Origin: Porphyra umbilicalis
Lineage: Eukaryota; Rhodophyta; Bangiophyceae; Bangiales; Bangiaceae
Direction: 5' to 3'
NCBI GenBank assembly: GCA_002049455.2
Contig: KV919022.1
Coordinates: 50,079-114,078 of the forward strand
Length of the DNA stretch: 64,000 nt
The translations under genes and the position numbers were made by a program. Below, in pieces: positions 1 to 64,000 of the stretch (positions within the stretch are counted from its first letter, which is position 1; each line of letters starts with the position of its first letter). The notes under the pieces are model-generated. The model searched no databases, was not told the DNA's origin, and saw nothing but the letters and a program-made list of their open reading frames with translations.

Positions 1-2853
1 CGTAGCGGGGCGGTGGCGGTAGCTGGTCCATGGAGGGCCGGGGTAGAAAGAGAGAGCGCCCGCAATCTGGACGTGTGAGGCCGCAGTGCTCGTGCGGTGC
101 GTGTGAACGGGGGGTACTGATGTCGCCGCACCGCCTCGGTGGTGGTCCGTGGCTTTCGACGCCCGCTGAGGCGGCGCCTGTGCCCTTAGCGACCAGTTAT
201 TCGCGTACTCGTGGCGCGCGCGCGGAAGGGCGGTCGGGCAGCAGTGTGCCTGGTACGCCCTCTTCCATCGGGTGATGGGTGGTGGCGTCACATTAGATGA
301 TCCGAGTGTGGAGCGAGGCATGGCGTTTTCTGCCTGTTGCGTCGGCGGCGGTCACGGGAAGCACTGCGGCACAGACGCCGCCAAGTGAAAGATAGAGTTG
401 ACAAAATAGAAATGAGTGAAAGATATGAGTAAAAAAAGAAGTGAATGAAAACAGAATATTTAGATCTGGATGGGCGTGACAAAAAGGCAATTGCTCACTT
501 GGGTACCCAGATCATTCAACCGAATGATCTATCACGTGCCCAAGCTCGACGAAGATTGGAGTACGTTCCGAGGACGACTAACGACCCTAAATGCACCAGT
601 CCTGTGGACTAGGGAGCCTGCCGCCAAGAATTCGTCACGCCCACAACCTTCCAATCGCCCTTTTTGGAGTAGAAGCTACCGAGGTCTGGATTTTATTCCG
701 TATTCCGCAGACAGTACATTCCGTCGAATTTACTGTCTGCCAGTGCAGAACGACTCGTCAGCCGCTCTGCACAGGATGCTTGCAACGCGTCCGCTGCGCG
801 CATTCAAAGAACTCAGAATCGAACCCGGGACCTCATGTTGGCAACTCGTGGACACTGTTCGCTCCTAGCCCACTACCTCAGCATCTGCCATCCCAAAGGG
901 ACGCATCATCTGCTATCCGAGGCATGCTGCCAGATCTCGGTTCGTGAGAAATATTAACACCAGAAATTCCAACGTAGTCCACCAGTGCCGGGTCGACCTC
1001 CTTTCATTTGACCCCCGGAGGACACGTGCGCACCGACGGCCACGGCGGCGTGCGCACCGACGGCCACGGCGGCGTGCGCACCGACGGCCACGGCGGCGTG
1101 CGCACCGACGGCCACGGCGGCGAGCGCACCGACGGCCACGGCGGCGTGCTCGGCGGCGTGCTCGAGGGCGTGCTCGGCGTCGTGCTCGGCGTCGTGCTCG
1201 GCGGCGGTGGCGACGTGCGTCGGTGCAGCAAGGACAGTCGTGACGCCATGTGCAGTCGCCCGTGCCGACAGCACCAGACCTGCGGGGCGAGGGTGACCCC
1301 CCCCCCCCCCACCCTCCCCGTGGGGGTCGGGTGGCCGGCGGGCGCTCGTTACCGTCAGCCTTCACCCGACCCCCCAGTGTCGGCCTACCAGCAGTTTCGT
1401 CTCTCGCGGAGACCCGGAAGACGCGTGGCGGACAGCACCGCGTCGGAGGCTGGCGCCCCATGACGGGCGTAGTACGGCGGTGACAGCGGTTGCGGAGGCT
1501 CGTGCGGGTTCCGGACGTATGGCTAGTGGCGGCGGCAAGAGAGGTCTGCGGCGTCGGCGGCTGCGGGGGCCACCTGCCGCGATCCGTGCGCGCGGCCTCA
1601 CCTCAGCAGCCGTGGACGCCGGGCGCTGCCAAAGGTTGGCCGCCGCCGGCGACGACTCTGGGATCGCCCACTGCCCGTGGTGTTGCTTTCTGGGAGAAGG
1701 CGCCCGGCGACACCAATTGGGGGGTAAGGGGTGCCGAAGCGGGGAAGGGGGGGAGGGGGGGCACGTACTTGCGTGGTGGCGGCGGACTCGGCCAGTGGCG
1801 CGGCTGGCCGTTGGCGACGCCGCGGCGGACGCAAAAGCTATTCGTAGCAGGGACGGCGCTGGGCGTTAGCCGCCCCGTCGCCACGAAAGGCTGGTTGCTG
1901 GCCTCCTGCTGCGTCGCCGGCGTTAGCCGACGACGCGGCCGGCGGAAATCATCGCTGCCACCACCATTTTCTTTGTAAGTGGCAACGCGCTGCGCGGTTG
2001 CCAGAGTGGCGACGGCGTGCCCGCAAGTTGGGGTCTTGCTGCCGCGGCTGACTACAATGGTAGAAACCACTGAAGCGTCAGCGGCCTCCGGCTGTGCCCC
2101 GTGCAAGCAACCTTGGTGCTGTCGACATTTTCTTTTGCCGCCGCCTTGGCCGCCTCTCAAACCGAGGCGGCGGCGATGGTGTGGCTGGCATGCGTCTTTG
2201 GCGGAGCTGTCGGTGCGACGACATTACATGCGCGCCACGTGTGTGGACACAGGGGCAACGGAGCGAGGTGGGGGGGTTATACCCCAGTCCGCGCTGGCGG
2301 CAGCGACAGCGAAGCGCGGTCGCGTGCACGGGCGCGTGGCGATCGCAGCGCTATGGCGACTGTCACGGCTCTGTGACCGATGGTAATCGTCGCCGGTACT
2401 GCCCCACGCAAATTTGGGTGATGGCAGCTTCTGCGGCAGCGCGGTAAGAGGCAGGCGGCGTCGGCCACGGTGGCCGGCGCTACTGCATGAGGAGGCAGTG
2501 GACAGCATCTTCGTATACCGCTCCGCTGCGCAGGCCTTGCCGTGGCCGTTGCTGCGACACGGGGCCCTCGTGTGGCAGCCTTGCGGCAAATAGGAACTTC
2601 AGTGCGTCATGGTTACGGTGGGTAGAGGTGGCCATGGAAGGGGGGCGGGGCTACCACCACGGTCCAGGCTCGTGAAGCGGGAAAGGCAGAGGCGCATCCA
2701 GCAGGCTGGCTTGTGTGGCTGCTCATGTGGTCTCCGCTGCTTTTCCTGGTGTTTTCCTAGAAGTCTGAAATGGCAAGTACCGAGGCCATTGACTACGCAC
2801 CACAACATGTTCAGTAATAATTTCAGTCTAAACCAATATGATGACAATCGTTG
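1..2853. other. GC-rich stretch without a supported gene
   Basis: No open frame here resembles a known protein. The longest ones (up to about 185 codons near 1603-2160) are rich in Arg, Pro, Gly and Ala, as expected from GC-rich DNA read in any frame. A moderately AT-rich part at 380-950 and another at 2750-2853 have no gene-like signal. A run of 14 C lies at 1297-1310 and a minisatellite at 1026-1205. Confidence 0.5.
1026..1205. repeat. 24-bp and 12-bp minisatellite
   Basis: Five tandem 24-bp units (GTGCGCACCGACGGCCACGG plus CGGC) run from 1026 to 1145; the fifth has GAG for GTG at its start. They pass directly into five 12-bp units of the form GTGCTCGGCGGC from 1146 to 1205. Unit lengths are multiples of three, so several frames stay open across the array (for example Arg-Thr-Asp-Gly-His-Gly-Gly-Val on the + strand). 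This is not by itself evidence of coding. Confidence 0.9.
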
Positions 2854-5800
2854 CTAAACACTCCACGGAAAGAATACATTCAAGAAAAAATGCATGGAAA
2901 CACGCGACGCAAGCGGGGCATCAAAACCCGGCGGCAGCGCGGCTGGTCCCCGCCGAGAAGACAGCTCGGCAAAGTCAGGGACGATGTGGGCCAGGCGGCG
3001 GATGTGGGCGATGGGCATCTTGCGCACATCAATGGCACCCTCGTCGTTGAGCTTCCATTGCAAACGTGTGCACCCGCGCTTGTGGAAAACGCACCCGGGC
3101 TCTGGTTCCACCCGCCGCATGACCGCCACGATGGCCACATCTCCCGTTGGGCGTCTGACGATGGCCCGCAGCTCTCCCACCCCGACATGCCTCACATCGC
3201 CGTCGTGGTAGAAAAGGACGCCGTCAAGCCACGGTTCCTTGTTGAGGGACATCGTGGCGCGCAGCAGCTGGGTCCGCCGTGACCCACACTCAAAGAGCGC
3301 CTGAATGTTGACGCACTTGGCAACGCGCACGAAGGACTCCTCAGAGACCTCCAACAAACCGGCAACACCTGCCAGGTCGGGGCGCTCGGCAAGCTTTCCG
3401 ACAAGCACTTTCTCCAAGTTGTAGCCTCGCCTGGCCTTCCGCGTGGCCGCCCGCTTCTTGGCGCGCTGCAGCTCAGACCGCATCGCTACGCGACGCGCCC
3501 ACCCCGTCCGCCCGAGCGCCGTCCGCAACGTGGCGCGCCGCTTGGCCTTCCTCTTGGCCTCTTGGGCCTGATACGTTGTGAGCAGGTCGGCGTTCTCCTT
3601 CGCATGGCGTAGCAGTATGGAGCGTGCTGCCTGCGCCTGCACAACGAGCTGCCTGGTGAAGGCGTCCGGATCCTTGTTGGTGCGGCCGTAGTACGGCTTG
3701 TCCGCTCGGTGTAGCGCCTCGTTGTTGGCGGTGTTGCAGTTTTGGATGTTGCCGTGCCAGCGGATGGCGTCGATGACGTGGCGGATGAGCTTGTGGATCT
3801 TTGTTGTGTGAATTGGCCCGAGGATGGGAAGTACGTAGCGTGTCACAAAGCGCTTCGCCTGCTTGTCGATCTTCAGCCCTTCCTTCAGCGTCATAGGCTT
3901 CGGCACGGAGCCCATAATCTGCCGGCTAAGCCTCGCGTACAGGATGGCGTAGTCAACAAACATGGCCGTGACAGCCTTGTGTACCGGAGTGTCCTTCCAC
4001 ACCGCCCGGTAGAACGAGTAGTCAAACGCGTCCTCCTTGCCAGACACGCACTCTCCGTCCTCCTCAGTGTCAGCGTCGTACCCGTCATCAGCCGCCACAT
4101 GCCTGGGCCGCACAGGGTATTCCTGTTGGCTGTCTCGTTGACAGGGGTTGGGCTCTTCAGGTTCCTCGTTCTCCGACGAGTCTTCGTCCTGATCGGGACC
4201 CCAAAGACCAGCCATTGCCCAGGGTAATATGGGCACACCGCGCCGCTGCTGCGCCCCAGTGAAGTTCGACTGCTTCTCCTTTTCGGGCACAATGTACCTG
4301 TAAAGTGGAATGAGGTATACCCAATGATCAGTACACGAGAAAAGCAGTGCGTATACCATGTCAATGAATGAGCACAGACTGGTGTAGCGAGCACACCTCC
4401 ACCAAGCACGTGTGATAAAGAAGCGCCCGCATGTCAAACGCTAGTCACTTAACGTACCCGGCCCCTTTCTTGCACGCCTTGCTCCGACGGCCGACGTGCT
4501 TGAACCGGATGTTTGTCACTCGCCGAGTGGCTGCGGCTGAGCCTGCCGGAGGCTTGTGACCGCGGCACATCTTAGGAAACTTGCGCACGAGCTTGTGCAC
4601 AAGCATCCTGGTCACTCCCAGGTCCAGCACCTACAAGGCAGCACAAGAGTCCGTGCGACAAACACATAAAAGCTCGCAGGGATGTCAGAAAAAGCAAATG
4701 TGTCGGAATAGGGCCGTCAAGAGCATTCTAGTGCAATGCCATGCACGCTAAAAATGAATGAGAAGGCCATGGGTAACGTACGTGCAAGACATCGAACCCA
4801 ATCATACGGTACATCAGACCTGGCGGCGTCGACAAGCCCGCCATGCCCGCGAGCGCTGGCACATGGCAGGTCCCGCTGCCAAAAGCCTCAAGCGACACTC
4901 GTGGGGGTCGCTTGCGCGCCCTAGTCCTGTGGCCGGCACCCTCGAGGTGGTTCTCCAACGTATCAATCACGACCCGGTCCTCGGCGTCCATCGCCTCAGG
5001 CGAGCCGGCCACATTAACATGCACTTGACAGTTGCTGCACGGGAACTCACACTTGCCACCTTTCAGACAGAGAACAGCCCGTTCTTCCGGCTGATCACAA
5101 ATGTACAGCAGCACGCGCACAAATCCCATCAGCGTCTGTCGTCCGTGTGACACCTCAATGCCGATGTGGCTGCGACCGATGGCCTCGCGGAAGGCCAAGT
5201 AGAGCACCCGCTGTAGCAGCCCACAGCGACGCTCTCGGGCGCGTTCGCCGGCGGCGGGCTCCTGCATCCTTCGTACAACTGGAATGTAGGCGACGGTGAC
5301 CCATTCCTCGGATCCCGGCACGACATTGACCAGCCGAACTCTGACTGGGTACAATTTATGGGCTGGGGAAAACAAACATTCGCATTGGGATATAATATCC
5401 TCGTCAATTGCAGACAATCAAACAAGGCCGAGACACAGGAACGAGAGGGGTGGTTAGCAATTGCCCCAGACAGTATAATCAAGAATCGCAGCCATTCGTG
5501 ACCCACGGAAACACAGAGCCCACTAAAGGATGCCCACCACGTACCACCGGACCACGACAGCTGGCTGCTATCGCTGAAGACATGCACCGCCAGCACGCAG
5601 CTGTCCTCCCCATGCAAACGCATCACCTCCAACTCGCAGAGCTTGAACGCATCCCCGTCCAGGGGCGACTCCCGGTTGTCACTGGGCGGCGCCGGCCCGT
5701 CTGGGCCGCTCCACCAGCGCACCTCCTTCGCATCCTCCAGCAATCCGAGAATGACCTCCATGACCGAGCGGAAGTAGGCCTCGTACTCGACGTTGCCCTC

Positions 5801-6625
5801 AGCGAGCTTGACCTTCATCCACCCCGCCCCCAGCACGGCGTCGTCGATATCGTCGTGCAGAGCACTCTGGAACGCCGTGCACGTGGCGAAGCTGTCCTTC
5901 AGGGTCTTGAAGTGGCCGCTGTCTTCGGGCATACCCTTCTGCGTCCGATCCCAGATATTCAGGAACTCAAACAGCTTCTTCTGCTCGCCCTGCGACAACC
6001 CGGCGCCACCAATGCTCAGCACAAAATCTTGTAGGGCACGAAGGCGGTAGCTGTTGAACCTACCCGTTTTGGGCTTCTTGCGGCGAACGACCAGCGGACG
6101 TGCACGAGCTTTGTCGCAAAATGACTCATAGAACGCTCGAACAGCTGTCACCACGGTTGTGTACGAGTACTCGGGCGTTCCCCCGGCGGGTGCCTCACAC
6201 CGCGAGGTGCCGCCGTCCTCCGGTTGAACGGGCATACGCGACAACGCTAGAAGCGAATCCAGGTGCCTGTCGACGGCCACAGCGCGCTCCGCCGCGGTCG
6301 TGGGGCCCTGTCGCGACAGGGAAGACTCGGACACGTTGGGCTCATGCGTCGCGGCGCCACCTCGGTTGTCGACTGTGGCATGGTGACGACGTGGAGCAGG
6401 TGACGCGTCGCCGGTACGTTGGCCACTCGAATCACCATCGCCGCCCGAGTGTGCACTGCCAGGTAGCCCGTTCCCTCTCCGCTTCCGTGCTCTGGGGCGC
6501 TCACCACCACCCGCTACCCGCTTGTGCTGATAGATCTGGTGAACTCGCAGGGAGGCAATCGTCGTGAACTCGGCGCCGCAGAAACTACAGTGCAGCTCCC
6601 GCGCCGTTGGGGGGATGTCAGACAT
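2854..6625 (-). CDS. Zinc-finger DNA transposase, copy A (four exons, apparently intact)
   Basis: Predicted exons on the minus strand are 6625-5545, 5362-4782, 4630-4458 and 4297-2854; introns are 182, 151 and 160 bp, each GT-AG with donors of the GTACGT type. Together they make 1093 codons without a stop. The start is the ATG at 6625, just before a C2H2 finger (C13-X2-C16-X12-H29-X4-H34). The middle carries CDQPEER with D450, then FPCSNC (C469, C472). The C-terminal half has GPIHTTKIHKL and a Glu in NNEALHR (about E805). A D...C-X2-C...H...E layout of this kind is known from cut-and-paste transposases of the CMC/Plavaka type, where acidic residues bind metal for DNA cleavage; the exact superfamily is inference. 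An acidic stretch follows the exon 4 start, and a Lys/Arg-rich stretch lies further on. The protein aligns along its length with the gene at 45354-54560. I found no terminal inverted repeats. Confidence 0.75.
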
Positions 6626-8695
6626 TGTAGCGGCTTCTTTGAGACGTGAAAAGCAAAGCAGGCGCCAAACGCGTACAAGCGCGTGGAGAACGCACGTCAT
6701 CAGCGTGTTAGAATCACTTGCGACGAGTGCCTCACGGAGCCAGTCCAGGGCGAATCTCCCAGTGGCGCCCATAGCGGGCGCGTGGCATAGAGTCCCAATA
6801 GGCACCCGTGAGAACTCACAGCAATGGGATGCTCAGCATGTAGCGGAAGCGAAAAGAAGAGGTCAAACCAGATCGCAGGAGCTGCTAGAGCGGCCGACGA
6901 CACAATGAAAGGCAGTCTAAGAAGTACGGGATTCTCGTTGGGGGAGGGAGCGCTACTCTCAACCCAGTGGCGCAGAGCTTTGAGCTCGGTTGTACGCAGT
7001 GCGCTGACGGCACGAACAGTACCTTGACCGCCAGCAGCCCACACTCTTTCCCCCTGATGGGCAACAGCCGCCTCTACACCGGCGCAGAGGAACTTTGCAA
7101 GACCCACACAGTAACGCAGGAATTTCTTACACGCCTTATGGCCTTGAAAAAACCTCGACTGGTCCCCTGTCTGCCCGATAGGAAACACTCAGAGGCTGTA
7201 CTGTGGCGAAAGCTAACCGTGGCCCCGCCGATTGAGCTCGGCCATATCGGGTACAAATCGGACGCTCTTTGCTCCACTTGTTGGCGCGTGATGCACGGCC
7301 GGGTCGCTCCCACCCTCGAGAGGCTCATCAGGGGCTCTGGCTCTACCTCGGGACCTGACTGTCGACAAGAAACGGACCCTCTTTTTAGGACGGCGCAGAG
7401 GAGTCAGTTCCAGACTTGGGGTCTGTTGTCACGGTCGTGGGCTTCTTCCAGTAAATCTCAGCCGCACTATGCTGCGCATTCTGACGTTGACCGGCGTATG
7501 TGTCACACAGCACCTAGCTATGGCAGTATGCCTAATTTTAGCCGATGCGCAGCGCTTTCATACGCAAGAAAAAGCTGGACTTTGCTTCTTGCGTTTAATT
7601 TGACTGGTTTTCATGTAACTCCTTGACCATAGCAAATGTTCCTTGTGGACGATCTGTTCTCTAAATTGAGGTAGGGGGTTCCGAGCAGCGGTTTGACGTC
7701 GTCGACACAGTTGTGCCGGCCGCTCGTTGTCAAACGCGTGTCGCATCGCTTCTTTGACCCTGTCATCGCCGTGCCGGCCGAGTCGCGCTCGCGACACTGG
7801 GTGAGGGGGGACTCGGTAGGGAGCTGCGGCGGCGACGCCGATGACACCGACGGCGGTACGCCTGAGTTGGAGGGGAGAGAGGGTCGAGAGGTGGTGGAGG
7901 TGTTTTTTTTTTTTGCTGTCGCTGGCACAAGTCACGGCCGACGCCACATCCACTACAACGGCGATGGCGACATTCCGGGCGGCACCGGCGCGGCGGTGGC
8001 GACGCCGGTGGCAGAATCGGCGGCGCGCTTGAGTCGTGGGGGGGGGGCAAGACGTCTGCGGTTTGGGGGGTGGTCGTTATTGTCTTCGTTGCCGCCACCG
8101 TTCGTAGCTGACGTCGTCGCCACTGGACTGGCGATGAAAACACTTTTGGAGGTGACGGCGAGGCATCGGCGACGCCTGTTGCACTGACATCGGCGGGCTG
8201 GACGTGGGGGGAGGAGGGAGGCATGTGGGGCTGGGGGCGCTGGATTTGTCTGTTGCGGCCCTCAGAGACCACAGCCAGCTCAGCCGCTATCACGGCGGCG
8301 TTAACGACAGTCGTGGAGGCGGCGGTGGAGCGGCCATGGCGATGTCACTGGCACCGTCGCTGGCGCGCCTGGTTGTGGGCGGGGGGGGGAGGCGAGCGGG
8401 GCTGAGAATGCGCGTGTTTTTCGGTGCCGCCGCCGCTACAGCGACAAGCCGACGGCATCATGTCGTCAGGCGGAATGAAGACTTCCTCTGCGGCGGCGCG
8501 CCGCGCACAAGGGCACGTGGAAAAAGGAAGACGCGTCTTACAACCAGCCGCCCTCCCCCCCCCCACCCCCCGTTTCCCGATCCCAAAAAAACTCTGACAT
8601 CAGCTCTCACTCCGCGCAGCGGAGAGTGGCCGCCGCGCCGCCGCCAACGAGATCGCCGCCAAGTTGCCGCTGACCACCAGAGCGAGGCGGCCCGG

Positions 8696-8800
8696 CGACG
8701 GCACGGCGACGCGGGGGCGGCGCGGCGACGCGGCGGCGACACGGCGACGCGGCGGCGACACGGCGACGCGGCGGCGACGCGGCAACGCGGCGGCGGCGCA
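8696..8800. repeat. GCG-rich short tandem repeat
   Basis: Irregular tandem units built from CGGCGACGCGG and CGGCGACACGG. The array overlaps open frames on both strands, which explains the long Arg/Ala-rich frames seen there. Confidence 0.7.
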
Positions 8801-8907
8801 GCGCCGGAGGAGGTGCTGGTGCGGAGGCGGGGGGGGCCTTTCTTTTGTGGGGCGAAGGTGGTGATTATGGCGGGGGTGGCCGCGGCGCGGTGGCTGTTGC
8901 CGCCAAA

Positions 8908-9345
8908 TGTGACACGCTGCAGGAGCCGCCGCGTCACTGCCGGCGGCATCGCCGCCGCGCCTCTTTGGTGGGGGGAGGCTGCAGTGCGGCGCCTGGTGCC
9001 GGCGGACCCGACACGCGGCAGTGGCCGCCGCGCCGCCCTTGGCGGGATCGCCGCCGCACCGCCGCCGACCACGACGGCGCGGCGGCGCGGCAGTGGCACG
9101 GCGGCGCGGCGGCGGCGCGACGCGGTGACGCGGCGGCAAAGCAGCTGTTGCTGCGGTCGCGGGGGGGGCGGTTCTTTTGGAAGGGGGGGGTGGTTTTAAT
9201 TGGGGGCGGGATGTGCGGCGCGACGGTTGGTGCCGTCGCACCCGACACGCTGCGGCAGCCGCCGCTCCGTCGCCGGCGGGATCGCCGCCGCGCCGCCGCC
9301 GACAACCAGGACGCGGCGGCGCGGCGGCGGCACGGCAACGCGGCG
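8908..9345. repeat. Diverged repeat with a GACACGC...GCCGCCGC core
   Basis: Three related blocks begin near 8908, 9008 and 9240. Each reads GACACGCxGCxGxxGCCGCCGC followed within about 25 bp by GCGGGATCGCCGCCGC or a close variant. Preceding bases also match (TGGTGCCG plus CGGACC or TCGCACC). A weaker fourth block lies near 8620. Spacing is uneven (about 100 and 230 bp), so this is an old, disturbed tandem array or dispersed copies of one segment. Confidence 0.5.
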
Positions 9346-10393
9346 GCGACGCGGTGGCGGGGCAGCTGCTGTTCGGGTCGCGTGGGTGGTGGTTCGGGAC
9401 CCCAGGCGGGGGCGGGGAAAAGAGGGAGAAGTGGAGGGGGAGAGGTGCGGGCGTCCTAGAGAACAAACTGATCGCAGGAGGCAGAACACTGCGTGAAGCA
9501 TCAGCCAAGTCATCGAAGAGGGCAATGAATGGGCGGTGTGCCGCGCTCCGCTTCCGTTGCCCCCCACATTCATGCGTTTGCCGCCAGTTTTCTTGCGTCC
9601 AGGGTCGCTTCCAAAACCTAGTCGATCAATTTGGTGCAAACTGTGCCGATGCCAGCTCTGTTTGGTCTGTTTGGCCGCGCGAGGTCCCAGAAGCAGCATG
9701 CATATTGACTGGCTGGTTCTGGTCCACGGATGCGCGATTCCTTCCAGAGAGCCCTTTAACAGAACTGGACCACATGTTTTTCTCTGCACAATTATTTTCG
9801 GCCAACCAATCGTAGGACCTGATTTGGAGTACTTCATCTGGCAATAGCATTTCGTAGGACCGTTTGATCACACTTGAGCCTGACCACAGACGCCTGCTGG
9901 CTACGAAAGCCGCAGCGGATCGAGAAACGCCTGACACCAACAGTGAGCGCTGGACGGCCGCCCCGTGGCGTACTCCGCAGGCGGCCCCGCTCCGTCATCC
10001 TCATCGCTACACGGCCGCCGAGGCAGAACAGCAAAGAGCCGTGGGTGCGGCGAATCCTCCAAGAGCTGCCTTGTGCCGCTGTCGCGGGCAGGATCTCAAA
10101 CAAACGGAAAGTGAAGGAAGCACGGGGCGGGGCTCTGGGGCTTGTCCGTTCCACTCACGGCCGCTCTAGTGCTACGTGGCCAACGGCTATTCCTCCGCGT
10201 GCTCCGCGGCCGTGGTGCCCTTGCCACTCGGTTTTCTGAATCTATTTGCTGTTGCTGGCCCCAGGATCCGGGTAGCCTGCTTGTCACCCCTCTTTTACGC
10301 AGGCGCGCTGGTTCCCTGAGAAGACGTCCCCGCTCTGTTGTGCGCCAAAGCGGAGTGCCCAAAGTCAGACCGTTTGTGGGGCCGACGGAAGCC

Positions 10394-10401
10394 TATAATA
10401 A
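10394..10401 (+). promoter_or_regulatory. Possible TATA box of the 10553 gene
   Basis: TATAATAA stands 152 bp upstream of the ATG at 10553 in GC-rich surroundings. A start of transcription about 30 bp downstream would leave a leader of roughly 130 bp. The motif alone is weak evidence. Confidence 0.25.
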
Positions 10402-10552
10402 GGTGCGCACCAGCGTGTGAGGGTCTTCTCCAGTGCTTGTCTCTCGCCGTGTGCTCCGCGGTGATCTTTTTCCCCCCCCGGTGTGTGACGTCACCTGTTG
10501 CTGGTGCACCTCCCCCCCGCTCCGACTTGCTCTGTTTTCTTTTCTCTGTCCG

Positions 10553-12712
10553 ATGGAGGGTGGACGCCAGCCCGTGGCTGACCCTGCCAGTGGGATGAGC
10601 AGCCGTCCAAGAGGCGGGCGTCCCCCGATTCCAGCAGCCCAAGCTCAGCTCGCTGCGCGGCAGCCCTTGTCCGAGGGATGGGCGGCGGCGGTCGCGACGC
10701 AGACGGGGGGGAGACTACCGGCAGCGGGATCGCTGCATGCGCTGATGCGCGTTGACGCAGGTGTTGAAGCTGATGACGCGGCTCGCGCGGCAGCATCGGC
10801 GCGCTCGCCTCACCAGTCGTCCCAGCTGCCGCCCACCACCCTTTTTTCTCAACCGGCCTCCTTTTACTACGACAGCGGACCCACGGCGGCGTTTGAGGAG
10901 CACGGCATCTTGCCTGTGTGTACGATCGCACCTCCCTCTGTCTCAATGCCCATCAACACCGCCCAGCAGTCAGTGTATGAGCTGCACAAGATGCCCATCG
11001 TTACCAACCACGTCAATGGCGAAGAATCCATGACACACGGGCAGGCTACTGGCAGCGTCGCCACCGGACCCTCTACGAACCCGCAGCAGCAACCATGCTC
11101 GTCGGCCATTAGGCACCCGACCGCGGCGGGTCTCGTGCTGCCGAGGTCGCGGCCATCTCAGCAAGCTGCGCATGTGACGGCTATGGCGGCATCGCCGAGG
11201 CTGCTGGGTGCGCCGGCGGGCGTCAGCCAGGACTTGGGCGATGGGAGCGTGGCGGCACTCCCGCGTTCGGCTTCTCGCAGGAAGCCCGTTCGCAGAGGCG
11301 GAACGCTCACCAAGAAGCCGAGAACAGCCTCTGGCCCTACACGGTCTGGCTTGGCAGTGACAGACGCAGCGGCGGCGCCGGGCACCGCGACGCTGGGACC
11401 ACCTGCCTCTCGTACACTCACCGCCGCTGACATCAAGTGTGCGGTGCGCGACGCGATTCAGCCATTGAGCGACGTTGTGTATAAGTGTGTCCAGGACGCC
11501 AGCGACCTCACATCCTCCGTCAACCGCCTCGCACGCAAGGTCGACACGCAGGGTCAAGGCTACGAGACCACGGCCAAGGCGGTGGTGGACCTCCACGCTG
11601 CTGTAGCGAGGCCTACGGGCCAAAAGCTTCCGTCGGTGCCGCAGCCGGGACGCTCTGGCGGCCGGACCAACACCCCCAAGGACAAAATTTCCGTGGCGGC
11701 TGCCAATTTCGAGGAAATGGACAACATTCGGCAGGAGCTCAAGGCCACAGTTCAGAAGCAGACGGCGGACACGGGCATCAGCCGGCTGGTCATGTACGAC
11801 TCAGACCGGGCTTGGGGCTCGGTGTTGGCCGCGGTCACCGCGGTGCGGGGTTGCACTCCACCGGAAGCGACCAACTACTTGCTTACCGCGCGCCTCTTCC
11901 CTGTGCGTGGCAATCGGGAAGCGACAAAGAAGAAGCGGCCCCTCAAGGCGCTCAACATGGTCATCCCCCACTTTTTGCAGGACCTCAAAGACAACGCGTT
12001 GAAGCCGTTTTGGCAGACTGTGCACGTTGACCCCAAGAAATTGACACGCGTGACGGCGCTCAAGTGGCTCAACAATAACGAGTACCTCGAGTCCTACAAG
12101 GGTCGAAAGGGCCTCGTTGCGGCCGGCAAGCGCATGATGAGGTGCCTCAACGCGCCCGAGCGCATCGTCAAGACGCCGGGAGTTGGCGGCGGCGATCATC
12201 TTATCCTCTGCGCCGGGCACTATGGCATGCTGAGCAGCTTTGTTCGTCACATTCTCCTTGTTGCTGCCGGTCTTCGCAAGCCTCGCCGCACCGGAAAAAC
12301 GGCTGGCGCCTACAAGCGCTGGCGTGAGGAGATGGTTTTGGTGGACAAGTTCCTCCCTAAGGACGACACGGTGCACGACGGGCTCCGCATCATTGATGGT
12401 GCGGACACAAACCGTGCCGTTTTGCCGAGTGGCAGCGCTGACGCCGCCGGTGAAGCCGCCGACGAGAGTGGCAGCAGCAGCGACGGCGGCTACGAGAGCG
12501 ACGGCGCCAGTGGGGGGGAGAAAGAGGGAGATGCGCACCGCGCGGCAGAGGGATGGGCAGGGGCGGGCGGTCCGAGTGATGAGGAGGTTGAGGTTCGCAA
12601 GGACGCCGTGGGCGACGAGAGTGGAGATTGTGACGAGAGTGGGGAGAGTGGGGAGAGTAGTGGAGAAAGTGGGGAGGGTGAGGAGGACAGCGAGGACGGG
12701 GGTGGTAAGTAG
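10553..12712 (+). CDS. Unknown protein with acidic Ser/Glu/Gly-rich tail
   Basis: An open frame of 719 codons from the ATG at 10553; the frame is open further upstream but without a better start. I do not recognise the family. Residues 1-300 are low-complexity (Ala, Pro, Ser, Arg), with basic patches such as RRKPVRRG and TKKPR that could serve as nuclear localisation signals. Residues about 350-630 look like a folded domain with normal amino-acid variety: the stretches FEEMDNIRQELKATVQKQ and VTALKWLNNNEYLESYKGRKG, and several amphipathic helices. The last 90 residues are a repetitive acidic tail of Asp/Glu/Ser/Gly. A DNA- or chromatin-associated role would suit the basic and acidic segments, but that is guesswork. 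It could also belong to a transposon. Codon use is normal for the window and no frame break is seen. Confidence 0.6.
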   Translation: MEGGRQPVADPASGMSSRPRGGRPPIPAAQAQLAARQPLSEGWAAAVATQTGGRLPAAGSLHALMRVDAGVEADDAARAAASARSPHQSSQLPPTTLFSQPASFYYDSGPTAAFEEHGILPVCTIAPPSVSMPINTAQQSVYELHKMPIVTNHVNGEESMTHGQATGSVATGPSTNPQQQPCSSAIRHPTAAGLVLPRSRPSQQAAHVTAMAASPRLLGAPAGVSQDLGDGSVAALPRSASRRKPVRRGGTLTKKPRTASGPTRSGLAVTDAAAAPGTATLGPPASRTLTAADIKCAVRDAIQPLSDVVYKCVQDASDLTSSVNRLARKVDTQGQGYETTAKAVVDLHAAVARPTGQKLPSVPQPGRSGGRTNTPKDKISVAAANFEEMDNIRQELKATVQKQTADTGISRLVMYDSDRAWGSVLAAVTAVRGCTPPEATNYLLTARLFPVRGNREATKKKRPLKALNMVIPHFLQDLKDNALKPFWQTVHVDPKKLTRVTALKWLNNNEYLESYKGRKGLVAAGKRMMRCLNAPERIVKTPGVGGGDHLILCAGHYGMLSSFVRHILLVAAGLRKPRRTGKTAGAYKRWREEMVLVDKFLPKDDTVHDGLRIIDGADTNRAVLPSGSADAAGEAADESGSSSDGGYESDGASGGEKEGDAHRAAEGWAGAGGPSDEEVEVRKDAVGDESGDCDESGESGESSGESGEGEEDSEDGGGK

Positions 12713-13837
12713 GTGCGGGTTGCTTTTCGGATGCGTGCACTCCGGGTGCTGTGCTGAGTGTCTCTTCGTTCTATTGTTTCGTCACGTTAGCTCCCACATT
12801 GCGGACCGTGCCTAAAATGAAACCCGACGGCTTGCTACGACGCACGAGCTGTTTGTAGAGGTGCTGGCGGCGGTCGATAATTCTCGTTGGTTCGTCACAC
12901 ACTCTTTCACAGGTTCCTGGCTTCTCGTTCAAAGTTAACGCGTCAGCAGAATCCAGATATCTTTGCATCTTCGTTCCACCGTGACGGTGAGGATATTTTC
13001 CGATTGTTCTGTTTGCTCATTTTACGTGACGGCTCCGGGCAGAACGTCTGAGCGAAAAGAGCATGCCACGAGCCTGACACACCAGCTGTCTCAGCCTTCC
13101 CCAATGGCGATAAAATTACGCCATTCAAGGACAGCAAGTACAAAAATGGAGTCGACCTACGTCCTTCTGTTTCTGGTCAACTCCGAAATAGAACTGTCAT
13201 ACTATTGGACAATCGTTGCCTGGAAGCGCTCAGTCCTATTGGCTTCATCTCGCGCTGGATCAAGGTGCTCTTGCGGCCGTGAGCAACAGATCTCGAGGGT
13301 GAGGCTGCCCAGACTGCCCCCTCGGCATACAGTCATCGAAGGTCCATCGAAGATCCATCGAAAGCAAGCTTCGATGGGGTTCTCAAGGCCCATCGAAGCC
13401 TCATCGAGAATCCTTCTCGATGGACATTCCTGCCCGGCCGACGATATAACCGGAGCGCATATAAGCGGATATTGACTGTATTGCTTGCACGTCGGGCCGG
13501 CCCTCACCAACCCTCGTGGGCTCACTCGAGGCGTTCACTGTCGGGCAAGCAAAGACTTGCTGCGTGCTGGCAGCCGTCCAGCAGCTGCGGCCACGCTGCA
13601 GGGAGGTGGTGACCATCCAGCGAGGACGCGTGGCACGAGCCGCTGGCCACGATTGTAGTGGAAGCTTGCACTGATTTCAATCCTGAACACGTTCAAATCG
13701 AGACCAGGGCCTTTCAACTTTTCCACAGACCGGAGGGGATCCCATTTCGGGCCAAGCGGCCGCGTGGCCGGCGCCCCGCGCGGGGCGCCTGTCGGTCCGC
13801 TCTGTTCCACAGAGCGGGCACTGCTTTCACGCCTTGG
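12713..13837. other. Intergenic stretch without a supported gene
   Basis: About 1.1 kb of mixed composition between the 10553 gene and the convergent family member ending at 13838. No open frame looks like a protein. It holds a cluster of ATCGAAG-type hairpins at 13355-13422 and a short sequence at 13459-13480 that recurs elsewhere in the window. Confidence 0.5.
13355..13422. repeat. Cluster of CATCGAAG repeats forming hairpins
   Basis: The core CATCGA recurs five times between 13334 and 13422 on one strand or the other. Two hairpins are clear: arms 13355-13362 and 13370-13377 (8 bp, 7-base loop) and arms 13402-13410 and 13414-13422 (9 bp, 3-base loop). Confidence 0.65.
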
Positions 13838-15611
13838 TCATGACGGCCGCGGCAGGAGCACGCGCAGCCCCGCTGGTCCCCCGGTCCGCCGCGTCCCGCC
13901 GCCCCCAGCTGCGGCGGCGGCCACCGCCGCGCGCGGCGGTGGCGCCACGGCGGTAACGCCGCGCGCGGCGTTCCCCCCGCCCCCCGCCCGGTGTTGCGCG
14001 TCGAGCGCCGCCCGACCCGCGATGCGCCGCGCCTTGCGCGCCGCGTTGCTCCGCGCCGCCGCCGCGCGGTTGCGCACGATGCGCGCCCGCTCGGCCGCCG
14101 ACGCGACCGTGGTCACGTCGACGCGCTTGCGGTGGGGGCGGCGGTGGCCGCCGCCGCCGCCGCCGCCGCCGCCGCAACGGAACCCCTCCCCCCCCCGTCC
14201 CGCGAGCGCGGGCACCCCACCGCGTCGAGCAGGGCCGCGCCGCCCAACGTGTCGGGCGGCGCGCGCGGCGCGGCGAGCGGCACGAGCGCCGCCACCGCCG
14301 CCCGCCGCATGCGAAAGGCGCCCGCCACCGACGCGCGCGCGCAGGTTAGGACGAGGGGCACGAGCTGCGTCGCCCCCCCGTCGGGGGCCGACGCGGCCGC
14401 CGCCGCGGCGGGCCCCACCGGGCACGGCGCATAGGCGAGGCCATAGGACCCCGACATGCCCTCCACCGCCGCCGCCAGCGCCGCCACCCCGTCGGTCGGG
14501 GCGAGCACCGCCGCCGGCGCCGCCGGCTGGGCCGGCACCATGAGCGCGTGGGTCCGGCGGAGGAGGGCGAGGCCGCCACGCGCCCCGACGCCGAGCGCCG
14601 TGATGGTGTGCGACGCGGCGCCGGCGGCCGTCGGGACGAAGTGTTCGAACATGAGGAGCCGCGTCCACGGGGAGTCGCCGCCGGCGGCGGCGCTGACGAG
14701 GGAGACAAACTCGCCGGTGCGGCGGTGAAAGACGCCCCGCGCGGCGGGCGCCAGGCGCAGCGGGCCGAGGTCGGCGGCTTGCAGCAAATCCCGCTGCACG
14801 TCCATGACAATCTGCAGCGTGACGACCTCGTCGTCCTCGTCATAGGCGGTAGCGCTGACGCCGGCACCGGCGTGCGCGTGCGCCGCACCAGCAGCAGCAG
14901 TAGCCGCGTGCGCGTCGCCGACCGCCTCGGCGGCCCCACCGCCCCCCGCCGTGGCCGTCCACCACCGCCGCAGCGGCGGCGCCTCGACGGGAACGGCCAT
15001 GCAGGTGAGGACCGCCAGGGCGGGCCCGAGGCCACTCCCGTCCGCCTCGTCGGCGGGCCCAAACGTCGGCGCGTCCTCCCCCGGGCCGGCGGGCGCGGGG
15101 GCGGGGAAGCGCAGCACCCGCTCGCAGGCGACCGAGCCCTCGAGTGCGGCGGCGCTGAGCGGTGGGCTGTCGGGGGGGGGGGGCCCGTCGGGTCCCACAA
15201 CTCGGGGAGCCACGCGCGCGCGCGTGCGCTGCGGCCGAGGAGGGTGTACTCGGGCATGGTCGCCGTCATGGCCGCCGTCAGGGGGGTGTGGCTGGTATTG
15301 GCCAGCGGCTCGCCGCCGCTGCCAGCCGCACCACGGGTGCCGCCACGACGGGCGGCGTCTGGGGCGCTGGCGGCCCGCCCCACCGCCGCGGGGTCGTCGC
15401 CCGCCGGCGCTGCACCCGCACCGGTGCGTGTCGGTCCTGGGTCACCAAAATGGCTGCTGCCGTTACGACTGCGACCGCCGCCGCCGTCGGCTGGGCGCCA
15501 GGACGCCACCACCGACCGGGTGGCGGCGAGCTGGGACGCCAGCCCGCGCACACGTGGCAGAGGTGCGGCAGGGGAAGTGGGGGAGGTGAAGGGGGGGGAA
15601 CCGTCTGCCAT
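13838..15611 (-). pseudogene. Frameshifted paralogue of the 23780-25450 gene
   Basis: Three overlapping minus-strand frames together match the intact gene at 23780-25450 from end to end. The start is the ATG at 15611, with LPRVRGLASQLAAT shared near the N-terminus. The frame must change near the 12-G tract at 15172-15183 (after ELWDPTGPPPP) and again near the 9-C tract at 14188-14196. Between them lie shared blocks such as YDEDDEVVTLQIV and RGVFHRRTGEFVSLVSAAA. The last frame carries the C-terminal basic motif AERARIVRNRAAAARSNAARK. Both breaks sit at mononucleotide runs, so true decay, length polymorphism and sequencing error are all possible; if the runs were one or two bases different the gene would read through. 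Function unknown; the basic motif hints at DNA binding. Confidence 0.65.
14143..14175. repeat. CCG trinucleotide run
   Basis: An uninterrupted CCG/GCC run inside the paralogue, encoding poly-Ala or poly-Gly depending on frame. It lies next to the second frameshift and may contribute to instability there. Confidence 0.7.
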
Positions 15612-18329
15612 TGCAAGGAGGCGGTGGATGCTGCGGGTGGGCAGGAGAAGCGGGAGAGGGGGGGCGGGGGAGCGCACGCGTCGGCGTGTCGGCCGCCCCG
15701 CGGAGGGATGGCCGCGGGGGCGGGCAAGACTGCAGTCTTGCCGGCAAGACAGCTGGCGACGCCTGCCACGCGTGGTCGATCTGAGATTGAAAATGGGGAG
15801 TAAACCGGCATTTGGCAGTCTGTTGAGGCTGATTCCTGCAGCGACGACGGGCGCGCGGCGTCGCCCGTCGGCGGCGCTCCCGCCGGCGGCGGCGCCAAGG
15901 ATAGGGCGGCACGGCGGCACGGCGGGCGGTCACTGAGGGGCAAGGGCGGGGGGGGGGGGGGGGCGCCCCCCCGCCCGTACCCGTGGCGGCAGTGGCGCCT
16001 CTGCCCGTGGCAGCGGCGCGTCGGCTGGCACGGGTGCGCGGGCGACGGCACGGGCGACCGGTTGCCGGGGGCGGGCGCCGCCGCCGCCGCGGCCGCCGGT
16101 GGGTGGCCATTGGCCGGCAACGGCGGGGCGGGGGGTGCCGCCGCCGCCGCCGACGCCGACGCAGCGCGCAGCGTGTCCCCCTCATGTGTCGCTGGGCGGC
16201 CACGGCCGCGCCACGGGCGGGGGCGGGGTCGGACACGCGCACCACACCTGCGGTAACGTGCGCGGCGGTGGCGCCGCGCGCGTCGTCTGGTGGCACGGCG
16301 CGCGGCGGGCGCTCGCCCTCAGGCGCCGCGTCACCGCCTGTAGCGGCGGCGCCATCCGCACCCCCCAACCCCCCGCCCCTCAATTCCCCCCCCCCCCCGC
16401 CCCGCGAGCGGCGCCACATCGGCGGCGGTGCCGCCGCCGTTGCTGCCGCTGGCACCGCTACCGTGGCGGCCGCCGGCACCGCCGCACGGCGGCGGCGGCG
16501 GCGCGGGGCACGGATCCAGACGCGTCGGGCGGCTGGCGGTCGGGTGTTGGTGGTCCCGGCGAGTCGGGTGCGTGTCGTTTCTCTGTGGCGCTTGCCTTGC
16601 CCCGGCGCTTTGGGGTTGCATGCTCCGAGGCTGTCCATTTGCGCTTCGCATCTTCTACAGTTGGGGTGCGGGGGGCGGGAGGGGTGTGGATTTTTCTCTA
16701 TGCCACAGCTCTTGAGGCGGCATGACTTGGCGTAAGCGTTGCCGACCTAGCTCAGAGGTTGGGCGCGCATTTGGCATTCTTACGAGGGGAGCGTGTGGTC
16801 ACTCCGCAAAACAGGCGGTCAGAGCCCGGGGTGGGGCGCTGCCGTGAGTGTCCTAGGCGGCCGCTGCGGGGAGGGAGGGAAAGCAACGGGCGCGGGAGCC
16901 GACGCGCGCACCCGCCGTGCGCCACGAGCGTGTCCTCCCGCTGGTGCGCCCATTGCCGTCGACGCCGTACGCCCCAACGTTGCGACAGGCGCGCCGCGCC
17001 GCGCGACCACCGCAGACCGCGTCGTGCGGCTGGCGCGCGGCAGCTTGACGCACCAACGGGGCGCGTGCGCCGCGAGCCGCGGTGGGGGGGGGGAGGGGTG
17101 AGGGGATGTGAGAGTGACAGTACTGTTTCTGACGCCTGACGCTCTTCCTTGGGACCGTCGCTGTCGGCTTTCCTTTGTACGTCATGTACGTGGAACTGTT
17201 GGCCTTGGTGTCTCCTTCACGCAGTGCGCCCGGTGGATGTGCTTGTTGGGAAGTAGTGTGGTGTCTGTCTGTATGGAAGGGCGGCTCCTGCGGAGATAGG
17301 AGGGTTGGGCCTGTGGGGCGGGTTGACGGCGTATGTCGAGGCGGTGGGACGGTGTCAATGGGGGGGTGAGGGCGGCGCATGTGGAGTTGTCTTGGAGTAG
17401 AGGGAGGCAGGTGAGATGGATTTGTGCGGTAGTGCGTGGTGCACGAGGCGACGGTACCCACACGGTGGAGGGAGTGTAGGCAACAACCACTGTGTCCGCT
17501 TTTCCTCAAATGTGAAGCACTGGTACATACGGACATTCGAAGAGCCATTCCTTCCTGAGATACCGTTTCAATGTTACAGGCTTCGGCGGTATTTGGAAGT
17601 CTCTCACGGGGCAGGTGTTTCGGAGTTCTCTGGGAATGTCGATACAGGATTGAGCCGCGTTGCTGTGGGGGGCCCGGAGCGGGCTGACGTCAGATGCTCC
17701 GTCATGACGGGGGGCAACAAGGACGGTCGGTGTGTGCTGGTGCTGGACGTAGCCGCCCCTCCTTGTGTGTGTGGATGCCGTGGGGGCGGGTGCCCCGGGG
17801 CACCCGCCCCCAGCGGCCACCCCCCCGCCCTGCCCCCCTTTTTCGAGGGCATTGCTGGCCGTCGAGTCGGCATGGCGCAGTCGCGGACCGCGGGGGGCGC
17901 CCGCCCCGCGCCGCCGCGGTGAGTACTAAGAGCGCGCGCTGCGCGCACACACCTGGGCGCTGGGAGCAGCCCCCCCCCCCGCGTCAAGCCACCGACCGAC
18001 GCCCGCGCGCTCTGTCAACGTCCGCGCCCGGGCTTCTTCCCCGGCTACGCCGTGCCCCTCGCGTGCCTCCCCAGCGCGGTCCGCGGTGTTTCGTTCCACC
18101 CCGCGCGCCGCCGCACGAGGTGTTTGGCATCGCCGGCCTCTGCCGTGGTCACCCCAGACCCCCTGCGACGCTCCGGCCGCCGCCGCCGTTGCGCGTCGGC
18201 GCGCGCCGTGGCCGCCGCCGCTGGACGCACCGGCGCAGTTGCTCGCCGGTGTCGCCACGCCTTCCAACGCTGGTGCAGGAAGGCGGGGACGCCTCGGGGC
18301 AGGTGGTCGGCGGCGTCGGCCGATGCGTG
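15612..18329. other. GC-rich intergenic stretch without a supported gene
   Basis: Between the family member starting at 15611 (minus) and the ankyrin gene at 18330 (plus). Long open frames on both strands (to about 390 codons) are Arg/Pro/Ala/Gly-rich and overlap each other, so I reject them. A 16-G run lies at 15948-15963. The ankyrin frame itself is open back to 17694, but that extension is Pro/Arg-rich and has no good start. Confidence 0.5.
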
Positions 18330-20933
18330 ATGGCGCGCGGCGGGGCGACGGGGGGGGGGGCGCCTGACGCTGTGAGAAAGAAGTTGTGCAAGGCGATGGA
18401 CGATGACAATGGGGCGGCGGTGGTGGCAGTGGTGGCCGACTGGCCAAACCTGCACTCGTGTACAGACCGTAACGGCGACACGCCGCTGCACTGGGCGGCG
18501 GCAGGTGGCAACAAGGAAACCGTGGCGGCGCTGATCGGCGCCGGCGCGGCGGTCGCGGCGAAGGACAAGGGCGGCGTGACGCCGTTGCACGCCGCGGCAG
18601 GCGGAGGCAACAAGGAGGCCGTGGCGGCATTGATCGGCGCAGGCGCGGCGGTCGGGGCGGCGGCCAAGGACGGCAAGACGCCGCTGCACTGGGCGGCACA
18701 CAGTGGCAACAAGGAGGCCGTGGCGGCGCTGATCGGCGCAGGCGCGGCGGTCGGAGCGACGGCCAAGGACGGTGGGACGCCGCTGCACTGGGCGGCAGTC
18801 AGTGGCAACAATGAGACCGTGGCGGCGCTGATCGGCGGCGGCGCGGCGGTAGGGGTGACGGACGAGAACGGCTGGACGCCGCTGCACGCCGCGGCAGGCC
18901 GTGACAGGAAAGATACCGTGGCGGCACTGCTTTGTGAAGGTGCAGACGTTGATGGCGACGGGATTCTTTCTGCTCCCCTCAAGGTAGCAGCAGACAGGGG
19001 CTATCTTCAGACGGTACGTGTCCTGGTTGCTTGGGGCGCGGCCGTTGGTGCCGTGCGGCCAAGTAGAACGCGCTTCCGGCTCTCCAGCGATGCTAAGCAG
19101 CTTCGCTCGGTGCTAGACTACACACCCCGGCTGTCCAGTAAGGAGCGCCAAGAAGCCAAGGATGAGTGGCGCGCGGTGGTCGACCTGACCCAAACGGCGG
19201 CGGCCGATGTGGACCCCGCCGACCGGGCCCTGGCCGACCTGCAAGCCACCTTTGACCGCTTTTTTGTCAATCCCAACGGCATGTCAGTGGACATTATCCA
19301 GGAGGTGCTGACGCCGCCGCCAAACCGCGACGTGCGCTGGCACCACAAGGCGCACGAGGTGCTGCTCTTTGCCAAGCGCATCGGCGTCTTAGCATTGGAT
19401 ACCGCTGCAAATCCGCGCGAATGCAGCCCCAACTGGTGTCGCGACGTCTACTTGCCGGTGGTACAGGTGCTAGCAGGGCAAGACGCCGGCCGCGCTGCCG
19501 CCGTGGTGCGCGACGCCGAGCGAAACGGTCTCATCGGGGAATCGAACGTCACCACCATGCTGGGATTGATTCAGTTTCACGTCACTGTGTACGCCGAGCT
19601 AGCCAACATCCACCGGCGCATTGACAACGTAGAGAAGGCAGTCACCTGCACGGGTGAGATGCTGTTCAAGACCATCGAAGAGCTTAAAGGCCTGAAGCAG
19701 AGCCTCCACGAAAAGGAGGAGCACGACCGGAAAGTGGCGCTGGTCAAGTCCGCCGTCAAGATTGGGGTCAGCTTGGCGCCCGTGCTTGGCGGCATGCTCA
19801 GCGTGAGCGTTGACGTCGTTGCCTCGCTGACGGACGGCCTCCCTGCAGCCGCCGCACTGAGGCATCACGTGGCCGACACCACGGACTTGGCGGCGGCGCG
19901 GCAAGTGTTGCAGCTCGTGCTCGACGCAAGCAGCACGATGTCCGCAGAGCAGCTGCAGCAGTTGCAGGTGTTGGTTTTTCCATTTCCGTCCCTGGAGGTG
20001 ATGGACGAGCAGCTCGGCTGGGCCATACAGGAGCTTGCGATTTACCAGGACGTGGAGGCAGCGGGCGTTTCCGAGGACGTGGCACCAGTGGACGGCAGGG
20101 GGGAGGAGGCGTCGGCAGTGGGCGCGGGGGAAGGGGTGGGGGTGAATGATGCGGGGTCAGACACGGCGGAGGACACTGATGACGCGGACGCGACGTCGGC
20201 CGGTGGCGGGGAGGACGCGCCTTCTGACGCTGCGGAGAAGGACTTGGGAATTGACAAGGCAGAGGACAAGTGGGAGGACCCCAAGGACGCGACCAAGAGC
20301 GAGTTCATTGACCAGCTGGTGGGAGCGGCGGCGGACGCAAGGCACCGGCGACTCGCGAGGCGCACTGACAAGGGCGGCGCCCCAGCTGCACCAGCTGCAT
20401 CTGGGAGGAGCTGGCAGTCTCTGTCCCGAGGGGCGGCTGCGACTGGGGTGGCGCCATGGGAGGCCGACGTTGCTCGCGCCGTCCCTCGGTCACGCGCGGT
20501 GACGGCGGTCAACCGCCCCAGGCTTGGCCCTGCCGCCCGCCCTGAGACGGCTGCAGCAGCGGCGGAGCCGCTGCCCGGCGAGCCGGATGCCACCGCCGCG
20601 GCGGCAGCGGGGACGACGCTGACTCCGCCCACCGACGCGCGCTGGGGTCGCGACTTTTTCGCCGGCGTCACGCGCTGGAGCGCCAGGGAGCTGGCGTCGC
20701 ACGTGGCCGACTATGTGGCGGCCGAGTACGAGGAGGACGAGCAACAGGCACTGGCCGCCAGCATCCTTACACGGGCGGTGCAGCACCGCGTGACGGGCCC
20801 GGCTGTGGTGCGGTGCCGCCGCCTCGGCCAGATCGTGGCCTGTCTGTTGGGCGACCCGCCGCGGCTTTGCATGGAGGAGGCGTCTGTGGAGAGCTTCATC
20901 GCGGAAGCGCAGCGCCACGCTCCACGTAAGTGA
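18330..20933 (+). CDS. Ankyrin-repeat protein with a long C-terminal region
   Basis: 867 codons from the ATG at 18330 (an alternative ATG lies at 18396). Residues about 45-215 form five clear ankyrin repeats, each with TPLHWAA or TPLHAAA (at 51, 84, 117, 150 and 183), then a degenerate one at APLKVAA (215). Ankyrin repeats are protein-binding scaffolds. Residues about 425-475 contain a charged, likely coiled-coil stretch (ELANIHRRIDNVEKAV, then EELKGLKQSLHEKEEHD), followed by a hydrophobic stretch (VSLAPVLGGMLSVSVDVVA) that might insert into a membrane or pack as a helix. An acidic Asp/Glu/Ala linker follows. The final 85 residues (from WSARELASHVADYV) look like a small helical domain, possibly SAM-like, but I am unsure. 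The protein is probably intracellular; no signal peptide is seen. Ankyrin units are nearly identical in DNA, a sign of recent expansion. Confidence 0.8.
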   Translation: MARGGATGGGAPDAVRKKLCKAMDDDNGAAVVAVVADWPNLHSCTDRNGDTPLHWAAAGGNKETVAALIGAGAAVAAKDKGGVTPLHAAAGGGNKEAVAALIGAGAAVGAAAKDGKTPLHWAAHSGNKEAVAALIGAGAAVGATAKDGGTPLHWAAVSGNNETVAALIGGGAAVGVTDENGWTPLHAAAGRDRKDTVAALLCEGADVDGDGILSAPLKVAADRGYLQTVRVLVAWGAAVGAVRPSRTRFRLSSDAKQLRSVLDYTPRLSSKERQEAKDEWRAVVDLTQTAAADVDPADRALADLQATFDRFFVNPNGMSVDIIQEVLTPPPNRDVRWHHKAHEVLLFAKRIGVLALDTAANPRECSPNWCRDVYLPVVQVLAGQDAGRAAAVVRDAERNGLIGESNVTTMLGLIQFHVTVYAELANIHRRIDNVEKAVTCTGEMLFKTIEELKGLKQSLHEKEEHDRKVALVKSAVKIGVSLAPVLGGMLSVSVDVVASLTDGLPAAAALRHHVADTTDLAAARQVLQLVLDASSTMSAEQLQQLQVLVFPFPSLEVMDEQLGWAIQELAIYQDVEAAGVSEDVAPVDGRGEEASAVGAGEGVGVNDAGSDTAEDTDDADATSAGGGEDAPSDAAEKDLGIDKAEDKWEDPKDATKSEFIDQLVGAAADARHRRLARRTDKGGAPAAPAASGRSWQSLSRGAAATGVAPWEADVARAVPRSRAVTAVNRPRLGPAARPETAAAAAEPLPGEPDATAAAAAGTTLTPPTDARWGRDFFAGVTRWSARELASHVADYVAAEYEEDEQQALAASILTRAVQHRVTGPAVVRCRRLGQIVACLLGDPPRLCMEEASVESFIAEAQRHAPRK
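18474..18960 (+). repeat. 99-bp coding tandem repeat (ankyrin units)
   Basis: Five units with 99-bp spacing: the codons for TPLH begin at 18480, 18579, 18678, 18777 and 18876. The block encoding VAALIGAGAAV is almost the same in the first four units at the nucleotide level, which suggests unequal exchange or conversion within the gene. Confidence 0.8.
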
Positions 20934-23779
20934 CGAGGGACCCGGGGTGGGTGTGGGAGGGTGTGGGTGACATGGATGGGCTGGGGTGTGGCATCAACGA
21001 TCAAAGGCAATGACGGGGGGAATACCCACCTGCTTGAAACTTTAGGGATTTCCAAGCGTCGCACTTTTGGATTGGCGTATCATATTATCAGTAGACTTTT
21101 GGGCAGCGAATGTGTTCCACCAGCTCTGAACTTCCAGCGAAGCGAATAGAAAATGTTCTGGCAGTGAGCTCACGTGTCAAGCGCATGTACTGTACGCTTG
21201 AGAACGAAACCACAACGTAATTGTAGCTTCGCTGGACAAGCGTATCTGAACCGTCGACCTGTGGGTCAAGCATCACTCCTCGACTTCACTTTTTGACGGG
21301 TATGTAACCGGAGATGTGTAGGCATATTCCTGCTGTGGTGTGTTGCGTCTCTCAGAAAAGGCCCAGCGCCATCCTTCGAAGCACCCTCTCGCCAGAACGC
21401 CACGGACACAGCAATGAAAACGGGGGCGCAGCTGCCTGCCGCCCGCGCGCGTACTGGAAGTGGTGCGCGCCCGTTTCCGCGGCAGCCGCAGCTGCGGGGC
21501 CGCGCTGTAGCCCGCACGGCCGTCCGTGGCGGCTGCCGTAGCCGGTGCGCGCCTCGCCGGGTTTCCCGACGGCTGGAGGCAGCCCGGCGCGTGGCGCACA
21601 CCGCTGTCGCCGTCGCCGCCGCCTTCCCTGCCTCTCAGAGCCGCTGCGGCAGACGCGCGCGCTGCGCGTGGCGGCGAGGCGACGGCGGTCGCACGAGAGG
21701 ACGGTGGAGGGAGGGGCGTTAGTCAGCCTTTGCTGCGATGCACGCCGTCGTCGGCGCCGCCGCCAGTGTTGGAGAGGCTTGGCCGCCACACGCCGTTGGG
21801 GGCTTGGCGGGTCGCGGGTGACCACTCAGTGCGACGGTATTGCCGCGGCGGCTGCAAGCGACAGATGCGTCGCGCGTGCGGTCGTCACTGCACGTGCGGT
21901 CGTCCCCGCACGCGCGGCCACCGGCCGCAGCAACAGCGGAGCGCGGTGGGATGGGGGGGTGGGAGACGGGGGGTGAAGTGGGGGGGGGGGGGGGCGCCCG
22001 CGCGCGGTGGCAGTCATCAGCTCGTGCCGCCGGTTGAGACTCGAAAGCCTTGTCCGCGGCGTGCCCCGCGCGGGCGGGCTGGCCGGCGGGAGGGCGGACA
22101 GGCGGACAGGCGGGCGGGCGGTCGAGCCGCGGTGACATGCAATGTCAGGGTGGAGCGGGCGGCGGGCGATTGGGGGCCCCCTCGTCGCGCGCCCCGTCAT
22201 CCGCCGTCCTTTTCCCGTTGCTTCCAGCGCGGCGTCTGCGCCACGGCCACGGTGAGCAAGTTGTGGCGGCGAGGGTCTGCGGGCTCTTCGACTGCTGCTC
22301 GCTTGTGGGGGGGGTGTCTCGTAGTGAGGCGGTGGCGACGGGTTGACCGCTGCGCGCTCGATGCGCTGCGGCGACTGCGCGCGGGAGCCCGGGGGGGGGT
22401 TAGGGTGCCGCTGATGGGGGGGGCGGCCCTAGGCGATGTGGCAGGTAGCGTCGCCGCCGCCCCGCCTGTCTGGCGGCGCAGATGCAGCCGATGGCAGCGG
22501 AAGAGCGGGGGGGGTAGCGGTAGTGGTAAGTCTGACGGGGGGGGGGTAGCGCTCCTACTCGGTATGGTTGCATTGTTGCTGCTTACTTTTTTTTGACATT
22601 CCCTTTTACACCAACTCATTGCGGTGGCACGCACCAAGGCTTTTCGTTGCGTTGTGCGCCTCTTAACTGCGCACCTGCATGTGTGTGTTCAGTTTCGGAC
22701 CTGCACGACAGGTCGCGTCAGCGGTGGATGCCTTGTGGAAGGTGGCCAGCGGGACAGTCGGGCATCGACCGCCCGCCACTCCCGTAGCAGCGTCACGGTC
22801 GCCGCCCCCCCCCCCCCCCCCGCCGCCGCCGCCGGCAACGCCGCGGGGCGCCAATGGGCAGCGGCGCGGCCACCGCCGCCCACCCCCGCCACCGTCGGCC
22901 CACCACCGAGCCGCGCGTCGGGGAGGCCGAGGGTGGGGCCACCCCCGACGCCCGTGACCCCAACCAGCCGCGCGGCCATGATGGGCGGCTCGGCAAGGCG
23001 CCGCCGACGCGGCGCGGCTGCACCCCCCAAGACGTGCCGCCGACGAAGCGGCAAGGCGCCGCCGACGCGGCGGGGCGCGCTGGCGGGGATGGGGGCGCGC
23101 GTGCGCGCCCGCGGGGCAGGCGGCCGCAACCCCCTCGAGCGCGACGGCAGGCAGCGTCGAGCGTCGCCGCCCGCGCCACCGGAAAGGACGCCCGCCGCGC
23201 CCGCCGCGCCCGCCGCGCCCGCCGCGCCCGCCGCCGCCGCGGTCGTCTCGCGTGACCGTCAACAGCGGCACCCGCTGTGCAGGCGCCTGCCGGTCGACAA
23301 CGTCGACGGAAAGGCCACTCTGGCGGTGGGGGGGGGGGGGGTGCCGATACAAAGAGGGCAACAGGGGGGGCTGGCGGCGCCGCCACTGGGAGGTCCGTCA
23401 GCGTCGGCATCGCGCGCCGATCGGGGGGGGGGGGGATGGGGAAGGAACACAGCCGTGAAGGCGGGCGTACGCTCCGCCCGACCCGCATCGGGCGCACAGC
23501 AACACCCGCTGAGCGAACACAGATTTCACGGCGCTTCTCCCCCCAAAAGACCCTCTGGACGGCAGGCACGAGCAGAAGCTGGAGGGCAGCCCCCGGCGGC
23601 CCCCCGCCCTCTGCTTCCCACACCCGGAACGACGACCAGCATATCCGACCGAAACAACCACCAATTAAAACTGGCGGTCCATGGGCGCAGCCACCGCTCG
23701 CACCAAAAAGACAGGCTTGCTGCTCTTGCACTCGCTCGTCAAAGCGGGGCCCTCTGACGGTGCTCGGAATGCCACAAGG
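20934..23779. other. Intergenic stretch without a supported gene
   Basis: 20934-21400 is mixed in composition; 21400-23600 is very GC-rich with runs of 15 G (21980-21994), 17 C (22805-22821) and 14 G (23328-23341). Open frames on both strands overlap and are Arg/Pro/Ala-rich; none is convincing. Confidence 0.5.
23189..23240. repeat. 9-bp GC-rich tandem repeat
   Basis: Four to five tandem units of CGCCGCGCC run directly into a GCC trinucleotide run. Confidence 0.7.
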
Positions 23780-25450
23780 TTACCCTCCCCCACGCCGTAA
23801 TGGTGGTCGACTGTCTCCTGAAGGATCCGTGCCTTGGCTGGCCACGCCTCCATCCAATGGGCCGCCGCTCGCGGCGGCGCCCTCCCCCGCCTCCTCCCTC
23901 CTCGCGGGCGCCCCCAACGCCCGTGCCGCAGCCCGCAGCGCCCGCCTCCTGGCGTTGCACCGCGCCGCAAGCACCCGATTGCGCACAACCCGCGCCCGCT
24001 CCGCGTTGGACGCAAGCGCGTCGAGGTCGACCGGCCGCCGGCGGCCGCGGCCGCCACCCTTGCGCACCCCCCCACCCCCCGCCGGCTGGTGGCCTTGACC
24101 GTCCCGGACACTGCCGGTGGACGCCGGCGGCGCCCGCGGCGTCACGGGCGGGAGGAGCGCCGCCGCGGCCAGCCCCCGTATGCGGAAGGTGGCCGCCAAT
24201 GACGAGCGCTCGCATGTGAGGATGAGTGGCAGGGGCGCCGGCGCCTGCCCGACGGCAGCGGCCGCCGGCAACGGCCCCAGCGGGCACGGGGAGTAGGCCA
24301 ACCCGTGCGAGCCACACAGCAGCTGCATGGCCGCCGCCAGCGCCGTCACGCCGTCGGTCGGTGGGAAGGACGGGGGCGACGCCGCCACCGACGACAGCAC
24401 GACCGAGCGGCTGCGGGTGAGGATGTCAATCCTCCCTCCGGGGCGGACGCCAAAGCTCGTGACGGTGTGCGTCAGGGAGCCGTCGGGCATGGGGCGGTGG
24501 TGTTCAGACAGCAGCAGCCGCGCCATCGGCGACTCTGCCGGCGCCGCCGCGCTGACGAGGGAGAGCATCTCGCCCGTGCGGCGGTGGAAGACGCCCCGCG
24601 ACGTGGGCGGGAGCGTAAACGGTCCGAGGCTCGCCGCCCCGAGCAAGTCCCGGTGCACGTCGGTGACAATGTGCAGCGTCACCACCTCGTCGTCTTCGTC
24701 GTAGGTGGCGACGTGGACGCCGTCGCGCGCGGCCGCCTTGGCCGCCACGGCGCCAGCCGACAACGCGTCGTCTGCGACGCTGTGGTCAGCGACGTCATTG
24801 CCCTCGGCGGCAGACGTCCACCACCGCCCAAGCGGCGGCGCCTCCACGGGCACGGCCATGTAGGTGAGCAAAACGAGCGCCGGCCCGAGGCCGGTCCCGT
24901 CCGCCTCGTTCCCGGGGAGAAAGGAGGGGGTATCCTCGCCGGGGCCCGCCGGTGCGGCGGTCGGGAAGCGCAGCATCCGCTCCATGGCGACGCCCCCGGC
25001 CAGCGCCGTCGGGTCGAGGGGCGGCCCGTCGGGGCAGGGGCCGCCCGACGGGTCCCACAGCTCCGAGAGCCACGCCCGCGCCCGCGCGCTGCGGCCGAGA
25101 AGGGCATACTCGGGCATCGCCGCCGCCGTCTCCACCGTCAATGAACGAAAAGGGCCGTCGCGTCCAGGCGGTGTGCCAGGCGCGGAGCCGCCGCGGGCCC
25201 CACCGCCAACCGGCACGGCGGGGCGGCTGTGGGCGGGAGCTGTGTCGTTGCCACGTTGCAACGCTGACGACGCCGCCGAGCTGCCGTCGCGACCGCTGCT
25301 GCCGCTGCCGCCGCCAGCGGCTGCCGGAGCCGGCCGCCACGACGCGACGACCGCACGGGTGGCGGCGAGCTGGGACGCCAAGCCCCGCACTCGGGGAAGA
25401 GGTGGCGTTGGCGGGAGGGGGTTGGGGACGGGCGCTGACGACGCAGCCAT
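23780..25450 (-). CDS. Unknown protein with a C-terminal bZIP-like basic motif
   Basis: 556 codons from the ATG at 25450; an in-frame upstream start exists, but the ATG matches the paralogue at 15611. Blocks shared with that paralogue are: LPRVRGLASQLAAT (about residue 20), MPEYALLGRSARARAWLSEL, LRFPTAAPAGPGED, YMAVPVEAPPLGRWW, YDEDDEVVTLHIV, RGVFHRRTGEMLSLVSAAA, GLAYSPCPLGP, and near residues 478-510 the basic stretch NAERARVVRNRVLAARCNAR. That stretch recalls a bZIP basic region (Asn, then Ala-Ala, then Cys/Ser), but the Arg that normally follows is Asn in both genes and no leucine zipper follows. A nuclear DNA-binding role is possible, not shown. Conservation of whole blocks between two copies about 10 kb apart, with linkers free to vary, argues that this is a real gene family. 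Confidence 0.65.
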   Translation of the reverse strand: MAASSAPVPNPLPPTPPLPRVRGLASQLAATRAVVASWRPAPAAAGGGSGSSGRDGSSAASSALQRGNDTAPAHSRPAVPVGGGARGGSAPGTPPGRDGPFRSLTVETAAAMPEYALLGRSARARAWLSELWDPSGGPCPDGPPLDPTALAGGVAMERMLRFPTAAPAGPGEDTPSFLPGNEADGTGLGPALVLLTYMAVPVEAPPLGRWWTSAAEGNDVADHSVADDALSAGAVAAKAAARDGVHVATYDEDDEVVTLHIVTDVHRDLLGAASLGPFTLPPTSRGVFHRRTGEMLSLVSAAAPAESPMARLLLSEHHRPMPDGSLTHTVTSFGVRPGGRIDILTRSRSVVLSSVAASPPSFPPTDGVTALAAAMQLLCGSHGLAYSPCPLGPLPAAAAVGQAPAPLPLILTCERSSLAATFRIRGLAAAALLPPVTPRAPPASTGSVRDGQGHQPAGGGGVRKGGGRGRRRPVDLDALASNAERARVVRNRVLAARCNARRRALRAAARALGAPARREEAGEGAAASGGPLDGGVASQGTDPSGDSRPPLRRGGG

Positions 25451-28400
25451 GACGCCAGGCGGTCGGTCGAGGCAGTTGTGCAACACGAGCCACAGGGGCG
25501 ACGCGCTGACGGGTGCGTTGGCCAGGGGGGGGGGGGCCCTCGTTCCCTAGCTTGGGAGCCGCGACAGGCCATCCGTGGCACCCAGCGCCTCGTGCGATCC
25601 CAGGCGCTGGATTCCAGTGGCTCAACGCACGCGCCCTGAGCGCGGTCCCGAGGGTCGTGCACTTGGCTCACTGGTCCCGAGGGCCCTCGGGACTCACCCT
25701 AAACTTTATTGTCGTTCCGCCAAAAAGTGGAGAGTCCAGGCCTGTCAAAGAGGATATTTTGTGCGTTTGATTGGTCCAAACGTCGATCCGCCTGTCTGAG
25801 ACTGTCCAGCTTTTGGCGCAACGACCATACGGTGGGGCACTTGGCTCAATCAAACAGGTGTCGAGTGTCATTTGGTCTCGTGTGTCAACCAGTCCTCCAA
25901 GCCCAACCAAACACCGCCGATTCCCCACACAACCCAACTCTGGCCCGTCTGCCCACACGCCTCGACGCGCCCGACGCCATCCCACCGCGTCCCCCCCCCC
26001 CCCACCTGTGCCATCCTCCCCGCCCCCGTCGGCCTCACGGTCACCGCCCCCCGCGGCCGCCGCGGCGGCGCCGGCCGCCACCGCCATCCCCACCGCCGCC
26101 CGCGTCGGCGGCGGCGCGCCGCGCCGCCCCCGCGGCCGTGGCGGCGCGCACCACGGCCCCCCGCGCGCCGCCGCCCCACCGCCGTGCCGTCGCCCGCCCG
26201 ACGCGTCTGCCGGCCGTGGGCGGCGGCGGCGCGCCGCCCCGTGCACCGCCGCCGCGCTGCCGTCGCGGCGCGCGGGGTGGGCGGGTCGACCGACGCGCCG
26301 CGGGTGGCCCGCCCGCGGCAGCGTCGGCCGCGCACGCCGTGGCGCTCGTCGGGCGCCGGCGGTCGCCGCTGCGGCGTCGGCAGCGGCGGCGGCGGCGGCT
26401 GTGAGGCGCGCGCGGTGGGGGGGGGAGGGGCGGCGGTAGCCGCCGAGGCGCCCCCGACCGGGGGATGGCAGGGGGGGGGGGGGGGCGGTGGGGGGCATCG
26501 CCCCGCCGCTGCCGCCATGGCCGTTGCCGCCGACACCACCGGCGGTGGCGGCGACGGGGGTGGGGTGGGGGGGGGGGCACCAAGGAGGGCGGCCGCGGCG
26601 GCTGCGTGACCGCCCCCTGGGCGCACTGGTCGGGGGCGTCGCGCGAGCGGTGGACAACGGGGCGGCGTCTGCGTCTACGCCTGTGGCTGCGCGTCGCCAA
26701 CCGGCCTGCTCCGATGGGGCGCCAGCGCCAAACTGGATGGCGGCAGTGGGTGTGGTCGGCGCCACGCAAGACGCGGCGGCCGTCGTCGTGACGGCGCAGA
26801 CGAGCGGCCGTCGTTGGCCTGGCGCGCTGGCGGTGGACCGCGCGGCGGGTGTGGGCCCGCCCCGGCGGCACGGTGAGGCTCGTTTCCCATTCCCCCTGAT
26901 CTGTATGATCCCTGTTGCTACCCGTTCCTCTCACCCGCTCCCGTCCACGCGGCCGGCCAACTGCCACCGTGTCCCCCCGTCTCCTACCGCCGTCGGGCGC
27001 GGTAGGCCAATGCGCCTGCGTCCCCCCCCCCCCCCCCGACCGGACTCTTGATCCGCGTCATCCTCCCGCCCCTTGACGGCCGTTGTCGTGGCGCCTGGTT
27101 ACCCCGCGGTGCCGGCCTCCGTCACCGGCACCCACTCGACCTTCTTCTCCTCCTCTTGGCCGTTCGCCGGCGGGTCAGCCGCGGGCACGTTCTCATTCTG
27201 GTACGCCATGTCGTTGGTGTCGGGGTGTCTCGGCGTCGGGCTCCTCAGCGTCTTCCTCGTCAACTTCGGGCTCTTGAGCGTCGGGCTCTTTGACGTCGGG
27301 CTCCTCCTCGTCAGGTTCCTCTGCCGGTCGGTCGTCGGCGGGCGTGTCGTCGTCTCGCTGGCCGTCGTCTGGCGGCGCCGCCGAGTGGTCTGGCGGCGGG
27401 CTGGCGTCGGTCAACGGGGGCAGCGGCGATGCGGACGCGGCTGCTTGCGGGCCGGGCGTGAAGCGGTGGTCGGTAAAGTGGTGGGCGTCGGCGGTGTGGT
27501 CGTCGGTGGCAATGTGGTCGTGGTCGGTCTTGGCAATCCCCCAACGGCGCCGGCACGACGCTTCTTATGCGCTTCCGCGGGTGGGGTGCTGCCCGTGCAG
27601 CGCGGCTGGTGGCGGCAGCGACCCTGGCCTAGCATGCGCTTGGTGGTGTCGTGCTCTGCCGGCTGTGGCCCAGCCGTTCCGGCCCGTGCGCGACGGGCGT
27701 GACACGGCCGCCGCTTTGGGGGTGGTGACCAGGACGGTATTGACGCTCGGGCGGGTTGGTTGTCGTGGGCCGTCGCGTCAACGTCTGGTCCATCGCGGGC
27801 TGACAGGGACGGTTGTCGAGTAGCGACAGCGGCAGCGGCTCTTGTTGGCGGCGATGACGGTGCACCCGCCGCGGCTCGCCGACCACCGTTGCCTCTATTT
27901 TTTCTGTTTTACCGTCGGCCGGCCTGTGCTGCGCATTCGCACGGCTGCGCACCCCTACCTACCGTGTTAGTCGAGTGGAGGATACTCGGCGCGGGGCCCT
28001 CCATCCGACGTGTCGTGGCCCCGCTCTTCGTCTCGTGCTTCTGCCGGGAGCACCGTCGGCCCGCCACGGGCGTCAGGCGGGTGCCACCGGCTGCGGCTCT
28101 GTGCGCGCTCGAGAGTCTGCGGGAGGAGTCCGTGTCATCGACAGCCACCGTTTTGCTGGTTGACGCCTCGGCTCCGCGTCAGTCGCGGTCGACCACACGT
28201 TGTTGGTTGTGTGGGGTGGTCACCGTCGTGGTAGGCGCGTTGACGGGGCGCCATCCGCCCAGGGCGCTGCTGTGGCTCTGCCCCGTACCGACGTTGGTCC
28301 GCCAGGTAGATGACTGGCGCCGCCGCCTCTTGGTGCTGTAGGCTTGGTGACGTTGCTCAACACTGCCGACGTCTACTTGGGTTCCCTCTGACCGTGCTCG

Positions 28401-29563
28401 ACTGCCGCACAACGGGGTGCAGACTTTTCTCCTTCAATGCGTTCCAGCATACCAGTCCGCCCTTCCGCTTTTCTTTTCTTGCTTTGCTTTTTGATGTGCT
28501 GACGGTGTTGCTTCCTGACCGTAGGTTCCCGCTAATCGGCGGATGGCATGCAGTTGTGCACAGTGCCGCGCAGTCTCCGCTCCAGCAAGAGGACCTTGTA
28601 CGCCCCCAACGCAGCGGCGTGTGGGGCGCCGCCGGCGGTGACTGGAGTGGGCGGCGTGCCGACAGTGGCCGACACTCGGACTCGAGTGAGGTGACCGGGA
28701 CGGTCGTCCCGTGGGGGGCGTTGACGCACCTTTCCCAGCGGTGCGTCGGCGGTGTCGTGGATGGGGGTGGCGGGGAGCAGGAAGGGGAGGAGTTGTGGAT
28801 CAAGGGGCGTGTCTGGTGAGCATGGCTCTCTGGTTTTGATCTAGAGAAGAACTCTCGGCGGCTCGGCCATCGCCCTGCTGGATCCCCTGGAGGTGCTGGT
28901 GGCCACCACGGCCCTGTCCAACAGACGCGTAGCTGCCGCGGGATCCAAACGCATGGTCCGCGGCATTGCAGGGCGCTGTGCGCGGCTCTTCTGGGCGCGC
29001 AGACGCACATGGTTCCGAGGCGGGAAGCGGAGCCAGTGCCAATCCTGGACACGTGCCACGCGGGGGTGTCGGCACCGAGGCGGGGACGGCAAGGAACGGA
29101 TGGATCAAACGCTGCCAAAATGGATGTCGACACCCCGCTGGTTCTGTGCCCTGTCCCTCCGTTCGGAGCACTGGTCAGTGTCAGTGCTCCGGCCCGGGCG
29201 CTGATGAGACGCATGTTAGGCGTGCACGCACTAAACTACAGTCAATATCCGGTTATGACACCCCTGCGCACTTGGTCAACTGTCAAGGTTGCGGGCTTCT
29301 GCACCCCTTCAGCAGGATCTGATCAGGACCTGACCAATAAGATGCACTTTGGCGACTCGGTCGTCTGCAAACAGTCGAATGCTGCGTTCTCGTGCGCCCT
29401 CGGGCAAGGAAAATCCCCCAGTTATTAGCGAAGCTTCTGTACGGCTGTTGGAACACGTGGCGCTTTAACCCCGGATGGCAAACATTGATTGGCGCAAAGG
29501 GTGGGCCGAATCTTGCAAGTTTTGCCACGGACATCGCGGGGCAGGGGCGTGAAGGAATCGGAC
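25451..29563. other. Intergenic stretch without a supported gene
   Basis: 25451-26900 and 27000-28800 are GC-rich with overlapping low-complexity frames; runs of 15 G (26471-26485) and 16 C (27022-27037) occur. At 27193-27414 the minus strand reads as an acidic Glu/Pro/Asp repeat (EEPDEEEPDVKEPD), about 73 codons, which could be a gene remnant or just a repeat. At 28966-29208 a + frame contains MDVDTP but nothing recognisable. I see no supported gene. Confidence 0.45.
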
Positions 29564-29596
29564 GACAGTGGTTTCTCATCATGAGAAACCACTGTC
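29564..29596. repeat. 33-bp near-perfect palindrome
   Basis: Arms 29564-29579 and 29581-29596 are exact reverse complements of 16 bp around one base (C29580); the core reads GGTTTCTCATCATGAGAAACC. The symmetry is strong enough to form a cruciform or hairpin. Confidence 0.9.
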
Positions 29597-32500
29597 ATGA
29601 TGGCATTCGCGAGAAAGTGGCATAAGAAACCCGCTTGCCCAATCATATCACGGCGTCTCCCTTTTGATCGCTGTGGTGCCAGCCCCATGCAGCTCGTCGC
29701 GGACCACCGGATACGTGCCGACACCACCTGACATATGCCACCCAGCGGCACGGTTCGGCAGGGGTTGTGACAGAGCCGGGGGCGCACGCCGCCGATCGTC
29801 AGAAACCTGGTGCCCTCAGACGAAACCCGAACGGCCCCGGACAAACCCGAACGACACAGAGTCGTTCGGCTGTCGTTCGAGTGTTCTTCCGGCGAACGAA
29901 CGCCGGACGTTCCCGGGTTCTCGTCCGGAAAAATCACAACCCGCCCTCAGCGATCGGTCAGAGAGGTGCCTGTTCAGACCTCTGTGAGAGCCTTCAACAC
30001 AGCCGGCCCGGCTCGCAGCCGATTTCCATGACAGTTTCAGATCGTGACAGCGACATATTTGGCCAATCAGAGTCCCTCTAGCGGCAAGGTCACCAAGTCT
30101 CTGAGGCAAGTCAAGCCTCGAGAGCCTGTGCAGCTCCAAGTCCGAATGAGAAGGCTTTCCTGGAGCACAGGGATGTAAGATTTCGACGAAATCATCATTG
30201 ATGGTTCTTTCATCATGTCTCGTCTAACAGCCTGTTAGTTCTCCTTCAGTACGTCTCTCGCGCCCCTCCACACGATGCCTATGGAGGTGGGCCGCCACCT
30301 CCACCACGCGGCACATGCTCGCGGTCATTTGAGGCGACGGGGGGGACAGCTCGCGCGGCGGCCGCCGCCGCCTTTGGGACGGGGGGGGGGTCGGAGGGGG
30401 GGGTGGTTGTGGGCCGACCGCGATCGCCACGCGGACACCCTCACCAGGGTTGGGGTGTGTGAGGCGTTGCCCTCGGAAATGCAGGGGGGGGGAGAAATGG
30501 CGACCAGCTTGCAAAGAGATGGCATGCATGTGAGCGGGAACGCAGCGGCGACGACCACCAAACCGACACACACCATCACGACGGCGATAGCGGCGGCCGC
30601 CGCCACGCGGCGTGCGGCCGGGCAGGAGTGTAGCATGGCATATATCAGTACTCCTCCCACCTGCACGGCGGCGGTCGGGTGCGCACATGCCGGTGGTGCA
30701 GTAGGGGCATTGAGCAGGCGAGCTCCGGAAACAAAGACCGACAGAGGCGGTGTTCGCGAGTCCAGGATCCGCTGTTCCACTTGCGGCATGACATGTATGT
30801 TCTTCAAATTAAATGCGAACACGTGGCCCACCGACGATCATTACCAGCGCGTGCTGGCATGTTTTCGATAATTTTGCGATAACTATGACGATCATTATCG
30901 CGTGATAATTATCGACCCACATCCCTGCTGGAGCATCATGAGAGCGTCCTGCCTTCGACGGCAGACAAGCTACAGTAAATTCCCTAGACTTCAGTCCATG
31001 GTACTTATCAACATGCGCATGGGGTCACACACATAACTTTTTCTGTTTTCTAGTGCACGCGCGGGAGTACTTGCAGTTTGCCTCGTGTGCACACCTTTTC
31101 GGGCGGTACTGTACGCAGTGTATGGATCACTGCTGCGGGTCGTTTTGACATGGTTCGGTGCGCAAAATGCGTCCAACTCGTCTGTAGCATGTCAGACGCG
31201 GTCAGATGGACGGGTACGTCGCGTTTCGTAGAACGTCCGGGTCAGCTGCCTCTGAATGAGGGTGATGCGTTCAGACCCCCGGAAACGTCGATCTGGTCAG
31301 ACGCGTGGACTGTATTTTGTGGTTAAGTCCGACGATGGCGCTCCGCGGGACAACCAAGGCACATTCTGTTCGAATGTTCAAGCAGACGCTCGCGACCCAT
31401 CGTCCTGGAGGAGAGGGCTCCCAGACGGCCGGCGGGAGCTGCCGACGGCCGCACCACCGCTGTCGTCGGGGTCACCACCGCGGCCGCCACACACGCCCGA
31501 CACACCCCCCGCGCATGCGTCGGTGCGCGACCGCCCGCGACCAGCACCGCCGGCGCGCGGTCGGCCGCCGCGCCGACGAGGCTACCAACCCCACCCACCC
31601 GCCAGCGCGCGCGTGTGGGCGTACCTGCCATGGCCACTGTGGCGCCCGTACGCCTCCAAGCCACGTGCACGGACCGTGGCGCCCGACGCCCCGCCCCGCC
31701 GGCGGCCGCACCGCCCGTCACGCCCGATATGGCGTGGTCCGAGGTGCCGCCGTTCTCTTCCGCGCCGAGGCGGCGGCAGCGTTGACGGCGGCCCCGCCCG
31801 CTGAGGCGCCCCCTCACGCCTCGCCCCCGCCACTGTCTGACGGGGTACGAGCTCCGCCGCCGTTGGGAGCGGGGAACGGCGCCGTCAGCGCCGCAGCTGA
31901 CTCCCTTGCCGCGGCTGCCGCCGCCGTCGCGCCCGCCATCGCCGCGACTGCGACGGGTGGTGGCTGCGCCGGCGGCGGCGGCGGCGGCGGGATGTGGTCC
32001 ATGTCCCCACCGTTGCCGCTGCCGCCGCTGGCGGGCGTGCGCACCGCCGCCGACGCGCCGGCGGGGGACGGCGGCGCGGCGTTGGGCAGCGGGCTACCTG
32101 TGGCGGTGGCGGCGGTACCCAACGGCCGCGGCCGTGGCGACCGGGACGGGTGCGACGGAGGGCCGGCGGCGGCGGCCGGGGATGACGCTGCGAATGAGCG
32201 GCGGACCGACAGCGACGGCCGTGAAGACGGTATAGGGGGAAGGGACAGGGGGGAGACGGAGGCGGCGGCGGCGGCTCAGATGCGGCAGCCGCTGGGGCGG
32301 CAGCCGAAGGTGATACCCCGTTCAGACTGGGTGTCAGTGTGTTGGCTGACCATGGGTCACTGCTGTACGAAGCCAGTGTACGTGACGGGCGTGGCGCGCC
32401 CCCAGACGGTGGGCGCGGGTTGGGGAGTTGGCTGAGGTCGCATTGGCTGCCGCGGCGGTCGATGTTGACGGGCTTGGGGCGCGCGGCTTTAAATTCGTTG

Positions 32501-33323
32501 CGGGACGAGACTGACCTGCCCGTTTATTTTCTTCCAATGCTATCTTGTGTTGCGCTCGTGTGTGCCTTGCTTGTGTAGCTCATTCGTTCTGTTTATTTTC
32601 CAAAACGTACTGGAGGTGGTTGCAGGCGGCGAGCCCAAGCGTCGAAGGCGGCATGAATACTGTGCACGCCTGGAAGTGCGAGGGTATTCGTCTGCTTGTG
32701 GCTGTGGGGGGGAGGCGCGGCGGTGATGGCGGCGGCGCGGTCGGCGGCGGTGGCGGTGCTTGTTGGTGGTGGCTTGCTTGCCGTAAACGCGCGGCCGTGC
32801 GAGGGGGGTCGGTCGCGTGGGCTGGTCTTCGGGCTGCTTCGTATGCTGTGAACAAGTTCAGGGTATTTCCGCGAACGCGTTCTCAGTATTGATGCCGACG
32901 TTCGGTGTTTGAATTTTCAAACATGGGGCACCCCATCAGTGCCTGTCGTACGGACCTGCCGAGGGCAAGGACAGGGGTGCTGGTCTGGAGTGGAAGCTAC
33001 AGGAGGGGAGAGCCCTACGAGAGCAACCGACACACCTCACAGAGCAGTCCGTGCCTCGGCTGACTCCTCCTTGACCATCATCCTCCCCTGGTCGACACTC
33101 ACGCACTCCGGTTTCCGTGCTGCCGAGTGAGCCTTTCTGCATATGAGACGGCAGCAGAAGATGAGAGGACGGTATTGTGGAGGCACACGTTTGATGACGG
33201 GGGGGAGCGGCGATGGCTGTGGATGTTCACAGCGGTGAACGTGGAGAAGGACAGCGGCGTCGGTGGGGAGGAGTGCAGCGGTGAGCGAGGAGCGGGAGGT
33301 CGGAACGGGTGAGGTATGGTCGT
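29597..33323. other. Intergenic stretch without a supported gene
   Basis: Mixed composition with a GC-rich part at 31380-32300. One + frame from the ATG at 31335 to 32435 is 366 codons but is Ala/Arg/Pro/Gly-rich and resembles nothing I know. Around 29830-29930 the sequence is rich in CGAACG-type inverted repeats, and an AT-rich hairpin lies at 30866-30914. Confidence 0.45.
30866..30914. repeat. AT-rich nested hairpin
   Basis: CGATAATT at 30866-30873 pairs with AATTATCG at 30907-30914, and inside it GCGATAA pairs with TTATCGC. With a small bulge this gives a stem of about 16 bp. It is an AT-rich island in a GC-rich region. Confidence 0.7.
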
Positions 33324-33667
33324 GAGCGAGAAGGGGCAGGAGGGGGGGAAGCGCAGGGAGTTGAAGGGTGGGGAGGGAGGGGCAAGGCGAGGAGGGGAAA
33401 GGCGGGGGGGGGAAAGGAGGGGAGATGCAAGGCGGGGAGGGGCAAGGCGGGGAGGGGCAAGGTGGGGAGGGACAAGGTGGGGAGGGGCAAGGCGGGGAGG
33501 GAGAAGGTGATGGAGGAGAAGGTGATGAGGGAGAAGGTGATGAGGGAGAAGGTGATGAGAGAGAAGGTGAGCAGGGAGAAGGTGGTGAGGGAGAAAGTGG
33601 TGAGGGAGAAGGTGGTGAGGGATAAGTTGATGAGGGAGAAGGTGGTGAGGGAGAAGGTGGTGAGGCA
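33324..33667. repeat. Polypurine minisatellite
   Basis: About 340 bp almost without pyrimidines except T and scattered C. The first part is built of GGGGAGGGGCAAGGC-type units; from about 33497 it changes to 15-bp units like GAGGGAGAAGGTGAT or GAGGGAGAAGGTGGT. Several runs of three or more G close together could form G-quadruplexes on the + strand. Open frames in this segment (Glu/Gly/Arg on +, Leu/Pro/His on -) are by-products of the repeat. Confidence 0.85.
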
Positions 33668-36600
33668 AGAGGATCGGTGTTCTTAGCTTTGCAGTGCTGG
33701 TCATCATCAAAATTAGAGAAACTGTAGCAACCGAAAGAAGTGCTGTCAGAATGGTACCGAGCTATATTTCGGGCCTCAACGTCTGTCCGGACGAAAGGCC
33801 TTTCGTTCGGCCGCTCGTCTCACCGGACGACTGCTGACCGCGAAGGCTGATGAAAGTCGATTCGTCCGGTGGATGCTATCCGATCGAAAAACGGATGAAA
33901 AAGAGCGTTCGTTCGAGGGCACCCGATGTCCGACGATGGAGCGGGTGGGGAAACCGCTGTTTTACAAGGCCCACCGCGCGGGTGCAGCGTCAGACCGTGT
34001 CTACCGGTGCGCCAGGTCTACAGTAGGATGCTTCACGGTTTGCCGGTTGTAGCGGTTCGGTCGGACGTGTCGGACGGGATCAGACGCGCCGCGGGACCGA
34101 ATTGGGGGGGTATCGGACGCCCAATATGTATCAGTAGGGGGGCTTCCACGACCCACAGGGCCCATAGGCGACCAGAGCGCAGTGCGCAAAACTGCTGGTG
34201 TGCGACCCCTCCGCCGACGCCACCCCACGCTGCATGCGTGCGCACGTGCGTTTCGCGCTTTCCGTCGTTTATGCGTGCCGCTTGGCGCCAGGGGGTGCAA
34301 TTACGTTGTACCCCCTGGGTTGTCGGACAGGCCGTCAGATTTTGACGCGCCCCAGGCACGTTGCCCCCCCCCCCCCCCCGCGCATCGCCGCACACGCAGA
34401 TCGGTCCGCCCGGCCATGCATCCACGATTTCTGTTTCATTCGCACCTGCCCGCGCGTCGGCGAGTGCCGCCACCACCCACACCACCGCCCACCGCCGCAC
34501 GCTGCAGCCACCGTGCGCCCACGGCCGGTCAAAGTGAGTCGGGGGGCGGTCTGGCGGTCTTCTTTGGATGAGGGGGTGGAGGCAGCGTGCTGCCTGTGCC
34601 CGCGCGCGCCACTTCTGGCTGCCGCTGCTGTCATTGGCGGCTCGTGTGCGTTGCCACCTCGACCCGCAGGTGGTTGGGAGGAAGGTGGGGCCTAGAGTGG
34701 GTCGGCCCCACCAGTGCCCGCCTGCGCGCCACTCCTCGCGCCCACCGGCAGTCAGCCGCTAGCGTGTTGACTCTCGGCTGAGTACCGCGCCTCGGCCGTA
34801 CCCCCAGCAGTCTCAGGGAGCGATCTCTACCTCCGCACCCCCCCGTGTCGGGCGGTACCACGCACCTGGGCTTTTCCCGGTCCACTGGCGCGGTCAGCGG
34901 CGGATGCCGACCACAGCTCCCTCCCACACCCACTTGCTGCACGGTTGCTAGCTGTGGGTGGGGAATGGTGGCGCGGGGCGCGGTGCCACACCTCTGTGGC
35001 TCTCCTCTTCCTCCACCTACCCCCCAAATGCTGTCTGTGGCTCACACTGTGGGTTTACTGGGAAGGCGTAGGGTGTTCTGGGTTGCCCCGTGCGCTTATT
35101 TTCACCACAAGTGGCTGTGGCGCATAGAGTGGGCGGCTGACGTGGAGCGGGTGGGGTGGCCGGCGCCGTCCAACCCTTGTGCGTCCTCGTGACGCCCGTG
35201 TGTGAGCGGCGTCATCTACCCTTCCGCACCCGCTCGAGCGTTGGCCGTCGCTGTGTTCCCCTCGCCTGTACTCTCCCACCCTCCTCGTCTCTACCGCACC
35301 TTGGTGTGGTCTCCCCACTCCCCCGCACCTTATCAGTGCCACCTCTACGCGTCCCTCGTCTTCGCAAGTCCTGGGGGGACCGGCACGACTCGCCGCACCG
35401 ACCACCTTGCTGGCCTGCGCCTTCGAACTCTGCTCCACTGGCGCGGTCACGCACATTGTGACCGTCGCGGGTCTCTTGCGCGCAGCCGGCCATTGCTGCA
35501 CCCCCGCCACCCGGCGTTTTCCGGCTCCCGCACATCCACCCATTCGCACGGCACAACATTCCGTACCGGCGCGCCATTACCACACAACTCTTGTGGTGTC
35601 CTCGCAATACGCACACGGGGGCGCGGTTGTGGTCGAACACATCGGGCGGGTGTGTCGTGTCTGCCGTGAGTGTGGTGGTCGTGCGTGTCGGGGCGTTGTG
35701 TCGTGTCTGCCGTGCACGGCCGCGTCCCAACGTGCGCGTGCGACGGGTGAGGGGTGTGGGGTGGAGTGGCCTACGCTGGGACACACCTTGGGCCGGGGGT
35801 GCGGTGGACTGGTCAGGGTAGCTGAGCGCGTGCCCGCCGCTGCGTGCGCTCATTTTACAGCCTCCCGACCGCCCGCACGTCGTTCCTGCGTCTCGTCGAC
35901 CTCTCTGCGTGCGCTGCCCCCACGTTGTCATTCCTGCTGCCCCTCTCTCCCTCGACTCTGCTCGTGGCCGCAGTTTCGCGACGTGTTCGAAAACGTGCTG
36001 CAGCTTGCTTCGGTGGCACGGACAGTGCTTGCCGCGCGTCGCGTGAGCGCGCCATGCGTGGTTCCCCCGGCACCCAGGGCGCAACCACTAACGCCGCGTG
36101 AGATACACTCATGCTCTTTACGTACCTATAAACGACTCTATTTTCTGTCTGTGTGTTTTGCGCTCCGTCATTGTTCGCCTGCGATACCTGCAGCGCCATT
36201 GTGGTGAATACATCCCAGCCCACCCTGTGATGCCAGCAACCGCTGTCTGACACTGCTCCCTCGCTCTCTCCTATGTCGCTCTGCGTCCTTGATTCCCCTT
36301 GTCTACGGCTCTCCTATACAATGCTTCCCAATCCTGATCTCACAGTCGTGCACCACTGTCCAGTCAGTGACCGCTCAACGCTGCTCACCACCATTGCGTG
36401 CTACCACACCCGCCCCGCCCAGTACTACGCAGTCCTTCTATCTTCCGTATCTCGGTAGCCTTTACGGTCTGCGTTTCGCGTAGCTTATGTACGTTTTGTG
36501 TGTGCGGATGTGGCATGGTGCTTCTGCTGACCAGTCATTCTCTGTAGGGCCACGCCGCAGACGTGGGCGTGACACGGTGCACGGCGGATCCGTCATGCCG

Positions 36601-37175
36601 GGTCGTCGTGGGGTGCCGTGGCATCGGCTCGTCCTGCTCATCAGAGGTTTAACTTATGCGTGTCAACTGCACTGCCTCTTTGAGCGCGTGACTGTTGGCA
36701 CTTTGTGTGCACGACTGTGTTCACTGGACCGCATCATTTTACATTGCTTCTCATGTTTTTGAGTACATTGACTCTCTCTCCGCCGCCTGCCCCGTTCGTC
36801 TTTTTTGCATGCCGCCCACTCGTTGTCTGTTTTCTACCCCAACTCCAGAAAAAGCTGTACGCGCCAGGCCGGTTCGAGATGCAGGGTGCCTCGCCGCACA
36901 AGCGCCCCACTCGATCGTCCCCAATCACGTCATGCCGCTCCAGCCGCCGCATCTGAGCGGCGGCGGCTGCAGCAGCGGCCGCCGATTCAACAAGTTTGCA
37001 ACCACCCCCGCCGTCTAACCCGCCTGAAAGCCCTCGTCGATGCGCCCCTCGACGAGAACGCCGTCGAGGAACATCGCCCTAAGAGCGTACTCGTCCCGCG
37101 GCAGTTGTCCCCCGCCCGGCGTCGGTTGCTGCCGGAGCTGTCGCCGCTGCCGAGGCCGCTACCAGTCCCGAGGCA
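33668..37175. other. Intergenic stretch without a supported gene
   Basis: Mixed composition, with a 16-C run at 34364-34379 and CGTTCG-rich short inverted repeats at 33785-33930. 34900-36700 is pyrimidine-rich on the + strand. I recognise no protein in any frame. The recombinase frame described next may begin somewhat upstream of 37176. Confidence 0.45.
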
Positions 37176-40075
37176 GTGGAGCAGCCCGCTGGGCGTGGTG
37201 ATGGTGCTGTCGCCCCGGGGGTACGGGCACTTGCGTCATCAACGGTCGCACTCCCAATGGGAAAAGCTACAGTCGGTGGCGACACCCTCCGCACGGCTGA
37301 GGCGGCGCGGTGGCCTCGCGGGCAGACCACGATGCCGACTGCGGCGGTGGTAGGTGGCGCTGCAGGTGCTTCGACGTCCTCAGCCGGGGCGAGTGCTGCG
37401 CCGCGGCCGCCCGCAGCTGAGGCAGAGCTGGTCGTCTCCTCTACGGTACACCTCACCAGCGGACCAATGGGGGGCAGGGTAATGCGGCTTTTCTTCGGCG
37501 CTATGGACGTGGCAACGCGTCTGATGCGACTCGGATGCCTTCCCGGCTGTCCAGACGTAGCCGCCGAGGTTGCCAGCGGCGGTCCCAATGCGCGCACGCC
37601 CTTGCAGCGCGCTGCAGACCCGCAGGCTTACAAGTGTCTGGCGGCGATCGCCCAGTACGCCGAGCTGTGGGGCTTTAGCAAGGACAATCTGTGCGCGATC
37701 GCGACGCAGGCGCTACACCTGGCGAAGACCAGGCAGTACGCCACGGTCGCCAGCGTCGCTATTTCTGCGTCGAGCGCGTGGAAAATGCACACCGTCCGCG
37801 CCACTAACGTTGGGGCTAAGACGACGATCGCGGCATACGCTAATTACGCCAAGCTGTTCTGCCAGGTCGCGGCGGAGCCCGACAGCCAGCAGCCGGGCGG
37901 GGTGGTTGTGCCTGTCAATCGATACGTCGTGGCGGCCTTCCTTCGCTCTGACCAGGCCCGCCCAAAGCGCATGGGCGTCCGGCTGAGCGCCGTCGACGAC
38001 GACGAGTCGGGCACCGAGTCGGAGAGCGAGCGTCTCGATGGCGTCGATGACGACGATGGGGTCGAAGACGAAGACCGGATGGAGGGAGGCGGGCGCGGCG
38101 GTGGCGGCAATGTGCCGGGGGGGGGTGGTGGACGTGCACGGGTCGTGAATTGGGGTGCGCGGCCGGGCGACCACCCACCTGCCCACTCTGGCTCTCCCAC
38201 AGGCGAAGCAGACACCCAAACCCCGACCTCTGCCGACGGCAACACCACCATGGCGCCGTCGAGGACGGTGCCGCGCGTGAGGACGGGCGGCCAGATGGTG
38301 GTGAAGGTGCACCAGAGAGCATCGACGAAGGCTGGCCTGATTTTCAACCAGCTTTGGACGGCCTGCGGCTGCGCCGACTGCGCGCGCTAGGACGTGGAGG
38401 CGTACGCGTCCGTCGGCAGGTACGGCGCTGCCAACGTGCTGGTCAGCGAGATCCAGCGCAATCGGATGTTGGAGAACACGGCGTCGAGCGTCGCCAAGGC
38501 AACGGTGTTGAGGGACCCGACGCTTCCGGACAAGGACCGGCGCACGCTTATTGAAACAATGTTCCTGCGACCAACCACATCCAAGCAGATGCAGAAGGCG
38601 CTCTTATTGGCTGGTCTTTTTATTCTCTCTTTCTAACTCGAGGCACGCGGTGCCACGTCGTGTGGCCTGGAGTGGAGCGGTCACGCGGTGCGACGATTCC
38701 CGGCGATGTTTGGCACAGGTGGTGACGACGTGGACGTGCTGTGCACCTACGTATCGGCAACCAAGACGGAAGAGGGGGCCGCTTACTGTCTGGGGTCCAT
38801 CGCACACGTCGACCCTTGGATGTGTCCCCTCGGGGCGGTTGCCGACGCGCTCGTGGCGGACTGCCACCGCGAGGGGCAAGACTTGCTCCGGCCGCTCGTG
38901 TCGGTTTTCCCCGAATACCATCCCACCGACGCGGCCATGCGCGCGACCGGAGTCGAGCCCAAGTACTTCTGGGCTTCGGTGTCCGAGATGGGCTAGTGCC
39001 CGTGGTATCAGTGGCGCCAGTTCAAAGCGATGCGTGGCGGGCCGTACAAGGCCACGTCCTATGATTTTCACCGGGGTAACCTTACAAAGGCGGCCGGTGG
39101 GGCGGACATCATCCTGCGGGCGGTCAGCACCCACGCATTCCGTAAGGCGGCGGCGCAAAAGGGCAAGCAGTAGGGCGTGTCGGTGGGGGACAACATGTGC
39201 CACGGAATGTGAAACCTTGGGGCGGCCGACGGTGCGTACTATGGGCTGATTCCGAACGCCCCGATGATGACGGCTTTGTCGGAAAGGTCCGCCGACTAAT
39301 CTTCTCCCGTGACGCCACGCCTGTCGAGGTGTCTGACGCGGTGCAGTCCAGAGTGTGCCCGTGGCTCGCCGACGAGGAGGCTAAGTACACCTCGCGCGTC
39401 GCGCGGGACTACCGGTGCCAGGACCAGGCCCTGCTTGACTTCTTCTCCCTCGTCCGCATGTCGCGCTCGGTGTTCTTCCAGACCTGAGCTGCACGCGTAG
39501 TCACCACCAGCCTGCCCCCCGACGCCGAATTCCTCCGCCACCTCCTCCTCAACAACGACCATTTCCGCAACTTGAGAGGGACGATGGCCAAGGTTCTGGA
39601 CGATGGTGGGCGCGCCATGGAGGCTGCTGTCTCGCAGGTGCTCCCGAAAATTTCCCACGCCGTCAAGGTGGCCGTCGAGGGCGTGGCAGCGGCCAGCTCG
39701 TCATGTGTTGTGGACGTGGAGCGACGCGTCAGCATCCAGATGGACGACGCTGTGGCGGATTTGAAGGCCCACAGCGATGTGGGCTTTTCGGCAATGATGG
39801 AATTGCTAGGCTCGACCGCTGCAGAGGTAGGGAGCCTGCGCGTGGAGGTGGCCTATCTGCGCGGGTTGTCTAAGGCATCATCGGCGGGGGTGTTCAGCTG
39901 CGCCGCAGGCGGTGACAGCTATGGGGGGGGGGGGGCGAGTCGTTTGCGTGTCCGGCACCCACTACTGCGGTTGTGCAGCGGCCACATGCGGTTCCGCCCC
40001 CCGCAGTGGCACCGCCTCCGGTTTCTATCTCCTCTCGGCATAAATGCGTGCGTACGCTTGTTTTCAATCATTTAG
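37176..40075 (+). pseudogene. Decayed Crypton-like tyrosine recombinase
   Basis: One frame runs from 37176 to about 39270 and is broken by stops at 38388 (TAG), 38634 (TAA), 38994 (TAG), 39171 (TAG) and 39210 (TGA). It then continues in another frame from about 39270 to 40075, with a further TGA at 39485. Between the stops the sequence is protein-like. Tyrosine-recombinase landmarks are in order: Arg in LEARGATSCGLEW (codon 38646); STHAFRKAAA giving His (39132) and Arg (39141); and Tyr in DGAYYGLIP (39237 or 39240). This R...H-X2-R...Y layout is that of tyrosine recombinases, which cut and rejoin DNA through the Tyr; Crypton transposons use such enzymes. The N-terminal part (from LVVSSTVHLTS) and the tail (from GTMAKVLDDGG) are unrecognised. 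The opening codon of the frame is GTG, so the true start is unknown. Confidence 0.65.
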
Positions 40076-42202
40076 AGCATTGCCAACAACTCAGGCTATC
40101 GCTATCGGCTATTGCATTCTAGAACCAAGTCCGCGTCCTTAGACAGCCACATGTACGTCAGCGGTTGGCTGCTGTGCTGTCATGAGCCTAAGTACCCGCA
40201 GGTTTCCTCACACCAGGCCTTGTCTGGGCCCGATCAAGACAATATTTTCTGCCAGGACTTGATTCACTGCAGCGGCAGATGACAACTGTGGTGAGCAGCC
40301 GTATAAACCATAACGAAGGCGCAGAGAACGCTCGTCGGCAGACGGACAAAGAAACAGGTCAAAATGTGCAGCACTTGATGACGACCACGCCTAGAAGGAC
40401 GTCACTGTAGGACCATTGCCAGGCACGACAGCTCTTGCGGACGTTCCCACCACCTCTGCCCAGAAGAAACTGGCAGTCAATCTTGCAGACGTGGCGCACA
40501 CGTTGCAGCCACGTGCTACTATTTGCTGTGAAACGGGTCGTTGATCCATCACATGGGCCAATCAGAGGCCCCAGTGAGATAGCCTCGGCTATCCTAAATG
40601 CTATTCCGACTCGAAATAGAAAAGCGATAGCCGCACAGCTATTCTTGGTCAGCGGAAGCCAGAATCAAGTAGTTAGTTCGATTTCCATGGCCCGAACAAA
40701 GAAAGGGCTTCTTCGTCTAAAAAGTGGTGTTACATCGGACTTCAGGTGCTTAATGGGACACGTTGTGCAACGTGGCTTGAATATGGGGATAGCATCTCAT
40801 TGTTAACAATGCTCTTACCGGCATATTTCCTGTGTCCTTGCACCTCAATCGGTGGACCTCACGCTTGCGTGTGCAAAAACACCGACCCAGTATGCTTCTA
40901 TGTTGTGAATAAGATACTTGTACTCCCTCCCTCGTCACTCCTAAAGCCTAAGCGGCACCCCCATATCCTCACGCCCCTGCCGCATTCCCGCCACCACAAC
41001 ACGTCCCCACGTCTCTCGTGTCTGCTCGACCAGCTCGCTTCGCCCCGACACTTGGGAGTCTCGGTGAGCTCCTCATGTTCCGGCGGTATCCGCATGTTCG
41101 GACCCCCTGCGCACCAGGCGCGATGTACAGCTAAGACAGAGAAGATTCCATGGAACTTTCAACCTGCTGGACCACCTCAACATGCCCAGTGCTCCACTGG
41201 CTCATGGGCTCCCCAATAGTGCTCTGTTTCCCATGAAACCGCACAGGTCGTCATGTGTGCGGCACTCGGCGTGGCTCTTTATGCATGCTCCTTCTCGAGC
41301 ATGCCATTGCGGCGATGGCGGGGCTGCCGGCCAGCGGCAATCGCTGGGGGAGGCCTCACAAAACGAATGGCGTGGGCGGGAGGAAAACGGTCAAGGGTGG
41401 AGGGACGCACTGTCATTGTCGAGAGTGGGGTGATATAGTCTGTGGGAGGCCGGCAGGGGTGGCTCAAGTGCACAGACCACGGTGGGGGCTGCAAAGGGGA
41501 CGCCTTGGTTACCAACGAAGTGGTGCCTGTGTTTGGTCACACGAGGCGGCTCACGGCGAAAGACAACGGACCAGTTGAGCCCGGCCTCGTACCGAGGCTA
41601 TCGTGGAGCATGCATTGTGCGGTTCACACCGTCCGAGCCACGGGCTCGACGCTGGCATCTGTCAAGTCAGCTTTCAAGAAATGGGTACCGGTCAAACGGT
41701 GATGGCTGCGCTCTGGACGATCAGGACAACCGACCGAGGAGGTCACGATTCATTGTCCGCTCCTACCTCCAGTGGCCCATGCGTGGCCGGAGTTAAATAC
41801 ATTGGTCGTCGGACACTAGCAGGGTACTGTAGGACCGATCGCCCATTGCACTGATGCTGGGACGTCCGACGACCATCCGACGATCGGAACAGAGACGCAC
41901 GAATTTAATACGGTTGGTCGGTGCACACGGATGGTCGGACGCTCATATCAAACATCAAATTCGTTCTCTTCCATCATAAAGAGCTACAGACGAGAACGTA
42001 CCACTTCAAGAGCCGCAACTGTGAACGCAAATGGCGGACAGGCAGCCGCGGGGTCACAAGAAGCCCTCTGGTAGCTGATGCTCAGCGGAATGAGAACGTT
42101 TGTCATGTACTTTTGTCTCCACTGTGCGTCTGACGGAACGCAAGGGCCTGGGTCATCGCCGTTGCGACCGTATTGACAGGTAGAACTGAAGTATGATCAA
42201 AG
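40076..42202. other. Intergenic stretch without a supported gene
   Basis: About 2.1 kb, less GC-rich than its surroundings, without a recognisable protein. A 12-bp exact inverted repeat (41803-41814 and 41864-41875, core GGTCGTCGGAC) separated by 49 bp suggests a small element end or a hairpin. Confidence 0.5.
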
Positions 42203-43229
42203 GCCTCGCCCGAACGCCTGGGTGGCACCGACCGTTCGCACCTACCGTTCGCACCGACCGAGCGAAAGAATAGAGAAACACCCGTCCATGAAACCCCCCA
42301 GTATTGCTGTCTTCCCAGTTTTGGTCGATGCTGTCGATGTCAAGAGGGGTGATCAAATGTGCGAAACAGTTTCTCAGCCATCCACTCAGCCAGATAAAGT
42401 GGGTCGACCAATGGGAAGTTGACCTAGACCCTGTCTTGATTCCAGGCACGTGCGTGCAATACCCTGGCCTTCAGGGCGGTGGCGCGCTCGGCGACGCATC
42501 GACACGGGGCACGCCCGCCACCCCTTGGCCGCGAGCGCGCACGGGGGCACGTACAGCCACGTTGCCGTGGCGGGGGGCGCGTGGGGCGGGGAAAGGGGTG
42601 CCGCCACCGCCACGACAGCGGCGGCGGCCCGCCCGCGTCGCGCGACGCCCACTAGAGGGGCCGGCACTCCGCCGCGCAGCGCACTTGCGCACGGCGGGCG
42701 GGGCGGCCGACACGGCGCACGGGCGGGTGGGTGGGACCGACCGCCGCGCGACGGGGCGCCTCCAACCGCGCCGCTCGATGGCGTCAGAAATTGCCGACGA
42801 GCCGCCGCTACAGAAGCTGGCGCGCAGGCACCATCACCCGCGGGTCATCGTGGGCGGGTCGAACCGCGGAAGTCGCCGCGCGCGGTCGCCGCGCGCAACT
42901 CGGGGCGGTGGGGGGGGGAAGGGGGGCAGGCGGCCTGTGACCCCTGTGGCAGGACAGTCCTTCTCAGCCACTTGACTCTATTCGCTTTTAGCGTCATCGC
43001 GACCCTTCCAACGCTGACACGCTCTCAGATCCCTGCGGACACGAATGCAGAATGCCACCTCTCGAACGGAGAGCAAGTCCCGTCATCTAATTATATGTGC
43101 GCATCACTACACTTTGAGAGCACCCTGTCCTAAAGGACATGGAACTTCGACCTCATCGGCCAAAATTGGAATGACAGCAATACCGGTGCTAAAGTAACCG
43201 TCGGTGCTAACGAGGCGTTCGGGCGAGGC
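42203..43229. mobile_element. Inverted-repeat element enclosing a MITE copy
   Basis: GCCTCGCCCGAACGCCT at 42203-42219 is the exact reverse complement of 43213-43229, and just inside, GCACCGAC at 42225-42232 pairs with 43200-43207. This gives imperfect terminal inverted repeats of about 30 bp. Inside lies one copy of the 178-bp MITE family (42301-43182), itself split by about 700 bp of GC-rich DNA. No transposase is encoded. Confidence 0.55.
42301..43182. mobile_element. MITE family copy 1, split by a GC-rich insertion
   Basis: The left part (42301-42441) matches copies 2 and 3 from the TIR-like start (GTATTGCTGTCTTCCCAGTT) through CAGCCATCCACTCAGCC to CCTGTCTTGATT. The right end (about 43146-43182) resumes with ATCGGCCAAAATTGG and GACAGCAATA. 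The 700 bp between (about 42442-43145) has no counterpart in copies 2 and 3 and is strongly GC-rich, like other parts of the window. The insertion boundaries are not exact. Confidence 0.65.
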
Positions 43230-43256
43230 ATGCGGTCCTATAGTCAATATCCAGTT

Positions 43257-43434
43257 ATATTGCTGTCTTCCCAATTTTGGCCGATCCCGTGGATATCAAG
43301 AGGGGTGATCAACAGTGTGAAACAGAGTCTCAGCCATCCACTCAGCCGGATAAGTTTGATTGACCAACGGGCAGTTGACTCAGACCCCTTCTTGACTTTG
43401 ACCACATCGGCCAAAATTGGGAAGACAGCAATAT
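43257..43434. mobile_element. MITE family copy 2 (178 bp)
   Basis: 29-bp terminal inverted repeats that are perfect reverse complements: 43257-43285 and 43406-43434 (ATATTGCTGTCTTCCC inward). Non-coding interior with AAGAGGGGTGATCAA and CAGCCATCCACTCAGCC in common with copies 1 and 3. It shares its last four bases (ATAT) with the start of copy 3. Confidence 0.8.
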
Positions 43435-43607
43435 TGCCGTCTTCCCAACTTTGGCCGATACCTTCGATGGCAAGAGGCGTGATCAACTTTCGAAGCTGTT
43501 TCTCAGCCATCCATTCAGCCGGATCAAGTCGTTCAACCAATGGGCAGTTGATCGAGACCATGTCTTGATTTTGACCACATCGGCCAAAATTGGGAAGACA
43601 GCAATAT
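43431..43607. mobile_element. MITE family copy 3 (177 bp)
   Basis: TIRs at 43431-43459 and 43579-43607, with two mismatches in the left one (ATATTGCCG and CCCAACTTT). It lies head-to-tail with copy 2. Because the two copies abut through a shared ATAT, the pair may have arisen by insertion into the end of an existing copy or by tandem duplication. Confidence 0.8.
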
Positions 43608-43622
43608 GCTCCAGTTGTATGA

Positions 43623-44584
43623 TGCTTTGCTGAGAAATGGAGCATGCACGTTTGCGCAAACAAACATGCACACCCGGCCACTGTGAGCATTGACCCGTGC
43701 TGCAGGGAGACCCGTGATATCTCCGGGTGATGTGTGTCATGTCAAGCATCCCGACCAGGTTCGCCGGGCCCTTGGGCCGACAAAGGCTGACAGCAGCTGG
43801 AGAACCGCACTCTGAGTGACCCGGTGACAAGTACCTGCTGACACCCGCGGCGGCCTTTGTGAAACGATGCCAGAACATGCACGCTGACAGCCTAATCAGG
43901 ACAAGACTTCTTAAGCCACCGGCCACTGCGGTGCCGTCAGAAGCTTCCCCCCTAACCGGCCCCTCATGTTTGCTCGCAGAGGCTGAATCGGCCTCCGAAC
44001 ATGCAGGACGTTTGAGGAGTTCTTGCAATTCTTTTCTGTCCGTTCGGGCCGTTCATTGGCCCTCCGAACACGTGAGCCCTGTGACCAGTAGATCGCCTTT
44101 GTTCATTGACATCGAGACGTGTCACTGACAATCTGTTGACCAATCACCGTCGATGAAGGGTACAGCAGTGACTGGATCCAGCCCACCTGCGTTTCTTCTG
44201 GGGCACCAGATGGCACAGGTGCGCAGTCCCTGTTCTGTCAACCGTGGAGATCCGGCTCAAATACTGTGAAACTAGGCCGCCTGACGCGGCCAATGGGCAG
44301 GTGGTCACTTTCATTGAACCTGCATTTTGAGCGGGTTTGGGCAGTGTTCTTGACATTGAATCATGAGAAGTCGTTGGCTGCATGATGAGGCCCTAGTCCC
44401 ACGTCATACCATGTGCCAGTGGGTGGCTGTGGCTTTCGCCGGTGCTGCCAGGTGCAAATGCACTTGGGACGCTATCGGTCCCCTGAAGCCAGGTGAGAGA
44501 CGATCTGACGAACATCCTGACATCGGTCCACCTCGGCGAACGTTTGCACTCGCAAACGTGCATGCTCCATTTCTCAGCAAAGCA
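43623..44584. mobile_element. 962-bp non-autonomous element with perfect 34-bp TIRs
   Basis: 43623-43656 (beginning TGCTTTGCTGAGAAATGG) and 44551-44584 are exact reverse complements over 34 bp. The interior has no long open frame and no transposase. It starts 15 bp after MITE copy 3. I could not see a target-site duplication; the outer sequences (TATGA left, CCATC right) do not match. Confidence 0.75.
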
Positions 44585-44914
44585 CCATCGTCGGGAAAGT
44601 GGGGCGCATACTAGACGTGTACTAACACGCGTACTAGGCTAAATTTCATGTACTACAGGCCCGATTGCCTTACTGGCATCAATTCGGAGCGGCGGCCGTG
44701 GGGGGGGGGCCGAACGCACGGCATCTGGGGGGGGGGGGGTCCAGAACGTGGGCTACAAGTCCCACGTGCTGGCGCCGTGGGGTGTACCAGGTAAATCGGG
44801 CCAGATTCGTGGGCTTGTAGCCCCTGCTGAAGCAGGCTACAAGTGACACGCACACAAGGAAATCGGGTGTGTCTTCGTCGTTTCGCAGCGCGCCAGGACC
44901 AGTCAGGACGGTTT
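44585..44914. other. Short spacer with two hairpins
   Basis: No gene. Two hairpins lie at 44741-44772 (arms CCAGAACGTGGG and CCCACGTGCTGG, each side off by one base) and 44814-44843 (arms CTTGTAGCC...TGCT and AGCAGGCTACAAG). Both contain CTACAAG. G-rich runs occur at 44700-44740. Confidence 0.5.
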
Positions 44915-45169
44915 GTCACACATCAATCTGTGTGCGGTGTCCCTGGACTGCCAGAAGCCACCAGCGTTCAGCACGTAGAAGCAACAGGTCTGGGGGTCAC
45001 ACATCAATCTGTGTGCGGCGTCCCTGGACTGCCAGAAGCCACCAGCGTTCAGCACGTAGAAGCAAAAGGTCTGGGGGTCACACATCAATCTGTGTGAGGC
45101 GTCCCTGGAATGCCAGAAGCTACCAGCGTTCAGCACGTAGAAGCAGCAGCTCTGAGGGTCACACATCAC
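44915..45169. repeat. 81-bp tandem repeat, three units and a start of a fourth
   Basis: Units begin at 44915, 44996 and 45077, with the first bases of a fourth at 45158. Each starts GTCACACATCAATCTGTGTG and contains CCAGCGTTCAGCACGTAGAAGC; they differ at a few positions. 81 is a multiple of three, so frames stay open through it on both strands, but I see no protein. It lies about 185 bp downstream of the stop of transposase copy B and may be a subterminal repeat of that element. Confidence 0.85.
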
Positions 45170-45353
45170 TTTCTTTACTGCGACCGGCCGGGTCCCAAAC
45201 GCTTCATTGCTTCTGACACGTCCCTCAACCGAGACCTTCGTGACACGCATTGATTCAAGCTCCGAGAGGCACAACTGCCTTGCTCGTCTACCCCTCCCGC
45301 CCCACCAACACCCCAGCCCACCCCCCCGCCCTCCTCCCCCCCCCCTCCCCCCA

Positions 45354-48300
45354 TCATTCGTCATCCGTCTCCTCTCCCGCATTGCTGACCGCGAATGCGT
45401 TCACAAAAAAGCGGGCGGCGCGCAGCTCTGCAGCGGTGGATGGTACCTCGTTAGGCATGACAAGCAAGCCATGCCGCTCACAAAGGACCTCCCAGTCATG
45501 CCCCACTGCAACCCAGCCCACAATGTCGCTGACCTCCACGACGTCCAGACGAGCCGCATTCCCACCGGACGGTACCGCCCATGGCAGTCGCTGACACCCG
45601 TAGTCCGTCAGTACACAACCCTCACGAGGTGCCGCTTCCTCTGCCCGCCGAACCACCAGCCGCTTCCGTCTCCCAGTTCGGGACTGTACAACGAGCGCAG
45701 CTTGACCGTAGAATTTGTTGCCACCGGGCCCGCGGTACTGCAGCCAGTCATACCAAGGAGCGCCATGAAAGCTCGCTGCCGCACGAATGGTGTTGGCCAC
45801 CCGGCCACGCCCAGGGGCGGATGACTTGCCGTAGTATACGGAGTCGCAATAGAACAAGGGAGCACTGTCCTCCACCTCCAACATAGTACAGAGCCCAGGC
45901 AATTTGCGCTTGCGCGCAAGCTGCGCCGCAGTCCAGCGGTGGGAGAAGCGAAGAGGTCTGCTGCGGCGTCCGGCGTGTACTGGCGTTGCAGCTGAGCCCG
46001 CTGCGATTGGGCGCTCCTCTTCCTCCAGCAATAAGGCAGCCACCTGCTGGTTCAACAGCAGCTGCTCAACGAACTGGTCACGCCTCTTGTTGGTGGCCTT
46101 GTACGCCGCTTTCACTGCCTTGTGCAGCGTCTCATTGATGCCCGTGTTCCCGTCGAACAAATTTCCCCGCAGACGGAACTCGTCAAGTAGATGCACGGAA
46201 AGGCGGTGCAACTTCGTAGTATGCGACGGACCGAGCAACGGCTGGTAGTAATCGATGACCCATTTCTGTGCCCGTTCAGCAACTGCCGCCGCTTGTGCGC
46301 CAGTGATCCCACCGCCAGTACACCTCTCAGCAAAGATCTCGTTCGTCACTGCCACCAGCTCACACACGGCCCTCGTCAGAAGCCGGTGGTCCGTCTCGTT
46401 CTGCGCGGAGCCAATGGTGGCGACGACGGCAAAAGGGCAAGAACGGCAGAGCCCGTCGGTGCTTGCTACCCGTCATCGTTGCCTGCTTCGTAGCCTTGGG
46501 TACAAAATACTTACGCACGAGGGATATATAATCGAAGCCAGTACATGAAAGAGATAGTACACAACGCTAGCTTAAAAGGAATCGGGTACAAGTGTCAATC
46601 TCCGTGTCAGTATAGGTCGATGAGCTACTCAACCGCGCGTCGCTGTCACCGATCGTTCCCTACTCGTCACCCAATACAAAACACCTTCGTTCTCTATACT
46701 CTGGCGTACCCGGGGTGTATGTGTGGCACTCGTGCACGGCGTGAGGCATGCTTGAACCGCATGTTGATGGCGCGCTCGGAATTGGTGACTGTGCCGAGCC
46801 GTACATGGCCACCCGGCATAGCAATCTTCCGGAGGTACTCGGGTACCGCGTTTGCGACCATGCCGTTGATACCAACGTCCATGACCTGATCACACGCAGA
46901 CCACAGCACAGTACCAACACGAACGGGAATGCGCATGCAACGTGTCGTTAGTGAGCTTACAACCGGTACCAACACAAGCGGCCTGGACTCCAGAGGACGC
47001 AGTCGTAGTACGGAGTGTTGAGCTCTGCTCGGGAATTCCATGGGAGCTATACTTACACGCGGGCTCTTGGTGACTCAAGCTCGTGTACTTGTTGGCATTC
47101 CATTGTTGTATGACTTGTACTTGTTTGTACTTGATTTGTGTATCTCTTGGTGAGCCCCCCCTTTCTTGTGGTGAGCTCGGGGAGATTGTGCGTGGCGTGG
47201 TGACTGGATTGTGCGGCGGTGGGCGGCTTAGCACAGGGGAGGCGCATGCTCCGCTTTGGGAGGTGCGCCGCAGGCCCTGCACGCGCGGAGAGTGGAACTG
47301 CCTGGGGAAGCACTGAGAGGGGGGTCTTCCCTGCGACTGGCAGAGGGGTCGCCTGGGGTATATCAGGCGGTCCTAGTGGGCCCAAGACCGCCATCCAAGT
47401 AAACCAACGCATCCACCTATCTACCTCCCGCTTCACAGGTTATGGGCCCAGCTGTCGCTGGTGGTCATCGTCGTCTTCCCTGCGGTCGCTGGTCGGACGA
47501 CGTTGCTCGGGTTGCGGTGTGTTCCGGCGTCGCGCGGGCCGATACCGCCGTCGACGTCGTCAGTGCGGTGCTTGGTTGCGCCGCTGTCGTCAACATGTCG
47601 GACTACGGCCGCCTTAGCGGCCCACGGTTCGCGCAGCTGGACGACGATTACAAGGTGTGGGCGGCGTACCAGCGTGCGCAGCTCAAGAAAGAGAAGCTGT
47701 GGACGGCCGTCGTGACGGACCGCCCTGCTTCTGGTTCGGACGACAAGAAGTCCGACCCGGTGGTCAAAGCGTGGGACGCCATGAACGAGGCGGCGCTGGC
47801 GACCATCCAGATGTCGGTCAAGCCCGTGCATCTTAACACGGTCACGTCGGTTGACACGGCCAAGGAGGCGTGGGACGCGCTCAAGGTCATGTTCGAGGCA
47901 CGTGACAATGCGCAGCTGCTGCGGCTCATGGACGAGCTGAGCAGCCTGAAGAAGGGCGACGACGAAAACATCATCAAATTTGCGTCGCGCGCCAAGATGA
48001 TCCGGGACGAGCTTGCCATGCTCGGAAACCCGGTGGACGACAACACGCTCGCACTGCGTGTCTTGTCGGGGCTTCCGTCAGAGTACGGGATGCTCAGGAC
48101 GGTCTTGGAGAACAAGGACACCAAGCTCGTCATGTCGGACGTGACGGCTAAGCTGCTGCAAGTGGAGCAGCGGAGCATTACCGTCGCCGCGTCGAAGCCT
48201 TCTGGCAGTGTCAAGTCACAAGCCTTTGCGGCAGCGGCGCACAAGAAGTCGTTTGACAAGAAGTCGATCGTGTGCTTCTACTGCAACAAGAAAGGGCACA

Positions 48301-51300
48301 TGCAGCGCGACTGCTACAAGAAGAAGGCGGATGAGGCCAAGGGCAAGGGCAAGCCCGGCGGTGGTGGTCGTGAAGGCGGCCAAGGCGGCGGGCCCCACGC
48401 GGGTGCCGCTCTGGCCTACACTGCTTCCACCGGCAATGCCGGGAGCAGCAAGGCTCACGGGAGCACACGCGGGTTGTCAACCTGGGTGCTCGACTCTGGC
48501 GCAACCAACCACATGGCCGCCGGGGATAAGGGCTTCACCGTCCGGACGGCGGGAAGCGGGGCCGAGGTCACCTTGGCCAACGGCGATAAGGTGCCCATCA
48601 AGGGGCACGGCCACGTCTCCATGGACGTTGGCAAAGGAAACACCAAGACGCGCATGGTGCTCGGGGAGGCTATGCTCGTTCCGGACCTGACTAGCAACCT
48701 GCTGTCGGTTCGAGCAGTCGACCGCAATCGAGGTGCGGTGGTGTTTGTCGACAACGCCTGCTACATTCTTAGCGACGGGGATGCTGTACGCTTGAGCGGG
48801 GTGCTCGACAAGGCGTCGGTGGTCGGCAAGGTGAACGACCTGGAGCAGTATGTGCTCAAGGTGACGCCGGTCCAGGCGTCGGCTAACGCGGCATCCACGC
48901 GCATAGCCGGGGAGGCGGAGCTGTGGCACCGTCGGTTCAACCACTTGGGGTTAGAGAACCTCAAGCGGGCGGCCACAATGGTCGACGGCATGCCGTCGTC
49001 AGTGGCAGACGCCAAGCGCGTCATTGGCACTGTGTGTGTGCCGTGTGTGGACGGCAAGATGGTTCAGGCGCCGAGCCCCCGCTCATCTACAGCGACGACC
49101 AAGTGCGAGCTGGTGCACACCGACATTGGTGGCCCACTCACGGAGTCGCTGGGTGGTTCCATCTACTTGATGACGGCGCTGGAGGACTCCACGGGGTTCA
49201 TCACGGCAACGCCTATCAAGACGAAAGGGATGGCACCGCAGGTTCTCAAGACGCGTATCAAGCAGCTTGAGACGCTGACGGGAGTCAAGGTCAAGCGCGT
49301 CCGTCATGACGGTGCCAAGGAGTACGTCACCAACGACCTCAAGGCATGGTACGAGGACAAGGGCATCACGTCGGAGATGACAGCGCCGTACAAGTCACAG
49401 CAGAACGGCAAAGCGGAGCGGGTTAACCGCACGCTGATGGAGCGCGTGCGTGCTGCTCTGCTCGATGCCGGAGCGGAGGAAGACCTGTGGGCTGAGGCGT
49501 TGGCCTCTGTCGTCCATGTGCTCAACCGGTCCCCCAAGGCGGGGCTGGACGTAACACCGCTGGAGGCCCTAACAGGTCGACGCCCCAACGTCGCGGGATT
49601 CCGCGTTTGGGGGAGCCGGGCGTGGGCGCTCAAACCCAAGAAGCAGCAACGCAAGCTGGAGCCAAGGACCGACGTAGGCCGCTTTGTCGGCTACACGGTC
49701 GGTGGCAAGGCCTACCGCATCCTCGAGGATGAGACGAACCAACTCTTCGAGCGTCGAGACGTGCTGATGGAGGAGAACCCGGCTAAGGTCAAGGCGTCGG
49801 CAGTCGGGTCAAGCGCTGGTCCCCGACTGACGGCGGGAAATGACGGCGGCAAGGATGACGCCACGGAAGGGGCAATGGACATGCTCGACGCTGAACGCGG
49901 GCGAGAGGACGAGTACGCCCCCGACGACACCTCTGACAGCGACGAAGAAGTCGGTCCTCCCTCCCTTGCTGAAGATAGCGAGGAAGACGTCGAGGATTGC
50001 TCCGATGGCTCGACACCGGCGGGCGGTCAAGGACCTGCTACCTGTGACAGCGCCGCACCTGGACCTCGTCGCTCAAAGCGAAAGCCAGCTCCCAAGGTAA
50101 CATGGTGGGAGAAGGAGCCCAAGGCGTACTTGGCAAGCGGTTCAAAGAGTGCCGCTGAGTCGAGCTGCGCCCTACACAAGCCCCCGGCAAACGAGAAAGA
50201 GGCACGTGCTCGTTCTGATTGGCCGCGTTGGAAGCAGGCCATCAAGGAGGAGGTGGCAGCGCACAAGAAGCTTGGCACCTGGTCCAAGATTAAGGTGAAC
50301 AACAAGAAGCACAAGGCCATCAAGACGCGTTTTGTGTTCGACATCAAACACGACGCGGAGGGCAAGATGACGCGCTACAAGGCTCGCCTCGTGGCCCAAG
50401 GTTTCAACCAAGTGCCGGGGCGGGACTTTGACGAGACGTGGGCGCCGGTGCCCAGCGCGGCTACCACACGGGCCCTCTTTGCTGTGGCTGCAGCCTCGGG
50501 CTGGGAGGTTCACCATGTCGACGTCAAGACAGCCTTCCTCAACGCCAAGATGGACAAGGAGATGTACATCAAACTCCCCGACGGTATCGAGCCGGAGGGC
50601 GTGGAGGAGATGTGTCGGCTTAACCTTGCGCTCTACGGGACAAAGCAGGCTGGGCGGCTGTGGGGCATCAAGCTCGACAAGGAGCTCAAGGAGATCAGTG
50701 CAGTGCGGTCCAAGGTGGACCCGTGCCTCTACGAGTGGTGCCACCCTGTGCACGGGCGCGTCTTCATTCTCGTGTACGTCGACGACCTTATCGTGGCGGG
50801 CGAGAAGCTGGCTGCGGTTGCTGCCGTCAAGCGCTTCGTGTCGGCGAAGTTTGAAGTACGCGACATGGGGGAGGTCAACGACTTTATTGGCATGAAGGTC
50901 ATGCGTGACCGTGCGGCGAAGACGCTCACTCTGAGCAACCCGGGGCACACGGCGACGCTGCTGGAGGCGTTTGGGATGGAGACCTCCACCCCGAACAAGG
51001 CGCCAATGGCGTCAGGGGTCAAGCTGACTAAGACGGGCGAGGACCTGCTGCCGGAGCGTAACCGGTACGCCGAGTTGGTCGGCTCCCTCCTGTACCTGTC
51101 CACCACGACAAGGCCGGACATCGCCTTTGCCGTGGGGGTGCTGTCGCGGTTCATGTCTTGCCCTGAGCAGGACCACATGCGCGCGGCAAAGGGGGTATTG
51201 CGCTACCTGCGCGGGACAACCCGCCTTGGGGTGGTTTACGGCGGCAGCGAGCCGCTGCAGGGGTTTGTCGACGCCGACTGGGCGGGCGACGTTGACGGCC

Positions 51301-54300
51301 GTCGGTCCACGACAGGCTTCGTCTTCACCCTCAATGGCGGGCCTATCGCGTGGGCAAGCAAGCGCCAGTCGACGGTGGCAACCTCGACGGCCGAAGCGGA
51401 GTACGTGGCCGCCGCGATGGCCACCAAGGAGGCGCTGTGGCTACGCAAGCTGCTGTCGGCTCTGGGCGTCGATGGCGGGGCCGTGCCGATGGGGGAAGAC
51501 AACCAGGCTTGCCTCGCCTTGGTCAACAACCCCGAAGCCACCGGGCGTACCAAGCACGTGGATGTCGCGTACCACATGGTCCATGACTACGTGGCGCGCG
51601 GGGAGGTGACGTTCTACTTCCTCCCTAGCGTGGACATGCCGGCAGACGGGCTGACAAAGCCGCTGCCGGCCCCGGCGTTCGTCTTGTTTCGGCTCGTCAT
51701 TGGCGTTGGCGCCGATCTTGGCAACGCGGGGCTGGGCGCTACGCCCGCCCCACGTCCTGCTTCCACATGCTGAGCCCCTCCGTGGTCGGCGGAGGTCTTT
51801 GGCGGAGCGACCATGGTGACAGGCCGCGTGCCCTTTGCGTTTGGCATCGGATTTGCGGCGGTTTGGGCCGGTTGTGGTGCTCGGACGGCCGGCTGGGGTA
51901 TGTCATGTTGCTGCCCGAGTCGGCGGTGGTCGACTGAGCCCCTTTTGTGTTTTGCACTAACGGCGATTTTTTCTAGTGGACGGTATCGTTACCGTCCCGA
52001 AGAAAAATCGCGCGGATTGCTTGGGGCGGTTTGGGTCGGTTGTGGTGGCCGGACGGTCGGCTGGGGTATGTCATGTTGCTGTGCGAGTCGGCGGTGGTCG
52101 ACTGAGCCCCTTTTGTGTTTTGCACTAACGGCGATTTTTTCTTGTGGACGGTAACGATACCGTCCCGAAGAAAAATCGCGCAGAGTGCTTGGGACGGTAT
52201 CGATACCGTCCGTTCCGGTGGGCTTACATTAACTCCAATGGAATTGGGGGAGTGTTGAGCTCTGCTCGGGAATTCCATGGGAGCTATACTTACACGCGGG
52301 CTCTTGGTGACTCAAGCTCGTGTACTTGTTGGCATTCCATTGTTGTATGACTTGTACTTGTTTGTACTTGATTTGTGTATCTCTTGGTGAGCCCCCCCTT
52401 TCTTGTGGTGAGCTCGGGGAGATTGTGCGTGGCGTGGTGACTGGATTGTGCGGCGGTGGGCGGCTTAGCACAGGGGAGGCGCGTGCTCCGCTTTGGGAGG
52501 TGCGCCGCAGGTCCTGCACGCGCGGAGAGTGGAACTGCCTGGGGAAGCACTGAGAGGGGGGTCTTCCCTGCGACTGGCAGAGGGGTCGCCTGGGGTATAT
52601 CAGGCGGTCCTAGTGGGCCCAAGACCGCCATCCAAGTAAACCAACGCATCCACCTATCTACCTCCCGCTTCACACGGAGCATCCACAAACAGGACGATAC
52701 CGAAAAGACACACATACAGCATGTGAAACATACGTGGAGGCGGTCAAACCCTGGCAAACGATACAGCATACGCTGGCCGTTGCCAAGCCCCGCCCATGGA
52801 GCCAGAGCAGGAACCATGCTGTTCAAACTGTGCGCCATCTCCGCCTCAGTACGCATCGCGCCAGCACCGCGGAAGTCACCCATCAGCACATTGCGCAGTT
52901 GCACCCGCACAGTCTCGTGCACATCCCTTGGGGGAGCATTCGTGCCCGCCTCCGTACAGGAGCTGTCCCGCCCAACAGTGCATGCCGTGCAAGGGAATAG
53001 GCAGCCGGACCCCTTCAGACACATGACTGCGCGCTCCTCGGGTTGGTCACATACGTACAGAAGAGCACGGGGAGAGACACGCACGCAGCCACCACCTGGA
53101 AGATTGAGCCACGTCCCGTCATGACTTGCCAGCAGACTTGTCCGGAATACAACATGTAGGATGCGCTGCAGCAACTCGGCACGTACTTCCTGGCCCTTCA
53201 TGGTCTCGAGAAACTTGGCCTCCACCTGCGGGATGTACGCCAGGGTGACCCACCGCACCTCATCTGTGTTGATGTTGATGACCCGCATCCGCAAAGGGTA
53301 GGCCGACACAGCGCCGCTGCTGCTCAGTACAGTCGAGTCGGAGTACATATAGAACCCCAGCACACGCGTCCCTGGATGTAAGGTACCGTCAACGTGCTCC
53401 TTTTGCCGCTTGTACATTTCTCCGTCCCATGCGTTGCACAGTACGGTGTCCGGTGCGGTCATACTGGCGCCTGTACTGGCGTCAATCGACCCAGCATCAT
53501 GTTCAGTAGACGGAGATGCCCCCCAGTACAGGTCCTCGGGTTGGGCACGCATCACCTCGTCTTGAGCGGCTTGTAGTGCGTCTCTGAAAACGACGGTGTA
53601 CTGGCGCCCGTCAATCTTCATGATGACCTTCCTCCAATTGAGCGGCGCAATGAGGGTCCGCTTGTAGCGGCGCACGGCGGCAATGAAGCGCCAGACCGTC
53701 TTGAAAGCATCCGTGAAAGGTCTTTTCGTGGCAGCATCCGTGGCCGCTTCGACCTTCAGCGTGTAGTTGTACAGGGCCTTGAGCTCGCGCTGCGTCATCA
53801 CCCCCCCGCTGCCAACCGTACAGGCGTGGACGAATACGTGCTGGAGACCATCTCGCTGCCACGGCTCAACGCGACCCCCCAGCATAGGAAAAGCCGTCGT
53901 AGACTGGTCTGCATCAGCAAAGCGCTCGTAGCGCGAAAAAACGTCGTCACACAAGCGACGGTCAGGGTCACCGTCTTCTTCATCCGAGCCACTATCAGAT
54001 GCTGACAATCGCCCACCACCTCGCGGCGAAGTGTCATCACCCGTGGCGCCCCACGCTGGTGTACGAGAACGCTCGCCAGACGCATCCAGAGTACATCCGT
54101 CCTCCTGTGCAGTACAGCTTTCTCCAACAGTACAGTTCCACGAGCGCCGATGCCGCCGCCGCCGCTGACCTCCATGCCGACCATCAGCTTGGCGTGCAAG
54201 CCTTGCCTGGGCAGATGGTTGTCCTCGACGGGCACGACCACGACGGTGCTCACACGTGAGCGTCCTGGCTAGCTCGAGAAAGACATCCGATGGGAGTGCT

Positions 54301-54560
54301 GCAACTGTCCCAACTGCCCCGACATGTCCGCCAGTTGGGTGAGACGTGGCCGCGTCTTGATCGCCCAGCATGGGATCGTCGTCGTCCTGGCCAGGTAGTA
54401 AAGGCCTGTCATCGTCGGTCTCGATACATCTTGTATTGACAGGTACAGCCGTAGGATTGACGGGGGGCACGTCGTGGCAGTGCGACGCGTTGAAGTGCCG
54501 CGACTCGCCAACAGAAGAGCGCAGCATGCGGCCGCAACTCGCAACCCGACAGGGAAACAT
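45354..54560 (-). CDS. Zinc-finger DNA transposase, copy B (Copia in intron 1)
   Basis: Predicted exons on the minus strand are 54560-52734, 46885-46710 and 46461-45354, 1037 codons in all with frame kept. Intron 1 has donor GTATGT and acceptor TGATCAG and holds the Copia element; without it and one target-site copy the intron would be about 184 bp. Intron 2 (248 bp) has donor GTACGC; its acceptor is the least certain, chosen because it is the only AG in the right phase after an in-frame TGA at 46475. The start is the ATG at 54560 before a C2H2 finger (C4-X4-C9-X12-H22-X4-H27). The core repeats copy A: CDQPEERAVMCLKG, then FPCTAC; FDRLHV at the exon 1 end joined to MDVGINGM; then GPSHTTKLHRL and NETLHKAVKAAY. 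It is diverged from copy A throughout, so the two are separate families or old copies. The contiguous frame reading past 52734 enters the LTR and is not real protein. Confidence 0.7.
47016..47437 (+). repeat. 5' LTR of Copia element
   Basis: 422 bp, TG...CA ends. Contains GGGTATATCAGG at about 47356 that could serve as a TATA element. Differs from the 3' LTR at 47246 (A) and 47275 (C). Confidence 0.95.
47438..47452 (+). promoter_or_regulatory. Copia primer-binding site matching the initiator-tRNA anticodon arm
   Basis: GGTTATGGGCCCAGC follows the 5' LTR directly. Its complement GCTGGGCCCATAACC is the anticodon stem-loop of eukaryotic initiator tRNA-Met, including the CAU anticodon. Drosophila copia is known to prime from the cut 5' half of this tRNA rather than the 3' end; the sequence here predicts the same mechanism. 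Confidence 0.85.
47595..51773 (+). CDS. Copia gag-pol polyprotein
   Basis: 1392 codons from the ATG at 47595; the frame is open from an ATG at 47442, but that one lies in the primer-binding site. Residue numbers here count from 47442. Order of parts: Gag-like N-terminal region; zinc knuckle CFYCNKKGHMQRDC (C278, C281, H286, C291); protease WVLDSGATNHM (D351); the pre-integrase motif ELWHRRFNHLG; integrase with D561, D623 and E659 (D-X61-D-X35-E); reverse transcriptase with YVDD at 1112-1115; and RNase H with DADWAGD (D1277) and STAEAEYVA. Protease, integrase, reverse transcriptase, RNase H is the Ty1/Copia order. The polyprotein would be cut by its own protease; reverse transcription runs in particles in the cytoplasm and integration in the nucleus. 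No stop or frameshift separates gag from pol, so the gag excess usual in such elements must come from splicing, cleavage or another route. The frame looks fully intact. Confidence 0.97.
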   Translation: MSDYGRLSGPRFAQLDDDYKVWAAYQRAQLKKEKLWTAVVTDRPASGSDDKKSDPVVKAWDAMNEAALATIQMSVKPVHLNTVTSVDTAKEAWDALKVMFEARDNAQLLRLMDELSSLKKGDDENIIKFASRAKMIRDELAMLGNPVDDNTLALRVLSGLPSEYGMLRTVLENKDTKLVMSDVTAKLLQVEQRSITVAASKPSGSVKSQAFAAAAHKKSFDKKSIVCFYCNKKGHMQRDCYKKKADEAKGKGKPGGGGREGGQGGGPHAGAALAYTASTGNAGSSKAHGSTRGLSTWVLDSGATNHMAAGDKGFTVRTAGSGAEVTLANGDKVPIKGHGHVSMDVGKGNTKTRMVLGEAMLVPDLTSNLLSVRAVDRNRGAVVFVDNACYILSDGDAVRLSGVLDKASVVGKVNDLEQYVLKVTPVQASANAASTRIAGEAELWHRRFNHLGLENLKRAATMVDGMPSSVADAKRVIGTVCVPCVDGKMVQAPSPRSSTATTKCELVHTDIGGPLTESLGGSIYLMTALEDSTGFITATPIKTKGMAPQVLKTRIKQLETLTGVKVKRVRHDGAKEYVTNDLKAWYEDKGITSEMTAPYKSQQNGKAERVNRTLMERVRAALLDAGAEEDLWAEALASVVHVLNRSPKAGLDVTPLEALTGRRPNVAGFRVWGSRAWALKPKKQQRKLEPRTDVGRFVGYTVGGKAYRILEDETNQLFERRDVLMEENPAKVKASAVGSSAGPRLTAGNDGGKDDATEGAMDMLDAERGREDEYAPDDTSDSDEEVGPPSLAEDSEEDVEDCSDGSTPAGGQGPATCDSAAPGPRRSKRKPAPKVTWWEKEPKAYLASGSKSAAESSCALHKPPANEKEARARSDWPRWKQAIKEEVAAHKKLGTWSKIKVNNKKHKAIKTRFVFDIKHDAEGKMTRYKARLVAQGFNQVPGRDFDETWAPVPSAATTRALFAVAAASGWEVHHVDVKTAFLNAKMDKEMYIKLPDGIEPEGVEEMCRLNLALYGTKQAGRLWGIKLDKELKEISAVRSKVDPCLYEWCHPVHGRVFILVYVDDLIVAGEKLAAVAAVKRFVSAKFEVRDMGEVNDFIGMKVMRDRAAKTLTLSNPGHTATLLEAFGMETSTPNKAPMASGVKLTKTGEDLLPERNRYAELVGSLLYLSTTTRPDIAFAVGVLSRFMSCPEQDHMRAAKGVLRYLRGTTRLGVVYGGSEPLQGFVDADWAGDVDGRRSTTGFVFTLNGGPIAWASKRQSTVATSTAEAEYVAAAMATKEALWLRKLLSALGVDGGAVPMGEDNQACLALVNNPEATGRTKHVDVAYHMVHDYVARGEVTFYFLPSVDMPADGLTKPLPAPAFVLFRLVIGVGADLGNAGLGATPAPRPASTC
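51858..52193 (+). repeat. 168-bp direct duplication in the Copia 3' non-coding region
   Basis: Two tandem copies, 51858-52025 and 52026-52193, differing at about a dozen sites. Each contains a hairpin: GCGATTTTTT on one side and AAAAATCGC on the other enclose a near-palindrome (51978-51997 and 52146-52165). Confidence 0.85.
52192..52211. repeat. Perfect 20-bp palindrome
   Basis: GGACGGTATCGATACCGTCC is its own reverse complement. It is a third version of the near-palindromes at 51978 and 52146, 41 bp before the 3' LTR. Confidence 0.9.
52241..52252 (+). promoter_or_regulatory. Copia polypurine tract
   Basis: GAATTGGGGGAG abuts the 3' LTR. Such tracts prime plus-strand DNA synthesis in LTR retrotransposons. 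Confidence 0.8.
52253..52674 (+). repeat. 3' LTR of Copia element
   Basis: 422 bp, same ends as the 5' LTR; carries G at 52483 and T at 52512 where the 5' LTR has A and C. Confidence 0.95.
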
Positions 54561-54661
54561 AGCCACAGTCGGGCGCGATTGGTCGTCACATCAAAGGTAA
54601 GGACAGAGGCCAAAGCCAACGGACGGTGAAACGGTGCCGTGCGTCTAGCGGCGCGTCCAAC

Positions 54662-54766
54662 GGTGCGTGCTCGCGACCGGTGTGTACGCACTACAGGTGT
54701 GTACTCGCGACAGGTGCGTACTCACGACAGCTGTGTACTCACGACAGCTGGTGTGTACTCACGACA
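54662..54766. repeat. Six 17-bp repeats upstream of transposase copy B
   Basis: Units like GGTGTGTACTCACGACA start at 54662, 54679, 54696, 54713, 54730 and 54750 (three extra bases before the last). They lie about 100-200 bp upstream of the ATG at 54560 on the minus strand. They could be subterminal transposase-binding repeats or a promoter array. Confidence 0.75.
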
Positions 54767-55461
54767 GTATTGATCCGTCCAATTCATTGGTCCACCACAG
54801 AACAACCAATACACGAAGTAGTACCACAGAAGAATAAGGTAGCCCCTCTCTTTAGTTATATAAATGCAATCAGCACAGTGCTGACAACAATGTGTACCGC
54901 ACCCGGCTGTACTCCTACCCAGGCTCAGTGCTGTCGAGCGCGTCCGGGGAGCCGTCTTTAGCTGACCCAGTCCAGGTCAGTTGTCCGTAGCACACCTGTC
55001 CAGCACTAATCTGCCAACACAAGATCGAACAGCATTGGCCACAGCATGTCGTGCTGACACAGGCTCGAGTGCTGATTGGTACAGCGACGACAGTCAATGA
55101 GCTCGTCCGTACCCGGGAGGTGTACCCACGCGGGCCATCGAACCAACACAGTCACAGCCGTCACCCCGACGACCCCCTCCCTGTGTGCTGTTGCAGGCTG
55201 CTGCACGGCCTCGACGGAGCGGGCCCGCAGCGGGCCCGCAACGACGACTCGACTCAACGTTTCGCTCTTGAGAGCAAGGGACGGGCGTCACCGTCATGGC
55301 CCGTGGACTGATGACTCGTGGGCTGCTCCCGTTCTCCCGCATCGTTCGCGGCTGTTCCCTCTCTCCCCTCCCCTTCCTGGCCTCACCCCTTCTGCCGACA
55401 CCCCCTTCCCCCTCCAGCCCATCCACCCAATCCCCCTTCACGCTCCCCGCCGCCAGGAGGT
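54767..55461. other. Spacer upstream of the 55462 gene
   Basis: No gene seen. TATATAAA at 54857-54864 is a fair TATA box on the + strand but lies 600 bp before the next ATG. The last 150 bp are strongly pyrimidine-rich (C/T), as in a leader or the end of an intron. Confidence 0.4.
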
Positions 55462-56895
55462 ATGACTCTGTTGGACGACGTGAGTCGCCTTCTTGAGGCC
55501 GCTAGCCACGCACTGGCCGCCGCGAATGCGGGACACATTGACGGTGTGACCGCCGGCCCGGCAGCAATGCCCCCTGTCAGTGGTCCGGCAGCCACCGGCT
55601 ACGTTGCCGGCTCCGGTGACAGTGAGGGTCTCCACGGCGGCCACGTCGGTTGTGTCGGCCGTGTTGACGCGGGCCATGTCGACCCTGCTGGCAGGCTGGC
55701 CCCAGAACCGACCGCCGCATCGACCTCCGTGCTCGTCAACGGCCTCGTTCTTCCACCCACCCCGCCTTTGTTGCCGCCGTTTCCTACCCTGGGGACACCG
55801 CTTTCCGTGCCGGACATCACGCCAGTGCCGCTGACGGACGGGGCTCGGGATCCCGCCGTGTCGCCCGACACGATCGCGGCAGCCGCCGCGAGGCTAGTTG
55901 CGGCCGTCAACATGATCGCCACCGCGAGGGCGAGCACCAACACGGTCGCCGCCGCTTCCTATATTGGCGGCGCCAGCACGCACGTGGCAGCCCGCCTGGT
56001 GGACCCCGCGGCCCCCGCGGTCGCCGCCGACAGTACGGTCTCCCCCGCTGCCAACACGGACGCCTCTGCCAGTACGGTCGCCCCCGCTGCCCCCAAGGGC
56101 GCCCCCGCGAGTACGGTCGCCCCCGCCAGTACGGTCGCCCCCGCCAGTACGGTCGCCGCCGCCAACAAGGGCACCCCCGCTGTCAACACGGTCGCTGCCA
56201 CCAGCACGGGCGCTTTCATCGCCACCTCGGACGGCCCCGCCCCCCCCGGAGCCACCACTGCCAACACGCTCGCCGCTGCCAGTACGGCTGCCCCAGCCGC
56301 CAACACGGTGGTCGCCGTCAGTACGGTCGCCCCGGCTACCAACGCGGTCGGCGCTGCCAGTACGGACGCCTCTGCCAGTACGGACGCCGCTGCCAGTACG
56401 GTCGCCGCCATCAACACGGTGACCGCCGTCAGCACGGGCGCCTCCGCCAGGACGATGATCACCGCCGAGACTGTGTGCATCGCCGCCAACACGGTGGCCG
56501 CCGCCAGTGCGGCAGGCGCGGTCGACAGGCCGGCGTCGGCGGCCAGTACGGGTGCCGGAGTGGCCGCCGCCGCCAATCCAAGCGCTGGTGCCGTCATCGA
56601 CATCGGCGACGTGCGCGAAGCAGACGACGCAAACGACGCGGGTGACGCGATGGATGTGGATGCGCCCTTGGCAGCGGATGAGGCCAACCCAGTCGGTCCG
56701 GCGACGTCGTCTCCTCGCTCTAACGTCACCAGCACGCGTGATTCAGGTCGCATGGGGACGTTGGCGGCTGGCTCTGGTAGTAGGAGTGCAAGTGAGAAGC
56801 GGACAACAACTCGCAACGCCAACGCCAACGCCTCTCACCAACTGTACGTTTGTGCCGCTTACAGTCGTTCCTCAAAAAACCCATCACTCCACTGA
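55462..56895 (+). CDS. Low-complexity Ala/Thr/Ser/Val-rich protein
   Basis: 477 codons from the ATG at 55462; the frame is open to 55318 without a better start. I do not recognise it. The N-terminus (MTLLDDVSRLLEAASHALAA) could be an amphipathic helix; there is no clear signal peptide or membrane segment. Residues about 185-370 are built of short variable repeats such as ASTVAPA, AANTVAA and ASTDASA, encoded by an irregular minisatellite at 56020-56500. A short acidic stretch follows (DVREADDANDAGDAMDVD), then a basic Ser/Thr/Arg tail. It may be a structural protein, part of a transposon, or a frame held open by the repeat. The ending near ASHQLYVCAAYS overlaps a possible splice donor (GTACGT), so the true C-terminus may differ. 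Confidence 0.4.
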   Translation: MTLLDDVSRLLEAASHALAAANAGHIDGVTAGPAAMPPVSGPAATGYVAGSGDSEGLHGGHVGCVGRVDAGHVDPAGRLAPEPTAASTSVLVNGLVLPPTPPLLPPFPTLGTPLSVPDITPVPLTDGARDPAVSPDTIAAAAARLVAAVNMIATARASTNTVAAASYIGGASTHVAARLVDPAAPAVAADSTVSPAANTDASASTVAPAAPKGAPASTVAPASTVAPASTVAAANKGTPAVNTVAATSTGAFIATSDGPAPPGATTANTLAAASTAAPAANTVVAVSTVAPATNAVGAASTDASASTDAAASTVAAINTVTAVSTGASARTMITAETVCIAANTVAAASAAGAVDRPASAASTGAGVAAAANPSAGAVIDIGDVREADDANDAGDAMDVDAPLAADEANPVGPATSSPRSNVTSTRDSGRMGTLAAGSGSRSASEKRTTTRNANANASHQLYVCAAYSRSSKNPSLH

Positions 56896-58429
56896 GACCA
56901 ACAGTGACCCGCACAAGTGACATGTCGCAAAATTCTATTCGAATGCTGCTCTGCGCGGATTTGTGACCTGAAAATACGCCGGCCCGTTCGGGGTCAGCAC
57001 ACGCGAGCGCCCATTCTACGCCAGCATCAGCGGTCGCGAGAAGCGACGGAAAATATAATTTCAAGTTTACAGATCATGACGGACGTGAATGCGCGACAAC
57101 GCCTAGTTTCCACGAGTGTGGCATACATTCTGAGGTCGTGGCAAGAGAGCCGCCTCCTTTCTGACACGTGCATTGCACAATGCGTGCAGGCTGAGAATTC
57201 TTGCATTGATTGTTGCCGCCCTCATGGCCTCCGATTGGCTCACTCGTGTCACTGGAAACTCTCCGAAGTCTCCTGGGAGCTTCAACCAATGGGCGCCTTC
57301 GGTGTAGCCCCTGCTGAGAAAGAGCCTTCAACTTGTTGCCCCACTTCCTGCACTCTGTGAGACAGCACAGAGCAGGGTCATGCACTGCGCCACACATCTT
57401 CTGCTGAAACAGCCGCCCCAGACTTCAAAACCCGTGATGCGAGCCGCAGCTCTTCAGAGTACTGACCGAAGCGGGTGCGGCACGCGAGCCGGAAGAACCA
57501 CCAATTTGACTGACCCATGACTCGTCGCGTGCCAGAGACAAGCAGCAACGCTTCCAGGAAGATCCAGCGATGCATCGGCGCTCAACCCAGATGAAGAACC
57601 GGCCCTTCCAGTGAGCCGCAAGTCCGCACAATCAAATGCCACAGGATGATTGGCCTCAATTTGCTCAGCGTGTTCTGCTGTCACGTTCAGGGTCGATTGC
57701 CATCGAATTTGTGAATCAGTCGTCGACGAGGTTTTCGACGAGACTGGCAGCCCAGATCCACGGATGAATCCGATCGTCGTCATCTGCGTTCCGGCTGGAC
57801 GCGCCGGCAGTCGCCGCGGCTGTCGCACACCGCGTTGTCGCCAAAATGTGACAGATTGTGTGCTGTTGACGTCTGTTGCGGTCTTTTGGGTGATCATTCG
57901 GCGAAGCGCAGCCTCTCGGAGGGGTGCGGCTGGCTAAATGGCTGCTATGAGAGCGATGACACGCCTACCCCCCCCCCCCCTCGTCACAAGCGCAATATGG
58001 CCACCGTGCCGGCTGAAACGGCATCCAAGAGGGGTCGGGACTGCATATCCTCGCCCCCCCACCTCAGTGGCGTTCTGAACAAAGGCGTGCGCTCGATGCG
58101 CGCTCCCGCGATCCATGTCTGCACGTCGACGGCCTGCTCAAACTGAATTTTGCGCCATGCCGCCTCTCGTGGCGCATTATGCGGGGTGGGGGGTGGCGGT
58201 TCGCTGAGCCCCCCGCGCCCCCCCCCCTCTCACAATGACCCGGAAGCAGTACGATTCAGCTGCGATAGGTGTCCCAGACGGTCGAAATTCAAAATTTGTG
58301 CGTCAGTGACGTCCCAGTTCCGTCCGGTAGGCACCGACGTCGTCGCGCCGTCCTCTTCCCCTGCCGCTCCCAGCGTATTCACGCCAGCGTCGTGGTTCCA
58401 CACCTGAAACTGCCGTACCAACGCGCCCG
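56896..58429. other. Intergenic stretch without a supported gene
   Basis: About 1.5 kb of mixed composition. Open frames of up to 188 codons on either strand resemble nothing known. A run of C lies near 57969-57980. Confidence 0.5.
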
Positions 58430-58885
58430 ATGGCGACTGACGATGCGGTGACACCGGTTCGCGCGAGCCCCGTCGGGACAACCGATGTGGCGGCTTCTGG
58501 GTGCTCCGCACCGCTGTCCTCAATTGGGTCTGAGGGGGCTCCGCAGCTGGGCGGGGGTGCCCCGGCTGACGATGGATCGGGTGGGGAGGAGGAGGAGGCC
58601 CGCTCGGGTCAGGCGTGCTCGATTTGCGGGTACCGCAAGCGTTTTCGCACGATAAGCACAACGCCGGCACGTGCGGCGCTCGCAGCCGCGAATGCGTGTC
58701 TAGCCCGACCGTCCCCGTCGAGTTTCGGACCGAGCATTGTCCATGCTCTAATGCTACTAAGAAAACTTGCCCGAAGACTGCAGTGTGCGTTTCCATTTCT
58801 TATTTCTTTTGCGGACGGGATGTCTATTTCTCGTGTCTTCTGGAGCTTATGTTCTCTCGCTTCGTCTTTCTGTCACATTTACTGA
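58430..58885 (+). CDS. Possible first exon with a split cysteine/histidine cluster
   Basis: Open from the ATG at 58430. The protein is acidic and low-complexity, then reads SGQACSICGYRKRF. In the next frame the DNA goes on as FSHDKHNAGTCGARSREC and then HCPCSNATKKTC, so that a Cys-X2-Cys followed by His and Cys residues is spread over two frames. This suggests a zinc-binding module broken by a one- or two-base change near 58645-58655 (a TTTT run). Downstream, 58790-58990 is T-rich and intron-like, and the frame at 58943 opens with CTLCFEERH, so this may be the 5' part of the 58994 gene. Confidence 0.3.
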   Translation: MATDDAVTPVRASPVGTTDVAASGCSAPLSSIGSEGAPQLGGGAPADDGSGGEEEEARSGQACSICGYRKRFRTISTTPARAALAAANACLARPSPSSFGPSIVHALMLLRKLARRLQCAFPFLISFADGMSISRVFWSLCSLASSFCHIY

Positions 58886-58993
58886 CTCTCGTGGCACTGT
58901 CATTGTCATTCGCTGATCATTGCTATTGGACATCCGCTACTGGTGCTGCACAGCTGTACACTTTGCTTTGAGGAGAGACATCTTCCCCATACC

Positions 58994-60172
58994 ATGTCTT
59001 TGACGAAGGCCTTCACCCTAGGACGGACTCAAACAGGTCGGCTGTCTATCATCAAAAAAAAGGAGACGCGCTTCGAGCCCCGCTTCATGGTGTGTAGCAG
59101 GACGCAGCCCGTGCATCTCGAGCGCGAGGCAGAGTCGGCACGCCGTGCAGCAGCCCTGAAAGCAGACAGGGGCGAGGCCGTCGCCTTGCGAAAGAAGGCG
59201 GCGCTGCGAACAGACGTTACAAGCCTACCCCCGGCGGCCCGAGCAGCCTCCATGACCCGTGTGGCGGACGCGCTGACAGGGCCGCACGCACGAGCGGCTC
59301 TCGTGACCAACCCTCGTGGAGCTGCCTTCCATAAGGCCTACGCGGGTGGGATTGCGGGGGGCATGAATGAGAACACCGCCTTGCTGTTCGCTGGTGCAAC
59401 GCAGGCTGGCATCGAGTTTGGAGAGTCGGCTCCTGGAGAGATCCCGAACTCAGATGTGGTTCGACGTGGGCTTCACAAGCGGCTTGAGAAGGCAAGCGCA
59501 ACTAAGCACAAAGGCCACGTGGACCGCATTGGCGCGTTGATGAGCACGCTGAGTGGACCAGTTGGGTCGGTTCGGTGGTATGTTGGCGGTGCCTCCTCCC
59601 CCGTTGCCTTGACTGTATCGTACTCCCTTTCTTCGCGTTTTCCAGCCACGAGAGAGAGCTCCAATCGGGAACTAACTATATCGCCTGTGTGTTTTCCTAT
59701 CTCGGTTTCGTCGTTCTCCTTGCATAGGGACGCGCACAACCTTCGCAATGGGTCTACAGGCCAGCCTGGGGTGGCTGGGGCCAGCACCCCGGCGCCACGA
59801 GTCGGTCGGGTGGGAGAGCACCAATTGACGGTAGCTGAGATGGGCGGGGGTCCTGGATTGGCATCGGCGTCTGATGAAGACGTCGCATTCAACCGCCTTG
59901 GACCAGCGGAGCTTTGCGAGAGCCTCGGCGTCTTCGTTTATGGGCCAAGCCCTTCGGCTGAGCGAAGCGGCTTTGTCGGCAAGGCGCGATCGGGGATAGA
60001 GGCCCAGTTTGTCCGGGGGCACAACGTGTCGGGGTCATCTTTGACCGTAACGGCTGTGGCGGCGCTCATTTTGAGTAAGTGGGGAGACGCCGGAGAGGAC
60101 CACCCGTCGATTGGGGACCTCCCTGCTGGCTTGGTTGACACAGTCACTCGTTGGGTGTCTTCCCGGCGTTGA
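58994..60172 (+). CDS. Unknown protein, convergent with the Tc1-like transposase
   Basis: 392 codons from the ATG at 58994; the frame is open upstream to 58943 through a non-ATG stretch that may belong to an earlier exon. I do not recognise the family. Residues 1-190 are Arg/Lys/Ala-rich and probably helical (HLEREAESARRAAALKADRG). A possible 150-bp intron, 59578-59727 (donor GTATGT, acceptor TGCATAG), is a multiple of three, so the frame is open with or without it; the region is Ser/Val-rich and unlike the rest, which favours splicing and a 342-residue product. The C-terminal third includes FNRLGPAELCESLGVFVYG. AATAAA follows at 60226. The gene ends 98 bp from the end of the transposase on the other strand; it may be a second gene of one element or a neighbour. 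Confidence 0.45.
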   Translation: MSLTKAFTLGRTQTGRLSIIKKKETRFEPRFMVCSRTQPVHLEREAESARRAAALKADRGEAVALRKKAALRTDVTSLPPAARAASMTRVADALTGPHARAALVTNPRGAAFHKAYAGGIAGGMNENTALLFAGATQAGIEFGESAPGEIPNSDVVRRGLHKRLEKASATKHKGHVDRIGALMSTLSGPVGSVRWYVGGASSPVALTVSYSLSSRFPATRESSNRELTISPVCFPISVSSFSLHRDAHNLRNGSTGQPGVAGASTPAPRVGRVGEHQLTVAEMGGGPGLASASDEDVAFNRLGPAELCESLGVFVYGPSPSAERSGFVGKARSGIEAQFVRGHNVSGSSLTVTAVAALILSKWGDAGEDHPSIGDLPAGLVDTVTRWVSSRR

Positions 60173-60225
60173 GCGTTTGTCGGCGGCGCCGTGTCCTTGT
60201 CTTTGTATCAATATGCACCTTCGAC

Positions 60226-60231
60226 AATAAA
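60226..60231 (+). terminator. Polyadenylation signal
   Basis: AATAAA 54 bp after the stop at 60172, in the right place for cleavage of the + strand transcript before the convergent gene. Confidence 0.5.
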
Positions 60232-60270
60232 CGGGTCTTTGCGTATTTCACTCACCCACGCTACAAAGCT

Positions 60271-61359
60271 CTACTCTCGCTCCATTGGCAACGGCTCGAA
60301 GGCCTCTCTCCACGGCCCGTCCGGGCCAGCCAGCTCCGGCATATTTCGGACGGCTTCCATAAGACAATGCTCAAAGTGCGTGCCTATGTTTTCTGCCGTC
60401 AAGGCAGCAATCGCCAGAGCGTGGCGTAGGGCGTCTGGCTCCCCCGGGAAGGCGTGATGCATCGTCTTTAACAAGCTCGAAAGCTCACTGAACACCTCCT
60501 CGATTGGTTGGAAATCCGGGCTGTAGGGAGGCAGCCGCAGAGGGAAGACACCCGCCGCGGCAATCCATGCGTCCGCTTCAGCCGAGTGGATGGGCGCATT
60601 GTCATAGAGTAGGACGCACTTTTCGGGCTGAAGCGCCCAAGGCAACCCCGGAACGAACTCGTTCATCGTCGGCAGCAGCCCCCCGAGGAAGATCAGCCAG
60701 TCGTCCGAGTTCTGCGCCGGGGGTGTCGGTGTCGTCACACAGTGGATGACGCCAGTCTCGTAGGATACTGCCATCATTGTTGAAGTCCGAAGCATGTTCT
60801 TTTCAGCCCGAGAGAGGCAATCATAGCGCATTCCGCGCAACCACCTGCCGCGCCGTCTCCGCATATCTGCACCATCTTTGTGCGTTTCGTCAACGGAGAC
60901 GATGCACCGCAGAGGAATAGCTGTCAAGACGCGCGCAAAAGCCACGCGGCGTTCTTGGTCTCGCTCCCTGCACATTCGGTACAACCGGCGGTAGGTAAAA
61001 CCGGTAGCGCGTAGGACGCGGTCGAGCGTGCCGATAGACGTCTTGTAGGTGTCGCGGTAGCCAGGGAGGGTGGACAAAAAAGCAAAGACATCCTTTATTT
61101 CACCTATCAGCTGCTCCGGGTCTGACAGGATAACAGCGTTCACGGCTCGAAGGAAATGGGAGTCGTAGATGACGTTGTCCGCATGCCGGTTTCGCAAAAC
61201 TGGGTCAGGCCCCCACTCGCCCGACGCGATATAGGCGCTGACCCATCCCTGCACCGTCAATCGATGGCAGGCGAGGCGTCGTGCAGCTTCCTTCTTGGTA
61301 AATCCCTCAAACAGCACCCACGACACCGCCAGCATGCGCGCCGTGTCGTCGAAGACCAT
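60271..61359 (-). CDS. Tc1/IS630-like DDE transposase
   Basis: 362 codons from the ATG at 61359; the frame is open further upstream only through a TTG. Residues about 15-45 form a helix-turn-helix (FTKKEAARRLACHRLTVQGWV) for binding the element ends. The catalytic triad is visible: D157 in VSVDETH, D253 in LLYDNAPIHSA, and E287/E288 in PPYSPDFQPIEE, giving DD33-34E spacing, the signature of IS630/Tc1/mariner enzymes that cut and paste DNA at TA sites. Length is normal for the family and no stop or shift is seen, so it may be active. I did not find terminal inverted repeats. The convergent gene at 58994-60172 stops 98 bp away. The residues before 61359 (ending CSTKTTGN) may be an upstream exon or non-coding. 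Confidence 0.9.
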   Translation of the reverse strand: MVFDDTARMLAVSWVLFEGFTKKEAARRLACHRLTVQGWVSAYIASGEWGPDPVLRNRHADNVIYDSHFLRAVNAVILSDPEQLIGEIKDVFAFLSTLPGYRDTYKTSIGTLDRVLRATGFTYRRLYRMCRERDQERRVAFARVLTAIPLRCIVSVDETHKDGADMRRRRGRWLRGMRYDCLSRAEKNMLRTSTMMAVSYETGVIHCVTTPTPPAQNSDDWLIFLGGLLPTMNEFVPGLPWALQPEKCVLLYDNAPIHSAEADAWIAAAGVFPLRLPPYSPDFQPIEEVFSELSSLLKTMHHAFPGEPDALRHALAIAALTAENIGTHFEHCLMEAVRNMPELAGPDGPWREAFEPLPMERE

Positions 61360-62789
61360 GTTGCCAGTCGTCTTCGTCGAGCACACAGTCAGGGTCCCAC
61401 CTTCTTGGTGCAGCCGGCCAAGTCCCAGCCGTCTCTCAACCAAATACTGGGGTGGTTACGGCCAAGTTTGTGATTGTGGCCCCCCCTAATATGATGCATG
61501 GTGAGTGCGCACAAGTCAGAGGAAGCCCTGGAACTAAAAGTAGAACGTATGGCTTTGGGAGGCTTGGGCGGCCGGAGCGTTCCAGAACGCACTGCGAGCG
61601 TAATGCGCAGCTGCACACATGGATTTGCTGCCAAGGCAGTCCCAGTCGCGGTGCCACGCAGTTCGCCATGGTATGTGAGACTGCGGGCATCAAGTAGGTC
61701 CCAAGAGCGTCTGACCGACACACAGCGCTCCAGACGACAGGATGTCTCTCTGATGCACCTGAGTGGGCCCGCGCATGCGAGGCGGCAACAGCTGCACCGC
61801 CAGCGGCAACTGTTCGAAAGCGCCACGACCTGGTCGCGTGAGCTTTTCCAAAACGGTGGCGACGATGCTTTTGGGAATGCCAAAGCTGAAGCAGGGCTTC
61901 TAATAGGAAACAGCAGGCGGCGGCCGCCTATACCACGAGACCACGCAGGAGCACGCTGTATGGTCAGCGGATCGCGCGTAGCGCTCGGGATGAACGCCTG
62001 TGCAGCTTGTGCTCTCCCTACAGAAGGGTACGGTGCCCAGAAGGACGCGTGCGATGGCGAGACAGCACAGGAGTGAGCGTCACGCGTCTTCGAAGGAGAC
62101 GTGGGCGCCAGGAAGCCCGTGCGCAGGGGTTTCTACGAGCTGGGGAGGCACGTTTGCAAACAAGGGCCGCCACTGCGACAGACATAGCGCGGGGCCAGTT
62201 GCGTCCCTTGCTGAGGAGGAGAGAGTAGTCCTTCAGTGTAAGGAAGCTTCGGTGCTCTTGTGCCGTCCCAGGACCGCACCGGGGTCAACGGTACCAGGTA
62301 GACCGGACAACAGCCACAAGTATGCGGGCCCAAGAGCACGGCCCTGAGCTTCCTGTAGTCTGAGTGAGAGCGCCAGTGCCTGTTGCAGTTGAGCGTTCTC
62401 GTCGACAGGCGGCACAGAGAGCATCGCGGGTCAATCAAAAAAAGAGGCCGACGAATCCGTCGTAGCTTTTCTCCTTCGTGCTGCCGAGCAGCTAAATCCC
62501 GACCAGGGCGTCGTGGAAGTATGAATGACGGTGCTTGTCGAAGCCGCAGTCTCACTGTCTCAATAGTCAAGATCTTTGACTACCACAAGAGATAACCATC
62601 TCGTTTCGGCACGAGAGCTGCACATCGAAGATGCGTGAGGGGGTGACAGGCCGCGCGGAAGGAGGGATACGGGGAAGTGAGAAAGGTGGATGAGGCAGCA
62701 AGACGGCGGCGGGCAGCCGATGTGTGGTGGCAGAGGACGGCTGCGAAAGAGCTGTCGCTTGGGTGCCTTTTGGGTTGCGTGCTGCGGCA
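61360..62789. other. Intergenic stretch without a supported gene
   Basis: No recognisable protein. Open frames of 100-190 codons occur on both strands (for example 61498-62076 on + and 61389-61883 on -) but overlap and look random. The 5' end of the Tc1-like element must lie somewhere here. Confidence 0.45.
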
Positions 62790-63612
62790 ATGACCACTTC
62801 TGACGAGGTACTAGATTTGGGGCTGCTGCGGGGTGCGTTGAAAGACTTGCATGGCGTCTTGCACCGTGCAGAAGACGAGGTGGGGCCTTGTGGTGCCGGC
62901 TACGGCGGCATGGCGGCGGGCCATACCGCGCCCTCCTACCGTCTCCTGGCCCCCTTTTCTCCCTCTTTGTTCCGTCGGCCCGGCCACTGGCGGTGGTGGT
63001 GATGCCCACGGTGCCCCCCCCGAAGCAGCCGACCCCGCGGCGCTCGTTCGGCCTTAAAGGCCGATGACGGCGACGAAGAGGAAGTGCACTTGGACGCCGA
63101 CGACGGCGACTACCTGCCGTTGAAAGAATACCAACTACTCCTCCGCTGCCGTATTGGCGGCCACCAAGGCGGGAGCTACGCTTCGCCATCTCGCGTGGGT
63201 TACGCCGCCATCCTGCTTCTGCCAAGAGGTCGAGGAGCGCGCCGTCGGCCGCTTGACGCCCATTTTGGGATTCCAAGCGCTGCCGTCTCGCCCAACCGAC
63301 TTCGAGGGCCCCTTCCCCCGCTCATCTTGGGTGCAATACGACTCAGACTGGTCAAAGGCGTTCGAGTCGGTATTGTCCCCCGTCGTTGGCGACGCTTTCT
63401 CAGTCGATAACGGCAGTCTCTTGGTGCAGGAGGTCGGCAACTGCGTTCTCGACATCAAGGAGGCGCGGCAGCGCGGCGAGATATCATCCGGAAAGCTTCT
63501 GAACGTGGTCATCCACGTGAGGGCCGCGCTTCTTCAGCTGTATCTCACTTTATCGATGCGCTACCGTGTCCTGTCAGAGAAATATACCAACCTCACGTTG
63601 TCGGCTAACTGA
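62790..63612 (+). CDS. Fragments of an unknown multi-exon or frameshifted gene
   Basis: Three pieces look protein-like. From the ATG at 62790: SDEVLDLGLLRGALKDLHGV, a helical start that soon turns low-complexity. From 63060, after a fair acceptor TTAAAG: ADDGDEEEVHLDADDGDYLP then LKEYQ, acidic, in the same frame. From about 63154 to the stop at 63612, in the next frame: LGFQALPSRPTDFEGPFPRS, SVDNGSLLVQEVGNCVLDIK and KLLNVVIHVRAALLQLYLTL, a normal-looking folded region. Joining them needs one intron near 62890-63059 and either a second short intron or a frameshift near 63130-63160. Function unknown. Confidence 0.35.
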
Positions 63613-63904
63613 CATAACCAAATGCTCACGTCTGATGACAGCGGGATCGTCTACGCACAGATGACCACCCTTTTTTGAGTCGTCGCGGCTGGCGCACCGC
63701 ATGCACATCATCTCTCCGGAGCAGTCGCAGCTCGTGAATTGAGGTGCGCTGCCGCCCGAAGCAGGAATCCCTATCGACAACCTCCTTGGGTCCGGCAGGT
63801 ATCGCTTCCAGCACCTGCCGACTAAAAGACAGTCTCCTCCTCAAAGAGTGTGTAGGCGCTGCCGGTGCCACCGACACCCTAGGTCATCCGAGAATGCTCC
63901 GCCA
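63613..63904. other. Spacer
   Basis: Nothing recognised between the 62790-63612 fragments and the open frame at the window end. Confidence 0.4.
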
Positions 63905-64000
63905 ATGGACACGGCGCACGCTGTGGATGGGTCACTCACAGCCGGAGTGGCGGCGACGGCGGCGTCTGCGGCGAGGGTCTCGACTGAAGTGTGCCGTAGG
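63905..64000 (+). CDS. Possible gene start cut by the window end
   Basis: ATG at 63905 opens a frame of 32 codons (MDTAHAVDGSLTAGVAATAA onward) still open at the last base. The Ala/Ser/Thr/Val-rich composition recalls the 55462 protein. Too short to judge. Confidence 0.2.
   Translation, partial: MDTAHAVDGSLTAGVAATAASAARVSTEVCRR

Follow-up and report, generated by a model that had tools for sequence, protein, structure and literature searches.

A Copia retrotransposon in an intron of a Plavaka-type transposase gene of Porphyra umbilicalis

Elements of the locus

The window is a stretch of 64,000 nucleotides of Porphyra umbilicalis DNA (C262:50079-114078) from an assembly of 83.8 Mb in 665 contigs. 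It contains part of a DNA transposon, referred to as B, with a Copia LTR retrotransposon within its transposase gene and a second insert, referred to as D, upstream of that gene.

Features of the window. Coordinates are those of the window; TSD, target-site duplication.
44589-56861, minus strand: host transposon B (Plavaka-type), the part in the window, up to D; right terminus CGTCGGGAAAGTGGGGCGCAT at 44589, AT at 44587-44588
45354-46510, minus strand: transposase exon 3, as modelled from paralogues; altered intron-2 acceptor, T run one base longer here
46710-46885, minus strand: transposase exon 2, 176 nt; tblastn to L010, L023, L027 and L028
46886-52733, minus strand: intron 1 as found, 5848 bp; 184 bp once Copia and one TSD copy are subtracted
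47011-47015, no strand: left TSD copy CGGAG, single in empty sister sites
47016-52674, plus strand: Copia LTR retrotransposon, 5659 bp, antisense to the transposase
47016-47437, plus strand: 5' LTR of Copia
47403-51773, plus strand: Copia gag-pol ORF, stop to stop, 1456 codons
52253-52674, plus strand: 3' LTR of Copia
52675-52679, no strand: right TSD copy CGGAG, single in empty sister sites
52734-54560, minus strand: transposase exon 1, with 609 codons counted from the ATG and the match to Pfam Plavaka
56862-64000, no strand: D, Tc1/mariner-like (DDE_3), inserted in B at the TA at 56860-56861 and extending beyond the window

The sequence-only reading had described a complete Copia element with a perfect 5-bp target duplication, and the LTRs, the TSD on both sides and the domain content all confirm it. 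The two LTRs of 422 bp each end in TG..CA and differ at 2 of 422 positions (47246/52483 and 47275/52512; Jukes-Cantor K 0.0048). A single open ORF encodes gag, zinc knuckle, BBD, pre-integrase, integrase, SH3 and reverse transcriptase (RT) domains, and integrase lies upstream of RT (rve 570-665, RVT_2 960-1202 of the ORF); the LTR ends with the TSD, and this domain order, both place the element in Copia. The stretch 3' of the 5' LTR presumably resembles the anticodon stem of initiator tRNA-Met. Genome searches returned 40 scored matches of 208 candidates for the LTR and 40 of 279 for the RT segment, the window and a second contig, C323, being among them in both; since only these were scored, the family is larger than counted.

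To characterize the host element, the genome was searched with 867 bp of exon 1 (41 matches listed, 40 of 64 candidates scored) and 20 stretches were compared: L009, which lies on C323 and carries Copia, 17 close copies (L010-L026) and two more distant paralogues of about 70% DNA identity (L027 and L028). Exon 1 matched the Plavaka profile PF18759 at E=9.6e-13 with 48.5 bits, above the curated cut-off of 26.3 (profile positions 83-267 of 325), and in the translations the strings CTAC (exon 1) and HTTKLH (exon 3) were noticed by eye. Searching the PDB with the exon 1 sequence gave one weak unrelated match only, Rfam at gathering thresholds gave 0 matches, and RNA folding of exon 2 showed no signal (z-score 0.66).

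The right terminus of B was covered by 14 of the 20 stretches and by L029 (C323). In 11 of these 14, and in L029, the element starts at AT|CGT beside visibly different flanks; the end is altered in L013, L021 and L022. The end pattern had 116 genome matches at ≤3 mismatches, the control 0. Inverted ends of about 21 bp, CGTC..GACG (CGTC..GGCG in one case), with AT on both sides, were found in 7/7 related element pairs, a set to which the window copy does not belong; their AT borders are palindromic, which makes a TSD indistinguishable from a terminal base pair of the repeat. Since ends beginning CGTC match neither PlavakaA nor PlavakaB, B was filed as Plavaka-like without a subgroup. The left end of the window's copy was looked for in L035-L037 and in the repetitive L039-L040 and was not found there; a left end of B was seen on C85 (L043).

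Several smaller features lie in and around B. Three 81-bp tandem copies are present near its right end (44915-45185) and also in several sister copies. An element of about 966 bp (43621-44586), with inverted ends of about 37 bp and AT borders, adjoins the terminus; 40 of 116 candidate relatives in the genome were scored, at 91-97%, and in L021 and L022 such relatives sit at a different AT within the end of B, the one in L022 being inverted. Elsewhere in the window, a long ORF (17688-20933) encodes ankyrin repeats with a 99-bp repeat spacing, a G-rich 15-bp tandem array occupies 33360-33674, and a weak second Plavaka match (4728-5417; E 2.6e-4, 20.7 bits, below the cut-off of 26.3) is perhaps what the earlier reader called transposase copy A.

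D contains a DDE_3 match (E=2.9e-13) in an ORF on the minus strand at 60271-61455, and its inverted ends are CAGTCGTTCC. On contig C4 the two ends (L044/L045) enclose 14,569 bp (C4:635773-650341), and TA is found on both sides of D there and at its junction with B. The TA target and the DDE_3 domain, which we take to be of the Tc1/mariner type, make D Tc1/mariner-like; 14.6 kb is long for such an element. On C4, D joins the left part of B on one side, and the other flank is not B and has no match to the compared sequences. Given these unlike flanks, copies of D may have been mis-joined in the assembly.

Intron 1 and the transposase gene

The unoccupied Copia site is continuous in 16 of the 17 close copies (L010-L024 and L026), L025 being the one without this stretch. 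The five-mer at the empty site is CGGAG in 11 copies and has diverged in five (L017, L021, L023, L024 and L026). With 18 loci given, the donor GT was found in 17/17 and the acceptor AG in 16/16 of the rows obtained. Intron 1 measured 184 bp in nine of ten sister copies, the tenth, L019, giving no length, in agreement with the host intron of about 184 bp that had been predicted for the state before insertion. In the paralogue L028, protein homology to the window transposase (66% at the end of exon 1, 69% in exon 2) ends at FDRLH and restarts at VMD, and the 170 bp separating the two align poorly; L027 supports the limit of exon 1 and, in two frames, that of exon 2. Empty copies devoid of an intron at this position were looked for among the sister copies and paralogues and did not turn up; the intron is kept.

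These data also bear on another reading, in which the gap between exons 1 and 2 is decayed coding sequence and no intron at all. It is highly improbable, since GT and AG occur in every row obtained, neither 184 nor 170 bp is divisible by three, and the homology of L028 stops and resumes at the same residues as the exon limits. Judged by these comparisons, the gap is a genuine intron. Empty sites, splice sites and paralogue limits thus uphold the claim that Copia and both TSD copies lie inside intron 1, antisense to the gene.

Other insertions were seen in copies of B: 397 bp in intron 2 of L019 (L019:3982-4379), 1.4 kb in exon 3 of L018 and about 10 kb within exon 1 on C105. The 397-bp insert is a second intronic insertion in this transposase gene family. 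We make no statistical claim of a preference for introns, as the cases are too few.

The downstream part of the gene was less well preserved in the window. Residues 6-619 of the stop-to-stop frame of exon 1 match paralogue L027 in one frame (54% identity), and the exon 2 donor is conserved in an alignment of five sequences. By comparison with relatives, exon 2 ends at 46710 and exon 3 begins at 46510. The intron-2 acceptor AG occupies one position in 13/13 sister copies giving a row (18 loci given; none from L009, L015 or L023-L025), and the window copy is altered there; a T run in its exon 3 is also longer by one base than in 13/13 sister copies covering the exon. The window copy reaches a stop after 717 or 679 residues, depending on whether the acceptor position of the relatives or the shifted AG is used. 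The proposal that copy B stays in frame over 1037 codons did not hold: this reading was reproduced only with an acceptor at 46462, which lies inside exon 3 of the relatives and has no support from them. The window's own transposase gene is probably broken downstream, from causes that would be unrelated to Copia. The copy on C323 has a normal acceptor and a normal T run, and its transposase frame, joined over the Copia-bearing intron, is open for 1052 residues. Among L010-L022, L012 is the sole copy of 13 without a stop or frame change in the aligned exons; in the remaining 12 the transposase is broken or incomplete, some of the broken frames being perhaps consensus errors. As L012 is both open and empty, such a copy could supply the predicted transposase in trans.

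Taken as a whole, the locus very probably arose when a young, complete Copia element integrated, in antisense, at CGGAG in intron 1 of a Plavaka-type transposon, in one of its many copies. By analogy with its family, the Copia integrase would have made a staggered cut at CGGAG, and gap repair would have produced the 5-bp TSD. B also contains the 14.6-kb Tc1/mariner-like D at a TA upstream of the transposase gene, and either insertion may have been the first. Because Copia disrupts no exon, its effect on the transposase would depend on splicing of a 5.85-kb intron with an antisense Copia inside, which might be tolerated. With its right end present, B could possibly still move with transposase supplied in trans.

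A second place on contig C323

The junction of B with the 5' end of Copia was found at two genomic places, C262 and C323 (≤3 mismatches; control 0), and the exact TSD junction is present on both. D sits at the same TA of B on both contigs, the LTRs of C323 score like the two of the window, and on each contig B ends at its true terminus, with AT, beside a distinct flank. These shared Copia and D sites beside two different flanks, together with the 1052-residue transposase of C323, are what would be expected if the composite of B, Copia and D truly existed at two loci, B having transposed or been duplicated after both insertions and having mobilised its passengers. We consider this rather unlikely, because a copy of a whole element should be evenly similar along its length and the observed identity is not; moreover, a single D/B-left junction was found, and the left ends and full AT pair of both composites were not seen.

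Between C323 and the window, segments of 8501, 602 and 573 bp were compared on the stretch that starts inside Copia and runs to D; none has a substitution, and the two shorter ones have a single 1-bp gap each. On the other side of Copia, 32 of 2425 positions of B differ (1.3%), the last at 46993, 18 bp from the TSD. Identity thus shifts from 98.7% to 100% at the Copia border, and the half of the window's gene with exons 2 and 3 may have been linked to Copia by the assembly.

We lean towards an assembly cause, either one real composite with a chimeric contig or two composites that were collapsed, the B copies being joined to one shared sequence made up of Copia, the part of B to its left and D. 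Polishing with locus-specific reads would then have corrected each right half as far as the edge of Copia. Besides the contrast between no substitutions from Copia to D and 1.3% difference on the other side, this reading is favoured by the junctions, since 25 matches included two B-right/D junctions and one D/B-left junction (on C4), by the unmatched DNA opposite the left part of B on C4, and by the fact that C262 and C323 both end inside D. It fits less well with the exact TSD junction on both contigs and with the true B terminus that each of them reaches beside its own flank.

A sharp change of identity within one element would also be accounted for by gene conversion or break-induced copying between two B copies, which would have moved the tract from Copia to D. 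Over the same 2.4 kb of B, C262 differs from L010-L012 at 26-31 sites and C323 at 17-22, L010-L012 differing mutually at 8-13. Private differences per kb were 9.6 in the right half of the window, 5.9 in that of C323 and 6.7 in the shared left half; by these rates neither right half stands out as the one that originally belonged with the shared left half, as conversion would allow. The edge of the tract would nevertheless have to fall within 18 bp of the Copia border by coincidence, unless both copies already had Copia, and we regard conversion as quite improbable.

The reading of C262 and C323 as alleles of one locus was set aside, since four C323 stretches beyond the terminus (L029, its first 755 bp; L030; L031; L032) align nowhere collinearly with the window and gave only short or low-complexity matches. 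The C323 flank adjoining B is itself composed of repeats, so this non-match is no proof against alleles.

We regard a chimeric or collapsed assembly as more likely than a true duplication, and place gene conversion third. The second contig suggests that B takes Copia with it, and the mosaic identity and the single D/B-left junction allow an assembly cause for it. The fuller scenario, in which a Plavaka-type transposon with an open 1052-residue gene tolerated Copia in intron 1 and afterwards reached a second locus, by moving or by being copied, together with Copia and the 14.6-kb D, is accordingly put forward as doubtful. If the composite truly moved, transposase introns would be safe sites for one mobile element riding in another, C262 and C323 would offer a natural test of such intron-riding, and one element would carry two others from different classes, with one of these passengers lying in an intron of the very gene that mobilises the composite. 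In any case the locus shows transposon nesting cleanly, against many sister sites that are empty, and nested repeats of this sort are where assemblies mislead.

Comparison with known systems

This kind of nesting is already well known, and the intronic antisense position is a detail of it and no new principle. A literature search combining an LTR element in an intron, a transposase and CACTA found no paper, though such a case may be in print. The window Copia resembles Ty1/copia elements in having integrase before RT in one ORF, a 5-bp TSD and TG..CA ends, and shows no notable difference from these LTR retrotransposons.

Plavaka transposons of the CMCT/EnSpm clade are described with TSDs of 2-3 bp and with the termini TGT..ACA (PlavakaA) and CATCA..TGATG (PlavakaB) (PMC12730594), and EnSpm-Plavaka elements are known in the green alga Auxenochlorella (PMC12633428). 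B is like them in its Pfam Plavaka transposase, and the 2-bp AT borders would fall within the 2-3 bp range if they are a TSD, but its ends, CGTC..GACG, match neither of the two terminus types given in that account (PMC12730594).

A close parallel is found in coding MULEs, for which nested insertions were reported in 36% of the maize and 41% of the rice candidates (Zhao and Jiang 2014, PMC3903597). According to the same source, intact transposase seemed to be kept in 2 of 191 maize elements with nested insertions, and 107 rice copies were inferred to derive from a single nested MITE insertion, that is, from amplification with the nested element aboard. As in these MULEs, an LTR element is nested here in a transposase-bearing DNA transposon. 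In contrast to the cases described there, the host is of the Plavaka type and the nested LTR element is intronic, and the rice passenger that was amplified was a 274-bp MITE, whereas the one found here is an LTR element.
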